Origin: an uncultured Alphaproteobacteria bacterium
GTDB lineage: Bacteria > Pseudomonadota > Alphaproteobacteria > Rhodobacterales > Rhodobacteraceae
Direction of reading: 5' to 3'
Length of the DNA: 46,041 bases
Assembly: GCA_902524845.1 (NCBI GenBank)
Contig: CABZEW010000014.1
Span: forward strand, 1-46,041
Part shown: one piece after another, positions 1 to 46,041 of the stretch
Layout of the letters: every line of letters begins with the position of its first letter
How positions within the stretch are numbered: position 1 is the first letter of the stretch
Notes under the pieces: model-generated
What the model was told of the DNA's origin: nothing
The model's database searches: none
The model's input: the letters and a program-made list of their open reading frames with translations, nothing else
Made by a program: the position numbers and the translations under genes

Positions 1-441
1 GATAATTTGGAAGTCCAGAAAGCTAGTTCTAGCGAGCTTTTCAGCAACAGAAAGATTGTACTAATTGGCATGCCCGGTGCTTTTTCGCCTACCTGTTCCG
101 TGATGCATTTGCCCAGTTTCATTAAAAGTGTAAAAAGTTTTGAAGACTTGGGAATTGATGAGATTTTTTGTGTTTTAGTAAATGATGTATACGTAGCAAA
201 AGCTTGGGGTGAAATAACGGGGGCAACCAAAGCAGGTATAAAAATTATAACAGATCCATTATCTATTCTTGCCGATACATTAGACCTTGAATTTTCGGTA
301 AGGGGAACAGGTTTATTAAGAAGACTACAAAGATTCACTGCTGTAATAAAAAATAAAAAAATTGAAAACCTTTACTTTGAAAAAGAACGCGGGGTTTGTG
401 ATATAACTTCAGCGCAAACTGTTTTGAAAGATATAGCCTAG
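1..441 (+). CDS. Peroxiredoxin, Prx5/redoxin family (5' end cut by window)
   Basis: The frame is open from the first base, so the gene starts before the window and about 15-20 N-terminal residues are missing; the in-frame TTG at 7 is not a credible start. The product is a thiol peroxidase that reduces hydrogen peroxide and organic hydroperoxides. The peroxidatic site PGAFSPTCSVMHLPSF is complete, with Cys30 counted from the TTG. A second Cys (131, in RGVCDITSAQ) lies about 101 residues later, close to the place of the resolving Cys of human PRDX5, so an atypical two-Cys mechanism is possible; that part is inference. The gene converges on phhB, and the two stop codons share the four bases CTAG. 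Confidence 0.88.
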   Translation, partial: DNLEVQKASSSELFSNRKIVLIGMPGAFSPTCSVMHLPSFIKSVKSFEDLGIDEIFCVLVNDVYVAKAWGEITGATKAGIKIITDPLSILADTLDLEFSVRGTGLLRRLQRFTAVIKNKKIENLYFEKERGVCDITSAQTVLKDIA

Positions 442-731
442 GTTTCCATCTCCACCGCATTCGCAAAATCCAGGTCTAACTCTGTTAATCCCCCAGCATC
501 ATGTGTTGAAAGCGATATATCAACGGTCTTATAAACATTGGCCCAGTTTGGGTGGTGGTTAATTTCTTCCGCTATAAATGCTGTCCGACACATCCATGAA
601 AATGCTTCCTTGAAGTTTTTGAAAACAAAGGTTTTATGAATATATATTTTGTCTTCAGATAAACTCCATCCTTTTAAAAACAAATGTTCGAACTTTTCTG
701 CAATTTCTTTATTACTATATTTTTTTGGCAT
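438..731 (-). CDS. phhB: Pterin-4a-carbinolamine dehydratase
   Basis: A 97-residue protein of the PhhB/DCoH family, which dehydrates 4a-hydroxytetrahydrobiopterin and so recycles the cofactor of aromatic amino acid hydroxylases. The family signature is clear: EEINHHPNWANVYKTV at about residues 55-70, followed by LSTHDAGGLTELDLDFA. The length is typical (95-110). The start follows directly on the stop of the upstream acyltransferase gene, with AAGGAG about eight bases upstream of the ATG inside that gene, so the two are probably co-transcribed. No phenylalanine hydroxylase gene is in the window, so its partner enzyme is not shown. Confidence 0.93.
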   Translation of the reverse strand: MPKKYSNKEIAEKFEHLFLKGWSLSEDKIYIHKTFVFKNFKEAFSWMCRTAFIAEEINHHPNWANVYKTVDISLSTHDAGGLTELDLDFANAVEMET

Positions 732-1874
732 TCAATTATTCTCCTTTTTAAATGGACTAATAGACTGTATTTGTTCACCGCTATAACTAACAATTTTTTT
801 CTCTTCTTTTAAAAAATCATCCACAGCATTCATAAAACCTTCATGTGGAAACCAATGACTCGAATACGTTATACACGCTTCGTACCCTCTCGCAATTTTG
901 TGGTCCCCTTGCGCACCTGCCTCTACTCGTTTTAAGCCTCGTTCAATTGCAAAATCTATCGCCTTATAGTAACAAAGCTCAAAGTGCATTGCCGGAAAAA
1001 ACTGATTACATCCCCAATATCTTCCATATAAGCAATCTGATCCTATAAAGTTGAGAGCGCCCGCAACATACTGGCCATTTTTTTCTGCAAGTACCAGTAA
1101 AATACTATCTTTTAAGTTTTCCTTCAAATTAATAAAAAAACCTCGAGTGAGGTAAGGATAGCCCCATTTCCTTTTTCCTGTATTTTGATAAAAATGCCAA
1201 AATGATTCCAATTCGCTATCTGTTAGTTCACTTCCTGTTAAGGATTTAATCTCACCACCAAAGTTTCTGGCCTGTTTTCTCTCTTTTGTTATATTTTTTC
1301 TTTTGCGGTGAGTTAAAGTCTCTAAGAAATCATCGAATGATTTATAATCGCGATTAAACCAATGATATTGGATGCCCTCTCTTACAAGGAGGCTATTTTT
1401 TTTTGCAACACTAACAAACCTGCTATTACAGAAAGTTATGTGTAATGAAGAAAGATTATTTTCTTTGACTAGTCTCTTTGTTGATGCAATCATTTCATCA
1501 ACTCGATTTTCGTTTTCTGGGCGTATTAATATTCTCTCTCCTGAAACAGGAGTAAATGGTACCGCCACCTGTAGTTTTGGATAGTAGTTTGCTCCTGATC
1601 TCTGATAGGCATCAGCCCAGCTATGATCAAATACATATTCACCCTGAGAATGGTTTTTCAAAAAACTTACTATTATTCCAATTATAATGCTTTTTTCTTT
1701 AAACGTTATGTAAAAGGGGATCCAACCTGTTTTGGGTCCTACAGAATTGCTGCTTTCTAAAAGGAAAAAAAAGTCGTAAGACAGAAACGGGTCACCTCCT
1801 GCTTTGCCGGAGCGACATGCTTCCCATTGATCTCTGGGTATGCTCTTTATGGTTGTGCAAATTAAAGTTTCCAC
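732..1874 (-). CDS. FemAB-like GNAT-fold acyltransferase (COG3146/DUF482 family)
   Basis: This 380-residue protein belongs to the FemAB-like peptidogalycan biosynthesis/recognition family annotated from sequence only. Typical segments are GDPFLSYDFFFLLESS near the N-terminus, HRKRKNITKERKQ in the middle, YWGCNQFFPAMHFELCYY, and the strongly conserved VEAGAQGDHKIARGYE near the C-terminus. These suggest an acyl or aminoacyl transferase with a GNAT fold; the substrate is unknown. The start overlaps the stop of the glycerophosphodiesterase gene by one base and its stop abuts phhB. The ridA-GDPD-this gene order is common in Rhodobacterales, as I recall it. Confidence 0.85.
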   Translation of the reverse strand: METLICTTIKSIPRDQWEACRSGKAGGDPFLSYDFFFLLESSNSVGPKTGWIPFYITFKEKSIIIGIIVSFLKNHSQGEYVFDHSWADAYQRSGANYYPKLQVAVPFTPVSGERILIRPENENRVDEMIASTKRLVKENNLSSLHITFCNSRFVSVAKKNSLLVREGIQYHWFNRDYKSFDDFLETLTHRKRKNITKERKQARNFGGEIKSLTGSELTDSELESFWHFYQNTGKRKWGYPYLTRGFFINLKENLKDSILLVLAEKNGQYVAGALNFIGSDCLYGRYWGCNQFFPAMHFELCYYKAIDFAIERGLKRVEAGAQGDHKIARGYEACITYSSHWFPHEGFMNAVDDFLKEEKKIVSYSGEQIQSISPFKKENN

Positions 1875-2662
1875 TATTTTCTCTTTAAAAATCTTTGCAT
1901 TGTCAAGTCGGGCTCGTAATTTTCGAAAGTAATGTTATCGACTAATCCTTCCAAGTCATGCTCGATCTCTTTTGAAGTAATTGTCCATGATAAAATTGCA
2001 ACATCTAATTTTTTCAACCTGTTAATTCTGCTATTTTCAATCCCCCTCCAGTCCTGAGAGATAAACTGCAGTTTATTCGATACTATTTCATTTTCTATTT
2101 TGTTATTTTTGATCTTGTTGCCGATACTTTCAATTTTGGAGAAGCTGGTAGTTAAACCTAAGGGAAACCGCCCAAAAAATTTCTTTTGATTAATGAATCT
2201 TATCACGTCGATGCTAAATGACATTAAAGCCAAAGGACCCTTATAACTTTTCAGATTTTCTGCCAGAACATTTGAGAACATTTCCAAATTTTTTTTTATG
2301 TGATTGGAGTATTTAATTTCTACAAGCACAGGAACGCGCCCGTTTATTAAATCTAAAGCCTCTTCTATCGTAGGTATTGGTTGATTATTGGAAAGCTTTG
2401 CTTCTTTTATATAATCTAAGCTTTTACCACAAACATAGCCTTTTTTTGTAGTAAGCTTACCAAGAAAAAAATCGTGGAACACTATAATTTTGAAATCCTT
2501 GGTGAGATGTATATCCATTTCAATTGAATAGGTTTTTTCAATTGCCTGCCTAAAAGCCTCCAAAGAGTTCTCAGGAATTTTCCGATGGTCACTTAAAAAT
2601 CTCGAATGATACCCTCGGTGGGCAAAAGGCTTTTTAGTTAAGAATCCGTGTTTTCTCTTCAA
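1874..2662 (-). CDS. Glycerophosphodiester phosphodiesterase
   Basis: A 262-residue GDPD (UgpQ-like), which hydrolyses deacylated phospholipid headgroup diesters to glycerol-3-phosphate and an alcohol. Catalytic and metal residues are visible: AHRGYHS (the HRG motif), ENSLEAF, the EMD motif in YSIEMDIHL, and the acid-base His in FHDFFLGKLT. No signal peptide is seen, so it is probably cytoplasmic. The start is a TTG, two bases after the ridA stop; no in-frame ATG precedes the HRG block and the Shine-Dalgarno is weak, so translation is probably coupled to ridA. Hydrolysing lipid headgroups fits the phosphorus-scavenging theme of the window, but no Pho box is seen here. Confidence 0.9.
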   Translation of the reverse strand: MKRKHGFLTKKPFAHRGYHSRFLSDHRKIPENSLEAFRQAIEKTYSIEMDIHLTKDFKIIVFHDFFLGKLTTKKGYVCGKSLDYIKEAKLSNNQPIPTIEEALDLINGRVPVLVEIKYSNHIKKNLEMFSNVLAENLKSYKGPLALMSFSIDVIRFINQKKFFGRFPLGLTTSFSKIESIGNKIKNNKIENEIVSNKLQFISQDWRGIENSRINRLKKLDVAILSWTITSKEIEHDLEGLVDNITFENYEPDLTMQRFLKRK

Positions 2663-2664
2663 TG

Positions 2665-3123
2665 CTATGAATTTACTTCAAATATTCCATCAATTTCTAC
2701 AGCTACTCCAAGTGGCAAATTTGCGCCCACTGCGGTTCGTGCATGCCTTCCTTTTTCTCCAAATAATTCAACCAAAAGGTCGGAGGCACCATTAATTACG
2801 CTAGGTTGCTCCGAGAAACCCAACGCGCTGTTCACAAAACCACCAAGCTTGACAACTTTAGTCATTCTATTTAAGTCTCCGTTTAATGCATTCTTCAGTT
2901 GTGCCAATAACGAAATAGCGCAATATCTTGCTGCATTATACCCTTGCTCCACATTTAAATCTTCACCTAATACTCCTTTAATAAAGCCCTCCTCGTTTTG
3001 TGATACCTGTCCAGATATAAAAACTAGTTTATCAACTCTTACAAACGGTATGTAATTAGCTGCTGGGGGCGGGGCATCGGGTAAAACTATGCCCTTGTCA
3101 ATGAGTTTTGAATTAATATCCAT
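2665..3123 (-). CDS. ridA: RidA/YjgF-family enamine/imine deaminase
   Basis: A 152-residue Rid protein, of the longer (about 150) variety rather than the 128-residue archetype. Family features are FISGQVS, the central LAQLKNALNGDLNRMTKVVKL region, and GRHARTAVGANLPLGVAVEID with the Arg that binds the substrate carboxylate in catalytically active Rid proteins. The likely role is hydrolysis of reactive 2-aminoacrylate-type enamines from PLP enzymes. It is the first gene of a minus-strand run (ridA, GDPD, acyltransferase, phhB). A 93-base divergent region separates it from the metallo-beta-lactamase gene. Confidence 0.9.
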   Translation of the reverse strand: MDINSKLIDKGIVLPDAPPPAANYIPFVRVDKLVFISGQVSQNEEGFIKGVLGEDLNVEQGYNAARYCAISLLAQLKNALNGDLNRMTKVVKLGGFVNSALGFSEQPSVINGASDLLVELFGEKGRHARTAVGANLPLGVAVEIDGIFEVNS

Positions 3124-3216
3124 CTTTCAATCCTTTCAAAAAAACAAATGTTTAGGTATACTGCCCCTTAATACTTATACATAATTCCTTATTCTTTATA
3201 AACAAAAAGGTATTTT

Positions 3217-4095
3217 ATGAAAAATACATACTCCGAAATCAAATCTTTTTTCCACAAGTCAACAAATACCATTTGCTACGTCGTTAGTGATAAACAGACT
3301 AAAAGCGCTGCAATAATTGATAGTTGTTTAGACTATGATCATGCTGATGGCAGTCTAGATACAGAACATGCAGACTGTGTAATAGACTACATCCATACCA
3401 AAAGTTTAAAACCAGTATGGATCCTGGAAACGCATGTACACGCAGACCATTTATCCGCAGCTCCGTACTTTAAAGAGAAATTCAATGCATCAATTGCAAT
3501 TGGTAAAAATATTACCAAGGTGCAGCACACTTTTGGTGTCATCTACAATACAGAGAGGGGTTTTAGAAAAGATGGCTCACAATTTGATCACTTGTTTGAA
3601 GATGGTGAATCATTTACTATTGGAAATTTAAATTGTGAGTATATTTTTACGCCTGGCCATACACCGGCGTGTGGTTCCTATAAAATCGAAGATAATATTT
3701 TTGTTGGGGATACTCTTTTTATGCATGATTTTGGAACAGCTAGATGTGATTTTCCAGGAGGCAATGCGCGTGATCTCTATAAATCTATACAACGAATTTT
3801 GAATTATCCTGAAGACACAAATCTTTGGATGTGTCATGACTATTTGACTGATGAACGGAAGAGTTTTCAGTGGAAATCTACAGTTAAAAAACAGAGAAGT
3901 TTAAACCCTCATGTAAAGGATGGCATAAATGAGGATGAATTTGTAAAAATTAGAGAAGAAAAAGACTCACGTTTAGCCGCGCCTAAGCTCATTGTGCCAT
4001 CAATACAAGTTAATATGCGCGCAGGAGAAATGCCGCCACCAGAGCAGAATGGCATATCATACCTTAAAGTTCCTGTAAAATTTAAGGAAAAATAA
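3217..4095 (+). CDS. MBL-fold metallo-hydrolase, persulfide dioxygenase-like (Blh/ETHE1 group)
   Basis: A 292-residue metallo-beta-lactamase-fold protein. Metal ligands are in ETHVHADHLSA (HxHxDH, about residues 72-78), TPGHTPAC, and GDTLFMHDFGTARCDFPGG. The last motif is typical of the ETHE1/Blh persulfide dioxygenases rather than of glyoxalase II or lactamases. The C-terminal region IQVNMRAGEMPPPE also matches this subgroup. Family members oxidise glutathione persulfide to sulfite with one mononuclear iron. No sulfide:quinone reductase, BigR regulator or rhodanese is adjacent, so the sulfur-detoxification role rests on homology alone. mlaC follows 29 bases downstream. Confidence 0.8.
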   Translation: MKNTYSEIKSFFHKSTNTICYVVSDKQTKSAAIIDSCLDYDHADGSLDTEHADCVIDYIHTKSLKPVWILETHVHADHLSAAPYFKEKFNASIAIGKNITKVQHTFGVIYNTERGFRKDGSQFDHLFEDGESFTIGNLNCEYIFTPGHTPACGSYKIEDNIFVGDTLFMHDFGTARCDFPGGNARDLYKSIQRILNYPEDTNLWMCHDYLTDERKSFQWKSTVKKQRSLNPHVKDGINEDEFVKIREEKDSRLAAPKLIVPSIQVNMRAGEMPPPEQNGISYLKVPVKFKEK

Positions 4096-4124
4096 TAGAC
4101 TTAACTCAAATATCTTTTTATGCC

Positions 4125-4724
4125 ATGCAACGCTCAATTAAAGTTTTTTTCTTCTGTTTTCTATTTTTCTATTACTTGATTAGTTACCAAAAATTATATG
4201 CGGACAAAGTGATTGAGTCTCAAAATTTAGTTAAAAGCTTGTACAATGACTTGGTTGCAACATCAATGAAAGAAATGTCCGCAGATGAACAAGAAATAGA
4301 ACTTGCACAGCTCTTTAAAAAATATGCTGATATTCCGATTATAGCCAGAGCGGTTTTAGGAAAAAGCTGGCGTACGGCTAGTACCGTTCAAAGAACACTA
4401 TTTGTAGAAGCATTTAAGAAATATATTTCAAATAAATATGGGAGGCAATTTTCCGAGTTTAAAGGAACTACACTTAAAATAATAAAAAGTCGTGACACTC
4501 TGACAAAAGCCGGTGTTCTCGTGTCCACTGTAGTTATTGTTCCAGGAAACCCATCGTTGAAAGTCGTCTGGCAGGTATCAGATGGAAGTGGATCTTTGAA
4601 GCTAATTGACATTAGAGTAGAGGGAATTTCCATGCTTTCAACTGAAAGGCAGGAGTTCCGGTCAAGATTAAAAAAATTTGATGGGTCCTTGGGCGATCTT
4701 ATTTTAGACATTTCTGAGCAATAG
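4125..4724 (+). CDS. mlaC: MlaC/Ttg2D-family periplasmic lipid-binding protein
   Basis: A 199-residue secreted protein with a signal peptide (residues 1 to about 26, a Phe/Leu/Tyr-rich core ending near LYADK). The mature part has the MlaC pattern: ELAQLFKKYADIPIIARAVLGKSWRTAS, then VEAFKKYISNKYGRQF, and VVWQVSDGSGSLKLIDIRVEG. MlaC carries phospholipids between the outer-membrane MlaA and the inner-membrane MlaFEDB ABC complex and so keeps outer-membrane lipid asymmetry. None of the partner genes is in this window; mlaA is the usual neighbour in many relatives. The stop is three bases from that of the convergent penicillin-binding protein gene. Confidence 0.85.
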   Translation: MQRSIKVFFFCFLFFYYLISYQKLYADKVIESQNLVKSLYNDLVATSMKEMSADEQEIELAQLFKKYADIPIIARAVLGKSWRTASTVQRTLFVEAFKKYISNKYGRQFSEFKGTTLKIIKSRDTLTKAGVLVSTVVIVPGNPSLKVVWQVSDGSGSLKLIDIRVEGISMLSTERQEFRSRLKKFDGSLGDLILDISEQ

Positions 4725-4727
4725 ATC

Positions 4728-6740
4728 TTAGTCACCCCAGAGAAGAGCTCTGATCAGTCCTCCAATAAGGGAAGAATTTTTTGATTTTCCATCTACTTCT
4801 TGAGATTGAACCTGGTATTTTTCTGTTATCTCATCATAGGTTCTCAAAGCGTCGAACTGATTGGGAGAAATCATCGCTATTTCCTTTTTCGAAGAAAGCT
4901 CAAAACTTATTTTTGTCATTATCTTAGAAAATATCTTTGCTGGTAATCCGCCCCCATTAACATTTTTCAATGGTCTATTATCATCATTACCCATCCAAAC
5001 CCCAATAACATAATCGTTGGAAAAGCCAACGAACCACGCGTCTCTGAAAGACTGACTCGTACCTGTTTTTCCAGCTATTTGCCATTCTGGAACAGATGCA
5101 TTTTTACCTGTTCCATTTTCTACACTCGAAAACATGAGATATTTAAGTGTTTGCGCAGCCAAATTAGAAAAAACTCTTAACCCATCCTCAGACCCCTCCC
5201 TGATAATTACCTCATCGGTTTCTTTTATACTCAAATCCCTCCAACCCTTTGCATTAACCTTTATACCATTATTAAGTATACCGGCATATGCAGTAGTAAG
5301 TTCTAGTAAGTTTACCTCGGAAGACCCTAAAGCTATAGATGGTTCGTTAGGTATTAAAGTTTCTATACCTAACTCCCTAGCCAAAGTTTTTATCCTATTT
5401 ACACCAATTTGATTTCCCACTTTTACTGCTACAGTGTTTAGAGATTTCGAAAAGGCCTCCTCTACAGTAACTGGACCAAGATACCTATTGTCATAATTTT
5501 TTGGGGAATATTCTTTGTGTTTATTTTTGCCAAATGTGATCGTAATTGGCTCATCCACAATTATAGCGTTAGGCGAGATACCGAGGTCAAGGGCTGCTCC
5601 GTAAACGAAAGGCTTGAAAGCTGATCCGGGCTGACGCTTTGCTTGGAAAGCTCTATTGAATTGTCCAGGTATTTTTTCTGAAGGTCTGCCACCACTCATA
5701 GCTCTTATACGGCCATCTGCAGACATAACCACAACGGCAATTTGTGCTGTAGATTCTGTCACAATTTCCTTTTCTAAAAAAGAAATTATGGTGTCGTCAA
5801 TCGCTCTCTGAATTTTGGGGTCAAAATATGTTCTAATGATTATGTCCTCTTTGCTTTGTTTTGTTATTTCCTGGGGCGCGTCTTGCATAACCCAATCAGC
5901 ATAATAAGAGCCTATCTCATTGATATTATTTTTTTTAATTGTAGGAAGAGAATTCGCAGCTTTTCTGAAATCTTCAATCGAAATCGATTTTTGATCTCGC
6001 ATTATTTTTAGTACGGTGAGCGCCCTAGCCTGGGATAGCTCTTTGTTATTAATTGGTGAATACCTTGTTGGAGCTTTCAACAAGCCGGCTAAAAGCGCAG
6101 CTTCACCAGTTGAGATGTCTAATGAATTCTTGTTAAAATATCGCTTCGAGGCAGCCTCAAATCCATACGCTCCAGAACCTAAATATACTCTATTTATATA
6201 AATGGAAAGAATATCTTCTTTAGAGTATGCGTACTCTAAGGCCAAAGCGAAGGGGATCTCAAGTAGCTTTCTAGAAATGGTTGATCTCCTGCAATGCTTT
6301 TGAGTATTGGTAGCACTTTGTAAAAGACAAAGCATCTTTGCTACTTGTTGCGTAATTGTTGAACCGCCGTGGCCAGAAAAAGGGCCCCTTCCCTCTCTCA
6401 AGTTTATTATAATTGCGCCTGCAATACCTCTGATTGAAACTCCAAAGTGAGAGTAGAATGTTTGGTCTTCAACAGATATTATTGCGTCATGAAGGGCGCG
6501 GTTCAAACTTCTTGATTTTAAAATGCCGCCAAATTGATTACCCCGCCACGCAAACACATTGTCGTTTTTGTCAAGAAGTGTTACCGATCCTCTTTTTCTA
6601 TCATCTAGAAGTTCGACGATTGGTGGTAATTTATTTACATAATTTACGACAGCTATAAAAAGAATAACAAGAACTATTACTGTCACATTAAGAAACAACC
6701 AAAGTAAGTATTTTAATGTTTTTCTAAAAATTGTGAGCAT
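4728..6740 (-). CDS. Class A penicillin-binding protein (PBP1a type)
   Basis: A 670-residue bifunctional peptidoglycan synthase. Residues 10-33 form one membrane anchor. The glycosyltransferase (GT51) domain has the catalytic Glu91 in EDQTFYSHFG, GGSTITQQ (125-132), and LLEIPFALALEYAYSKEDI. The transpeptidase domain has the active Ser373 in PGSAFKP, the SxN motif SLN (433-435), and KTG at 558-560. The protein is shorter than E. coli PBP1a (about 850) because it lacks most of the OB-type insertion and long tail, which is usual in alphaproteobacterial versions. It polymerises and crosslinks glycan strands in the periplasm. It is a single-gene unit, divergent from glnK across 240 bases. Confidence 0.95.
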   Translation of the reverse strand: MLTIFRKTLKYLLWLFLNVTVIVLVILFIAVVNYVNKLPPIVELLDDRKRGSVTLLDKNDNVFAWRGNQFGGILKSRSLNRALHDAIISVEDQTFYSHFGVSIRGIAGAIIINLREGRGPFSGHGGSTITQQVAKMLCLLQSATNTQKHCRRSTISRKLLEIPFALALEYAYSKEDILSIYINRVYLGSGAYGFEAASKRYFNKNSLDISTGEAALLAGLLKAPTRYSPINNKELSQARALTVLKIMRDQKSISIEDFRKAANSLPTIKKNNINEIGSYYADWVMQDAPQEITKQSKEDIIIRTYFDPKIQRAIDDTIISFLEKEIVTESTAQIAVVVMSADGRIRAMSGGRPSEKIPGQFNRAFQAKRQPGSAFKPFVYGAALDLGISPNAIIVDEPITITFGKNKHKEYSPKNYDNRYLGPVTVEEAFSKSLNTVAVKVGNQIGVNRIKTLARELGIETLIPNEPSIALGSSEVNLLELTTAYAGILNNGIKVNAKGWRDLSIKETDEVIIREGSEDGLRVFSNLAAQTLKYLMFSSVENGTGKNASVPEWQIAGKTGTSQSFRDAWFVGFSNDYVIGVWMGNDDNRPLKNVNGGGLPAKIFSKIMTKISFELSSKKEIAMISPNQFDALRTYDEITEKYQVQSQEVDGKSKNSSLIGGLIRALLWGD

Positions 6741-6980
6741 GGCTAAGTTGAATTTTGTCTAAAAAATTACCCTGTGAAAAAATCTTTGTAAACCCATGAC
6801 TGTTACTAATAAAGAGTAATTTATTTGCTTAAATATTAATCAATTATTATTTTGTGCCTAAATTATAGTCAAAATATGGGGTTTTTGAAAAAATTTAGTG
6901 GGTTTTTACAAAGTGGCCATTTCTATTTTATTCTTATTTATCTAAATAGTTTAAAAGTTCATTTTACGAAAGGAGACTTT

Positions 6981-7319
6981 ATGAAACTTATAATAGCAGT
7001 TATTAAACCTTTCAAACTGGAAGAGGTTCGCGATGCACTGAAGGATATAGGCATCCAAGGGCTGATGGTTTCAGAAGTAAAAGGTTACGGAAGGCAAGAT
7101 GGCCATTCCGAAGTTTACAGAGGAGCGGAATATACCGTTAGTTTTGTTCCAAAATTAAAATTAGAGATAGTGGTTGCAGACAAGGATACGGATAAAACAG
7201 TTGAGACTATCAGTGAAGTCGCAAAAACCGGAAAAATTGGTGATGGTAAAATCTTTGTCACGCCTGTCGAGTCTGCCCTACGGATTAGGACCGACGAAAA
7301 AAATGATGATGCAATTTAA
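6981..7319 (+). CDS. glnK: Nitrogen regulatory protein P-II (GlnK type)
   Basis: The ATG at 6981 is preceded by AGGAG (6971-6975) and gives exactly 112 residues, the canonical P-II length; the longer frame opening at 6852 is not supported. The T-loop carries Tyr51 in EVYRGAEYTVSF, the site of uridylylation by GlnD, and the ATP/2-oxoglutarate-binding segments KPFKLEEVRDAL and GKIGDGKIFV are intact. P-II senses nitrogen status (2-oxoglutarate, ATP/ADP) and, when linked to amtB, blocks the ammonium channel in nitrogen excess. I searched the 240-base upstream region for a sigma-54 -24/-12 element (GG-N10-GC) and saw none. Confidence 0.95.
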   Translation: MKLIIAVIKPFKLEEVRDALKDIGIQGLMVSEVKGYGRQDGHSEVYRGAEYTVSFVPKLKLEIVVADKDTDKTVETISEVAKTGKIGDGKIFVTPVESALRIRTDEKNDDAI

Positions 7320-7344
7320 CCAAATGTTTAAAAAGAAAGAGCAA

Positions 7345-8664
7345 ATGATGTCTAAATTATTATTTTTAAGCACTGTAGTGCTAGGATTGTCTTCGACAAA
7401 CGTGTTCGCGGATGGTCATGCCCAAGACTATACTGAGTCTGGCTACTTTATATTTAATACGCTGCTGTTTTTGATTGGCGGTTTCTTGGTAATGTGGATG
7501 GCCGCAGGCTTTGCAATGCTGGAAACTGGGTTAGTGAGATCCAAAAACGCTTCTACACAACTTATCAAAAACGTAGCATTATTCTCTCTAGCTTCAATAG
7601 CGTATTTTATTGTTGGTTTTAACCTAATGTATCCTGGAGACGGGTGGATTATTGAAGGGTGGATGGGTGGCTTTTCACTGACCGGCCTAGAGCCTGCTGG
7701 AGTAGGAGCTGATGGTGTTGACTTGACTTACGCATCCGTAGGTTCAGATTTTTTCTTTCAGTTGATGTTTTGTGCAGCAACCGCCTCAATAGTTTCTGGG
7801 ACAGTTGCGGAAAGAGTAAAGTTATGGCCATTTTTAATTTTCACCATAGTTTTGACAGGAATATTTTATCCCATCAGCGCCTCATGGCAATGGGGTGGCG
7901 GTTGGCTCTCCGAAGCCGGTTTTTCGGACTTCGCTGGATCAACCGTAGTGCATGCAACTGGAGCAGCAGCAGCTCTGGCTGGTGCAATGGTGATTGGTGC
8001 AAGGCATGGAAGGTATAAAGATGATGGATCTGTCGTTCCAATGCCTGGATCTAACCTCCCGCTGGCAACTTTGGGAATGTTCATTCTTTGGCTGGGCTGG
8101 TTTGGTTTTAATGGTGGATCTCAGCTTGCAATGGGTACCATTGGAGATGTAGCTGATGTATCTAGAATATTTGCAAACACCAACACGGCGGCTGCTGGCG
8201 GAGCGGTGGCAGCTTTGATATTAACCCAAATTATGTACGGCAAAGCGGACTTAACAATGGTTTTGAATGGTGCGTTGGCAGGTTTAGTATCTATTACTGC
8301 AGAGCCTCTTATGCCTTCGTTGGGCCTCGCCACAATCATAGGTGCAATTGGCGGAGTGATCATTGTGTTCTCAGTACCACTACTCGACCGACTAAAAATT
8401 GATGATGTTGTGGGTGCGATTTCCGTGCATGGTATAGCAGGAATATGGGGAACACTTGCAGTGGTCATTTCTAATTCTGACGCATCAATAGGCACTCAGT
8501 TACTAGGTACAGTATCTATTTGTTTATTTACTTTTGTAGTCTCTTACATCGCATGGCTTATTTTGGATATGCTAATGGGCGCCAAGGTTAGCGAAGAAAG
8601 CGAAATTGAGGGGCTTGACAAAACTGAACTCGGTATAGAAGCATATCCCGATTTCTCCAAGTAA
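7345..8664 (+). CDS. amtB: Ammonium channel/transporter AmtB
   Basis: A 439-residue Amt/MEP/Rh-family channel with a cleavable signal peptide (to about FADGH, residues 22-25) and about 11 membrane helices. From the chosen ATG, the pore residues are Asp195 (GFSDFAGST), the first twin His203 (VVHATGAAAA) and the second twin His362 (GAISVHGIAGIWGT). It conducts ammonium into the cell and is gated by GlnK, encoded 25 bases upstream in the same operon. Three ATGs are possible (7324, 7345, 7348); 7345/7348 have a purine-rich AAAGAG just upstream. The in-frame extension back into glnK (from 7174) is not credible. A strong terminator follows. Confidence 0.95.
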   Translation: MMSKLLFLSTVVLGLSSTNVFADGHAQDYTESGYFIFNTLLFLIGGFLVMWMAAGFAMLETGLVRSKNASTQLIKNVALFSLASIAYFIVGFNLMYPGDGWIIEGWMGGFSLTGLEPAGVGADGVDLTYASVGSDFFFQLMFCAATASIVSGTVAERVKLWPFLIFTIVLTGIFYPISASWQWGGGWLSEAGFSDFAGSTVVHATGAAAALAGAMVIGARHGRYKDDGSVVPMPGSNLPLATLGMFILWLGWFGFNGGSQLAMGTIGDVADVSRIFANTNTAAAGGAVAALILTQIMYGKADLTMVLNGALAGLVSITAEPLMPSLGLATIIGAIGGVIIVFSVPLLDRLKIDDVVGAISVHGIAGIWGTLAVVISNSDASIGTQLLGTVSICLFTFVVSYIAWLILDMLMGAKVSEESEIEGLDKTELGIEAYPDFSK

Positions 8665-8688
8665 CTATTTAATTTAATTTCTCCTCCC

Positions 8689-8722
8689 AACCCACTCATT
8701 TTCAATGAGTGGGTTTTTTTTT
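8689..8722 (+). terminator. Rho-independent terminator of glnK-amtB
   Basis: A perfect 12-bp inverted repeat, AACCCACTCATT (8689-8700) and AATGAGTGGGTT (8704-8715), has a three-base loop TTC and runs into a T tract ending at 8722. It lies 24 bases after the amtB stop and separates glnK-amtB from the HU gene. Confidence 0.9.
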
Positions 8723-8792
8723 GATATTGTTTGATTTTTAATCAAAAAGATGGTTTGATTCTTTAATATAAATACAAACTTAAGGGTACATC

Positions 8793-9083
8793 ATGACACA
8801 AAAACCGATGACAAAGGCGCAGCTAGTATCGGCGTTAGCAGACGCAACAGGTTCCGATAAGGCCTCTTCAAATAGAATGTTAGATGCATTATCGGGTATA
8901 ATTACCAAAGAAGTAGCAGCAGGAGGCGCAGTAACAGTTCCAAATGTTGGAAAGTTTTTTTGTAGAGCAAGGCCTGAAAGAATGGTTAGAAATCCTGCCA
9001 CGGGTGAACAAATGAAAAAGCCGGCTGATAGGGTCGTTAAAATTACTGTTGCAAAGGCTCTAAAAGACGTAATCAACTCTTAA
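8793..9083 (+). CDS. hup: HU-family nucleoid DNA-binding protein
   Basis: A 96-residue HU/IHF-fold protein that bends and compacts DNA. The beta-arm signature is visible: GAVTVPNVGKFFCRARPERMVRNPATGE (in two overlapping motifs, about residues 44-72). The N-terminal helices MTKAQLVSALADATG and the Lys/Ala-rich end KITVAKALKDVINS complete the fold. The pattern PATGEQMKKPADRVVKIT resembles HU of Rhodobacterales, one of the taxonomic hints here. AAGGG lies seven bases before the ATG. The upstream region has three copies of TTTGATT (two direct, one inverted) at 8730-8760, possibly regulatory. Confidence 0.93.
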   Translation: MTQKPMTKAQLVSALADATGSDKASSNRMLDALSGIITKEVAAGGAVTVPNVGKFFCRARPERMVRNPATGEQMKKPADRVVKITVAKALKDVINS

Positions 9084-9107
9084 AAAGTCTATCCGAATAC
9101 GATCTAG

Positions 9108-12454
<3,347 letters not shown>

Positions 12455-12506
12455 TTAAAAATACAATATTTTGAATTGTTCATTTTTTTAAAAAAGGAGT
12501 TTAGAT

Positions 12507-13541
12507 TTGGAAAAAAGGCAAGTTATAGACCTTATTGGAGATACGCCTCTTATAAAACTTAGAAAGGCATCTGAAGAAACAGGGTGTAATATATTTGGAA
12601 AAGCAGAGTTTTTAAATCCAGGGCAATCCATTAAAGATAGAGCTGCATTAGAAATAATAAAAAAGGCAATTGCGTCCAGAGAGTTAGGCCCTGGTGGTTC
12701 GATAGTTGAGGGAACAGCAGGAAATACGGGAATTGGTCTTTCTCTCGTCGCTAGCTTCTATGGCTTTCAATCAGTGATAGTTATACCAGAAACACAAACG
12801 GAAGAAAAAAAGGAAGCCTTGAAAATGCTGGGAGCTAAATTGATAGAAGTGCCAGCAAAGCCATATAGCGACCCTAATAATTATATCAAATACTCACAAC
12901 GACTAGCCTCTGAATTAAATAAGGTTTCGAAGACTGGGGCTTTTTGGGCAAATCAATTTGATAACTTGAATAATAGGCAAGCGCATATCGAAAATACAAG
13001 TCGGGAAATTTGGGAGCAGACAGATGGGAAAATTGACGGTTTTATATGTTCTGTCGGGACAGGCGGTACTTTAGCAGGTGTCAGCATTGGATTAAAAGAG
13101 AGAGACCCTAATATTAAGATCGGGTTAGCTGATCCAGATGGATCAGCTCTCTTCAAATATTATAATGATGGAGTGCTAAAATCAGAGGGCTCGTCAATTA
13201 CGGAGGGAATAGGACAAGGACGGATTACAAAGAACTTGGAAGGGTTAAAACCTGACTTAAGTTATAACGTTAAAGATGACGAAGCGCTAAACACAATTTA
13301 CTCTCTTATAGTTGAGGAAGGCTTGAGCCTTGGCACGTCATCGGGAATAAACATATGCGGAGCGATTAAGATGGCCAAAGATCTTGGGCCTGGCCACAAC
13401 ATTGTTACGATACTATGTGATCATAGCCAGAGATATAAATCCAAACTTTTTAATATGCATTTTCTCAAAGAAAAAAAATTACCCATTCCTGTTTGGTTTA
13501 AAAATGAAAATCACACCTTGCCGAATGTTTTCATAAAGTAA
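12507..13541 (+). CDS. cysK: Cysteine synthase (O-acetylserine sulfhydrylase)
   Basis: A 344-residue PLP enzyme of the cysteine synthase/cystathionine beta-synthase family. The Schiff-base Lys43 is in NPGQSIKDRAA, the substrate loop is EGTAGNTGIGLS (about 68-79), and the PLP phosphate loop is GTGGTLAG (184-191). It makes cysteine from O-acetylserine and sulfide. It is longer than E. coli CysK (323), with a C-terminal extension ending NVFIK, as in the alphaproteobacterial subgroup. The start is TTG with AAGGAG at ideal spacing (12494-12499), so this unusual start is well supported. The 3' end overlaps the convergent TSUP gene by 31 bases. Confidence 0.92.
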   Translation: MEKRQVIDLIGDTPLIKLRKASEETGCNIFGKAEFLNPGQSIKDRAALEIIKKAIASRELGPGGSIVEGTAGNTGIGLSLVASFYGFQSVIVIPETQTEEKKEALKMLGAKLIEVPAKPYSDPNNYIKYSQRLASELNKVSKTGAFWANQFDNLNNRQAHIENTSREIWEQTDGKIDGFICSVGTGGTLAGVSIGLKERDPNIKIGLADPDGSALFKYYNDGVLKSEGSSITEGIGQGRITKNLEGLKPDLSYNVKDDEALNTIYSLIVEEGLSLGTSSGINICGAIKMAKDLGPGHNIVTILCDHSQRYKSKLFNMHFLKEKKLPIPVWFKNENHTLPNVFIK

Positions 13542-14317
13542 ATGATAAAATCTGATTTATAAAAAAGATTTGTAGCTGCAATAAGAAGGAAAAACATGAG
13601 TAACGTTTCGAATAACTTTTCAGATATAAAGGATCTTATTTTTTCTCCAATTAAAAACCCCAGAATTGAAGGGAATAGCATCAAAATGGAGAATATTAGG
13701 CTCTGATTGTCTAGTAAATCAAAGAAATAATGAGTAAAAAAAAGTCCAGACGAACCAACAAAGATAAAAAGGCCAGTAAGGCCAACGAACTGCCCTTTGT
13801 TTGCTTTCCTTATTACAAGAAGTACAGCAATTGTTGGCGCCCACACATGCGTTAATCCTGCAGCTATGCCTATAATGGCCCCCGATACAACTTGTAAAGA
13901 TTTATCAAATCCTAGCCCGAAGGATGGAGAAAACCCTGACCAGCGGTAAGTCACAAAAATGACAATAATCAAGCCAAGCAAAAAAGAAAGTGTTTTCTGT
14001 CCTAACGAAAATGAATAGAAGCTAAATGTGAAAGTACAAGCAAAAAGCGAAACCAATAAAAACTTGTTTGATAAAACCATATTGATTCTATCGACTGATC
14101 TATAAAACTGTAAAAAATTCGTAACCAGAGTCGGGACTATTATTAGCATCATTGCTAGTCTTGGTGAGGTGTAAAAGCTAAGGAGTGTTATTGAGACAAG
14201 AGGTAACCCCATCCCGATACTTCCTTTTACCATTCCAGCAAATAAAAATACGGCAGCGGTTAAAAAAAAGAAATAATTCGCAACACCATCATTAGAAAAA
14301 ATGAATAAATTAAACAA
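13511..14317 (-). CDS. TSUP (TauE/SafE) family membrane permease
   Basis: A 268-residue protein with about eight membrane helices. The N-terminal repeat motif FAGMVKGSIGMGLPLVS is typical of the TSUP family, with the second-half counterpart GAIIGIAAGLTHVWAPTIAV. Members export sulfite, sulfoacetate or similar organosulfur anions; convergence with a cysteine synthase gene makes sulfur handling attractive but proves nothing. The start chosen is TTG at 14317, overlapping the pncB stop by eight bases, with only a weak ribosome site, so translation is probably coupled. No in-frame ATG occurs before the first motif. Confidence 0.82.
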   Translation of the reverse strand: MFNLFIFSNDGVANYFFFLTAAVFLFAGMVKGSIGMGLPLVSITLLSFYTSPRLAMMLIIVPTLVTNFLQFYRSVDRINMVLSNKFLLVSLFACTFTFSFYSFSLGQKTLSFLLGLIIVIFVTYRWSGFSPSFGLGFDKSLQVVSGAIIGIAAGLTHVWAPTIAVLLVIRKANKGQFVGLTGLFIFVGSSGLFFTHYFFDLLDNQSLIFSILMLFPSILGFLIGEKIRSFISEKLFETLLMFFLLIAATNLFYKSDFIIYFMKTFGKV

Positions 14318-15602
14318 TTAAATTTTCTTTACTCTGCTCGTGTAAACCAAAAATGTTTTTATAGTGCTCTATCTTTTTGTCCGGACCCATCGCCTTATTG
14401 GCATTATCTGACAATTTGACGGTCGGTTGCCCATTGGCAGAGACAGCTTTACAGACCAATGAAAAAGGATCCAACGCTCCATTGTTAATCAAACCTCGAA
14501 AATCATTTGTTAATAAAGTTCCCCAGCCAAAACCTATTTGAACTTTCTGATTAAATTTCTGATATAGATTGATAATCTTTTTGGTATCGAGACCATCTGA
14601 AAATATTATCAATTTCTTTTTGGTGTTTTCACCTTTTTTTTGCCACCAGTCAATTGCAGATTGGGCTCCTATTTCGGGATCACCTGAATCAATTCTTACT
14701 CCAGTCCACGACGCAAGCCAGTCAGGCGCATTATTTAAAAATTTTTGTGTGCCATATGTATCAGGTAATATTACCCGTAAATTTCCATCATGCTCTTCAT
14801 GCCAATCTTCTAAAACCTTATATGGAGCCTGTTTTAAGTCCTTATCGGTTTTTGCCAAGGCCGAAAAGATCATAGGAAGCTCATGAGCATTTGTGCCTAT
14901 AGCTTCGAGCTCACGCCTCATAGCAATTAAACAATTCGATGTACCAATAAACTTTGAACCCATACCTTCGCACATTGCTTGCACACACCAATCCTGCCAA
15001 AGAAAGCTATGCCGCCTTCTGGTTCCAAAGTCAGCTATTCTTATCTTGTCGAGCAACTTTAAAGCCTCGATTTTCTCCCAAAGCTTGGTCATCGCCCTTG
15101 CATACAGAACCTGCAGCTCGAAGCGCCCCATATTTTTTAAAACAGCCTTAGATCTTAACTCTGTCAATACGGACAAAACGGGAACCTCCCAAAACATAAC
15201 CTCTGCCCATGGACCTTCAAAGCTTATTTCAAACTGCCCATCTTTTTTTTTGAGCTCATATTCTGGTAATTTAAGTTTCTCTAACCAATCTATAAACGAT
15301 GGACGAAATATGGCGCGCTTTCCGTAGAATAAATTTCCTCTAAGCCAAGTCGACTCCCCTTTACTCAAGGATAAATCTCTTATATGATTTAATTGTTCTC
15401 TTAACTCTTGCTCGTCTATAACATCAGCCAGAAGTATCTTGCTTGATCTGTTTAAAACAGAAAATTTTACAGATACTTCAGGGGCATTTCGTAATACAAA
15501 TTGAGCCATTAATAATTTATAAAAATCTATGTCCAATAGAGACCTAACGATCGGATCAATTTTCCAATTATGGTTATAAACTCTGGACGCAATATCTATC
15601 AT
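14310..15602 (-). CDS. pncB: Nicotinate phosphoribosyltransferase
   Basis: A 430-residue enzyme of NAD salvage that joins nicotinate and PRPP to give nicotinate mononucleotide with ATP hydrolysis. Motifs are LLDIDFYKLLMAQF near the N-terminus, RIADFGTRRRHSF, the phosphorylated His region GTNAHELPM (His about 240), VRIDSGDPEIGA, and IIFSDGLD followed by GFGWGTLLTND. I chose the ATG at 15602 (MIDIASRVYN), which matches the family start as I remember it, over the GTG at 15641. The TSUP gene overlaps its 3' end. Confidence 0.93.
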   Translation of the reverse strand: MIDIASRVYNHNWKIDPIVRSLLDIDFYKLLMAQFVLRNAPEVSVKFSVLNRSSKILLADVIDEQELREQLNHIRDLSLSKGESTWLRGNLFYGKRAIFRPSFIDWLEKLKLPEYELKKKDGQFEISFEGPWAEVMFWEVPVLSVLTELRSKAVLKNMGRFELQVLYARAMTKLWEKIEALKLLDKIRIADFGTRRRHSFLWQDWCVQAMCEGMGSKFIGTSNCLIAMRRELEAIGTNAHELPMIFSALAKTDKDLKQAPYKVLEDWHEEHDGNLRVILPDTYGTQKFLNNAPDWLASWTGVRIDSGDPEIGAQSAIDWWQKKGENTKKKLIIFSDGLDTKKIINLYQKFNQKVQIGFGWGTLLTNDFRGLINNGALDPFSLVCKAVSANGQPTVKLSDNANKAMGPDKKIEHYKNIFGLHEQSKENLIV

Positions 15603-15782
15603 AAAATCATAACACAAAGATTCTAATCCAAATGCAAGCACTATTAGAAGTTATAACGTTTTAATAACACAACTAAATATGAGCGCGCTTTTTGATTTTT
15701 AATTGAGCAAAGTATTGAGGAATTGATTTTTTGATGGTTTATTCATAGTTATCGGCACCTTAGGAAAAGGGAGTTCAACTCA

Positions 15783-16703
15783 ATGGCTTTTGAATTTTTT
15801 AATAATAATGGAAAATTTTTTAAAGGTAACTTGCATGGCCACAGTGATCTGTCCGATGGAAAGCTAACACCAAAAGAAGTGTGTCGTAGTTATGTTAAAA
15901 AAGGCTATGATTTTATCTCAATAACCGATCATTTCCTCGGGATGTTTAATTACCCAATAGCAGTACCCGAATTAAATATAGAAAATTTTACGGTGATACC
16001 TGGAGCGGAATTGCATACAAGCAAGATGGGAAATGGAGAGCTTTGGCATATGCTTGCTTTAGGTTTGAACACTAAATTTGCACCACCTCCACAACCTAAC
16101 TTTCTGATAAACAATAAATCGGAAGACATTGAAAGCTTGAGTTTGCGGCTTTCTGAAGCTGGTGCTTTTGTCTCACTCACACACCCTGAATGGAACGGCA
16201 TGACGCTTCAGGATACGCTTAAGGTAAAAAAAGTACACGCTATTGAAATATATAATCATGGATGTGCTATCGAGTGCGATCGAGGGTCAGGAATTGCTGT
16301 ATTGGACCAAGCTCTTAATCAGGGAAAACACCTTAATATTATAGCCACAGACGACTCTCATTTTCATATCGATGATGCCTTTGGTGGTTGGGTTATGGTG
16401 AAGTCTGAGGTTAACAGCGCAGCATCTATACTCGAAGCTCTCAAAAATGGTAATTACTATTCATCTCAAGGTCCTGATTTCAAAAATATCAAAGTTAAAG
16501 AAGGACAATTAGAAGTGTCATGCTCACCCGTTGAAAAAATCATTGTCAGTGGATACGGATCCGCATCCATATACAAGAATAAATCCGATATGGAGGCAGC
16601 GGTATTTAATTTAGCCTTACTTCCCCAAAAAAAGTGGCTAAGAATTACACTAATTGACAAGAAGGGTAATAGGGCTTGGACTAATCCAATTTATGATTAC
16701 TAA
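15783..16703 (+). CDS. PHP-domain metal-dependent phosphoesterase
   Basis: A 306-residue protein of the PHP superfamily (histidinol-phosphatase/polymerase fold; the CehA/McbA-like group). Metal-binding motifs are GNLHGHSDLSDG (HxH, about residues 17-22), ISITDHFLG, LTHPEWNG, and the late IIATDDSHFH. Such proteins are phosphoesterases with two or three metals; the substrate is not known. The C-terminal third looks like a beta-rich domain outside the PHP barrel. GGGAG lies about ten bases before the ATG. It is not clearly in an operon: pncB diverges upstream and an alpha/beta hydrolase gene converges seven bases downstream. Confidence 0.82.
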   Translation: MAFEFFNNNGKFFKGNLHGHSDLSDGKLTPKEVCRSYVKKGYDFISITDHFLGMFNYPIAVPELNIENFTVIPGAELHTSKMGNGELWHMLALGLNTKFAPPPQPNFLINNKSEDIESLSLRLSEAGAFVSLTHPEWNGMTLQDTLKVKKVHAIEIYNHGCAIECDRGSGIAVLDQALNQGKHLNIIATDDSHFHIDDAFGGWVMVKSEVNSAASILEALKNGNYYSSQGPDFKNIKVKEGQLEVSCSPVEKIIVSGYGSASIYKNKSDMEAAVFNLALLPQKKWLRITLIDKKGNRAWTNPIYDY

Positions 16704-16710
16704 GTTGGTT

Positions 16711-17619
16711 CTATTTCGTTTGAATTAAAAAGTTTATAATCTCATTAAATATTCCTCTAGCCTTCCTTGATAAATGACGCGCTCTTAAAAACCCATGGGG
16801 TAAACCCAAACCCTGCAAAAAAGTTATATCACAGCCATGTTTCTTTAAACTTTCTATATAAGCCTGACAATCTTCTGCCAAGGGGTCAATTTCAGCGCTT
16901 ACCAGTAATGTCTTGGGCATATTATCATTATCAAAATTTCTTATAAGATCATGGAGTCCCTTCTCTGGCGGAAGGCCTGCACATTTGTGATAAAAACCTA
17001 TTTCATCTTGATTTAATAATGGAGCATCCCAAAACCGTCTCTTATTGGGGCCATTGATCTGACCAGCCAAATCGGGGTATATTAGAACTTGTGCATCTGG
17101 ACGAATTGCTACATTTCTGACCTTATTGGACACAAAACCAGCCAGAGTACCACCTGCGCTATCACCCATCACAATCAATCGTCTTTCAGGATTTTTTATA
17201 AAATAGTAAAAGCGAATAGCATCAAGAAAAAACTCAGGGTACTTAACTTCTGGAGCACGTGAATAGTCTAATAGGAAAACGTTAAACCCAGTGATGTCAC
17301 AAATTTCAGCGCATATATCATCATGACTTTCAAGACCTCCCAGAACAAAGCCTCCTCCATGGAAATATATCAAATCAGACTTATTATCAGAGTTCTTTGA
17401 ATAGTGTCGATATGCTACCGATCTCTCTTTAAAGTCTACTTTTTTGTCCTCGGCCTGTACGTTTTGAGGCCTAGCTTTTTTGAAATGTTTTACCATTTCA
17501 TTATAACTTTGCCGCATTTCTGCTATCGATCCGCTAGAAGGTTTTGCGCCGAAAGACTCTGCAATTCGTATGAATTCTTTTATTTCATCGTCGAACAAAT
17601 TTTCATATTTTGAGATCAT
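16711..17619 (-). CDS. Alpha/beta hydrolase, hormone-sensitive lipase (family IV) type
   Basis: A 302-residue carboxylesterase-like protein. The oxyanion-hole motif is YFHGGGFVLGG (about residues 84-94), the nucleophile Ser is in VMGDSAGGTLAG, the acid is probably in AEIDPLAED, and the catalytic His is in GLPHGFLRA. No signal peptide is seen, so it is likely cytoplasmic, acting on short-chain esters or lactones; the true substrate is unknown. It is a single gene, divergent from the ABC importer operon. Confidence 0.88.
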   Translation of the reverse strand: MISKYENLFDDEIKEFIRIAESFGAKPSSGSIAEMRQSYNEMVKHFKKARPQNVQAEDKKVDFKERSVAYRHYSKNSDNKSDLIYFHGGGFVLGGLESHDDICAEICDITGFNVFLLDYSRAPEVKYPEFFLDAIRFYYFIKNPERRLIVMGDSAGGTLAGFVSNKVRNVAIRPDAQVLIYPDLAGQINGPNKRRFWDAPLLNQDEIGFYHKCAGLPPEKGLHDLIRNFDNDNMPKTLLVSAEIDPLAEDCQAYIESLKKHGCDITFLQGLGLPHGFLRARHLSRKARGIFNEIINFLIQTK

Positions 17620-17670
17620 TTTCAGTAGCTACTTACCCTAGGTCAATTGTAAAAATATTCATGTTTTCTC

Positions 17671-17699
17671 TTGTCATAGTTAAAAATGTTACTTAACAT
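17671..17699 (+). promoter_or_regulatory. Candidate promoter of the peptide-type ABC importer operon
   Basis: TTGTCA (17671-17676) and TAACAT (17694-17699) are separated by 17 bases, about 80 bases before the GTG start of the binding-protein gene. The -10 match is modest (4 of 6) and other AT-rich hexamers nearby could serve, so this is only a candidate. Confidence 0.3.
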
Positions 17700-17779
17700 T
17701 TATGATAATCTTTATAAGAAATGTAGGAAAATCTTTCTATGACAGATCGATTTATACAAAAATTTAGGGGAGAAAACAC

Positions 17780-19372
17780 GTGAAAGATAAATTCATAAAA
17801 GATCAACAAGATAAATTGTCGCTTGGAGCAATTGATAGGCGGCAGTTTATGACCTCGGCAATCGCAGCGGGTATAGCCATACCTACCGCCTTGTCATTAG
17901 CCAGTGATGCGATAGCGGCAACACCGAAGAAAGGCGGAAAATTTAGAATGGGTCTAGGGCACGGCTCTACTACCGACACGCTTGACTCAGGAACATCAGA
18001 AAATCATTTTACTCTTGTTAATGGCTACACCTTTGGAAACCATCTAACCGAAATTAATAATGAAGGAAAGCTCGTAGGAGAACTAGCTGAGACGTTGGAG
18101 TCCGATGACGGGAAGACTTGGGTATTTAACTTAAGAAAAGGTGTCGAGTTTCATAATGGAAAAACAATGACATCAGAAGATGTTTTAGCGTCTTATGCAC
18201 ATCATATGGGAGAAAAGTCAACTTCTGCTGCAAAGGGCTCACTCTCACCCGTCAAGAGCATTAAGGCAGATGGAAAATATAAGGTTATAATGGAATTGGA
18301 TAGCCCTGATACTGATTTCCCTTACATTGTAAGTGACTATCATATCTCTATCAGGCCGGCTGGCGATATGACCTCAGGTATTGGTACAGGCGGATACATA
18401 GTTCAATCCTTTGAACCAGGTGTGAAGTCTGTGTTAAAGAGAAATCCAAATTACTGGAAAGAGGGCGCAGCGCACTTTGATGAAGTTGAATTATTATCGA
18501 TTGTTGACCCGAATGCTAGACAAACTGCTTTGATGAGTGGCGAAATTGATGCAATGGATAGGGTTGATCTGAAAACCATCAATTTAATGAAGCGTAACCC
18601 AAATATAAACATTATGCAGGCAACAGGAACGGCTCACTACACCTTTCCAATGCGCCTCAATGTTGATCCATTTGGTGATTATGACTTGAGAATGGCGTTG
18701 AAGTGGGCTGTTGATCGGCAAGAGCTAGTTGACAAGATTCTTCTGGGTTATGGAGCAGTAGGTAATGATATTCCAATCGGTACTGCTAATTATTTTCATA
18801 ATTCAGACTTACCTCAAAGAGAATTTGACGCTGACAAGGCGGCTTTTCATTATAAAAAATCAGGTCACTCTGGAAAGGTACAGTTATCTGCCGCTGATGC
18901 CGCCTTCGCTGGCGCTGTCGACGCTGCCCAATTGATGGCGAACTCTGCGAAGAAAGCAGGAATTGACATCGAAGTAATACGGGAGCCTAATGACGGATAT
19001 TGGTCCAATGTATGGAATAATGATGCTAAGGGCTGGTGTGCGTGTTACTGGGGTGGACGACCAGCTGAGACTATGATGTTCTCAGCAGCTTATGTGGCCG
19101 AGTCAAATTGGAATGACACTATGTGGAAAACAACCGACTCCGCTGTTAAGTTTAATAAGCTTGTTAAAGACGCGAGGAAAGAACTAGACGAGAGTAAGAA
19201 ACGGGATATTCTATATGAGTGCCAGCGTTTAATTTATGACGATGGCGGACTACTATGCCCTCTCTTTAACAGTTATGTAAGTGCCAACAGTAAGAAAATT
19301 GCGCATGGACAAATTGCGGCAAACTGGGATAGCGATGGCGCCAAATGTGTTGAGCGTTGGTGGTTTGCCTAA
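17780..19372 (+). CDS. ABC importer substrate-binding protein, family 5 (DppA/OppA/NikA type)
   Basis: A 530-residue periplasmic binding protein of the SBP_bac_5 family. The N-terminus has a twin-arginine signal, DRRQFMTSAIAAG, with a hydrophobic stretch ending near SDAIAATPKK, so it is probably exported folded by Tat. Family features are GELAETLESDDGKTWVFNLR, VEFHNGKTMTSEDVLAS and VLKRNPNYWKEG. The ligand may be a di- or oligopeptide or another small molecule; sequence alone cannot say. The GTG start is supported by AGGGGAG (17766-17772). It is the first gene of a five-gene operon, with a hairpin between it and the permease genes. Confidence 0.93.
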   Translation: MKDKFIKDQQDKLSLGAIDRRQFMTSAIAAGIAIPTALSLASDAIAATPKKGGKFRMGLGHGSTTDTLDSGTSENHFTLVNGYTFGNHLTEINNEGKLVGELAETLESDDGKTWVFNLRKGVEFHNGKTMTSEDVLASYAHHMGEKSTSAAKGSLSPVKSIKADGKYKVIMELDSPDTDFPYIVSDYHISIRPAGDMTSGIGTGGYIVQSFEPGVKSVLKRNPNYWKEGAAHFDEVELLSIVDPNARQTALMSGEIDAMDRVDLKTINLMKRNPNINIMQATGTAHYTFPMRLNVDPFGDYDLRMALKWAVDRQELVDKILLGYGAVGNDIPIGTANYFHNSDLPQREFDADKAAFHYKKSGHSGKVQLSAADAAFAGAVDAAQLMANSAKKAGIDIEVIREPNDGYWSNVWNNDAKGWCACYWGGRPAETMMFSAAYVAESNWNDTMWKTTDSAVKFNKLVKDARKELDESKKRDILYECQRLIYDDGGLLCPLFNSYVSANSKKIAHGQIAANWDSDGAKCVERWWFA

Positions 19373-19395
19373 GATTTTAGAGGTTAATTTAAATA

Positions 19396-19421
19396 GGAAG
19401 GGCGGGTAATTCTGCCCTTCT
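19396..19421 (+). other. Intercistronic hairpin after the binding-protein gene
   Basis: An inverted repeat GAAGGGC (19397-19403) and GCCCTTC (19414-19420), extended by one G-T pair, with a ten-base loop, lies between the binding-protein stop and the first permease start. No long T tract follows, so it may be a 3'-end stabiliser or processing site that lets the binding protein be made in excess, rather than a full terminator. Confidence 0.6.
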
Positions 19422-19441
19422 AAAAATAAATAGATAATTCT

Positions 19442-20422
19442 TTGCATCCTGTAGTAAAAACAGTTCTCGAGCGTTTGGCGTTAGGCTTAGCAACCCTATT
19501 TTTCGTTTCTTTAATCATCTTCTCTGCAATCGAAATGCTGCCCGGGGACTTTGGACAAGCGATCTTAGGTCAAGCAGCATTACCAGAAACCGTAGCCGCT
19601 TTTCGCGCAGAGCTAGGACTCGATAAGCCCGCATATATTAGGTATTTCGACTGGGCACTGGGTGCAATACAAGGAGATCTTGGAACGTCTTTTTCCGGGC
19701 GCAACGCCTCAGGTGCCGACCGATCTGCTGAAGTGGTAGATAAGATAGCGCCCAGACTATGGAATACACTGTTTTTAGCCTCTATGGCGGCCATTATTGC
19801 CGTTCCCCTATCATTGATTCTTGGAATTCTAACAGCACTCTACCGTAACTCGTTTTTCGACAGATCTGTAAACACAGCCACTTTAACTACAATTTCATTT
19901 CCTGAATTTTTTGTTGCTTACATCTTAATTTTATTTTTTGCATCGCTTAATCAGATATTTCCATCATTGGCTAACGTTGATGCTGATACAGCTTTCGGTG
20001 AAAGAATTTATCGTACAGCACTGCCTGCTTTTACCTTAACGTTGGTTATCGTCGCTCACATGATGAGAATGACTCGAGCGGCGATAATAAATTTACTCGC
20101 AAGCCCCTACATTCAGATGGCCAAGCTATCGGGAGCCTCTCAAACAGAGATTATTATTAAACACGCGTTGCCGAATGCTTGGGCACCTATTGCTACTGTA
20201 ATAGCCTTTAATTTGGCCTACTTAGTTGTAGGAGTGGTCGTAGTCGAGGTCGTTTTTGTATATCCTGGAGTAGGTCAACTGATGGTAGATGCTGTTAGAA
20301 CCAGAGATATACCGGTTGTACAAGGATGTGCTCTTATCTTCGCTGTGACGTATATTCTGTTAAATCTTTTAGCCGATATAATAGGCATAGTTACCAACCC
20401 AAGATTACTGCATCCTAAATGA
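19442..20422 (+). CDS. ABC importer permease (DppB/OppB type)
   Basis: A 326-residue inner-membrane permease with six helices. It has the DppB-type N-terminus (LFFVSLIIFSAIEMLPGD), GELGLD-type region AELGLDKPAYIRYFDWALG, and the coupling loop MAKLSGASQTEIIIKHALPNA (EAA motif, shown to 20 residues as MAKLSGASQTEIIIKHALPN). The start is TTG; the Shine-Dalgarno is poor and no better in-frame start precedes it. The stop overlaps the next start as ATGA, so translation is coupled. It forms the channel with the following permease. Confidence 0.92.
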   Translation: MHPVVKTVLERLALGLATLFFVSLIIFSAIEMLPGDFGQAILGQAALPETVAAFRAELGLDKPAYIRYFDWALGAIQGDLGTSFSGRNASGADRSAEVVDKIAPRLWNTLFLASMAAIIAVPLSLILGILTALYRNSFFDRSVNTATLTTISFPEFFVAYILILFFASLNQIFPSLANVDADTAFGERIYRTALPAFTLTLVIVAHMMRMTRAAIINLLASPYIQMAKLSGASQTEIIIKHALPNAWAPIATVIAFNLAYLVVGVVVVEVVFVYPGVGQLMVDAVRTRDIPVVQGCALIFAVTYILLNLLADIIGIVTNPRLLHPK

Positions 20423-21339
20423 ACAAAGACTCAAACGCATATTCTGCCACTGGAGAAGTGGGCTCTGTAGTTGAGAATCGTTCAACTTTCACGAGGGCGA
20501 AAATTGAACTCAATAAGGCACCACTTACCGCTAAATTCGGCATTTTTATAATTACTGTTTTTGTAGGGTTAGCTATTTTTGCTCCCCTTATAGCCCCTTA
20601 TGGTGAGGCTGAAGTCTTTCCTGAGCCTTACGCACCTTGGAACGCAAATCATATATTTGGAACCGACCAGATTGGTCGCGATATATTTTCAAGATTGATA
20701 TTTGGAGCACGAAATACTGTTGGCGTTGCTTTTGCTACTACAATTCTTGCATTTTTGATTGGAGGTGCATTAGGGTTAACTGCTGCTATTAATAGATCAT
20801 ATCTGGATCTTTTTTTGAGCAGGACCGTAGATGTTTTAATGGCAATCCCTCAGCTAATTTTTGCTTTGGTTCTTTTATCCATCTTCGGCTCTACAGTTGT
20901 AAACTTGGTCATAATAATTGCGGTTTTGGACTCTACGCGTGTTTTTCGCCTTACTAGAGCTGTTTCTCTAAATGTTGTGGTAATGGATTATGTTGAAGTT
21001 GCCAAACTGCGAGGAGAAAATATTAGCTGGGTCATGCGAAAGGAAATTTTACCAAACATTCTTCCACCTTTGATTGCTGAATTTGGTCTACGTTTTTGCT
21101 TTGTGTTTTTATCCATTGCTGCTCTCTCTTTTTTAGGGGTCGGCATTCAACCACCAACAGCCGATTGGGGTTCCATGGTTAGAGAAAATGCCTCTCTCAT
21201 ACAGTTTGCCCAATACGATTTAAAGGCAGCTATGACGCCACTTCTACCGGCCGCAGCAATTGCCTTATTAACAGTCGCGGTTAATTTTGTGGTGGATTGG
21301 TTTTTACATAAAACAAGCGGAATAAAAGATGAAAAATAA
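20419..21339 (+). CDS. ABC importer permease (DppC/OppC type)
   Basis: A 306-residue permease of the DppC family, with the N-terminal cytoplasmic segment, a first helix (FGIFIITVFVGLAIFAPLIA), the marker HIFGTDQIGRDIFSRLIFGA and the EAA coupling loop EVAKLRGENISWVMRKEILP. The C-terminal FLGVGIQPPTADWGSMV is also typical. The start overlaps the DppB-type stop by four bases (ATGA), and the end overlaps the ATPase start by eleven. It pairs with the upstream permease. Confidence 0.93.
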   Translation: MNKDSNAYSATGEVGSVVENRSTFTRAKIELNKAPLTAKFGIFIITVFVGLAIFAPLIAPYGEAEVFPEPYAPWNANHIFGTDQIGRDIFSRLIFGARNTVGVAFATTILAFLIGGALGLTAAINRSYLDLFLSRTVDVLMAIPQLIFALVLLSIFGSTVVNLVIIIAVLDSTRVFRLTRAVSLNVVVMDYVEVAKLRGENISWVMRKEILPNILPPLIAEFGLRFCFVFLSIAALSFLGVGIQPPTADWGSMVRENASLIQFAQYDLKAAMTPLLPAAAIALLTVAVNFVVDWFLHKTSGIKDEK

Positions 21340-22942
21340 AAAAGAGAACTCCACTTTACTTCAAATCAAAAACTTAAAAATTGAGGGTTTCTCTGATGAG
21401 AGATGGCACAAAATTATAAAGGGAGTAGATTTAGAGCTTAAAAGAGGGGAAGTTCTTGGTCTGATAGGTGAGTCTGGGGCTGGAAAATCCACACTAGGTC
21501 TTGCAGCAATGGGTTATACACAACCTGGATGTCGTATTACAGGAGGTAAAATTGTTTTTGATGGCATTGAGCTAACAAAACTCACCGACTATGAAAAACG
21601 AAAATATTGGGGCAATAGAATGACGTATGTGGCGCAATCAGCTGCCGCTTCATTCAATCCAGCCCATCGGTTAATTAACCAGACTACCGAATCCACAATC
21701 AGGGCTGGCCTTAAAAAACAAAACGAAGCATTTGACGAAGCACGCGCTCTTTATGACGCTCTGAACCTTCCTGATGCATCCACAATCGGAGAAAGATATC
21801 CGCACCAAGTTTCAGGAGGTCAACTTCAACGAATAATGACTGCTATGGCCATGTCTCCTAATCCCGATTTAATCGTGTTTGATGAACCCACTACCGCGCT
21901 AGATGTAACTACTCAAGTCGAGGTTCTTGCAGCGATGCGCGATATTGTAAAAACCTATGGAACGGCAGCGATCTATATAACACATGATCTCTCAGTTGTA
22001 GCGCAAATGGCCGACAGGATTAAGGTTCTAAGATACGGTGAAGAAGTTGAGGAGGCGATGACACGAAAAATGTTAAAGTCTCCAAAAGAGGATTATACAA
22101 AAAGCCTCTGGTCTGTTCGATCTATTCAAAAGCCTGAGGAAAAGAGCAAGGACACCATATTAGAGGTTGAAAATGTAGATGCGTTTTATGGAAGTTTTCA
22201 TGTATTAAAAAATATAAATATTAAATTACCCTTGGGTCGGACGGTGGCATTGGTTGGTGAAAGTGGATCAGGGAAGTCAACGGTTGCTCGCGTAATTACT
22301 GGATTACTGGAACCAAAGGCAGGTTGCGTAAAATTTAAAAATAGTGAATTGCCTTCATCCCTTAAGGGTCGAACTAAAGACGAACTTCAGAAAATCCAAA
22401 TGATCTACCAGATGGCTGATGTTGCAATGAACCCTAAGCAGACCGTTTACGATATTATCAGTCGTCCCGCTAGCTTTTTTGCTGGCTTTACTGGTAATAA
22501 TTTACGAAAAAGAGTAATTGAACTCCTAGAGCAAATAGATCTGGATGAAAGTTTTATAGACAGATATCCAAGCGAGCTATCAGGAGGACAGAAACAACGC
22601 ATATGTATAGCTAGAGCTTTGGCCGCTAACCCAGAGGTCATAATTTGTGATGAGGTAACGTCGGCTCTCGATCAAATCGTCCAAGAGGGAATTCTTAAGC
22701 TTTTGGGGCGACTACAGAAGGAACTGAATCTCTCCTACATTTTTATAACGCATGATATAGCTACGGTTAAGGCAATATCAGATGAGGTGGTCGTTATGAA
22801 CGAGGGAGAGGTTGTAGAACAAGGTTTAAAAAGTGAAATATTTGCACCACCGCACCCAGAATATACCGAGTTACTTCTTTCATCAGTGCCAGAAATGGAT
22901 CCGGATTGGTTAACAGATCTATTGAACGCGCGAAACTCTTAG
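21329..22942 (+). CDS. Fused double ABC ATPase (DppD-DppF type)
   Basis: A 537-residue cytoplasmic protein with two complete nucleotide-binding domains. Domain 1 has Walker A GESGAGKST, signature VSGGQLQR and Walker B LIVFDEPTTALD. Domain 2 has Walker A GESGSGKST, signature LSGGQKQR and Walker B VIICDEVTSALD, in which the usual Pro after the catalytic Glu is Val. A single polypeptide thus replaces the separate DppD and DppF of enteric bacteria and drives the importer. It starts inside the upstream permease gene and is followed nine bases later by the UPF0173 hydrolase. Confidence 0.94.
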   Translation: MKNKKENSTLLQIKNLKIEGFSDERWHKIIKGVDLELKRGEVLGLIGESGAGKSTLGLAAMGYTQPGCRITGGKIVFDGIELTKLTDYEKRKYWGNRMTYVAQSAAASFNPAHRLINQTTESTIRAGLKKQNEAFDEARALYDALNLPDASTIGERYPHQVSGGQLQRIMTAMAMSPNPDLIVFDEPTTALDVTTQVEVLAAMRDIVKTYGTAAIYITHDLSVVAQMADRIKVLRYGEEVEEAMTRKMLKSPKEDYTKSLWSVRSIQKPEEKSKDTILEVENVDAFYGSFHVLKNINIKLPLGRTVALVGESGSGKSTVARVITGLLEPKAGCVKFKNSELPSSLKGRTKDELQKIQMIYQMADVAMNPKQTVYDIISRPASFFAGFTGNNLRKRVIELLEQIDLDESFIDRYPSELSGGQKQRICIARALAANPEVIICDEVTSALDQIVQEGILKLLGRLQKELNLSYIFITHDIATVKAISDEVVVMNEGEVVEQGLKSEIFAPPHPEYTELLLSSVPEMDPDWLTDLLNARNS

Positions 22943-22951
22943 GAGATTAAA

Positions 22952-23644
22952 ATGAAAATAATATGGCTAGGACATGGAAGTTTTAGAATAGAGATAGAAG
23001 ATAGGGTCATTCTTATAGATCCATGGTTAAATGGTAATCCATTATTCCCTTCCGAAAAGAGGCAAGAGGCTTTAAATAGCACCACTGATATTCTTATCTC
23101 TCACGGTCACTTTGATCATACAAATGATACTGTAGAAATTGCTAAAGAAACAAATGCTCCAATTTTTGGGATAGCGGATCTTATGTCCTATTGGGAAGAG
23201 GCTGAAGGGGTCACGACAACGGGATTCAATAAAGGAGGAACTGTTGATCTGGGAACTGTTAACATTACAATGGTCAATGCGGTTCATAGCTCCTCGATGA
23301 TGAAAGATGGCCAAATAATGTACACGGGTGCTGAAGCAGGCTTTGTTATTGAAGGTGAAAATAACAGAATTTATTTTTCAGGTGATACCGACGTAATGGC
23401 TGACATGGAAATAATAAACGACCTTCACAAACCAAATATTGGCATTCTATCGTGTGGTGGGCATTTCACTATGGATATGAAAAGAGCAGCTTATGCAGCA
23501 AAAAAATATTTTAACTTTGAAAAATTAATCCCCTGTCACTACAAAACATTTCCACTACTCGAACAAAGTGCAGATGTTTTAACAGAAGAGATAGGTTCTG
23601 ACATTGTGGTTGAGCCAGAAGTTATGATCCCAATTAAAATCTAA
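22952..23644 (+). CDS. UPF0173-family metal-dependent hydrolase (MBL fold)
   Basis: A 230-residue MBL-fold protein of the UPF0173 (YtkL-like) group. It opens MKIIWLGHGSFRIE, has the metal motif LISHGHFDHTND (HxHxDH, about residues 51-56), FSGDTDVMADM and the C-terminal LIPCHYKTFP. The biochemical activity of the family is unsettled. AGGAG precedes the ATG and the gap to the ATPase gene is nine bases, so it is the last gene of the importer operon. That position suggests it processes the imported compound, perhaps an amide, ester or lactone; this is inference. Confidence 0.88.
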   Translation: MKIIWLGHGSFRIEIEDRVILIDPWLNGNPLFPSEKRQEALNSTTDILISHGHFDHTNDTVEIAKETNAPIFGIADLMSYWEEAEGVTTTGFNKGGTVDLGTVNITMVNAVHSSSMMKDGQIMYTGAEAGFVIEGENNRIYFSGDTDVMADMEIINDLHKPNIGILSCGGHFTMDMKRAAYAAKKYFNFEKLIPCHYKTFPLLEQSADVLTEEIGSDIVVEPEVMIPIKI

Positions 23645-23654
23645 GCGAGCTACT

Positions 23655-24167
23655 TCATAGATCCTTTGGACAAATAAATTCTTGGAGTTTGAACATCGTG
23701 TCTCCAGAGTGGGTCCACTTGTCTATACTGGATGTAAGGGTACAGAAAGCAGCAGTCGGGTATTTGTGTTCCACTCTAGTCAATAAATTCGATTTTTGGT
23801 TGCTTTCTGCGAGTCGCAAAACTGTCTCTTGTATGGCTGGATTATGTCCTACAATAAGTACTGACGATATGTTGTCATTTATTTTAGAGATAAAGTCCAA
23901 CATTATTTGATCGTCAAAAGTATAGAGGTCTTTTTTATATAGTACCTCGGTGTCTATGATGGATGGTTTAATTATCTCAATTGTCTCGACCGCCCTCAAA
24001 GCGGTTGATGATAGTACTATATCGAAATTCTTATTTGCGGTCACAAAGAAATCTTTCATAATTACTGCTGCTTTTTGGCCCCTATCTGCCAATCGCCGGT
24101 CATGATCAGACAATAGAGGAGAAGTCCAGTCTGACTTGGCGTGCCGTATGAAGGAAAGTTTCTTCAA
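23655..24167 (-). CDS. sixA: SixA-type histidine phosphatase
   Basis: A 170-residue member of the histidine phosphatase superfamily. The phosphoenzyme His is in SFIRHAKSDWTSP, followed by DHDRRLADRGQKAA; the second catalytic His is in VLIVGHNPAIQE. SixA dephosphorylates phosphohistidine in signalling proteins (ArcB in E. coli; NPr of the nitrogen PTS is also reported), and alphaproteobacterial homologues of this kind are of unknown target. It converges on the UPF0173 gene across ten bases and faces away from phnD. Confidence 0.85.
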   Translation of the reverse strand: MKKLSFIRHAKSDWTSPLLSDHDRRLADRGQKAAVIMKDFFVTANKNFDIVLSSTALRAVETIEIIKPSIIDTEVLYKKDLYTFDDQIMLDFISKINDNISSVLIVGHNPAIQETVLRLAESNQKSNLLTRVEHKYPTAAFCTLTSSIDKWTHSGDTMFKLQEFICPKDL

Positions 24168-24273
24168 CTTGGTAACTCTTTTAATTCAAAACAGTAAAGG
24201 CTTTCTAATCATTACAACTGTAGTTTAATTGGATTAAAAAATAAACTTTGTTCGATAAATTTATTTCATTAAG

Positions 24274-24307
24274 GTGTCATTATACCGTCACATTTGGATA
24301 ATAATAT
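24274..24307 (+). promoter_or_regulatory. PhoB box and -10 element upstream of phnD
   Basis: GTGTCAT (24274-24280), four-base spacer TATA, then CCGTCAC (24285-24291) match the Pho box pattern of two CTGTCAT-like heptamers eleven bases apart. Ten bases later is TAATAT (24302-24307), a good -10 at the spacing usual for PhoB-activated promoters. It lies about 92 bases before the phnD start. Confidence 0.75.
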
Positions 24308-24398
24308 CTATCATCAAATTAGGATAAAGAATTGACGCAAAGGCAATTTTATTATTCACTTAAATACGTATTAAACAATGATTACCTGGGAGAAAATA

Positions 24399-25367
24399 AT
24401 GACAAATTTTTTTAGGACTTTTATTTTAGTTATACTCGCCTCATTTTTGAGTGCTTATTCAGCTTTTTCTGAGAATTGTAACCGAGGAACTTTAGACAAG
24501 GCTTATTGCGACAGAAATTTTGACCAAGTTGCTGACCTTCCTTTGGACCCCAAAGATTGGGTTGATCCAAAGACAATTATCTTTACTTATACGCCAGTAG
24601 AGGATCCAGCTGTTTACGCCAACATATGGCAAAAGTTCGTGGAGCATCTTGAAAAGCACACTGAGAGAAAAGTTGTTTTCTTTCCAGTTGAATCAAATGC
24701 CGCCCAGTTAGAAGCCATGCGATCAGGTCGTTTGCATGTGGCGGGATTTAACACAGGATCAAACCCTATAGCTGTTAGCTGCGCAGGCTTTGTCCCTTTT
24801 GCAATGCATGCAAAAAATGATGGCTCATTTGGGTATGAAATGGAAATCATTGTAAAGGATGATAGCCCAATCCAATCTCCGTCAGAGATAAAGGGTAAGA
24901 CGCTAGCTTTCACCTCACCAACCTCTAACTCTGGTTTCAAGGCACCTTCCGCCATTCTCAAAGGAGAATTTGATTTAATTGCAGAAAGGGATTTCACCCC
25001 AACATTTTCAGGGAAACATGATAATTCCATCTTAGGTGTCTATAACGGCGATTATGAAATTGCATCAGTGGCCAACTCAGTTTTACAAAGAATGGAAAGG
25101 CGAGGCGTTATTGAAAAAGGTAAACTAAGAGCTGTATATCGATCTCCAACATTCCCAACTACGGGTTACGGACATGCGCATAATCTTCACCCTGAGCTAG
25201 CCGCTAAGATTAAGACTGCTTTCTTTACTTGGGAATTTGATCGTGACCCACTCTATAAAAAAGAATTTGCTAAAGCGGACCGTTTTATCGGAATCCGACA
25301 TATGAATGACTGGGCTGTTATCAGGCAGATTGACAAGGCAAACGGTGTGAGTTACGACTGCAAGTAA
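24399..25367 (+). CDS. phnD: Phosphonate/phosphite/phosphate ABC importer binding protein
   Basis: A 322-residue periplasmic protein of the PhnD family. I chose the ATG at 24399 (MTNFFRTF) because GGGAG lies six bases upstream and a clean signal peptide follows, ending near AFSENC; the upstream ATG at 24378 lacks this. Family features are FTYTPVEDPAVYANIWQKF, SGRLHVAGFNTGS and KGKTLAFTSPTSNSGFKAPS, the last being the ligand-loop Ser/Thr region. Phosphonate, phosphite or methylphosphonate could be the ligand. Two Cys close to the N-terminus (NCNRGTLDKAYC) may form a disulfide. A Pho box precedes it. Confidence 0.9.
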   Translation: MTNFFRTFILVILASFLSAYSAFSENCNRGTLDKAYCDRNFDQVADLPLDPKDWVDPKTIIFTYTPVEDPAVYANIWQKFVEHLEKHTERKVVFFPVESNAAQLEAMRSGRLHVAGFNTGSNPIAVSCAGFVPFAMHAKNDGSFGYEMEIIVKDDSPIQSPSEIKGKTLAFTSPTSNSGFKAPSAILKGEFDLIAERDFTPTFSGKHDNSILGVYNGDYEIASVANSVLQRMERRGVIEKGKLRAVYRSPTFPTTGYGHAHNLHPELAAKIKTAFFTWEFDRDPLYKKEFAKADRFIGIRHMNDWAVIRQIDKANGVSYDCK

Positions 25368-25388
25368 TAGATATTACACTTAGTTTTA

Positions 25389-25420
25389 CAGGCGCTCCTT
25401 AAAGGGCGCCTGACTTTTTT
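25389..25420 (+). terminator. Hairpin with T tract between phnD and phnC
   Basis: CAGGCGC (25389-25395) pairs with GCGCCTG (25406-25412), with further CCT/AGG pairing inside and one bulged T, followed by a T6 run (25415-25420). It looks like a rho-independent terminator or attenuator that lets phnD be made in excess of the transporter genes 17 bases further on. Confidence 0.8.
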
Positions 25421-25436
25421 CAGGAATAATCAGCCG

Positions 25437-26222
25437 ATGCTAAAACTTAGCGCTTTAACAAAAAGATATAACACGGGTGACTTAGCCCTAAATAAGGTAG
25501 ATCTTGAAATACCTGATGCACAGGTTCTGGCTCTTATTGGGCCTTCAGGTGCAGGAAAATCAACTCTTATCCGCTGTGTCAATAGGCTGGTCGAACCAAC
25601 GTCTGGAACCGCTACTCTTAACAATGTAAATCTTACTAAACTCTCTTCTAGAGCACTTAGAAAATCCAGAAGAAAAATGGGAATGATTTTTCAAGAGTAT
25701 GCTCTGGTCGAGCGTTTGACTGTTATGGAAAACGTTTTGTCCGGGCGACTTGGTTATGTAGGGTTTTGGCGCAGCTATCTAAGAAAGTTTCCAAAAGATG
25801 ATATCAAAGAGGCATTTAGGCTTTTGGATCGAGTAGGGTTACTTGAAATGGCCGATAAGCGTGCAGATGAACTATCTGGAGGACAGAGGCAAAGGGTTGG
25901 AATTTGCCGCGCTCTTATACAAGACCCAGACCTTTTACTAGTAGACGAACCCACGGCAAGCCTCGATCCTAAAACATCACGACAAATAATGCGATTAATT
26001 AACGAACTCTGTTCAGAAAGAGGCTTAACCGCAATTATAAATATTCATGACGTATTATTAGCACAAATGTTTTCTCAACGCATAGTTGGCTTAGCAAATG
26101 GTGAGGTGGTTTATGATGGTGAGCCCGAGGGCTTAACACCTGAAGTGCTTACACAAATCTATGGAGAAGAAGATTGGACCGCAACTATTGACAAAGTTGA
26201 AGATGAGGACATCGAAGAGTGA
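25437..26222 (+). CDS. phnC: Phosphonate ABC importer ATPase
   Basis: A 261-residue nucleotide-binding subunit. Walker A is [17 protein letters not shown], the Q-loop [12 protein letters not shown], the signature LSGGQRQR and Walker [14 protein letters not shown]. The NRLVEPTSG and [17 protein letters not shown] segments are characteristic of PhnC within the ABC family. It energises the PhnE permeases. The stop overlaps the phnE start as GTGA. The acidic tail [10 protein letters not shown] is a small lineage feature. Confidence 0.94.
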
Positions 26223-27040
26223 GCTCCTTAAGTGACAAACAGGAGCGAAACTACCCCACGGTTTGGGACAAACCACCTTTTATCTCAAATAATTTATTAA
26301 GATGGGGAATAATTCTTGGAGCGATTATTTATTTAATTGCAGCTCTTGCATCAATGGAAATAAATCCTCAGAGGCTTATGGAGGGAATTCCCAGAGGTCA
26401 ACGATTTATAGCATCTTTTTTTCCTCCAAATTTTGCTGACAATAGGGGTGTCGTTTGGGATGGTATTTTAGAAAGCATCTGGATGGCGATAATATCAACA
26501 GTTGCAGGAATAGCTCTATCGATCCCAATTGGACTGGGGGCTGCCAGAAATTTAGCTCCCTTTTGGGTATATATAACGTGTCGATCTATAATTGCAGGAT
26601 CCCGTACCTTTCCTGAAATTATATTGGCAATCTTTGCGGTTAAACTCTTTGGCTTTGGACCATTTGCTGGCTTCATAGCCCTTAGTCTTGGCACGATCGG
26701 ATTTTTTGCAAAACTCTTAGCAGAAGATATTGAAAACAGTAGCGAGTCGCAAGCTGAAGCCGTCAAGGCCACCGGTGCAAGTTGGTTTCAATGGATTAAT
26801 TATGCAATACAGCCTCAGGTCATGCCAAGAATGATTGGGCTTTCTGTATATCGATTAGACATTAATTTCAGAGAGTCTGCCGTTGTAGGGATAGTTGGCG
26901 GAGGTGGTATTGGCGCCACTCTAAATACAGCTTTTTCTCGATATGAGTTTGATACTGCTGCAGCCATTCTTCTAATAATTATCCTTATAGTGATGGTACT
27001 AGAATACGCATCGAGTTATTTGAGAAAATGGGTCCAGTGA
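26219..27040 (+). CDS. phnE: Phosphonate ABC importer permease 1
   Basis: A 273-residue PhnE-type permease with six membrane segments. The ABC coupling motif [20 protein letters not shown] and the phosphonate-permease hallmark [20 protein letters not shown] are visible. The GTG start overlaps the phnC stop by four bases (GTGA), indicating translational coupling. Together with the next gene it forms a heterodimeric channel, the usual arrangement in alphaproteobacterial phnCDEE clusters. Confidence 0.93.
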
Positions 27041-27852
27041 TGGTTTTAATTAACAGTGGAAACGACATCGAATGGAGGAGAAGAACAACAAAGAAGCAAA
27101 TTGGTATATGGCTTGGATGGTTAGTCGGAATTTCAATTGTTCTATTCGCCTGGAGTGTTATTTCTGAAAAAACAGTGTGGTTTTTTGTTCAGGATGCACC
27201 AAGACAGGCCGCCGATATTGGTAGCCGTATGATCCCTCCAAAATGGTCTTATATTACTAAGCTCATTGTTCCGATATGGGACACGATAAATATTGCAACT
27301 TTGGGAACTATAATTGCAATGACAATTGCCGTCCCCGTTGCTTTCTGTGCAGCACGAAATACAACGCCTCATAGTTCTGTTAGAGTGGTAGCATTATTTA
27401 TTATTGTTTCCTCTCGATCTGTTAATTCCCTAATTTGGGCATTAATGCTTGTTTTTATATTGGGACCGGGTGTTTTGGCAGGTACGATTGCTATCGGTCT
27501 TCGATCAATAGGATTTTGTGCAAAACTATTATACGAATCAATTGAGGAGATAGATGAGTCTCAAGTTGAAGCTGTAAGAGCTACTGGGGCTAGTAACATT
27601 CAGCAAATGACTTATGGTATATTACCTCAGGTTTTACCGACCATAGCGGGTGTTGGCATATACCGTTGGGATATAAACATTCGCGAATCCACAATTTTAG
27701 GCCTTGTTGGGGCTGGTGGTATTGGTCTTCAATTAAATGGATCCATCAATACTCTAGCATGGACGCAAGTCTCTACAATCCTACTCGTCATTTTGGTTAC
27801 TGTTTTTATTTCTGAATGGGTTTCTGCAAAGGTCCGAGGGGCAATCATTTAG
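27040..27852 (+). CDS. phnE: Phosphonate ABC importer permease 2
   Basis: A PhnE-type permease of about 270 residues, partner of the previous one. It has ESQVEAVRATGASNIQQMTY as coupling loop and WDINIRESTILGLVGAGGIG near the C-terminus, parallel to the paralogue. Two starts are possible: ATG at 27028, or ATG at 27040 overlapping the previous stop as TGATG; I prefer the second because of the tight coupling, but neither has a strong ribosome site. The phosphodiesterase gene follows 27 bases later. Confidence 0.92.
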   Translation: MVLINSGNDIEWRRRTTKKQIGIWLGWLVGISIVLFAWSVISEKTVWFFVQDAPRQAADIGSRMIPPKWSYITKLIVPIWDTINIATLGTIIAMTIAVPVAFCAARNTTPHSSVRVVALFIIVSSRSVNSLIWALMLVFILGPGVLAGTIAIGLRSIGFCAKLLYESIEEIDESQVEAVRATGASNIQQMTYGILPQVLPTIAGVGIYRWDINIRESTILGLVGAGGIGLQLNGSINTLAWTQVSTILLVILVTVFISEWVSAKVRGAII

Positions 27853-27879
27853 ATCGCTAACATTTTTCCAGAGCTAATA

Positions 27880-28653
27880 ATGAAAAAAATCATAGTCTTT
27901 TCGGATATTCACTTAAATTCTGCTGCTGAGGATTCTTTAGAAAAATCGTCACAAAAACTTGAAGAGGCGATAGCGCACTTACAAAGCAATCATAACGATT
28001 TCGATACGCTAGTCTTTACAGGCGACTTAGCAAATAGTGGTAAAACTGACGAATATAAAGCCTTAAGAAATTTGATCTCGGTAATTAATAAACCCATAAA
28101 ATTTATGCTTGGAAATCACGATAACCGAGAAAAATTCCTCGATATATTCCCTGACTATAGACCAGATCATAATGGATTTTTACAAAGTAGTGAGTCTTAT
28201 GAACATTTTGATTTTATATTTTTAGATACACTTAAAGATCCTTACGATGACGTTCCAATTAGCTGTGGTTACTTATGTCAAAAGAGGCTCGAATGGTTGG
28301 CTGAAAAACTAAAAGAAGCGTCTAATAAAAAAGTAATTTTGTTTATGCACCATCCAGCTTTTACGACGGGAATGCAAGCTATGGACCGACTAAGACTAAA
28401 AAATTCTCATGATTTTTTTTCATCCATAAAAAGTTTCGATAATGTACATCATCTGATATCCGGTCATATACATAGAAATATAAGTGGTCTTTATGAAGGA
28501 TATAATTTCTCTACATTCAAAAGCGTAAATCAACAGATGGTCTTACAGTTCAAAGCTGATAGAGTAGAATATGCTTCAGGTGAAAAATCGGGATATGGCA
28601 TTATTCTGCTGGATGGTAGGAACTACACCATTCATAGTGAAGAAGTATATTAA
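27880..28653 (+). CDS. Metallophosphodiesterase, GpdQ/CpdA-like
   Basis: A 257-residue calcineurin-like phosphoesterase. All five metal motifs are present: FSDIHLN (DxH), FTGDLANSG (GD), LGNHDNR (GNHD), FMHHPAF and SGHIHRN (GHxH). It resembles class III cyclic-nucleotide phosphodiesterases and the glycerophosphodiesterase GpdQ. No signal peptide is seen. It follows phnE on the same strand across 27 bases, so it is likely part of the Pho-driven phn operon and may release phosphate from an imported diester or a phosphonate ester. The substrate assignment is inference. Confidence 0.87.
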   Translation: MKKIIVFSDIHLNSAAEDSLEKSSQKLEEAIAHLQSNHNDFDTLVFTGDLANSGKTDEYKALRNLISVINKPIKFMLGNHDNREKFLDIFPDYRPDHNGFLQSSESYEHFDFIFLDTLKDPYDDVPISCGYLCQKRLEWLAEKLKEASNKKVILFMHHPAFTTGMQAMDRLRLKNSHDFFSSIKSFDNVHHLISGHIHRNISGLYEGYNFSTFKSVNQQMVLQFKADRVEYASGEKSGYGIILLDGRNYTIHSEEVY

Positions 28654-28680
28654 TCCTTCTATACCCTCTGTTTCGTAACG

Positions 28681-29517
28681 CTAGGCAACCCTAAGAAGAA
28701 TTACTCCTGCAAGCGTAATGAATGTTCCTATTATTTTTGGGAGGGTTAATTTTTCTTTAAGGAAAAAGAACCCTATAAGAATAGCAAATAAGATTGATGT
28801 TTCGCGCATAGCCATAACGACTGCAATTGGAGCCTTCGAAAAGGCCCACATTACCATTGCGTAAGCTGCGAGGGAAGCGCCTCCTCCCAACCAAAATATA
28901 CCTTTAGCGTCGCTCAGTAAATTTGGCAAAATACGTGGTGAAACAATTCGAGCATATAGCAAAAAGATTAAACCATTTATAATGGACAACCAGCAATAAT
29001 AGGCAACGGGGCTTTGACCTACGCGCCCTCCGTATCCGTCAACCATTGAATAGCTAGCGATGAAACAACCGGTAATTAATGCAGCGATCGCTGCGTTTTT
29101 TGGAACATGTTGTACCTTTAATCCTACTGTAGCGCCAAGGCCTGTTACGATTATCAATATCGATAATATTTCCATATACGTTATTTTTTCATCCAGAAAT
29201 AAAAATGTAAAAATAGTAACGATTACGGGCGATGAAGCACGAGCGATTGGATAAACCTGTGATAGACCGCCTCTCTTATAGGATTCCACAAGAAATAGTT
29301 GATACCCTAGGTGAAAGATGACCCCAAAAAATAAATATGGCCAGCATTCAAGGGAAAGGGGATTAACAAAGAATAGGACTATTATAGCGAAGGGTATGTG
29401 GCCAGAAGAAACTGCAGCCATCTGTAGTAATTTATCGTCACCACTTTTTACTAGTGCATTCCAAAAGGCATGCAAAAAAGCGGCGAACAAAATTATTAGA
29501 AAAATCTCAGTGGTCAT
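28681..29517 (-). CDS. EamA/DMT-family transporter, candidate Pho-regulon member
   Basis: A 278-residue membrane protein with about ten helices in two EamA repeats. Marker segments are LHAFWNALVKSGDDKLLQ, VYPIARASSPVIVTIFTF and FLKEKLTLPKIIGTFITLAG. The ATG at 29517 is preferred over a TTG two codons earlier. It converges on the phosphodiesterase gene. A run of Pho-box heptamers facing it lies about 117-156 bases upstream, which makes it a candidate phosphate-starvation transporter. Which metabolite it moves is unknown; an amino-alcohol or headgroup exporter or importer would fit. Confidence 0.83.
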   Translation of the reverse strand: MTTEIFLIILFAAFLHAFWNALVKSGDDKLLQMAAVSSGHIPFAIIVLFFVNPLSLECWPYLFFGVIFHLGYQLFLVESYKRGGLSQVYPIARASSPVIVTIFTFLFLDEKITYMEILSILIIVTGLGATVGLKVQHVPKNAAIAALITGCFIASYSMVDGYGGRVGQSPVAYYCWLSIINGLIFLLYARIVSPRILPNLLSDAKGIFWLGGGASLAAYAMVMWAFSKAPIAVVMAMRETSILFAILIGFFFLKEKLTLPKIIGTFITLAGVILLRVA

Positions 29518-29633
29518 AGACAAACGCTTTTAAAGAAAAATATCACCTTCCCAGCAATTACATAACCTTAATGCAAGTCAGATGACAAGAGCCCCTATAT
29601 GAATATTGGTTAATATAGCATTTCGAACAAAAA

Positions 29634-29673
29634 AAGACTAATGAATGACAATTTTGTGACTAATTTATGACAG
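29634..29673 (-). promoter_or_regulatory. Multi-unit PhoB box facing the EamA gene
   Basis: Read on the minus strand, heptamers CTGTCAT (29673-29667), TAGTCAC (29662-29656), TTGTCAT (29651-29645) and a weaker TAGTCTT (29640-29634) repeat at exactly eleven-base intervals with four-base spacers. This is the Pho-box layout in tandem, oriented toward the EamA gene. A TATATT (29617-29612) could be the -10, but its spacing of 16 bases from the last unit is longer than usual. Confidence 0.7.
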
Positions 29674-29700
29674 TCTAAAGCATTAAAAAATAGAGCTAAT

Positions 29701-29729
29701 TTGACTTTTTATACAAATGTGCATATTCT
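29701..29729 (+). promoter_or_regulatory. Sigma-70 promoter of the small basic ORF
   Basis: TTGACT (29701-29706) and TATTCT (29724-29729) are separated by 17 bases. Transcription would begin near 29736, just before the AAGGGG ribosome site. The -35 match is 5 of 6. This is among the best consensus-like promoters in the window. Confidence 0.6.
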
Positions 29730-29751
29730 TGATCCCTTAAAGGGGAATAAT

Positions 29752-29913
29752 ATGCAAAACGAGCGGTTAGAAAAAAAAGAAGCGTATTTTAAAAAAAGAC
29801 AGTTTAAGCTTTTGAGAGCATACGCAAAAGGCAAACTAAAAAAAGCAGAGAGACTAAGAGCTGAGCTGTTAGCAGCCAATGTCAATTTTGTGAACAAATC
29901 GGGTTTTAAGTAA
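29752..29913 (+). CDS. Small, highly basic protein of unknown function (53 aa)
   Basis: I do not recognise this family. The ATG at 29752 has AAGGGG at about seven bases and a good promoter just upstream; the TTG at 29701 is the -35 box, not a start. The 53 residues are rich in Lys and Arg (for example KKRQFKLLRAYAKGKLKKAE) and look mostly helical and amphipathic, ending ANVNFVNKSGFK. No signal peptide or membrane segment is seen. It could bind RNA or DNA or a ribosome. It lies between the Pho-box array and chrA, and a small hairpin overlaps its stop codon. Confidence 0.6.
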   Translation: MQNERLEKKEAYFKKRQFKLLRAYAKGKLKKAERLRAELLAANVNFVNKSGFK

Positions 29914-29937
29914 TAAAGATGCGTCTTTATTGCTTTA
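29912..29937 (+). terminator. Weak hairpin after the small basic ORF
   Basis: AATAAAGA (29912-29919) and TCTTTATT (29924-29931) form an 8-bp stem with loop TGCG, overlapping the TAA stop and followed by GCTTT. It is AT-rich with a short T run, so it would be a weak terminator; it sits between this ORF and the convergent chrA end. Confidence 0.4.
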
Positions 29938-31116
29938 CCCACTAATCATGCCAAAGCCATAACCAACAGCACCCAATAGAATAACGATGCCCCATATGGG
30001 AGCCTTGAACCAATAAAGTAAAAACACACTCATTCCAAGAAATACTAAAGAGTCATATCCAGTAATAATGGATGGCAACACAAGCTTTAGAAAGCAGGAA
30101 CATAATATAGCTGAAACGGCGATATTGACCGCCTTTATCCCCCTGAAAAAAACAGGTATTTTTTCAATGCTAACCCACATATATAGCGCTAGGGGTGTTA
30201 AGAAAAGTGTCGATCCATATAAGGCAAATAAGTAGACCAGGCCCATTAATATTTTTTCTGACACCAATGGACCAGATGCAACGGTCCCTAAGTAAGAAGC
30301 AAAAGAGAAGAGGGGGCCTGGAATTGCTTGGGCAAAACCGTATCCAAGAAAAAACTCATTAGAGGAAATTATTTCTTGGTCGACAAACCAATCGTGCAGT
30401 AAAGGCAAGACAACATGCCCCCCTCCAAAAATTAGAAAGCCTGAATTAAACAGGTGTTTAAGCGAAGGGTATATTGAGCCAACTAATAAATTTAATTGTA
30501 TAAATACAAAAATGCCCGCAATAAGGCTTCCATATACAAGATATTTATTTATGTTTTCAATCAACGGTTGAGTTTTAATGTTCATATCCGACTTCTTGTA
30601 GAAAAATGCTCCTGCCAGCCAAGAAGCAAATAAAATTATGGCTGGGTAATAAAACAAATCAAAAAAAATTAAAATAATTGTTAGAACAAAAAAATAAATT
30701 TTTTCCAAATTACTACTGCAAAAATTCCTAAACATTGAAAACACTGCCAACCCAACGACAGGTATAGCGACAACTGACACTGCGGTAATTGTTGATTGGC
30801 TCAGAAAGAGAAGGTTTAGTGAATACCCAAGCCCAAGCAATATCATTAAAAAGACGGATGGGAAGCTGAACGCTATGAGCGCGAAATATGCAGTTAGAAA
30901 CCCTCCTTTTTTTAATCCAATAGAAAAGACCATTTGACTAGAGGTAGGGCCAGGTAATGCCTGACAGATTGCAAGCAATGAAGAGAAATCATCCTCTAAA
31001 AGCCACTTTTTTTCTTTTACAAATTCATCTCTAAAATATCCAATGTGGGCCGTTGGCCCTCCAAAAGATACTAATCCTAAACGTAAAAAGGTTTTTGCTA
31101 TAAAAGTATTATTCAT
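29935..31116 (-). CDS. chrA: Chromate transporter (ChrA/CHR family, two-domain)
   Basis: A 393-residue membrane protein made of two homologous CHR domains. Domain 1 has RLGLVSFGGPTAHIGYFRDE and CQALPGPTSSQM; domain 2 has FNSGFLIFGGGHVVLPLL and the mirrored AQAIPGPLFSFASYLG. This is the long-chain form, which exports chromate and may carry sulfate-like oxyanions. It is likely co-transcribed with the iron alcohol dehydrogenase gene, 38 bases upstream. An anion-efflux role fits the oxyanion theme of nearby genes, but no chrB regulator is present. Confidence 0.92.
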   Translation of the reverse strand: MNNTFIAKTFLRLGLVSFGGPTAHIGYFRDEFVKEKKWLLEDDFSSLLAICQALPGPTSSQMVFSIGLKKGGFLTAYFALIAFSFPSVFLMILLGLGYSLNLLFLSQSTITAVSVVAIPVVGLAVFSMFRNFCSSNLEKIYFFVLTIILIFFDLFYYPAIILFASWLAGAFFYKKSDMNIKTQPLIENINKYLVYGSLIAGIFVFIQLNLLVGSIYPSLKHLFNSGFLIFGGGHVVLPLLHDWFVDQEIISSNEFFLGYGFAQAIPGPLFSFASYLGTVASGPLVSEKILMGLVYLFALYGSTLFLTPLALYMWVSIEKIPVFFRGIKAVNIAVSAILCSCFLKLVLPSIITGYDSLVFLGMSVFLLYWFKAPIWGIVILLGAVGYGFGMISG

Positions 31117-31154
31117 AAAAATCCAAACCTTACTTTAAGATTAGATAAAAATAT

Positions 31155-32345
31155 TTAAGTTGATCTTTTACCTATAATTGACGTCTTAACCAAATCTTCC
31201 ATCTGCATTAATGACACCTTTTTAGGATTAGTGGACGTCGCACTATCAACCATCGCTTTTTTTGCTATTCTATGCGCACAATCTAGAGGCACTCCTATCT
31301 CACCCAAGTTATCTGGAATGTCTGTCCTACCCATTAGCTTTTCTATTTCAGTAATTAACTTAGCTACAGATAACTCTTCTAGATGCATATTCTGAGCAAT
31401 AGTAGCCGTCTGACTATCCATTCCTTCCAAATTAAAACGTAAAACTACCGGTAGAACGATAGCGTTTGTTAATCCATGATGTGTATTACATTCAGCACCT
31501 ATCATATGTGATATTGAGTGCACAAGCCCAAGACCCTTTAAAAATGACACGCCTGCAAGGCATGAACCTACAAGCATTCCCGCGCGAGCTGATATATCAT
31601 TTGGCTCATTATACGCTACAGGTAAAAATCTAGAGACTAGCTTAAGCGCTTCCAAGGCCATCGCATCACATAAGGGATTAAAAGAAGGAACAAGGAAAGC
31701 TTCTATAGCATGCGTCAACGCATCAAATCCTGTCCATGCCGTTAGATTTCTGGGTAGCGTAAGAGTAAGTTCTGGATCAAGGATTGTGGTGTTCGGTTTG
31801 AAACTGTGATGCCAAACGCAAAACTTCATATCTTTTTTTGTGTCCGTTATCATCGCAGTGCTCTCAGTTTCAGCTCCAGTGCCAGCTGTGGTCGGAATTG
31901 TAATTAACTTTGGGAACTGATTATTTGCATTGATCTCCGGAGTGTCTTTTCTTTCATACTCAAAGTCCCATAGATCATAAGCGTTATTAGCCACTAGACA
32001 AATTGCCTTGCCACCATCCATTGCACTACCACCACCAATTGCAATAACTGCATCAAAAGCCCCATCTAAAAACTTCTTTTTCCCTTCAGCAATATCCGTG
32101 TCTAAAGGGTTAGGAGAAATATCTGCAAAAACATCAAAGGTTATTTTGCCGTCGTTTAGTAATTCTTGAAGCTTAATAGAAAAGGGTAATTTTTCACTTC
32201 CTTTGTCGGTAACAATTAAAGGTTTACGAATTCCATGCTGTAAACATTGATCCACAATTTCCGCTATTCTCCCGGGGCCATAGGCGATCGGTATTGGAAA
32301 CGACCAGTCTTGAGGCTGTAGAATTTCGGATTCGTTTATAAACAT
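31155..32345 (-). CDS. Iron-containing alcohol dehydrogenase (group III)
   Basis: A 396-residue NAD(P)-dependent dehydrogenase. The nucleotide-binding GGGS motif is AIGGGSAMDGGKA, followed by PTTAGTGAETESTAMIT. Metal ligands are Asp208, His212 (GFDALTHAIEAF), His276 (LVHSISHMIGAECN) and His290 (THHGLTNAIVLP). It oxidises primary alcohols or reduces aldehydes; the substrate cannot be read from sequence. It heads a minus-strand pair with chrA. An AT-rich 9-bp palindrome lies upstream. Confidence 0.93.
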   Translation of the reverse strand: MFINESEILQPQDWSFPIPIAYGPGRIAEIVDQCLQHGIRKPLIVTDKGSEKLPFSIKLQELLNDGKITFDVFADISPNPLDTDIAEGKKKFLDGAFDAVIAIGGGSAMDGGKAICLVANNAYDLWDFEYERKDTPEINANNQFPKLITIPTTAGTGAETESTAMITDTKKDMKFCVWHHSFKPNTTILDPELTLTLPRNLTAWTGFDALTHAIEAFLVPSFNPLCDAMALEALKLVSRFLPVAYNEPNDISARAGMLVGSCLAGVSFLKGLGLVHSISHMIGAECNTHHGLTNAIVLPVVLRFNLEGMDSQTATIAQNMHLEELSVAKLITEIEKLMGRTDIPDNLGEIGVPLDCAHRIAKKAMVDSATSTNPKKVSLMQMEDLVKTSIIGKRST

Positions 32346-32405
32346 AAGAGATCATCGAGCAGAATTATTACCTAAGAATGTCATATAATAGAACTTTTTG
32401 TGAAA

Positions 32406-32426
32406 AAATTTTATTTAATAAAATTT
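32406..32426. repeat. AT-rich palindrome between the divergent ADH and EamA genes
   Basis: AAATTTTAT (32406-32414) and ATAAAATTT (32418-32426) are perfect inverted arms with a three-base centre TTA. In a 126-base divergent intergenic region it may be an operator, but AT-rich palindromes also arise by chance in such DNA. Confidence 0.4.
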
Positions 32427-32471
32427 CAGTGTATCGTCTCCTTGAATTAATAGTATATGGATTGACTTAAT

Positions 32472-33389
32472 TTGCTAACTGCCTTCCCAAAGAAAATCTC
32501 TGAGACAACTCTAAGCTTTTCCATTTTGATTAGTGGTGGAATTTGGGGATTATATTGGATACCACTCAGGGAGATTGAGGGGTACGGAATTCCAACTTAT
32601 TGGAGTGTTTTTTTTATTAATGCATGCCCACTAATTTTTATCCTACCTTTATCACTTTTAAAGCTTTCTCACTTCAGAACTAGCTTTTGGCCAACCCTCC
32701 AAGTTGGGCTATTAATCGGGATAGCATTTACATTCTATGCAAGCGCACTTTTGGAAACAACAATTTTGCGCGCAACTCTTATGTTCTATCTTAGCCCGAT
32801 ATGGGGGACTATTATCGGCTATTTCTTTCTCTCAGAGCCTTTTACCAGAGCTCGATTATTATCAATTTGCATTGCGATCATAGGATTAATTCTTTTGCTT
32901 TCTGGTACAAACAATTCCTCTTATCCTCTCAACATTGGCGACTTATTTGCTTTCTTGTCTGGAATTCTTTTTTCATGCGGTTCGTCTATTTTGAAACATA
33001 GGACAGATATTAAAATGATACCTCTAACGAGTTTTGTTTACATTTCTACCAGTGTTGGAGCCTTTTTATTAATAATTTTTATTAGCAACGAGCCTCTTAT
33101 TAATATAAAAACTTTCTTACCTTCCATACCTTATGTTTTTATATGGTCAACAGTCATATTGCTGCCAAGCTTCATGGTTGTTTTCAAGGTTTCACAAATA
33201 TTATTTCCTGGCCGAGTTGCTATTCTGCTAATGTCAGAAGTAGTTGTAGCAATAATTAGTGCGAGCGTTTTAGTTCCAGAAGAGAAAATGTTTTTTCTGC
33301 AATGGCTAGGGGCCTTAGCGATTATTACAGCAGGCTTTACTGAACTTGTAATTGCCAAATTTAAAAAGAAAAGCTCTTATATCCCGTGA
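32472..33389 (+). CDS. EamA/DMT-family transporter
   Basis: A 305-residue membrane protein of about ten helices with two EamA repeats: ISGGIWGLYWIPLREIEGYG at the N-terminus, SALLETTILRATLMFYLSPI in the first half, and LLMSEVVVAIISASVLVPEE in the second. Substrate unknown. The start is a TTG (32472) with a poor Shine-Dalgarno; I kept it since no in-frame ATG precedes the first helix. Its 3' end overlaps the convergent aldehyde dehydrogenase gene by 13 bases. Confidence 0.83.
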   Translation: MLTAFPKKISETTLSFSILISGGIWGLYWIPLREIEGYGIPTYWSVFFINACPLIFILPLSLLKLSHFRTSFWPTLQVGLLIGIAFTFYASALLETTILRATLMFYLSPIWGTIIGYFFLSEPFTRARLLSICIAIIGLILLLSGTNNSSYPLNIGDLFAFLSGILFSCGSSILKHRTDIKMIPLTSFVYISTSVGAFLLIIFISNEPLINIKTFLPSIPYVFIWSTVILLPSFMVVFKVSQILFPGRVAILLMSEVVVAIISASVLVPEEKMFFLQWLGALAIITAGFTELVIAKFKKKSSYIP

Positions 33390-34801
33390 AGAGACTTTGT
33401 CTCTAAATAGTCTTCTAACCCCATTATTCCCCCTTCTCGACCATTTCCAGATTGCTTATATCCGCCGAACGGAGTTCCATAATTATATCCGCCTCCATTT
33501 ATGTGAACAGCGCCTGCTCTAAGCTGTGAACTTATGCGCTCTGCTCTTTCCATATCAGCTGTCTGCAAATATGCGGCTAATCCATAAGGTGTATCATTTG
33601 CCATAGAAACGGCAGCAGACTCATTTTCAAAAGGTATTATAACGAGGACAGGCCCAAAAATCTCTTCTTGTGCCACTCGCATATTGTTCGTTACATTGTA
33701 AAAAATTGTGGGCTTTACGAACCACCCATCTTCCGAACCCTGAGGTTTCCCCAATCCTCCTGTTAACACTGATGCTCCTTCTTTGATCCCTACATCTATC
33801 ATATTCTGAACGCGATCGAATTGTATTTTGTCGAATAAGGGACCTATATGGTCTCCCTCTTTTTCAGGGTCATCGATTGTTATTTCTTCAGCCGCTTTTT
33901 TTGCAATTTTCAAGACTTCCTCATAGCAGGAGCTTTCAACGAGAAGTCTCGTCGGTGCATCGCAGGACTGGCCTGTGTTTAACATGCACTCTTTCACCGA
34001 ATATTCGATGTCTCTCTCTAGGTTGGCATCAGAAAAGACGATGTTAGGAGATTTTCCACCCAGCTCTAAAGTAACTCTCTTAATTGTTTCTGCTGAATCT
34101 TTAGTTACCAGAATTCCTGCTCTCGTTGATCCAGTAAAGGACATCATATCAATATCTTTGTGTTTTGACATTGCTGTTCCGACAACATCCCCAGCACCAT
34201 TAACGAGATTAAAAACCCCAGCCGGGTACCCAGCCTCTTCTATGACTTCAGCATAAACCATTGCGGATACTGGAGTATGCTCAGATGGTTTTAGAATACA
34301 TGTACATCCAGTTGCAAGTACGGGTATGACCTTCAAAGCAATTTGATTAATGGGCCAATTCCAGGGAGTTATCAGCCCACATACTCCTATGGGTTCTTTT
34401 AAAAGAATATCGCCATTATTTAATTTAGTTCTCTCTTCTAATTCATTTAATGCATCGATAAATGAATCTAAATGTCCAATGGCTGCATCAGCTTGAGCGG
34501 AACGTGCCATTGAAATTGGAGCGCCCATTTCTTGCCGCATAGCTTGCGCCAAATCTTCGAACCTTTTTTCCGTTACAAATTTTAGCTCTTTCAAAAGAGC
34601 AAGGCGGTCTTTTTTTGTGGTCTTAGAATATGTTTCAAATGCTCTTTTTGCTGCCTCTACGGCTATATTGACATCTTTCTCATTTCCTAACGCAACTTTA
34701 CCTAATTCTTCTAGGTTGGATGGATTCAATACAGACATATGATCACCAGATATTGGGTTTGCCCATTTGCCGTCAATATAAAATTTTAAAAGATTTTCCA
34801 T
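33377..34801 (-). CDS. NAD(P)-dependent aldehyde dehydrogenase
   Basis: A 474-residue ALDH-superfamily enzyme. Catalytic residues are visible: Asn148 in TPWNWPINQI, Glu246 in TLELGGKSPN and the nucleophile Cys280 in NTGQSCDAPTR. The cofactor loop is FTGSTRAG. It oxidises an aldehyde to its acid. Neighbouring an alcohol dehydrogenase across the EamA gene suggests a shared alcohol-aldehyde-acid route, but they are not in one operon. It diverges from the arsenate operon with its Pho box; no cross-regulation is shown. Confidence 0.92.
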   Translation of the reverse strand: MENLLKFYIDGKWANPISGDHMSVLNPSNLEELGKVALGNEKDVNIAVEAAKRAFETYSKTTKKDRLALLKELKFVTEKRFEDLAQAMRQEMGAPISMARSAQADAAIGHLDSFIDALNELEERTKLNNGDILLKEPIGVCGLITPWNWPINQIALKVIPVLATGCTCILKPSEHTPVSAMVYAEVIEEAGYPAGVFNLVNGAGDVVGTAMSKHKDIDMMSFTGSTRAGILVTKDSAETIKRVTLELGGKSPNIVFSDANLERDIEYSVKECMLNTGQSCDAPTRLLVESSCYEEVLKIAKKAAEEITIDDPEKEGDHIGPLFDKIQFDRVQNMIDVGIKEGASVLTGGLGKPQGSEDGWFVKPTIFYNVTNNMRVAQEEIFGPVLVIIPFENESAAVSMANDTPYGLAAYLQTADMERAERISSQLRAGAVHINGGGYNYGTPFGGYKQSGNGREGGIMGLEDYLETKSLHGI

Positions 34802-34856
34802 CGTAATTTGTCCTACATTTTTGATTATAAAAGGTAAAACACATTTTTTTAAGTTA

Positions 34857-34890
34857 TTTACATATTTCTGTCACAAATTTTTGATATCTT
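34857..34890 (+). promoter_or_regulatory. PhoB box and -10 upstream of the GAPDH-arsJ pair
   Basis: TTTACAT (34857-34863), four-base spacer ATTT and CTGTCAC (34868-34874) fit the Pho box exactly. TATCTT (34885-34890) follows ten bases later as a -10, the same layout as at phnD. The ATG is at 34908. The site lies in the short region between the divergent ALDH gene and the GAPDH pseudogene. Confidence 0.75.
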
Positions 34891-34907
34891 GCAAACTTGG
34901 AGAATTT

Positions 34908-35912
34908 ATGAAAATAATTATTAACGGTCTCGGACGAATAGGTAAACTAGTTTTTAGAAGGCTTTGCGACAAAGGTCTTTATAAAAATATTTTATTGGTA
35001 AATGAAAAAGAGGGGTCTCCAGACGATCAAGAATATTTTTTAAAATACGATAGCGTCCACGGTTCCTAGGGTGACTTTCTAACTTATAAAAATAATTTTT
35101 TATATTATAAAAATCATAAAATAAGTGTGTCTAATTTCTCTTCTATTGCAGATATTAACTTTAAGGGCGAAAAGAACGTTTTGGTAATAGACTGTACCGG
35201 GAAGCATAACTCTTTAAATTTGCTGAACCCATATATCAGTAAATATGCTAAATTTATTCTAGTATCCACACCTATCGAGTCAAAAAGCGTTCAGAACATT
35301 GTGTATGGCGTTAAACATAATGACGTCGATACTAAGAGTTTCCAGATATTTACATCAGCTAGCTGCACAACTAATTGCTTAGCCCCGATTGTGAAAGTTG
35401 TCGAAGAAAAAATAGGTATAGAGCACGGTTCTATAAATACAATTCATAATATTACTAATAGTCAAAATCTCGTTGATTCACCTAAAGCTAATCTGAGAAG
35501 GTCTAGATCAGGTATAAACTCTCTTATACCTACCACTACAGGCTCAGCAAAAGCAATTTCTCTGATATATCCTAAGCTAAAAGGTAGGTTGAATGGGCAC
35601 GCCGTAAGGGTCCCTCTTCTCAATGCATCGCTGACAGATTGCGTTTTTAAAATGAAAAAGCCGGTAAGCGTCGAAGAGATCAATAAACTGTTCATAGAAG
35701 CATCGGCGTCTTACTTAAAAAATATTCTTTCATTTGAAGAAAGGCCTCTGGTGTCTTCAGATTATGTAAACAATTCACATTCTGCAATAATCGATGGTCT
35801 TTCCACTATGGTCGTAAATAAAACTCAATTAAAGGTATACGCTTGGTATGACAACGAGTGGGGATATGCATGTAGAATGGTCGATCTGATATCTCATCTT
35901 TTGAATAAATAG
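34908..35912 (+). pseudogene. ArsJ-associated glyceraldehyde-3-phosphate dehydrogenase, broken by an internal TAG
   Basis: The reading frame runs without shift from ATG 34908 (GGAG upstream) to TAG 35910-35912, 334 codons, the usual GAPDH length, but codon 54 (35067-35069) is TAG. Family sequence continues in the same frame: NGLGRIGKLVFRR, KYDSVHGS before the stop, then GDFL and SASCTTNCLAPIVKVVEE with the catalytic Cys, GSAKAISLIYPKLKGRLNG and WYDNEWGYACRMV. GAPDHs read HGRW or similar here, so TAG probably came from TGG (Trp). The arsenate-specific variant makes 1-arseno-3-phosphoglycerate for ArsJ export. The arsJ gene follows eight bases later. A GTG at 35127 could restart the rest but would lack part of the NAD domain. 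Confidence 0.85.
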
Positions 35913-35920
35913 GCTTCACA

Positions 35921-37188
35921 TTGTTTACGTTTAGTCCCTTTTTTAGTGTAACTATTATTTATTGGGCATTAATGTTGACCGATGGTGCCCTTCGAATGCT
36001 AATACTATTGCATTTGCACCAACATGGCTATTCTCCGTTCACGTTGGCATATATTTTTCTTCTATATGAATTTATGGGAATTTTAACAAACATCACCGCT
36101 GGAAGATTGGGAAAGAGATTTGGATTATCAACCCTTTTAATCACAGGGGTATGTCTTCAAATAATCAGCCTGCTCGCTCTCGGTCTTATACCAACCCATG
36201 TGGAAACTGCATCAACGATTATACTATTGATCATTTTTCAAGGTATTTGCGGTATTGCTAAAGATTTAACGAAAATTGGGAGTAAGACAGCTACAAAATT
36301 TCTTAGTAATAGTGAAAAAGGAGGGATCCTATTCACAAATATAAGTTGGTTAACAGGATCTAAAAACTCGGTAAAAGGATTTGGTTTTTTTCTTGGTGCT
36401 ACTTTAATATCGTTTCTTTCCTTCTCAACTTGTCTCTTTATCCTTTCAGCACTTTTATTTTTCTTTCTTTGCATGTTTCTTAAATCAATAGTGATATCAG
36501 ATGTTCTTAGCAATAAGTCCAATAAGAGTGAAAAGGTTGCCGTTATATCAGCCAACCGACAAATCAATAATCTGTCTGTTTCCAGGATATTCTTATTTGG
36601 TGGGAGAGATATTTGGTTTGTAATAGGCGTGCCAATTTTTTTGTTAGAGGCTTTTTCTACAAGTTACTTTGGTGACGTTAACAGCGACTCAAGATTTTTT
36701 TTGGTAGGTGGTTTTCTGGCATCTTGGGTGGTTTTCTACGGTTTTATACAATCACGGGTTCCAAGCTTTATCCGCAAGAATGCAATAAACCCAATTGAAA
36801 AATTGCCTTTAGATGGTCAATAGTGCTAATTTTTCCGACACTAGTTTTAAGCATTATCTCTCTTACATTTGATAAATCCGTTGCACTAATTGACATAGTT
36901 ATAGTTGTTATATTTTTATTTATTTTCGGTGTTTTCTTTGCCATCAATTCAAGCATTCATTCATACCTAATTCTGAAACTTACAAAGAAAGAAAATGCGT
37001 CTGCAAATGTTGGTTTCTATTATTCCGCAAATGCCTTGGGAAGATTTATCGGGACACTATTATCAGGAATAACCTTTCAGTTGGGAGGTCTGTTCCTATG
37101 TCTTTTCATTACAACGCTATTTCTAATAGCTTCAAGTTTCTTCATAAAGTCCTTGAGCAAGGAAAGGCAAGAACTGGAATTTTCTTAA
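35921..37188 (+). pseudogene. arsJ: ArsJ organoarsenical efflux MFS permease, broken by a frameshift
   Basis: ArsJ exports 1-arseno-3-phosphoglycerate. The 5' part (from TTG 35921, 300 codons) has ArsJ hallmarks IYWALMLTDGALRMLILLHL, GIAKDLTKIGSKTA, GSKNSVKGFGFFLGA and RIFLFGGRDIWFVIGVP. It stops at 36821-36823; the remaining helices continue in another frame to 37188. One base is missing, most simply in the A run at 36798-36802: adding one A makes the frame continuous and joins PIEK to IAFRWSIVLIFPTLV, giving about 422 residues, near the family length of about 410. Apart from the lesion the sequence looks well conserved. The pair sits directly before phoR. Confidence 0.82.
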
Positions 37189-37234
37189 AAAAAATACATA
37201 ATAGAGGCATGTGACTTAAATGGATCGAATTTAA

Positions 37235-38512
37235 ATGAAAGAGAATCCTGCGGCTTTTATTCTATTTTCCTGTATATTGACTTTCCTTGTCGGAATGTTC
37301 GCTGTGTTAGATTATCCATTGTGGTCTTTTCCTGTTACCGTGGTGATGAGTTGCCTTATTTTTTACATGTACCGAAATTCAACAAGAGTATTGAAGCGGC
37401 ATCAAATTGCCGAACCAAGACAAGATGCTATAAAACAGGAAATACAAGAAACCTATAACACGAAAATTACCTATCAAGTAGTTAAGGGGCTTTTGAATAT
37501 TCTCCCTTCTCCTTATGTCTTGATTGATCGCAATGGTAGATTAACTTTTATAAACGCTGAAGCGAAAAGCATTGTGCCGGATTCTCAAATTGGTTCGCAC
37601 ATTTCCAACGTTTTTAGGTCTCCTGTCTTTTTAAGCGCTGTCGAAAATGCTATACTTAAAGATAAGGAAAAAATACTTTCATTTGAAATTGAGGCCCCGC
37701 AATTTCGACAACTTAAAGCGCATATATTTTTTATTTCTTCCAGTAAGATACCTAACAGCTTTAATGATATTTTCATTCAATTTACCGACGAGTCAACTCA
37801 TATACGAAGTGAGAAAATACGGACTGATTTTGTTGCCAATGCTAGTCATGAACTTCGAACACCTCTTACATCAATAATGGGATATATCGAAACTCTTCAA
37901 GGACACGCTAAGAAAGATGTTAAAATGCAGAAGGTTTTTTTGGACCTAATGAATAAGCAGGCAGGAAAGATGGAGAGGCTTATCAGTGATTTAATGTCCT
38001 TATCAAGATTAGAGATCGATGAATTAAAACCTATTTCTTCGACATGCTCCGTAAAAGATATAATTGAAGAATTAGTTAATTCCCTTAAACCGCTCTCTAT
38101 AGACAATAATGTCTCATTGTCATTTAAAATACCTAAAAACTTTTCTGCTGTGATAGGCGATCCTAGTCAATTACGGCAACTTTTTTCAAATCTTATTGAA
38201 AATGCGATAAAATACTCTGGGAAAAAAAGTAAAGTTAACATTTATATTTCCAAAGAAAAGAACAAAGATATGTTTGGAGTGGTTGTGGAAGATAACGGTC
38301 ATGGCGTAGCACCTGAACATTTGTCTCGACTAACAGAGAGGTTCTACAGAGCTAATTTAAATACTGAAATTGAAAAAGATGGTACTGGTCTAGGTTTATC
38401 CATAGTTAAACATATATTGATAAGACATAGAGGTAAGCTTCAAATTGAGTCAAAACTTGGTAAGGGCGCCAAATTCATAGCATGGCTGCCTAAAATGAAA
38501 AGCACCTTATGA
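37235..38512 (+). CDS. phoR: Phosphate regulon sensor histidine kinase
   Basis: A 425-residue membrane kinase. Two N-terminal helices (about residues 7-26 and 31-46) anchor it, a PAS domain follows (LPSPYVLIDRNGRLTFINAEA), then the HisKA box FVANASHELRTPLTSIMGY with phospho-acceptor His205, and the HATPase N box NLIENAIKYSG with G boxes DNGHGVA and GTGLGLSIVKH. In low phosphate it phosphorylates PhoB, and in plenty it is held off through PstSCAB and PhoU. It is separated from arsJ by 46 bases and from pstS by 161, and phoB is last in the same cluster. Confidence 0.94.
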   Translation: MKENPAAFILFSCILTFLVGMFAVLDYPLWSFPVTVVMSCLIFYMYRNSTRVLKRHQIAEPRQDAIKQEIQETYNTKITYQVVKGLLNILPSPYVLIDRNGRLTFINAEAKSIVPDSQIGSHISNVFRSPVFLSAVENAILKDKEKILSFEIEAPQFRQLKAHIFFISSSKIPNSFNDIFIQFTDESTHIRSEKIRTDFVANASHELRTPLTSIMGYIETLQGHAKKDVKMQKVFLDLMNKQAGKMERLISDLMSLSRLEIDELKPISSTCSVKDIIEELVNSLKPLSIDNNVSLSFKIPKNFSAVIGDPSQLRQLFSNLIENAIKYSGKKSKVNIYISKEKNKDMFGVVVEDNGHGVAPEHLSRLTERFYRANLNTEIEKDGTGLGLSIVKHILIRHRGKLQIESKLGKGAKFIAWLPKMKSTL

Positions 38513-38673
38513 AACGGAGATAGCTTTTTAAAACTATAGGGAAATAAAAACGTGCTTTTTCAGACCCTTATCGATTCATAAATTTTTTACATTTCTGACA
38601 TAATACATTGAGATTTCAATGGCATCTTTCTCACAGCTTTAAGAGCTTTTATAAAATTTATGGAGCAACCAAA

Positions 38674-39630
38674 ATGAGAAAAATAATTAAAACACTTGCA
38701 TGCGCTGTTCTGGCAACTGTTGTGACGACTGGTCAATCAATGGCTAGAGAAGGAGATCAAATATCGATAGTTGGTTCGTCAACGGTATTTCCTTTTTCAA
38801 CCATAGTCGCTGAGAGATTTGCTAAAAATACTGATTTTAAAGCACCTGTTATAGAGTCAACGGGTACCGGTGGAGGCGCGAAACTTTTTTGCTCCGGTAT
38901 TGGACTGGAACATCCTGACGTAACAAATGCTAGTAGGGCAATGAAATCGAGCGAGAAAGAAAAATGCACTGCAAACGGAATAACTCCGGTCGAATACATG
39001 ATAGGGTTTGATGGTATAACTTTTTCAAACAGCAAAAAAGCCAAAAAATATTCGCTGACTAAGGAAGAAATATTTAAGGCAGTATCTGCCAAAGTAATGT
39101 CAGAGGGCAAGGTGGTTGACAATAATTTTAAGACATGGAGTGACATCAACCCTTCGCTTCCAAATGTGAAAATAGATGTTTTGGCTCCTCCACCATCTTC
39201 TGGTACACGAGATGCTTTTGTAGAGTTGGTCATGCACGACACCTGTAAGAAGCTTTACAAGATGAGTAAGGCTGATTACAAAGCTTCTTGTTCAGCTTTG
39301 AGAGAAGACGGTGCTGTTACTGAAGCAGGAGAAAATGATAACCTGATTATTGAAAAGCTTGCTGCTAATCAGGATCGATTTGGTATTTTCGGATATTCAT
39401 TTCTTGACCAAAATAAAGATAAGGTTCAAGGTTCTGTGGTAAACGGTGTAGCGCCATCAATGGAAACAATTGCTGATAGCTCTTATAAAGTCTCACGCCC
39501 TCTCTTTTTCTACGTAAAACAAGAGCATGTTGGGGTTATTCCCGGCCTACAAGAGTTTGCAGACTATTTCATGAGTTTAACAGTTAGCGGAAGCCCATTA
39601 GAGGCTGCTGGTCTAATACCAAAGCCATAA
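38674..39630 (+). CDS. pstS: Phosphate ABC importer binding protein
   Basis: A 318-residue periplasmic phosphate-binding protein. I start it at ATG 38674 (GGAG eight bases upstream), giving a clean signal peptide MRKIIKTLACAVLATVVTTG ending near SMAREG; the longer frame from 38608 is not credible. Phosphate contacts are in IVGSSTVFPFS, STGTGGGAKLFC and NASRAMK, and GTRDAF is also typical. It captures orthophosphate and, in its absence, PhoR is activated. The region upstream has only one good heptamer, CTGACAT (38595-38601), not a full Pho box. A 13-bp hairpin follows. Confidence 0.95.
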   Translation: MRKIIKTLACAVLATVVTTGQSMAREGDQISIVGSSTVFPFSTIVAERFAKNTDFKAPVIESTGTGGGAKLFCSGIGLEHPDVTNASRAMKSSEKEKCTANGITPVEYMIGFDGITFSNSKKAKKYSLTKEEIFKAVSAKVMSEGKVVDNNFKTWSDINPSLPNVKIDVLAPPPSSGTRDAFVELVMHDTCKKLYKMSKADYKASCSALREDGAVTEAGENDNLIIEKLAANQDRFGIFGYSFLDQNKDKVQGSVVNGVAPSMETIADSSYKVSRPLFFYVKQEHVGVIPGLQEFADYFMSLTVSGSPLEAAGLIPKP

Positions 39631-39651
39631 GCTGAAATCCATTTACTAAAT

Positions 39652-39699
39652 CCATAAAGCCGATTAGCATATCGGCTTTATGGTATAAATGTTTTTTTA
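39652..39699 (+). terminator. Hairpin between pstS and pstC
   Basis: CCATAAAGCCGAT (39652-39664) and ATCGGCTTTATGG (39671-39683) form a perfect 13-bp stem with loop TAGCAT. A T7 run follows eight bases later (39692-39698). It probably attenuates transcription or protects the pstS message, allowing more PstS than permease. Confidence 0.8.
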
Positions 39700-39710
39700 G
39701 GATTCGAAAT

Positions 39711-41096
39711 TTGCCAAATCTTCCCATGAGTTTAGTTTTTTTTATGCTTATTGGGACTTCCCTTTTCTTTTATTTTTATTCCAAAAATAATATTTTAAAA
39801 AAGGCAGCCTTTGTTGGACAAAGATCGAAAGCGTTGCCGTCACATTATGGGCAGCAGTCCTTTTTGTGGGCTTTTATTCCTTCTACAATAATTTTGCTTT
39901 TCCTTACCGTTGGAGGCCCAAACTACATAGATCAACTCTTTTATGATAAAATTCAGGAGTCAAACCCAAAACTAAATCAATCCTTTGTAAGCCTTATTTT
40001 AGCCAAAGTTATTAACGTTTCTAACGGGAAAATAGCCACCGATGATGAAAAAATTCTTACTCTTGCCAGTGATTATAAAGCAGCTATAGACCAACTATAT
40101 TTTTATCGGGGACTAGTGGTTATTTTGTGTGCCGCCCTTGTGGGTATGTTTGTAAGTTCACTACAAAGCCCTCGCGCAAATGCAAGAGAAAACGTTGAAA
40201 AATTTATAATAAATATTTTCTTTGTTTCAGCAGTTATTGCTATTTTTACAACTGTTGCAATAATTTTGAGCCTTTTGTTTGAGGCGCTGAGGTTTTTCAG
40301 TCTCTACAACTTTTTCGACTTTCTATTTGGATTGCACTGGGCACCAAATGTAGCTATTCGCAGCGATCAAGTGGCTGCTGCAGGTTCGTTTGGTATGATC
40401 CCCGTATTGGTTGGGACACTCCTTATCTCTTTTATTGCAATGTGTGTTGCTATTCCAATTGGATTGTTTTCCGCCATTTATCTTGCTGAATTTGCTTCGC
40501 CACGAACAAGGGACTTTGTAAAACCCACATTAGAAATTTTGGCAGGAATACCAACTGTTGTGTATGGGTATTTTGCTGCATTAACGGCGGCTCCATTTTT
40601 CCGGGAAATAGGGTTTTCACTAGGATTAGATGTATCATCTGAGTCAGCTTTAGCAGCCGGTGCTGTAATGGGAATAATGATTATTCCTTTTATTTCCTCT
40701 TTATCTGACGACGTTATCAGAGCTGTTCCTCAAAGCTTACGGGATGGTTCAATGGGGCTTGGTGCCACAAAAGCTGAAACAATATACAACGTAGTTCTTC
40801 CCGCTGCTATTCCTGGTTTAGTTGGTGCTGTTCTCTTAGCCGTCAGTCGAGCAATTGGCGAAACAATGATCGTTGTAATGGCTGCAGGATTAAGCGCAAG
40901 TTTGACTGTTAATCCACTGGATTCCGTAACCACTGTCACAGTTCAGATTGTATCTCTCCTTACTGGAGATACAGAGTTTGATGATATTAAAACCTTGTCA
41001 GCCTTCGGCCTTGGATTGGCACTTTTCTTCTTTACCCTGTTACTCAATATTTTTGCTCTCTCTATATCTCGGAGGTTAGCCGAAAGATATGATTAG
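39711..41096 (+). CDS. pstC: Phosphate ABC importer permease PstC
   Basis: A 461-residue permease. Beyond the six-helix core it has a long N-terminal extension (about 150 residues with membrane segments), as in the DUF3708-type PstC of alphaproteobacteria. The coupling loop DGSMGLGATKAETIYNVVLP and the core motif RAIGETMIVVMAAG are clear. The start is TTG (39711) with AGGA nine bases upstream; an ATG five codons later is an alternative. It pairs with PstA, whose start overlaps its end by eight bases. Confidence 0.94.
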   Translation: MPNLPMSLVFFMLIGTSLFFYFYSKNNILKKAAFVGQRSKALPSHYGQQSFLWAFIPSTIILLFLTVGGPNYIDQLFYDKIQESNPKLNQSFVSLILAKVINVSNGKIATDDEKILTLASDYKAAIDQLYFYRGLVVILCAALVGMFVSSLQSPRANARENVEKFIINIFFVSAVIAIFTTVAIILSLLFEALRFFSLYNFFDFLFGLHWAPNVAIRSDQVAAAGSFGMIPVLVGTLLISFIAMCVAIPIGLFSAIYLAEFASPRTRDFVKPTLEILAGIPTVVYGYFAALTAAPFFREIGFSLGLDVSSESALAAGAVMGIMIIPFISSLSDDVIRAVPQSLRDGSMGLGATKAETIYNVVLPAAIPGLVGAVLLAVSRAIGETMIVVMAAGLSASLTVNPLDSVTTVTVQIVSLLTGDTEFDDIKTLSAFGLGLALFFFTLLLNIFALSISRRLAERYD

Positions 41097-42354
41097 AAAG
41101 AATATCCGCTCAAGAAGGGCCCGTGAAACCAGATTAAAGATCTATGGTATTTCCTCCATTTGTTTTGCTCTTATTATGCTTGCAACCCTACTTATATCGA
41201 TAGGGCTTAATGGGTATAGCGCCCTTCAGCAAGCCTACTTTAAGGTAGATATATCTGTAAACACGGAAAAGTTCGTTGATGAAAGGGACTTTTTAAACAA
41301 CAAGAAAATGAACCTTTTTAACTGGGATGGTTTAGTGCAAAGCGCATTAAGAGAATTTTTTCCAGAGGTAAAAGAGAGAGATGAAAAAAAGGAACTGTTT
41401 GCAATTATTTCAGCTAATGCTGGATACGATCTAAAGGAAATTGTCAAAAAGAAAGCTCTTGGAAGTGGCTCTCACACTTTGTCCGTTTGGCTTCATTTAT
41501 CTGATGACGCAGATCAGTATTTAAAAGGTAGATTAAGCATTGATATTCCAGAAGAAGATAGAAGAATTAATAACAAACAAATAGCATGGGTAAATAGCTT
41601 GGTTGAGAGAGATATTGCGAAACTTAAATTTAACAAAGCATTTTTCACATCTGCCGATTCTAGAGAGCCTGAGAGTGCTGGAATATTAGGCTCGGTAGTA
41701 GGGTCTGCTCTAACCCTTTTTGTCACCGTAATGTTTGCACTTCCACTGGCTATTATGGCTTCCATATATCTTGAGTATTTTGCTAAGCCCGGACGGATAA
41801 CGGATTTCATTGAAGTAAATATAAATAATTTAGCTGCTGTTCCATCTATAGTTTTTGGCTTGCTAGGCTTATCAGTTTTTCTCTCCACATTTGGTTTACC
41901 AAGATCTGCACCGCTCGTCGGTGGTCTAGTCTTAGGATTAATGACGCTTCCTACGATAATTATTGCCTCTAGAGCATCTATTCGTTCCATTCCACCATCT
42001 ATAAGAGAAGCCGCTCTAGGACTGGGTGCTTCAAAAATGCAAGCTGCGATGCATCATGTTTTGCCCTTAGCGGCACCTGGAATTTTAACAGGTACAATAA
42101 TTGGAATGGCACAAGCTTTGGGTGAAACAGCACCTCTCTTAATGATTGGAATGGTAGCTTTTATAATTGATATTCCGACCACCTTTACATCAAGTGCCAC
42201 AGCAATGCCGGTTCAAATTTATATGTGGTCTGATAGTGCAGAAAGAGCATTTTATGAAAGAAGTTCTTTAGCTATACTGTTCTTGGTAGCGTTTTTGATC
42301 TCAATGAACCTTTTAGCTGTTATATTGAGGAAAAAATTCGAGAAGAAATGGTGA
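41089..42354 (+). CDS. pstA: Phosphate ABC importer permease PstA
   Basis: A 421-residue permease. Its N-terminal half (to about residue 195) resembles the DUF3333 domain of alphaproteobacterial PstA, with one membrane helix and a large, probably periplasmic, segment; the C-terminal permease has the coupling loop [20 protein letters not shown] and [14 protein letters not shown]. With PstC it makes the phosphate channel. It overlaps pstC and is followed four bases after its stop by pstB. Confidence 0.94.
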
Positions 42355-42358
42355 ACTA

Positions 42359-43117
42359 ATGGCTATTAAATTTAGAACAAAGAATGTCGAAGTTTCTTAC
42401 AGTGATAAAAAGGCTATTAAGGATATAAGCCTTAATATTAAGAAAAACACGATAACAGCACTGATTGGACCCTCTGGGTGTGGAAAATCAACTTTTTTGC
42501 GTTGTCTAAATAGAATGAATGATGTCATTGAGAACTGTTCAATAAAGGGAAGCGTACTTCTTGATGAACAAGATATTTATGGGCCAGACGTAGATCCCGT
42601 TGAACTAAGAGCTCGCGTGGGTATGGTTTTTCAAAAAGCCAATCCGTTTCCAAAATCCATTTTTGATAATATTGCCTATGGCCCAAGAATTCATGGCTTA
42701 GCCAGTAGTGACAACGAATTGAAAGATATAGTTCACAATAGTTTAGAAAAAGCAGGGCTTATAGATGAAGTCAAAGATAGATTAAATGATCAGGCAACAG
42801 GATTGTCCGGTGGCCAACAACAGAGAATATGCATTGCTAGAGCCATTGCCGTTAGCCCGGAAGTTATTCTAATGGATGAACCCTGTTCTGCACTTGATCC
42901 TATCGCCACTGCTAAAATTGAAGAGCTTATGAATGAGATCTCTGAAACTTACACGATTATAATAGTTACTCATTCAATGCAGCAAGCTGCGCGTGTATCC
43001 AAGAAAACAGCCTTTTTCCATTTAGGAGACTTAATTGAATATAACGATACGGATAAAATTTTTACTCAACCTGAAAATGAAAAAACACAGGACTACATAA
43101 CTGGACGATTTGGATAA
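42359..43117 (+). CDS. pstB: Phosphate ABC importer ATPase PstB
   Basis: A 252-residue ATPase with Walker [20 protein letters not shown], the PstB-specific Q-loop [20 protein letters not shown], signature LSGGQQQR and Walker [14 protein letters not shown]. These are almost invariant in PstB. It powers PstSCA, which is also the entry route of arsenate, relevant to the neighbouring arsJ pair. phoU follows 12 bases downstream. Confidence 0.96.
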
Positions 43118-43129
43118 TTAGGAATTAGA

Positions 43130-43813
43130 ATGACTTTACATATTTCATCAGCATTTAACGAGGACCTCATTCATATCAATGGTAAAATAGTTGAGATGGG
43201 TGGTCTATGCGAACAGGTAATAACACACTCGAATCTTTCGATAAAAGACAATAATGTGCAAATGGCAGAAAACGCTATCCTCTTAGATGAAAAGATAGAC
43301 TTTCTAGAAACAGAGATAAATGAATCGGTAATTAAAGCAATCGCATTAAGGCAACCGGTTGCTGATGATTTACGCGTTTTGTTTTCGGCCATAAAGATCT
43401 CTGGTGCCTTTGAGAGGGTAGGTGATCTTTGTAAGAATATTGCTAAACGGTCTCAGCTTTTAACGGAAGAACATCATACAGACATTAGAAATAAAATATT
43501 TAAGTTAGGTGAAAAAGTCAAAAAACAACTTACTAAATCAATAAACGCGTACACTAATCAGGATGTAAAACTAGCCCGGAAGGTATGGAAAAACGATTAT
43601 AAAATTGATCAAATGTATACCGATCTGTTTGAAAATCTTCTGGTTTATTTGAGAAAGAAAAAACGAGTGGCCTCTGGCTCCCACCTCATGATAATAGCAA
43701 AAAATTATGAACGCATTGGAGATCATACTACTCATATTGGAGAAATGACTCACTTTGCAATAACCGGTGAGAATTTAGTAGCCATAAGACCAAAAGTAAA
43801 TCTCCCAGTTTGA
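43130..43813 (+). CDS. phoU: Phosphate signalling adaptor PhoU
   Basis: A 227-residue all-helical protein with two PhoU repeats. The metal-binding E-R-x-x-D motifs are visible in each: GAFERVGDLCKNIAKRS and NYERIGDHTTHIGEMTHFA. PhoU links the transport state of PstSCAB to PhoR and keeps the kinase off when phosphate is plentiful. It lies between pstB and phoB with small gaps, so it is part of the operon. Confidence 0.94.
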   Translation: MTLHISSAFNEDLIHINGKIVEMGGLCEQVITHSNLSIKDNNVQMAENAILLDEKIDFLETEINESVIKAIALRQPVADDLRVLFSAIKISGAFERVGDLCKNIAKRSQLLTEEHHTDIRNKIFKLGEKVKKQLTKSINAYTNQDVKLARKVWKNDYKIDQMYTDLFENLLVYLRKKKRVASGSHLMIIAKNYERIGDHTTHIGEMTHFAITGENLVAIRPKVNLPV

Positions 43814-43826
43814 CAAGGAATTGGAG

Positions 43827-44522
43827 ATGAATAAAAAAATTATACTTATAGAAGATGATAAGGATCTCCAAGAAATAATTAAGTATAATTTTTCGAAAGA
43901 AAAATATGACATAGTGTTGTGTTCTGATGGTGAGGAGGCTCTTGATCTTATAAAACATGAAATGCCTGACCTCGTAATATTAGACTGGATGCTACCGAAT
44001 TTATCAGGGGTTGAGATACTACGGCAAATACGAGCTAGTAAAAACCTAAAGAAAATTCCCATTATAATGCTCACAGCGCGAGCTGAAGAAATTGATAAAT
44101 TGAGAGCTTTTGACACCGGAGCTGATGACTATATAACCAAGCCCTTTTCAAACTCTGAATTAATTGCGCGAACTAAAGCCCTTTTGAGACGCGTGAGTGA
44201 AGACAGTTTTACCGATACTTTAAATTTTCATGACATTGAATTGAACCGCGATAACAAAAGAGTGTTTAGAGGTAAAAAGGAAATAAAATTAGGGCCTGTG
44301 GAATTTAAGTTACTTGAAGTATTTCTAATGAGACCAGGACAGGTATTTAATAGGGAGCAATTGTTAGATAAAGTTTGGGGCAATGAGATCTACGTGGAGG
44401 AAAGGACAGTTGATGTCCATGTGGGACGGCTACGAAGAGCGCTTAATAGAGGTAAAGTCAAAAAGGACCCGATACGCACTGTAAGAAGTGCAGGTTATTC
44501 ACTAAATGAGAACTATAATTAG
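43827..44522 (+). CDS. phoB: Phosphate regulon response regulator PhoB
   Basis: A 231-residue OmpR-type regulator. The receiver domain has the acidic pocket ED (9-10), phospho-acceptor Asp53 in VILDWMLPN and Lys105 in YITKPFSNS; the C-terminal winged helix includes LGPVEFKLLEVF and ERTVDVHVGRLRRAL. I prefer ATG 43827, with AAGGA seven bases before it, over TTG 43821. When phosphorylated by PhoR it binds the heptamer repeats described here. The gene converges on agt across seven bases. Confidence 0.95.
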   Translation: MNKKIILIEDDKDLQEIIKYNFSKEKYDIVLCSDGEEALDLIKHEMPDLVILDWMLPNLSGVEILRQIRASKNLKKIPIIMLTARAEEIDKLRAFDTGADDYITKPFSNSELIARTKALLRRVSEDSFTDTLNFHDIELNRDNKRVFRGKKEIKLGPVEFKLLEVFLMRPGQVFNREQLLDKVWGNEIYVEERTVDVHVGRLRRALNRGKVKKDPIRTVRSAGYSLNENYN

Positions 44523-44529
44523 CAAAACC

Positions 44530-45522
44530 TCATCGTATATGTAGGTAAGAAAAAAATTTTTCTGATGCTTTTTCCCAAGAAAATTTCTTTGCATGTTTTA
44601 TAGCATGCGATGCACTAAGCGATTCTAACCCTAGCACGGCTTCAGCCAAATCTTCTCTCAGGATTCCTGCTTTCGATTTGCCAATGACATCTTTTGGACC
44701 GGAAACATTATATGCAGCCACAGGGAGCCCACATGCCATTGCTTCAAGTAATACCAATCCAAACGTATCGGTTTTTGAGGGAAAGACAAAATAATCACAG
44801 TCTTGATATATTTTTGCTATTTCCTCGTGACTTTTATTCCCAAAGAATTTTACATCGGGGTATTTTTCTCTAAGTCTTTTTTCTTCTGGACCGCTGCCTA
44901 TCATCCATTTTTCTCCATCAAGTTTAAGACCTAAGAATGCGTCTAAATTTTTCTCTATCGCTAGTCGGCTTGTACACACATACACCTTTTTCTTTCTAGC
45001 GACTCTTTTCTTAGGTTCAAATGTCGAAAGATCGACTCCCAGAGACCATACTTCAGGTTTTCCTACATTCCATTTTATGAGATCTTCTTGCACTGTTTTG
45101 GAAGGAACAAGTACTCTCTTGGAATGCTTATGAAACCATCTCAGAAAAGCGTATGTCCAGGACAATGGGATTGCTGTTCGTGCTTTTATGTACTCTGGAA
45201 AGCGTGTTTGAAAAGCGGATGTATAACTAATTTTATTTTTATGAGCATACCAACGAGCAGCTATTCCGAGCGGTCCTTCTGTATTAATATGGAGCGCGTT
45301 TGGTTTTAAATCATCAAGAATAGCAAATACCTTTTTTCTTGCAAAAAGCGCTAATCTTATTTCTGGATAGGTTGGACAAGGAATGTTTTTAAAGCGGTCA
45401 GGGCCTATAACAAAAACGTCATGTCCCATTGCTCTCAGATGTTTAACTGTTTGCTGGATACAAACGACAACGCCATTGACTTGGGGAATCCATGCATCTG
45501 TTATAATGACTATTTTTGACAA
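44530..45522 (-). CDS. agt: GT4 glycosyltransferase, Agt-like (glycolipid synthesis)
   Basis: A 330-residue family 4 glycosyltransferase. The N-terminal acceptor-side motif is TDAWIPQVNGVV; the nucleotide-sugar motif is the E-x7-E-like FPSKTDTFGLVLLEAMACG. It resembles the alphaproteobacterial Agt that glycosylates diacylglycerol to form glucosyl- or glucuronosyl-diacylglycerol in phosphate starvation. The gene follows plcP on the same strand across seven bases, the arrangement known for the lipid-remodelling pair, and the phosphate regulator gene is next door. The exact sugar cannot be told. Confidence 0.82.
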   Translation of the reverse strand: MSKIVIITDAWIPQVNGVVVCIQQTVKHLRAMGHDVFVIGPDRFKNIPCPTYPEIRLALFARKKVFAILDDLKPNALHINTEGPLGIAARWYAHKNKISYTSAFQTRFPEYIKARTAIPLSWTYAFLRWFHKHSKRVLVPSKTVQEDLIKWNVGKPEVWSLGVDLSTFEPKKRVARKKKVYVCTSRLAIEKNLDAFLGLKLDGEKWMIGSGPEEKRLREKYPDVKFFGNKSHEEIAKIYQDCDYFVFPSKTDTFGLVLLEAMACGLPVAAYNVSGPKDVIGKSKAGILREDLAEAVLGLESLSASHAIKHAKKFSWEKASEKFFSYLHIR

Positions 45523-45529
45523 GTTTGTC

Positions 45530-46041
45530 CTACTTAGCGCCTTCTACGGGTGCCAATCTACCTTTTGTTTTAGCCCACTCGATTATTTCAAGTTTACCAT
45601 CAAGATTCTCAACTAAGGCGGTCATTGATTCTACCCAATCTCCATCATTAGCGTAAATTATATCTTCGACCATTTTAATCTCAGCTTTATGAATATGACC
45701 ACAAATAACGCCATCACAACCTCTTCGCCTTGTTTCTGTCGCAATAGACTTTTCAAAAGCAGACATAAATGAGACAGCTAACTTTACTTTTGATTTTAAG
45801 TATTGAGAAAGCGACCAATAGGGCAGTTTAAATAGTCGTCGAACAGCATTAAAAACAGCATTTGTTTTCAATAAAAATACATACGCCCAGTCACCTATAT
45901 AGGCGAGCCATCTTGCGTGCTGAATGACATTGTCGAATAAATCGCCATGAACGACCCAGAACTTTTTACCTTCTACAGTATGATGTATATCGTCATCCTT
46001 AACTTTTATGCCTCCCATCGTAAGACCAACAAAGTCTCTCG
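45530..46041 (-). CDS. plcP: Metallophosphoesterase PlcP-like phospholipase C (5' end cut by window)
   Basis: The frame is open to the window edge (upstream of the internal ATG at 46018 it reads RDFVGLT), so the N-terminal half is missing. The visible C-terminal part has FWVVHGDLFDNVIQHARWLAYIGDWAY (two motifs, HGDLFD and GDWAY), LPYWSLSQYLKSKVK, and CDGVICGHIHKAE with the GHxH metal motif, and GDWVESMTALVE. It is often labelled UDP-2,3-diacylglucosamine diphosphatase, but these motifs and the agt partner match the PlcP family, which splits phospholipids to diacylglycerol in phosphate starvation. Its promoter, and any Pho box, lie outside the window. Confidence 0.83.
   Translation of the reverse strand, partial: RDFVGLTMGGIKVKDDDIHHTVEGKKFWVVHGDLFDNVIQHARWLAYIGDWAYVFLLKTNAVFNAVRRLFKLPYWSLSQYLKSKVKLAVSFMSAFEKSIATETRRRGCDGVICGHIHKAEIKMVEDIIYANDGDWVESMTALVENLDGKLEIIEWAKTKGRLAPVEGAK

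Follow-up and report, generated by a model that had tools for sequence, protein, structure and literature searches.

A gapdh-arsJ cassette heading the phoR-pst cluster in a genus of Rhodobacteraceae is probably under phosphate control

In this study, the gapdh-arsJ pair of an uncultured marine bacterium of the Rhodobacteraceae was analysed in a window of 46,041 nucleotides (the whole stretch of contig CABZEW010000014.1 that was analysed) and in relatives of the same genus. By sequence comparison, the pair is an exchangeable cassette between an aldehyde dehydrogenase (ALDH) gene and phoR, where it heads the cluster for phosphate control and import. The cassette is probably Pho-controlled together with pst, and would export arsenate when phosphate is scarce. 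In the window genome, the pair has decayed. The features of the locus are as follows:

33377..34801, minus strand: ALDH gene (PF00171), left border of the exchangeable block
34858..34886, plus strand: Pho-box-like site before gapdh (trained matrix; best-conserved 29-mer of three lineages)
34908..35912, plus strand: ArsJ-associated gapdh (NF033735, PF00044, PF02800), open pieces 34908-35066 and 35127-35912
35921..37188, plus strand: arsJ, organoarsenical efflux MFS permease (NF033734, both pieces), open pieces 35921-36823 and 36823-37188
37235..38512, plus strand: phoR, sensor kinase (TIGR02966, 286.5 bits, under the cut-off of 334.2)
38574..38602, plus strand: Pho-box-like site before pstS (trained matrix)
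38608..39630, plus strand: pstS (TIGR02136, 163.6 bits, under the cut-off of 206.6; a later ATG at 38674 is possible)
39711..41096, plus strand: pstC (TIGR02138, above cut-off)
41089..42354, plus strand: pstA, named from operon position (no NCBIfam match at E<=1e-60)
42359..43117, plus strand: pstB (TIGR00972, above cut-off)
43130..43813, plus strand: phoU, named from operon position (no NCBIfam match at E<=1e-60)
43821..44522, plus strand: phoB response regulator (TIGR02154, above cut-off)

As the initial annotation had stated, the phosphate importer cluster follows the pair, with phoR, pstS, pstC, pstA, pstB, phoU and phoB in this order on the same strand, and 8 bases separate the gapdh stop (35912) from the arsJ start (35921). 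The phoR gene may be co-transcribed with gapdh-arsJ, and hence be under its own regulon, because it lies 46 bp behind arsJ and no terminator-like site was found in 34700-39800, where 3.4 are expected by chance. A promoter scan yielded 16 sites where 18.6 would be expected, and was set aside.

The permease was identified as ArsJ by family profile. The curated equivalog cut-off of NF033734 (400 bits) was exceeded in 11 same-genus genomes, including the intact relatives G003 (412.0 bits) and G009 (422.4 bits), which supports the earlier assignment. In the window, the two arsJ pieces scored 300.6 and 105.3 bits, each under the cut-off because the gene is broken. For the ArsJ-associated GAPDH (NF033735, curated cut-off 450 bits), G003 and G009 scored 464.3 and 478.8 bits; the window gapdh, read through one TAG by the search tool, reached 446.7 bits, just under the cut-off. 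By sequence estimate, intact gapdh and arsJ copies are under purifying selection (dN/dS 0.12-0.25 within clades). In a 130-row tree composed of ArsJ-family sequences only, from which the broken window copy was left out, the five rows of the genus form one clade (support 100). This clade joins the family member G054 (support 95), with long branches that flag the grouping as possibly false. A Burkholderiales origin of the pair is possible in view of 41-47% matches; the tree joins the genus to the family member instead, again with long branches.

The closeness of phoR to arsJ without a terminator-like site, together with the lack of a Pho box before phoR in the arsJ-free version of the locus, would also fit a cassette serving mainly phosphate economy or PhoR auto-regulation, with GAPDH and ArsJ handling phosphorylated intermediates under phosphate stress. 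This is very improbable in our estimation. Intact copies score above the curated cut-offs of ArsJ-specific families, and a second, general GAPDH is encoded elsewhere in the genome (G000, C5:12729-13688). Moreover, 1-arseno-3-phosphoglycerate is the compound that founders of these families export (PMC5930303, on Chen et al. 2016).

The arrangement is conserved across the genus, which was sampled by 22 genomes, all draft and 58-91% complete. The arsJ gene is present in 15 of these and intact in 11. As far as the contigs reach, all 15 loci adjoin phoR, ALDH or both; the full order from ALDH through phoB is found in 11 of the 15, and gapdh and arsJ are adjacent wherever both are present. The initial annotation had proposed comparing this neighbourhood in related genomes, and had taken absence of the Pho box and of pst linkage from intact relatives as evidence against its reading. 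No such absence was found, since the Pho-like site as well as the linkage to phoR/pst is retained across the genus.

Two very close relatives, G015 and G016, lack gapdh-arsJ and, although their flanks are nearly identical to those of the window, have different alleles of phoR and pstS. The ALDH proteins of the window and these arsJ-less genomes are 95-96% identical in amino acids, and flanking proteins are 94-98% identical between the window and G015. The phoR allele of the window, on the other hand, is 94% identical to that of G002 and 69% to those of G015/G016, and its pstS allele is 92% identical to that of G002 and 76-80% to that of G015. Within pstC, DNA identity between the window and G015 climbs through 83-88% to 91-97%. 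Because the pair, phoR and pstS all differ between near-identical flanks, the block is an exchangeable allele. In addition, G009 and G021 have gapdh-arsJ in common (arsJ dS 0.12) while dS is saturated for phoR and pstS.

Both genes of the pair are interrupted in the window genome, an observation absent from the initial annotation. An in-frame TAG (35067-35069) interrupts gapdh, and a one-base shift puts arsJ out of frame somewhere from about 36790 to 36825, as seen by comparison with G002. The window copy is broken and therefore would not export; in this respect the expectation of export by the window's own pair failed. Artefactual lesions are possible in amplified or assembled genomes. If these lesions were sequencing or amplification errors, the pair would be functional in this cell, which is compatible with phosphate control of the cassette. 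Each lesion is a single-base event, and most relatives with a name carry the isolate prefix 'AG-', which we take to denote single-cell genomes. Such errors nevertheless seem unlikely, given two events within 2.3 kb and no interruption in twelve neighbouring genes that align with G015 (for five, with G016 as well, up to the end of its contig). Loss of the pair is also recurrent, since arsJ of G018 is broken too and G015/G016 lack the pair.

The site before gapdh (34858-34886) consists of the 7-mers TTACATA, TGTCACA and TTTGATA at 11-bp spacing and starts 50 bp before the gapdh start. A Pho matrix whose training set was 29 pstS promoter loci, all from other genera of the family, ranked it 4/92,048 (18-mer) and 6/92,026 (29-mer) among the positions of both window strands; the pstS site of the window ranked 4/92,026 (29-mer) and 34 (18-mer). 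A blind search of the ALDH-gapdh gaps of the window, G003 and G009 returned exactly 34858-34886 as the best-conserved 29-mer, with 20/29 columns identical in the three lineages (60 shuffles: mean 12.6, maximum 15) and positions of -50, -49 and -51, respectively, relative to the start of gapdh. Detection of the site needed the trained matrix rather than fixed patterns. The literal E. coli-type Pho box CTGTCATNNNNCTGTCAT with up to 3 mismatches misses it (11 matches, 3.1 expected), and a looser Pho pattern, with 46 matches where 32 are expected, includes it at 2 mismatches. A stricter two-half-site pattern allowing a single mismatch gave 22 matches over the whole draft genome, none of them at gapdh, and 13 when reversed. 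No Pho site was found in the ALDH-phoR gap of the arsJ-less G015 and G016 (ranks 615/31,968 and 328/17,426, 18-mer), indicating that the site accompanies the cassette rather than the divergent ALDH gene.

The site differs in strength between lineages. It is strong in G009, where it ranks 1/33,946 in its own locus, and moderate in the window, whereas the largest clade has a weak site (ranks 4-24 for the 18-mer and 3-28 for the 29-mer within single loci). The Pho box claimed earlier before the pair thus stands as a Pho-box-like site in the window and G009, but is weak in the largest clade; with the same reservation, sequence support for Pho wiring is good. An ordinary arsenic cassette could also have landed by chance upstream of phoR, the site being a constitutive promoter element with no phosphate control. 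The weakness in the largest clade would fit such a landing, as would the chance sites inside phoB (44207; 7.3 vs 6.8 bits, 29-mer) and arsJ (36868; 10.7 vs 9.6 bits, 18-mer) that outscore the gapdh site in the window, and relatives differ in having gained, lost or broken the pair, as with hitch-hiking cargo. However, the pstS-trained matrix picks the very 29 bp that are best conserved among three lineages, and the first rank in G009 also argues against chance.

Enrichment of Pho sites before gapdh-arsJ in other lineages points in the same direction. Elsewhere in the phylum, predicted sites were found at 21/120 loci against 1.76 sites expected, from a background that is mostly coding DNA and with permuted-matrix and shuffle controls that cover just the sites directly before gapdh. 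Among 26 arsR-less promoters, 11 reached at least 9 bits, whereas 300 column-permuted 18-mer matrices gave a mean of 0.5 and a maximum of 4. On the side of a chance landing, arsR lies within 4 kb in 94/120 scored loci, and none of phoB, phoR and phoU was called in the neighbourhood of the pair in the remaining sampled members of the family, all survey gene calls (arsR, acr3, phoB etc.) being made by author-set score thresholds. Taken together, we consider a chance landing quite unlikely, and phosphate control of the cassette remains our preferred reading. The 125 surveyed loci, counted without kinship correction, comprise 98 hand-chosen regions (about one to a few per genus) and 21 and 6 from other searches; the hand-chosen regions were drawn from profile matches above cut-off in 59/148 and 117/398 genomes. 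A Pfam check of eight upstream ORFs agreed with expectation for five, four of them arsR-type and one ACR3-like (SBF family); of the other three, one was MatE, one Rep3 and one without a match. Sites at p<0.02 occurred in 13/26 arsR-less against 7/94 arsR-led promoters. An exclusion between an adjacent arsR and a Pho box is not claimed, because coding sequence lies upstream of gapdh in arsR-led operons and confounds the comparison. Scoring of the arsR promoter regions themselves showed that 10/79 likewise contain a site at p<0.02, and several of these sites lie at positions near -875 to -916 relative to gapdh.

No arsR next to the efflux genes was found at the locus, where the neighbours are ALDH and phoR, and there is no room for one between ALDH and gapdh because the gap is just 106 bp. 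Neither acr3 (TIGR00832) nor ArsC (PF03960) was found in any of the 22 draft genomes of the genus. ArsR-type HTH domains scored above cut-off in few of the 22 (HTH_5 in two, HTH_20 in one), on contigs other than that of arsJ; HTH_20 matches, nearly all under cut-off, occurred in 14. LMW-phosphatase-type proteins (PF01451) are encoded in 9/22, and some proteins of this type are arsenate reductases. ArsJ may therefore not be the sole arsenate route in the genus.

Phosphate importers are the entry route of arsenate. Under phosphate scarcity, the predicted Pho boxes of gapdh and pstS would be activated together by PhoR~PhoB. Cells that raise Pst, and thereby import more arsenate, would at once make GAPDH and ArsJ without waiting for an arsenic sensor; GAPDH would convert arsenate into 1-arseno-3-phosphoglycerate, and ArsJ would export it. 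The decayed pair of the window genome and the arsJ-free block of two near relatives, with its other phoR and pstS alleles, would be variant states of this locus. For the Sargasso Sea, PMC6426599 cites arsenate/phosphate ratios in excess of 50. If the proposed control is real, a defence triggered by phosphate scarcity would explain how streamlined bacteria cope with no arsenic sensor at the locus, and would extend a picocyanobacterial theme to heterotrophs. The intact as opposed to the broken or absent cassette would then be a marker to test against phosphate and arsenate maps. More tentatively, PhoB control of gapdh-arsJ may be widespread and unrecognised in Pseudomonadota, with this genus as a sensor-less end point on an allele that swaps PhoR and PstS; we hold this as possible rather than expected. 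If true, the exporter would be pre-armed whenever phosphate uptake is raised, and populations could tune arsenate defence and phosphate sensing jointly by recombination.

The gapdh-arsJ pair of Pseudomonas aeruginosa DK2 is reportedly located in an arsenic operon. The same two protein families are paired in DK2 (PMC5930303, on Chen et al. 2016) and in the genus, where the pair is instead flanked by ALDH and phoR, and no arsR, acr3 or PF03960 ArsC was found beside it. The phosphate-acquisition cluster of Prochlorococcus, with arsR, chrA, mfs, gap1, phoBR and pstABCS, likewise has GAPDH and MFS genes among phoBR/pst and varies between open-ocean relatives, according to excerpts of PMC10504305. 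The likeness is by description, as the mfs is not named ArsJ in those excerpts; that cluster is cyanobacterial and has arsR, whereas the version of the genus is ArsR-less, alphaproteobacterial and directly upstream of phoR. In the cyanobacterial operons arsR-pstS/sphX-gap3-mfs-acr3, as outlined in sections of PMC4284471, PMC3610870 and PMC9846622, gapdh-arsJ also adjoins a gene for a phosphate-binding protein. For Nodularia under P limitation, one of these papers gives a modest rise of the pair, with log2 changes of 1.57 and 2.41 for gapdh and 0.29 and 1.20 for arsJ; it reports little marked change in most arsenate-related genes and does not mention a Pho box; unlike in the genus, the Nodularia operon is arsR-led and contains acr3. 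The arsenic island of Halomonas GFAJ-1 carries mfs1-mfs2(ArsJ)-gapdh together with a pst operon, and an additional pst operon lies outside the island (passages of PMC5930303). In Halomonas HAL1, aioBA is PhoB-regulated and PhoB binding to the Pho box was shown (PMC4563254); this target is arsenite oxidase, not gapdh-arsJ, and phoBR is on a separate contig. The flexible phosphate islands of HIMB59, also streamlined marine Alphaproteobacteria, resemble the genus in that close relatives exchange variants of the pst region, some including phoBR and some lacking it, but arsenic genes are not mentioned in the portions of PMC10734472 that describe them. The initial annotation knew of no description of this exact arrangement for the group; the general idea is in print for Prochlorococcus, other cyanobacteria including Nodularia, and Halomonas, whereas the particular version in this genus appears to be new.

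In the draft genome G000 (1.945 Mb, 89 contigs, 74.4% complete), the window forms a single contig and carries the arsenate-efflux pair at the head of a phosphate gene cluster:

34908-35912, + strand: gapdh
35921-37188, + strand: arsJ

The genes phoR, pstS, pstC, pstA, pstB, phoU and phoB follow arsJ on the + strand, ending at 44522 (pstA and phoU were named by their position in the operon), and gapdh is flanked on its left by a divergently oriented gene for an aldehyde dehydrogenase (ALDH). Because only 46 bp, with no terminator-like site found in them, separate arsJ from phoR, the latter may be co-transcribed with the pair. Comparison with related genomes bore out the proposal of the initial annotation that gapdh-arsJ adjoins phoR-pst. 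Among the 22 genomes of the genus, arsJ was present in 15: intact in 11 (G001, G003-G009, G014, G020 and G021, all above the curated cut-off), broken in G000 and G018, and cut by a contig end in G002 and G017. GAPDH exceeded its curated cut-off in nine same-genus genomes, from a search of 14 of the 21 relatives. Within the limits set by contig ends, each arsJ copy occupies the same site between ALDH and phoR; the complete order from ALDH to phoB was seen in 11 genomes (the window, G001, G003-G009, G014 and G018), while the contig of G020 spans both sides of arsJ up to the start of phoR, those of G002 and G021 cover the phoR side only, and that of G017 the ALDH side only. Five of the seven genomes without arsJ also lack the phoR locus in their assemblies (G010-G013, G019); G015 and G016 possess the phoR locus without the pair. 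Intact copies of the pair showed dN/dS values of 0.12-0.25, indicating purifying selection. The arrangement is real, conserved and sensible.

The initial annotation was correct on the presence of the pair and silent on its lesions. An in-frame TAG (35067-35069) interrupts gapdh, leaving an N-terminal piece of 53 aa and a second piece from 35127, and the reading frame of arsJ shifts at a point between about 36790 and 36825. In a profile search, the longer gapdh fragment and the two arsJ fragments matched ArsJ-associated families best; the 53-aa piece scored 39.4 bits with general GAPDH-I vs 36.9 bits with the ArsJ-associated family. G000 also has a second GAPDH, of the general type. No interruption was found in the 12 neighbouring window genes that could be aligned with G015. 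Between G000 and G002, dN/dS was 0.26 for the 3' part of arsJ (121 codons) and 0.12 for phoR. The pair is decaying in G000.

The window, G002, G015 and G016 are close kin, with flanking genes at 94-99% amino acid identity where contigs reach, and they diverge between ALDH and pstC. G000 and G002 share one block (phoR 94%, pstS 92%). G015 lacks gapdh-arsJ, and its phoR and pstS are 69% and 80% identical to those of the window (pstS 76% over the full length); G016 matches this pattern as far as phoR, where its contig ends. At the DNA level, identity between the window and G015 is 95.3% until base 34809 and is then lost, amounts to 55-79% across phoR and pstS, and climbs in pstC via 83-88% to 91-97%. 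In G009 and G021 (loci L041 and L046), gapdh-arsJ is almost identical (arsJ dS 0.12) and synonymous changes in phoR and pstS are saturated, pointing to a recent between-species transfer of the pair into the same site. Given these allele differences between close-kin flanks and the G009/G021 pattern, gapdh-arsJ seems to be a mobile unit, transferred by recombination into one fixed site, alone or with phoR-pstS. Left of the exchangeable block, 29935-32345 (-) holds genes for a chromate-transporter-family protein and an iron-type alcohol dehydrogenase. The former also occupies this position in G009, G015 and G016, whereas in most large-clade genomes an ABC match distantly resembling PstB lies past the alcohol dehydrogenase.

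A Pho motif was trained on the 350 bp before pstS at 29 loci from other genera of the family, leaving the genus itself out. The resulting motif, TGTCATnAAACTGTTACAtaaCtGTCACA, consists of three repeats of 11 bp. The top 29-bp sites of the window were, in order, those of phnD (two overlapping sites, 24264 and 24275), 29644 (-), pstS (38574), the interior of phoB (44207, presumably chance) and gapdh (34858). Two of these regions are:

24264-24303, + strand: strongest Pho box of the window, 5' of the phnDCEE phosphonate/phosphite-type transporter operon (24378-27852)
29634-29673, - strand: run of Pho-box-like 7-mers at 11-bp spacing (pattern and matrix search)

The latter precedes a phosphonate-associated membrane-protein gene (28681-29523; TIGR03340 match, below cut-off). 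With the 18-bp core, the pstS site fell to rank 34, and the gapdh site came behind the first two and a site inside arsJ (36868), also presumably chance. The Pho box claimed before gapdh stands as a conserved candidate, sixth (29-bp) or fourth (18-bp) in the window and first of 33,946 in G009; in the largest clade it is weak, at rank 3-28 (29-bp matrix) or 4-24 (18-bp) within each locus. When the ALDH-gapdh gaps from three lineages (window, G003, G009) were searched blind for 29-mer triples, 34858-34886 came out as best conserved, with 20 of 29 columns identical throughout (at most 15 in 60 shuffles). No comparable site was found in the gapdh-less gap of G015 and G016.

Across the phylum, gapdh lay within 2 kb of arsJ in 122 of 125 sampled loci, and arsR within 4 kb in 94 of 120 scored loci. 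In two loci of the family checked by Pfam, the arsR directly 5' of gapdh-arsJ is a fusion of HTH and LMW-phosphatase (ArsC-like) domains:

L254, 4830-5666, + strand: HTH + LMW-phosphatase arsR fusion
L267, 8962-9822, - strand: HTH + LMW-phosphatase arsR fusion

Five of the 125 loci had phoB, phoR or phoU called within 6.5 kb (L089, L092, L093, L097, L098), all Burkholderiales MAGs with acr3 and arsR nearby; the contig of L088 ends in a partial match to phoR, and pst genes without phoBR were called in six further loci. In L092, L093, L097 and L098 (Oxalobacteraceae/Burkholderiaceae MAGs), arsR, acr3 and gapdh-arsJ follow pst-phoU-phoB-phoR at a distance of a few kb, giving a second lineage in which the pair is linked to a phosphate locus. 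In L250 (genome G053, ~8625-9635, -), the pair and a Pho-box-like site adjoin a Rep3-type plasmid replication initiator gene. Counted without regard to kinship of loci and with a matrix trained in one family, 21 of 120 loci had a Pho site scoring 14 bits or more, on either strand, in the 1.2 kb 5' of gapdh, against 1.76 sites expected from the remainder of the same loci; 11 of 26 arsR-less promoters reached 9 bits with the 18-mer (300 column-permuted matrices: mean 0.5, maximum 4); and p<0.02 against dinucleotide shuffles of these same promoters was obtained for 11/26 (18-mer) and 15/26 (29-mer) arsR-less vs 6/94 and 4/94 arsR-led promoters.

A survey of the 22 genus drafts (58-91% complete) covered acr3, ArsC of the thioredoxin/glutaredoxin type (PF03960), ArsR-type HTH proteins and LMW-phosphatase-type proteins, and found neither of the first two in any genome. 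ArsR-type proteins exceeded the cut-off in two (HTH_5) and one (HTH_20) of these genomes; at E<=0.001, HTH_20 occurred in 14, never on an arsJ contig. LMW-phosphatase-type proteins, found in nine, could include an arsenate reductase. We infer binding, induction and export as follows: under phosphate scarcity PhoB would most likely raise Pst and the gapdh-arsJ exporter together, and this co-induction would coincide with the greatest arsenate entry, a feed-forward form of protection in which the locus itself has no arsenic sensor.

Excerpts of published reports describe related systems. A Prochlorococcus phosphate cluster contains arsR, chrA, mfs, gap1, phoBR and pst (PMC10504305), and cyanobacteria have pstS-gap3-mfs operons (PMC4284471; PMC3610870). 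In Nodularia, gapdh and arsJ changed under P limitation, and most arsenate-related genes, according to the excerpt, showed no marked response (PMC9846622). For the Halomonas GFAJ-1 island, deletion of either pst operon is described as leaving arsenic resistance unchanged (PMC5930303); in Halomonas HAL1, PhoB acts on arsenite oxidase (PMC4563254). An LMW ArsC of SAR11 rose 2.3-fold under P starvation (PMC6426599), and HIMB59 has swappable phosphate islands (PMC10734472). In an open-access search, the Nodularia paper was the single match for 'PhoB' together with 'arsJ', and the matches listed by further searches (titles and abstract openings) included no report of PhoB control of gapdh-arsJ in Proteobacteria. 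These searches likewise found in print neither the allelic exchange of gapdh-arsJ jointly with phoR and pstS, nor the signal of Pho boxes preceding the pair in other lineages, nor the pair's ArsR-less alphaproteobacterial form heading phoR-pst. The arrangement in the genus is best seen as a form of the known association of gapdh-arsJ with phosphate genes.
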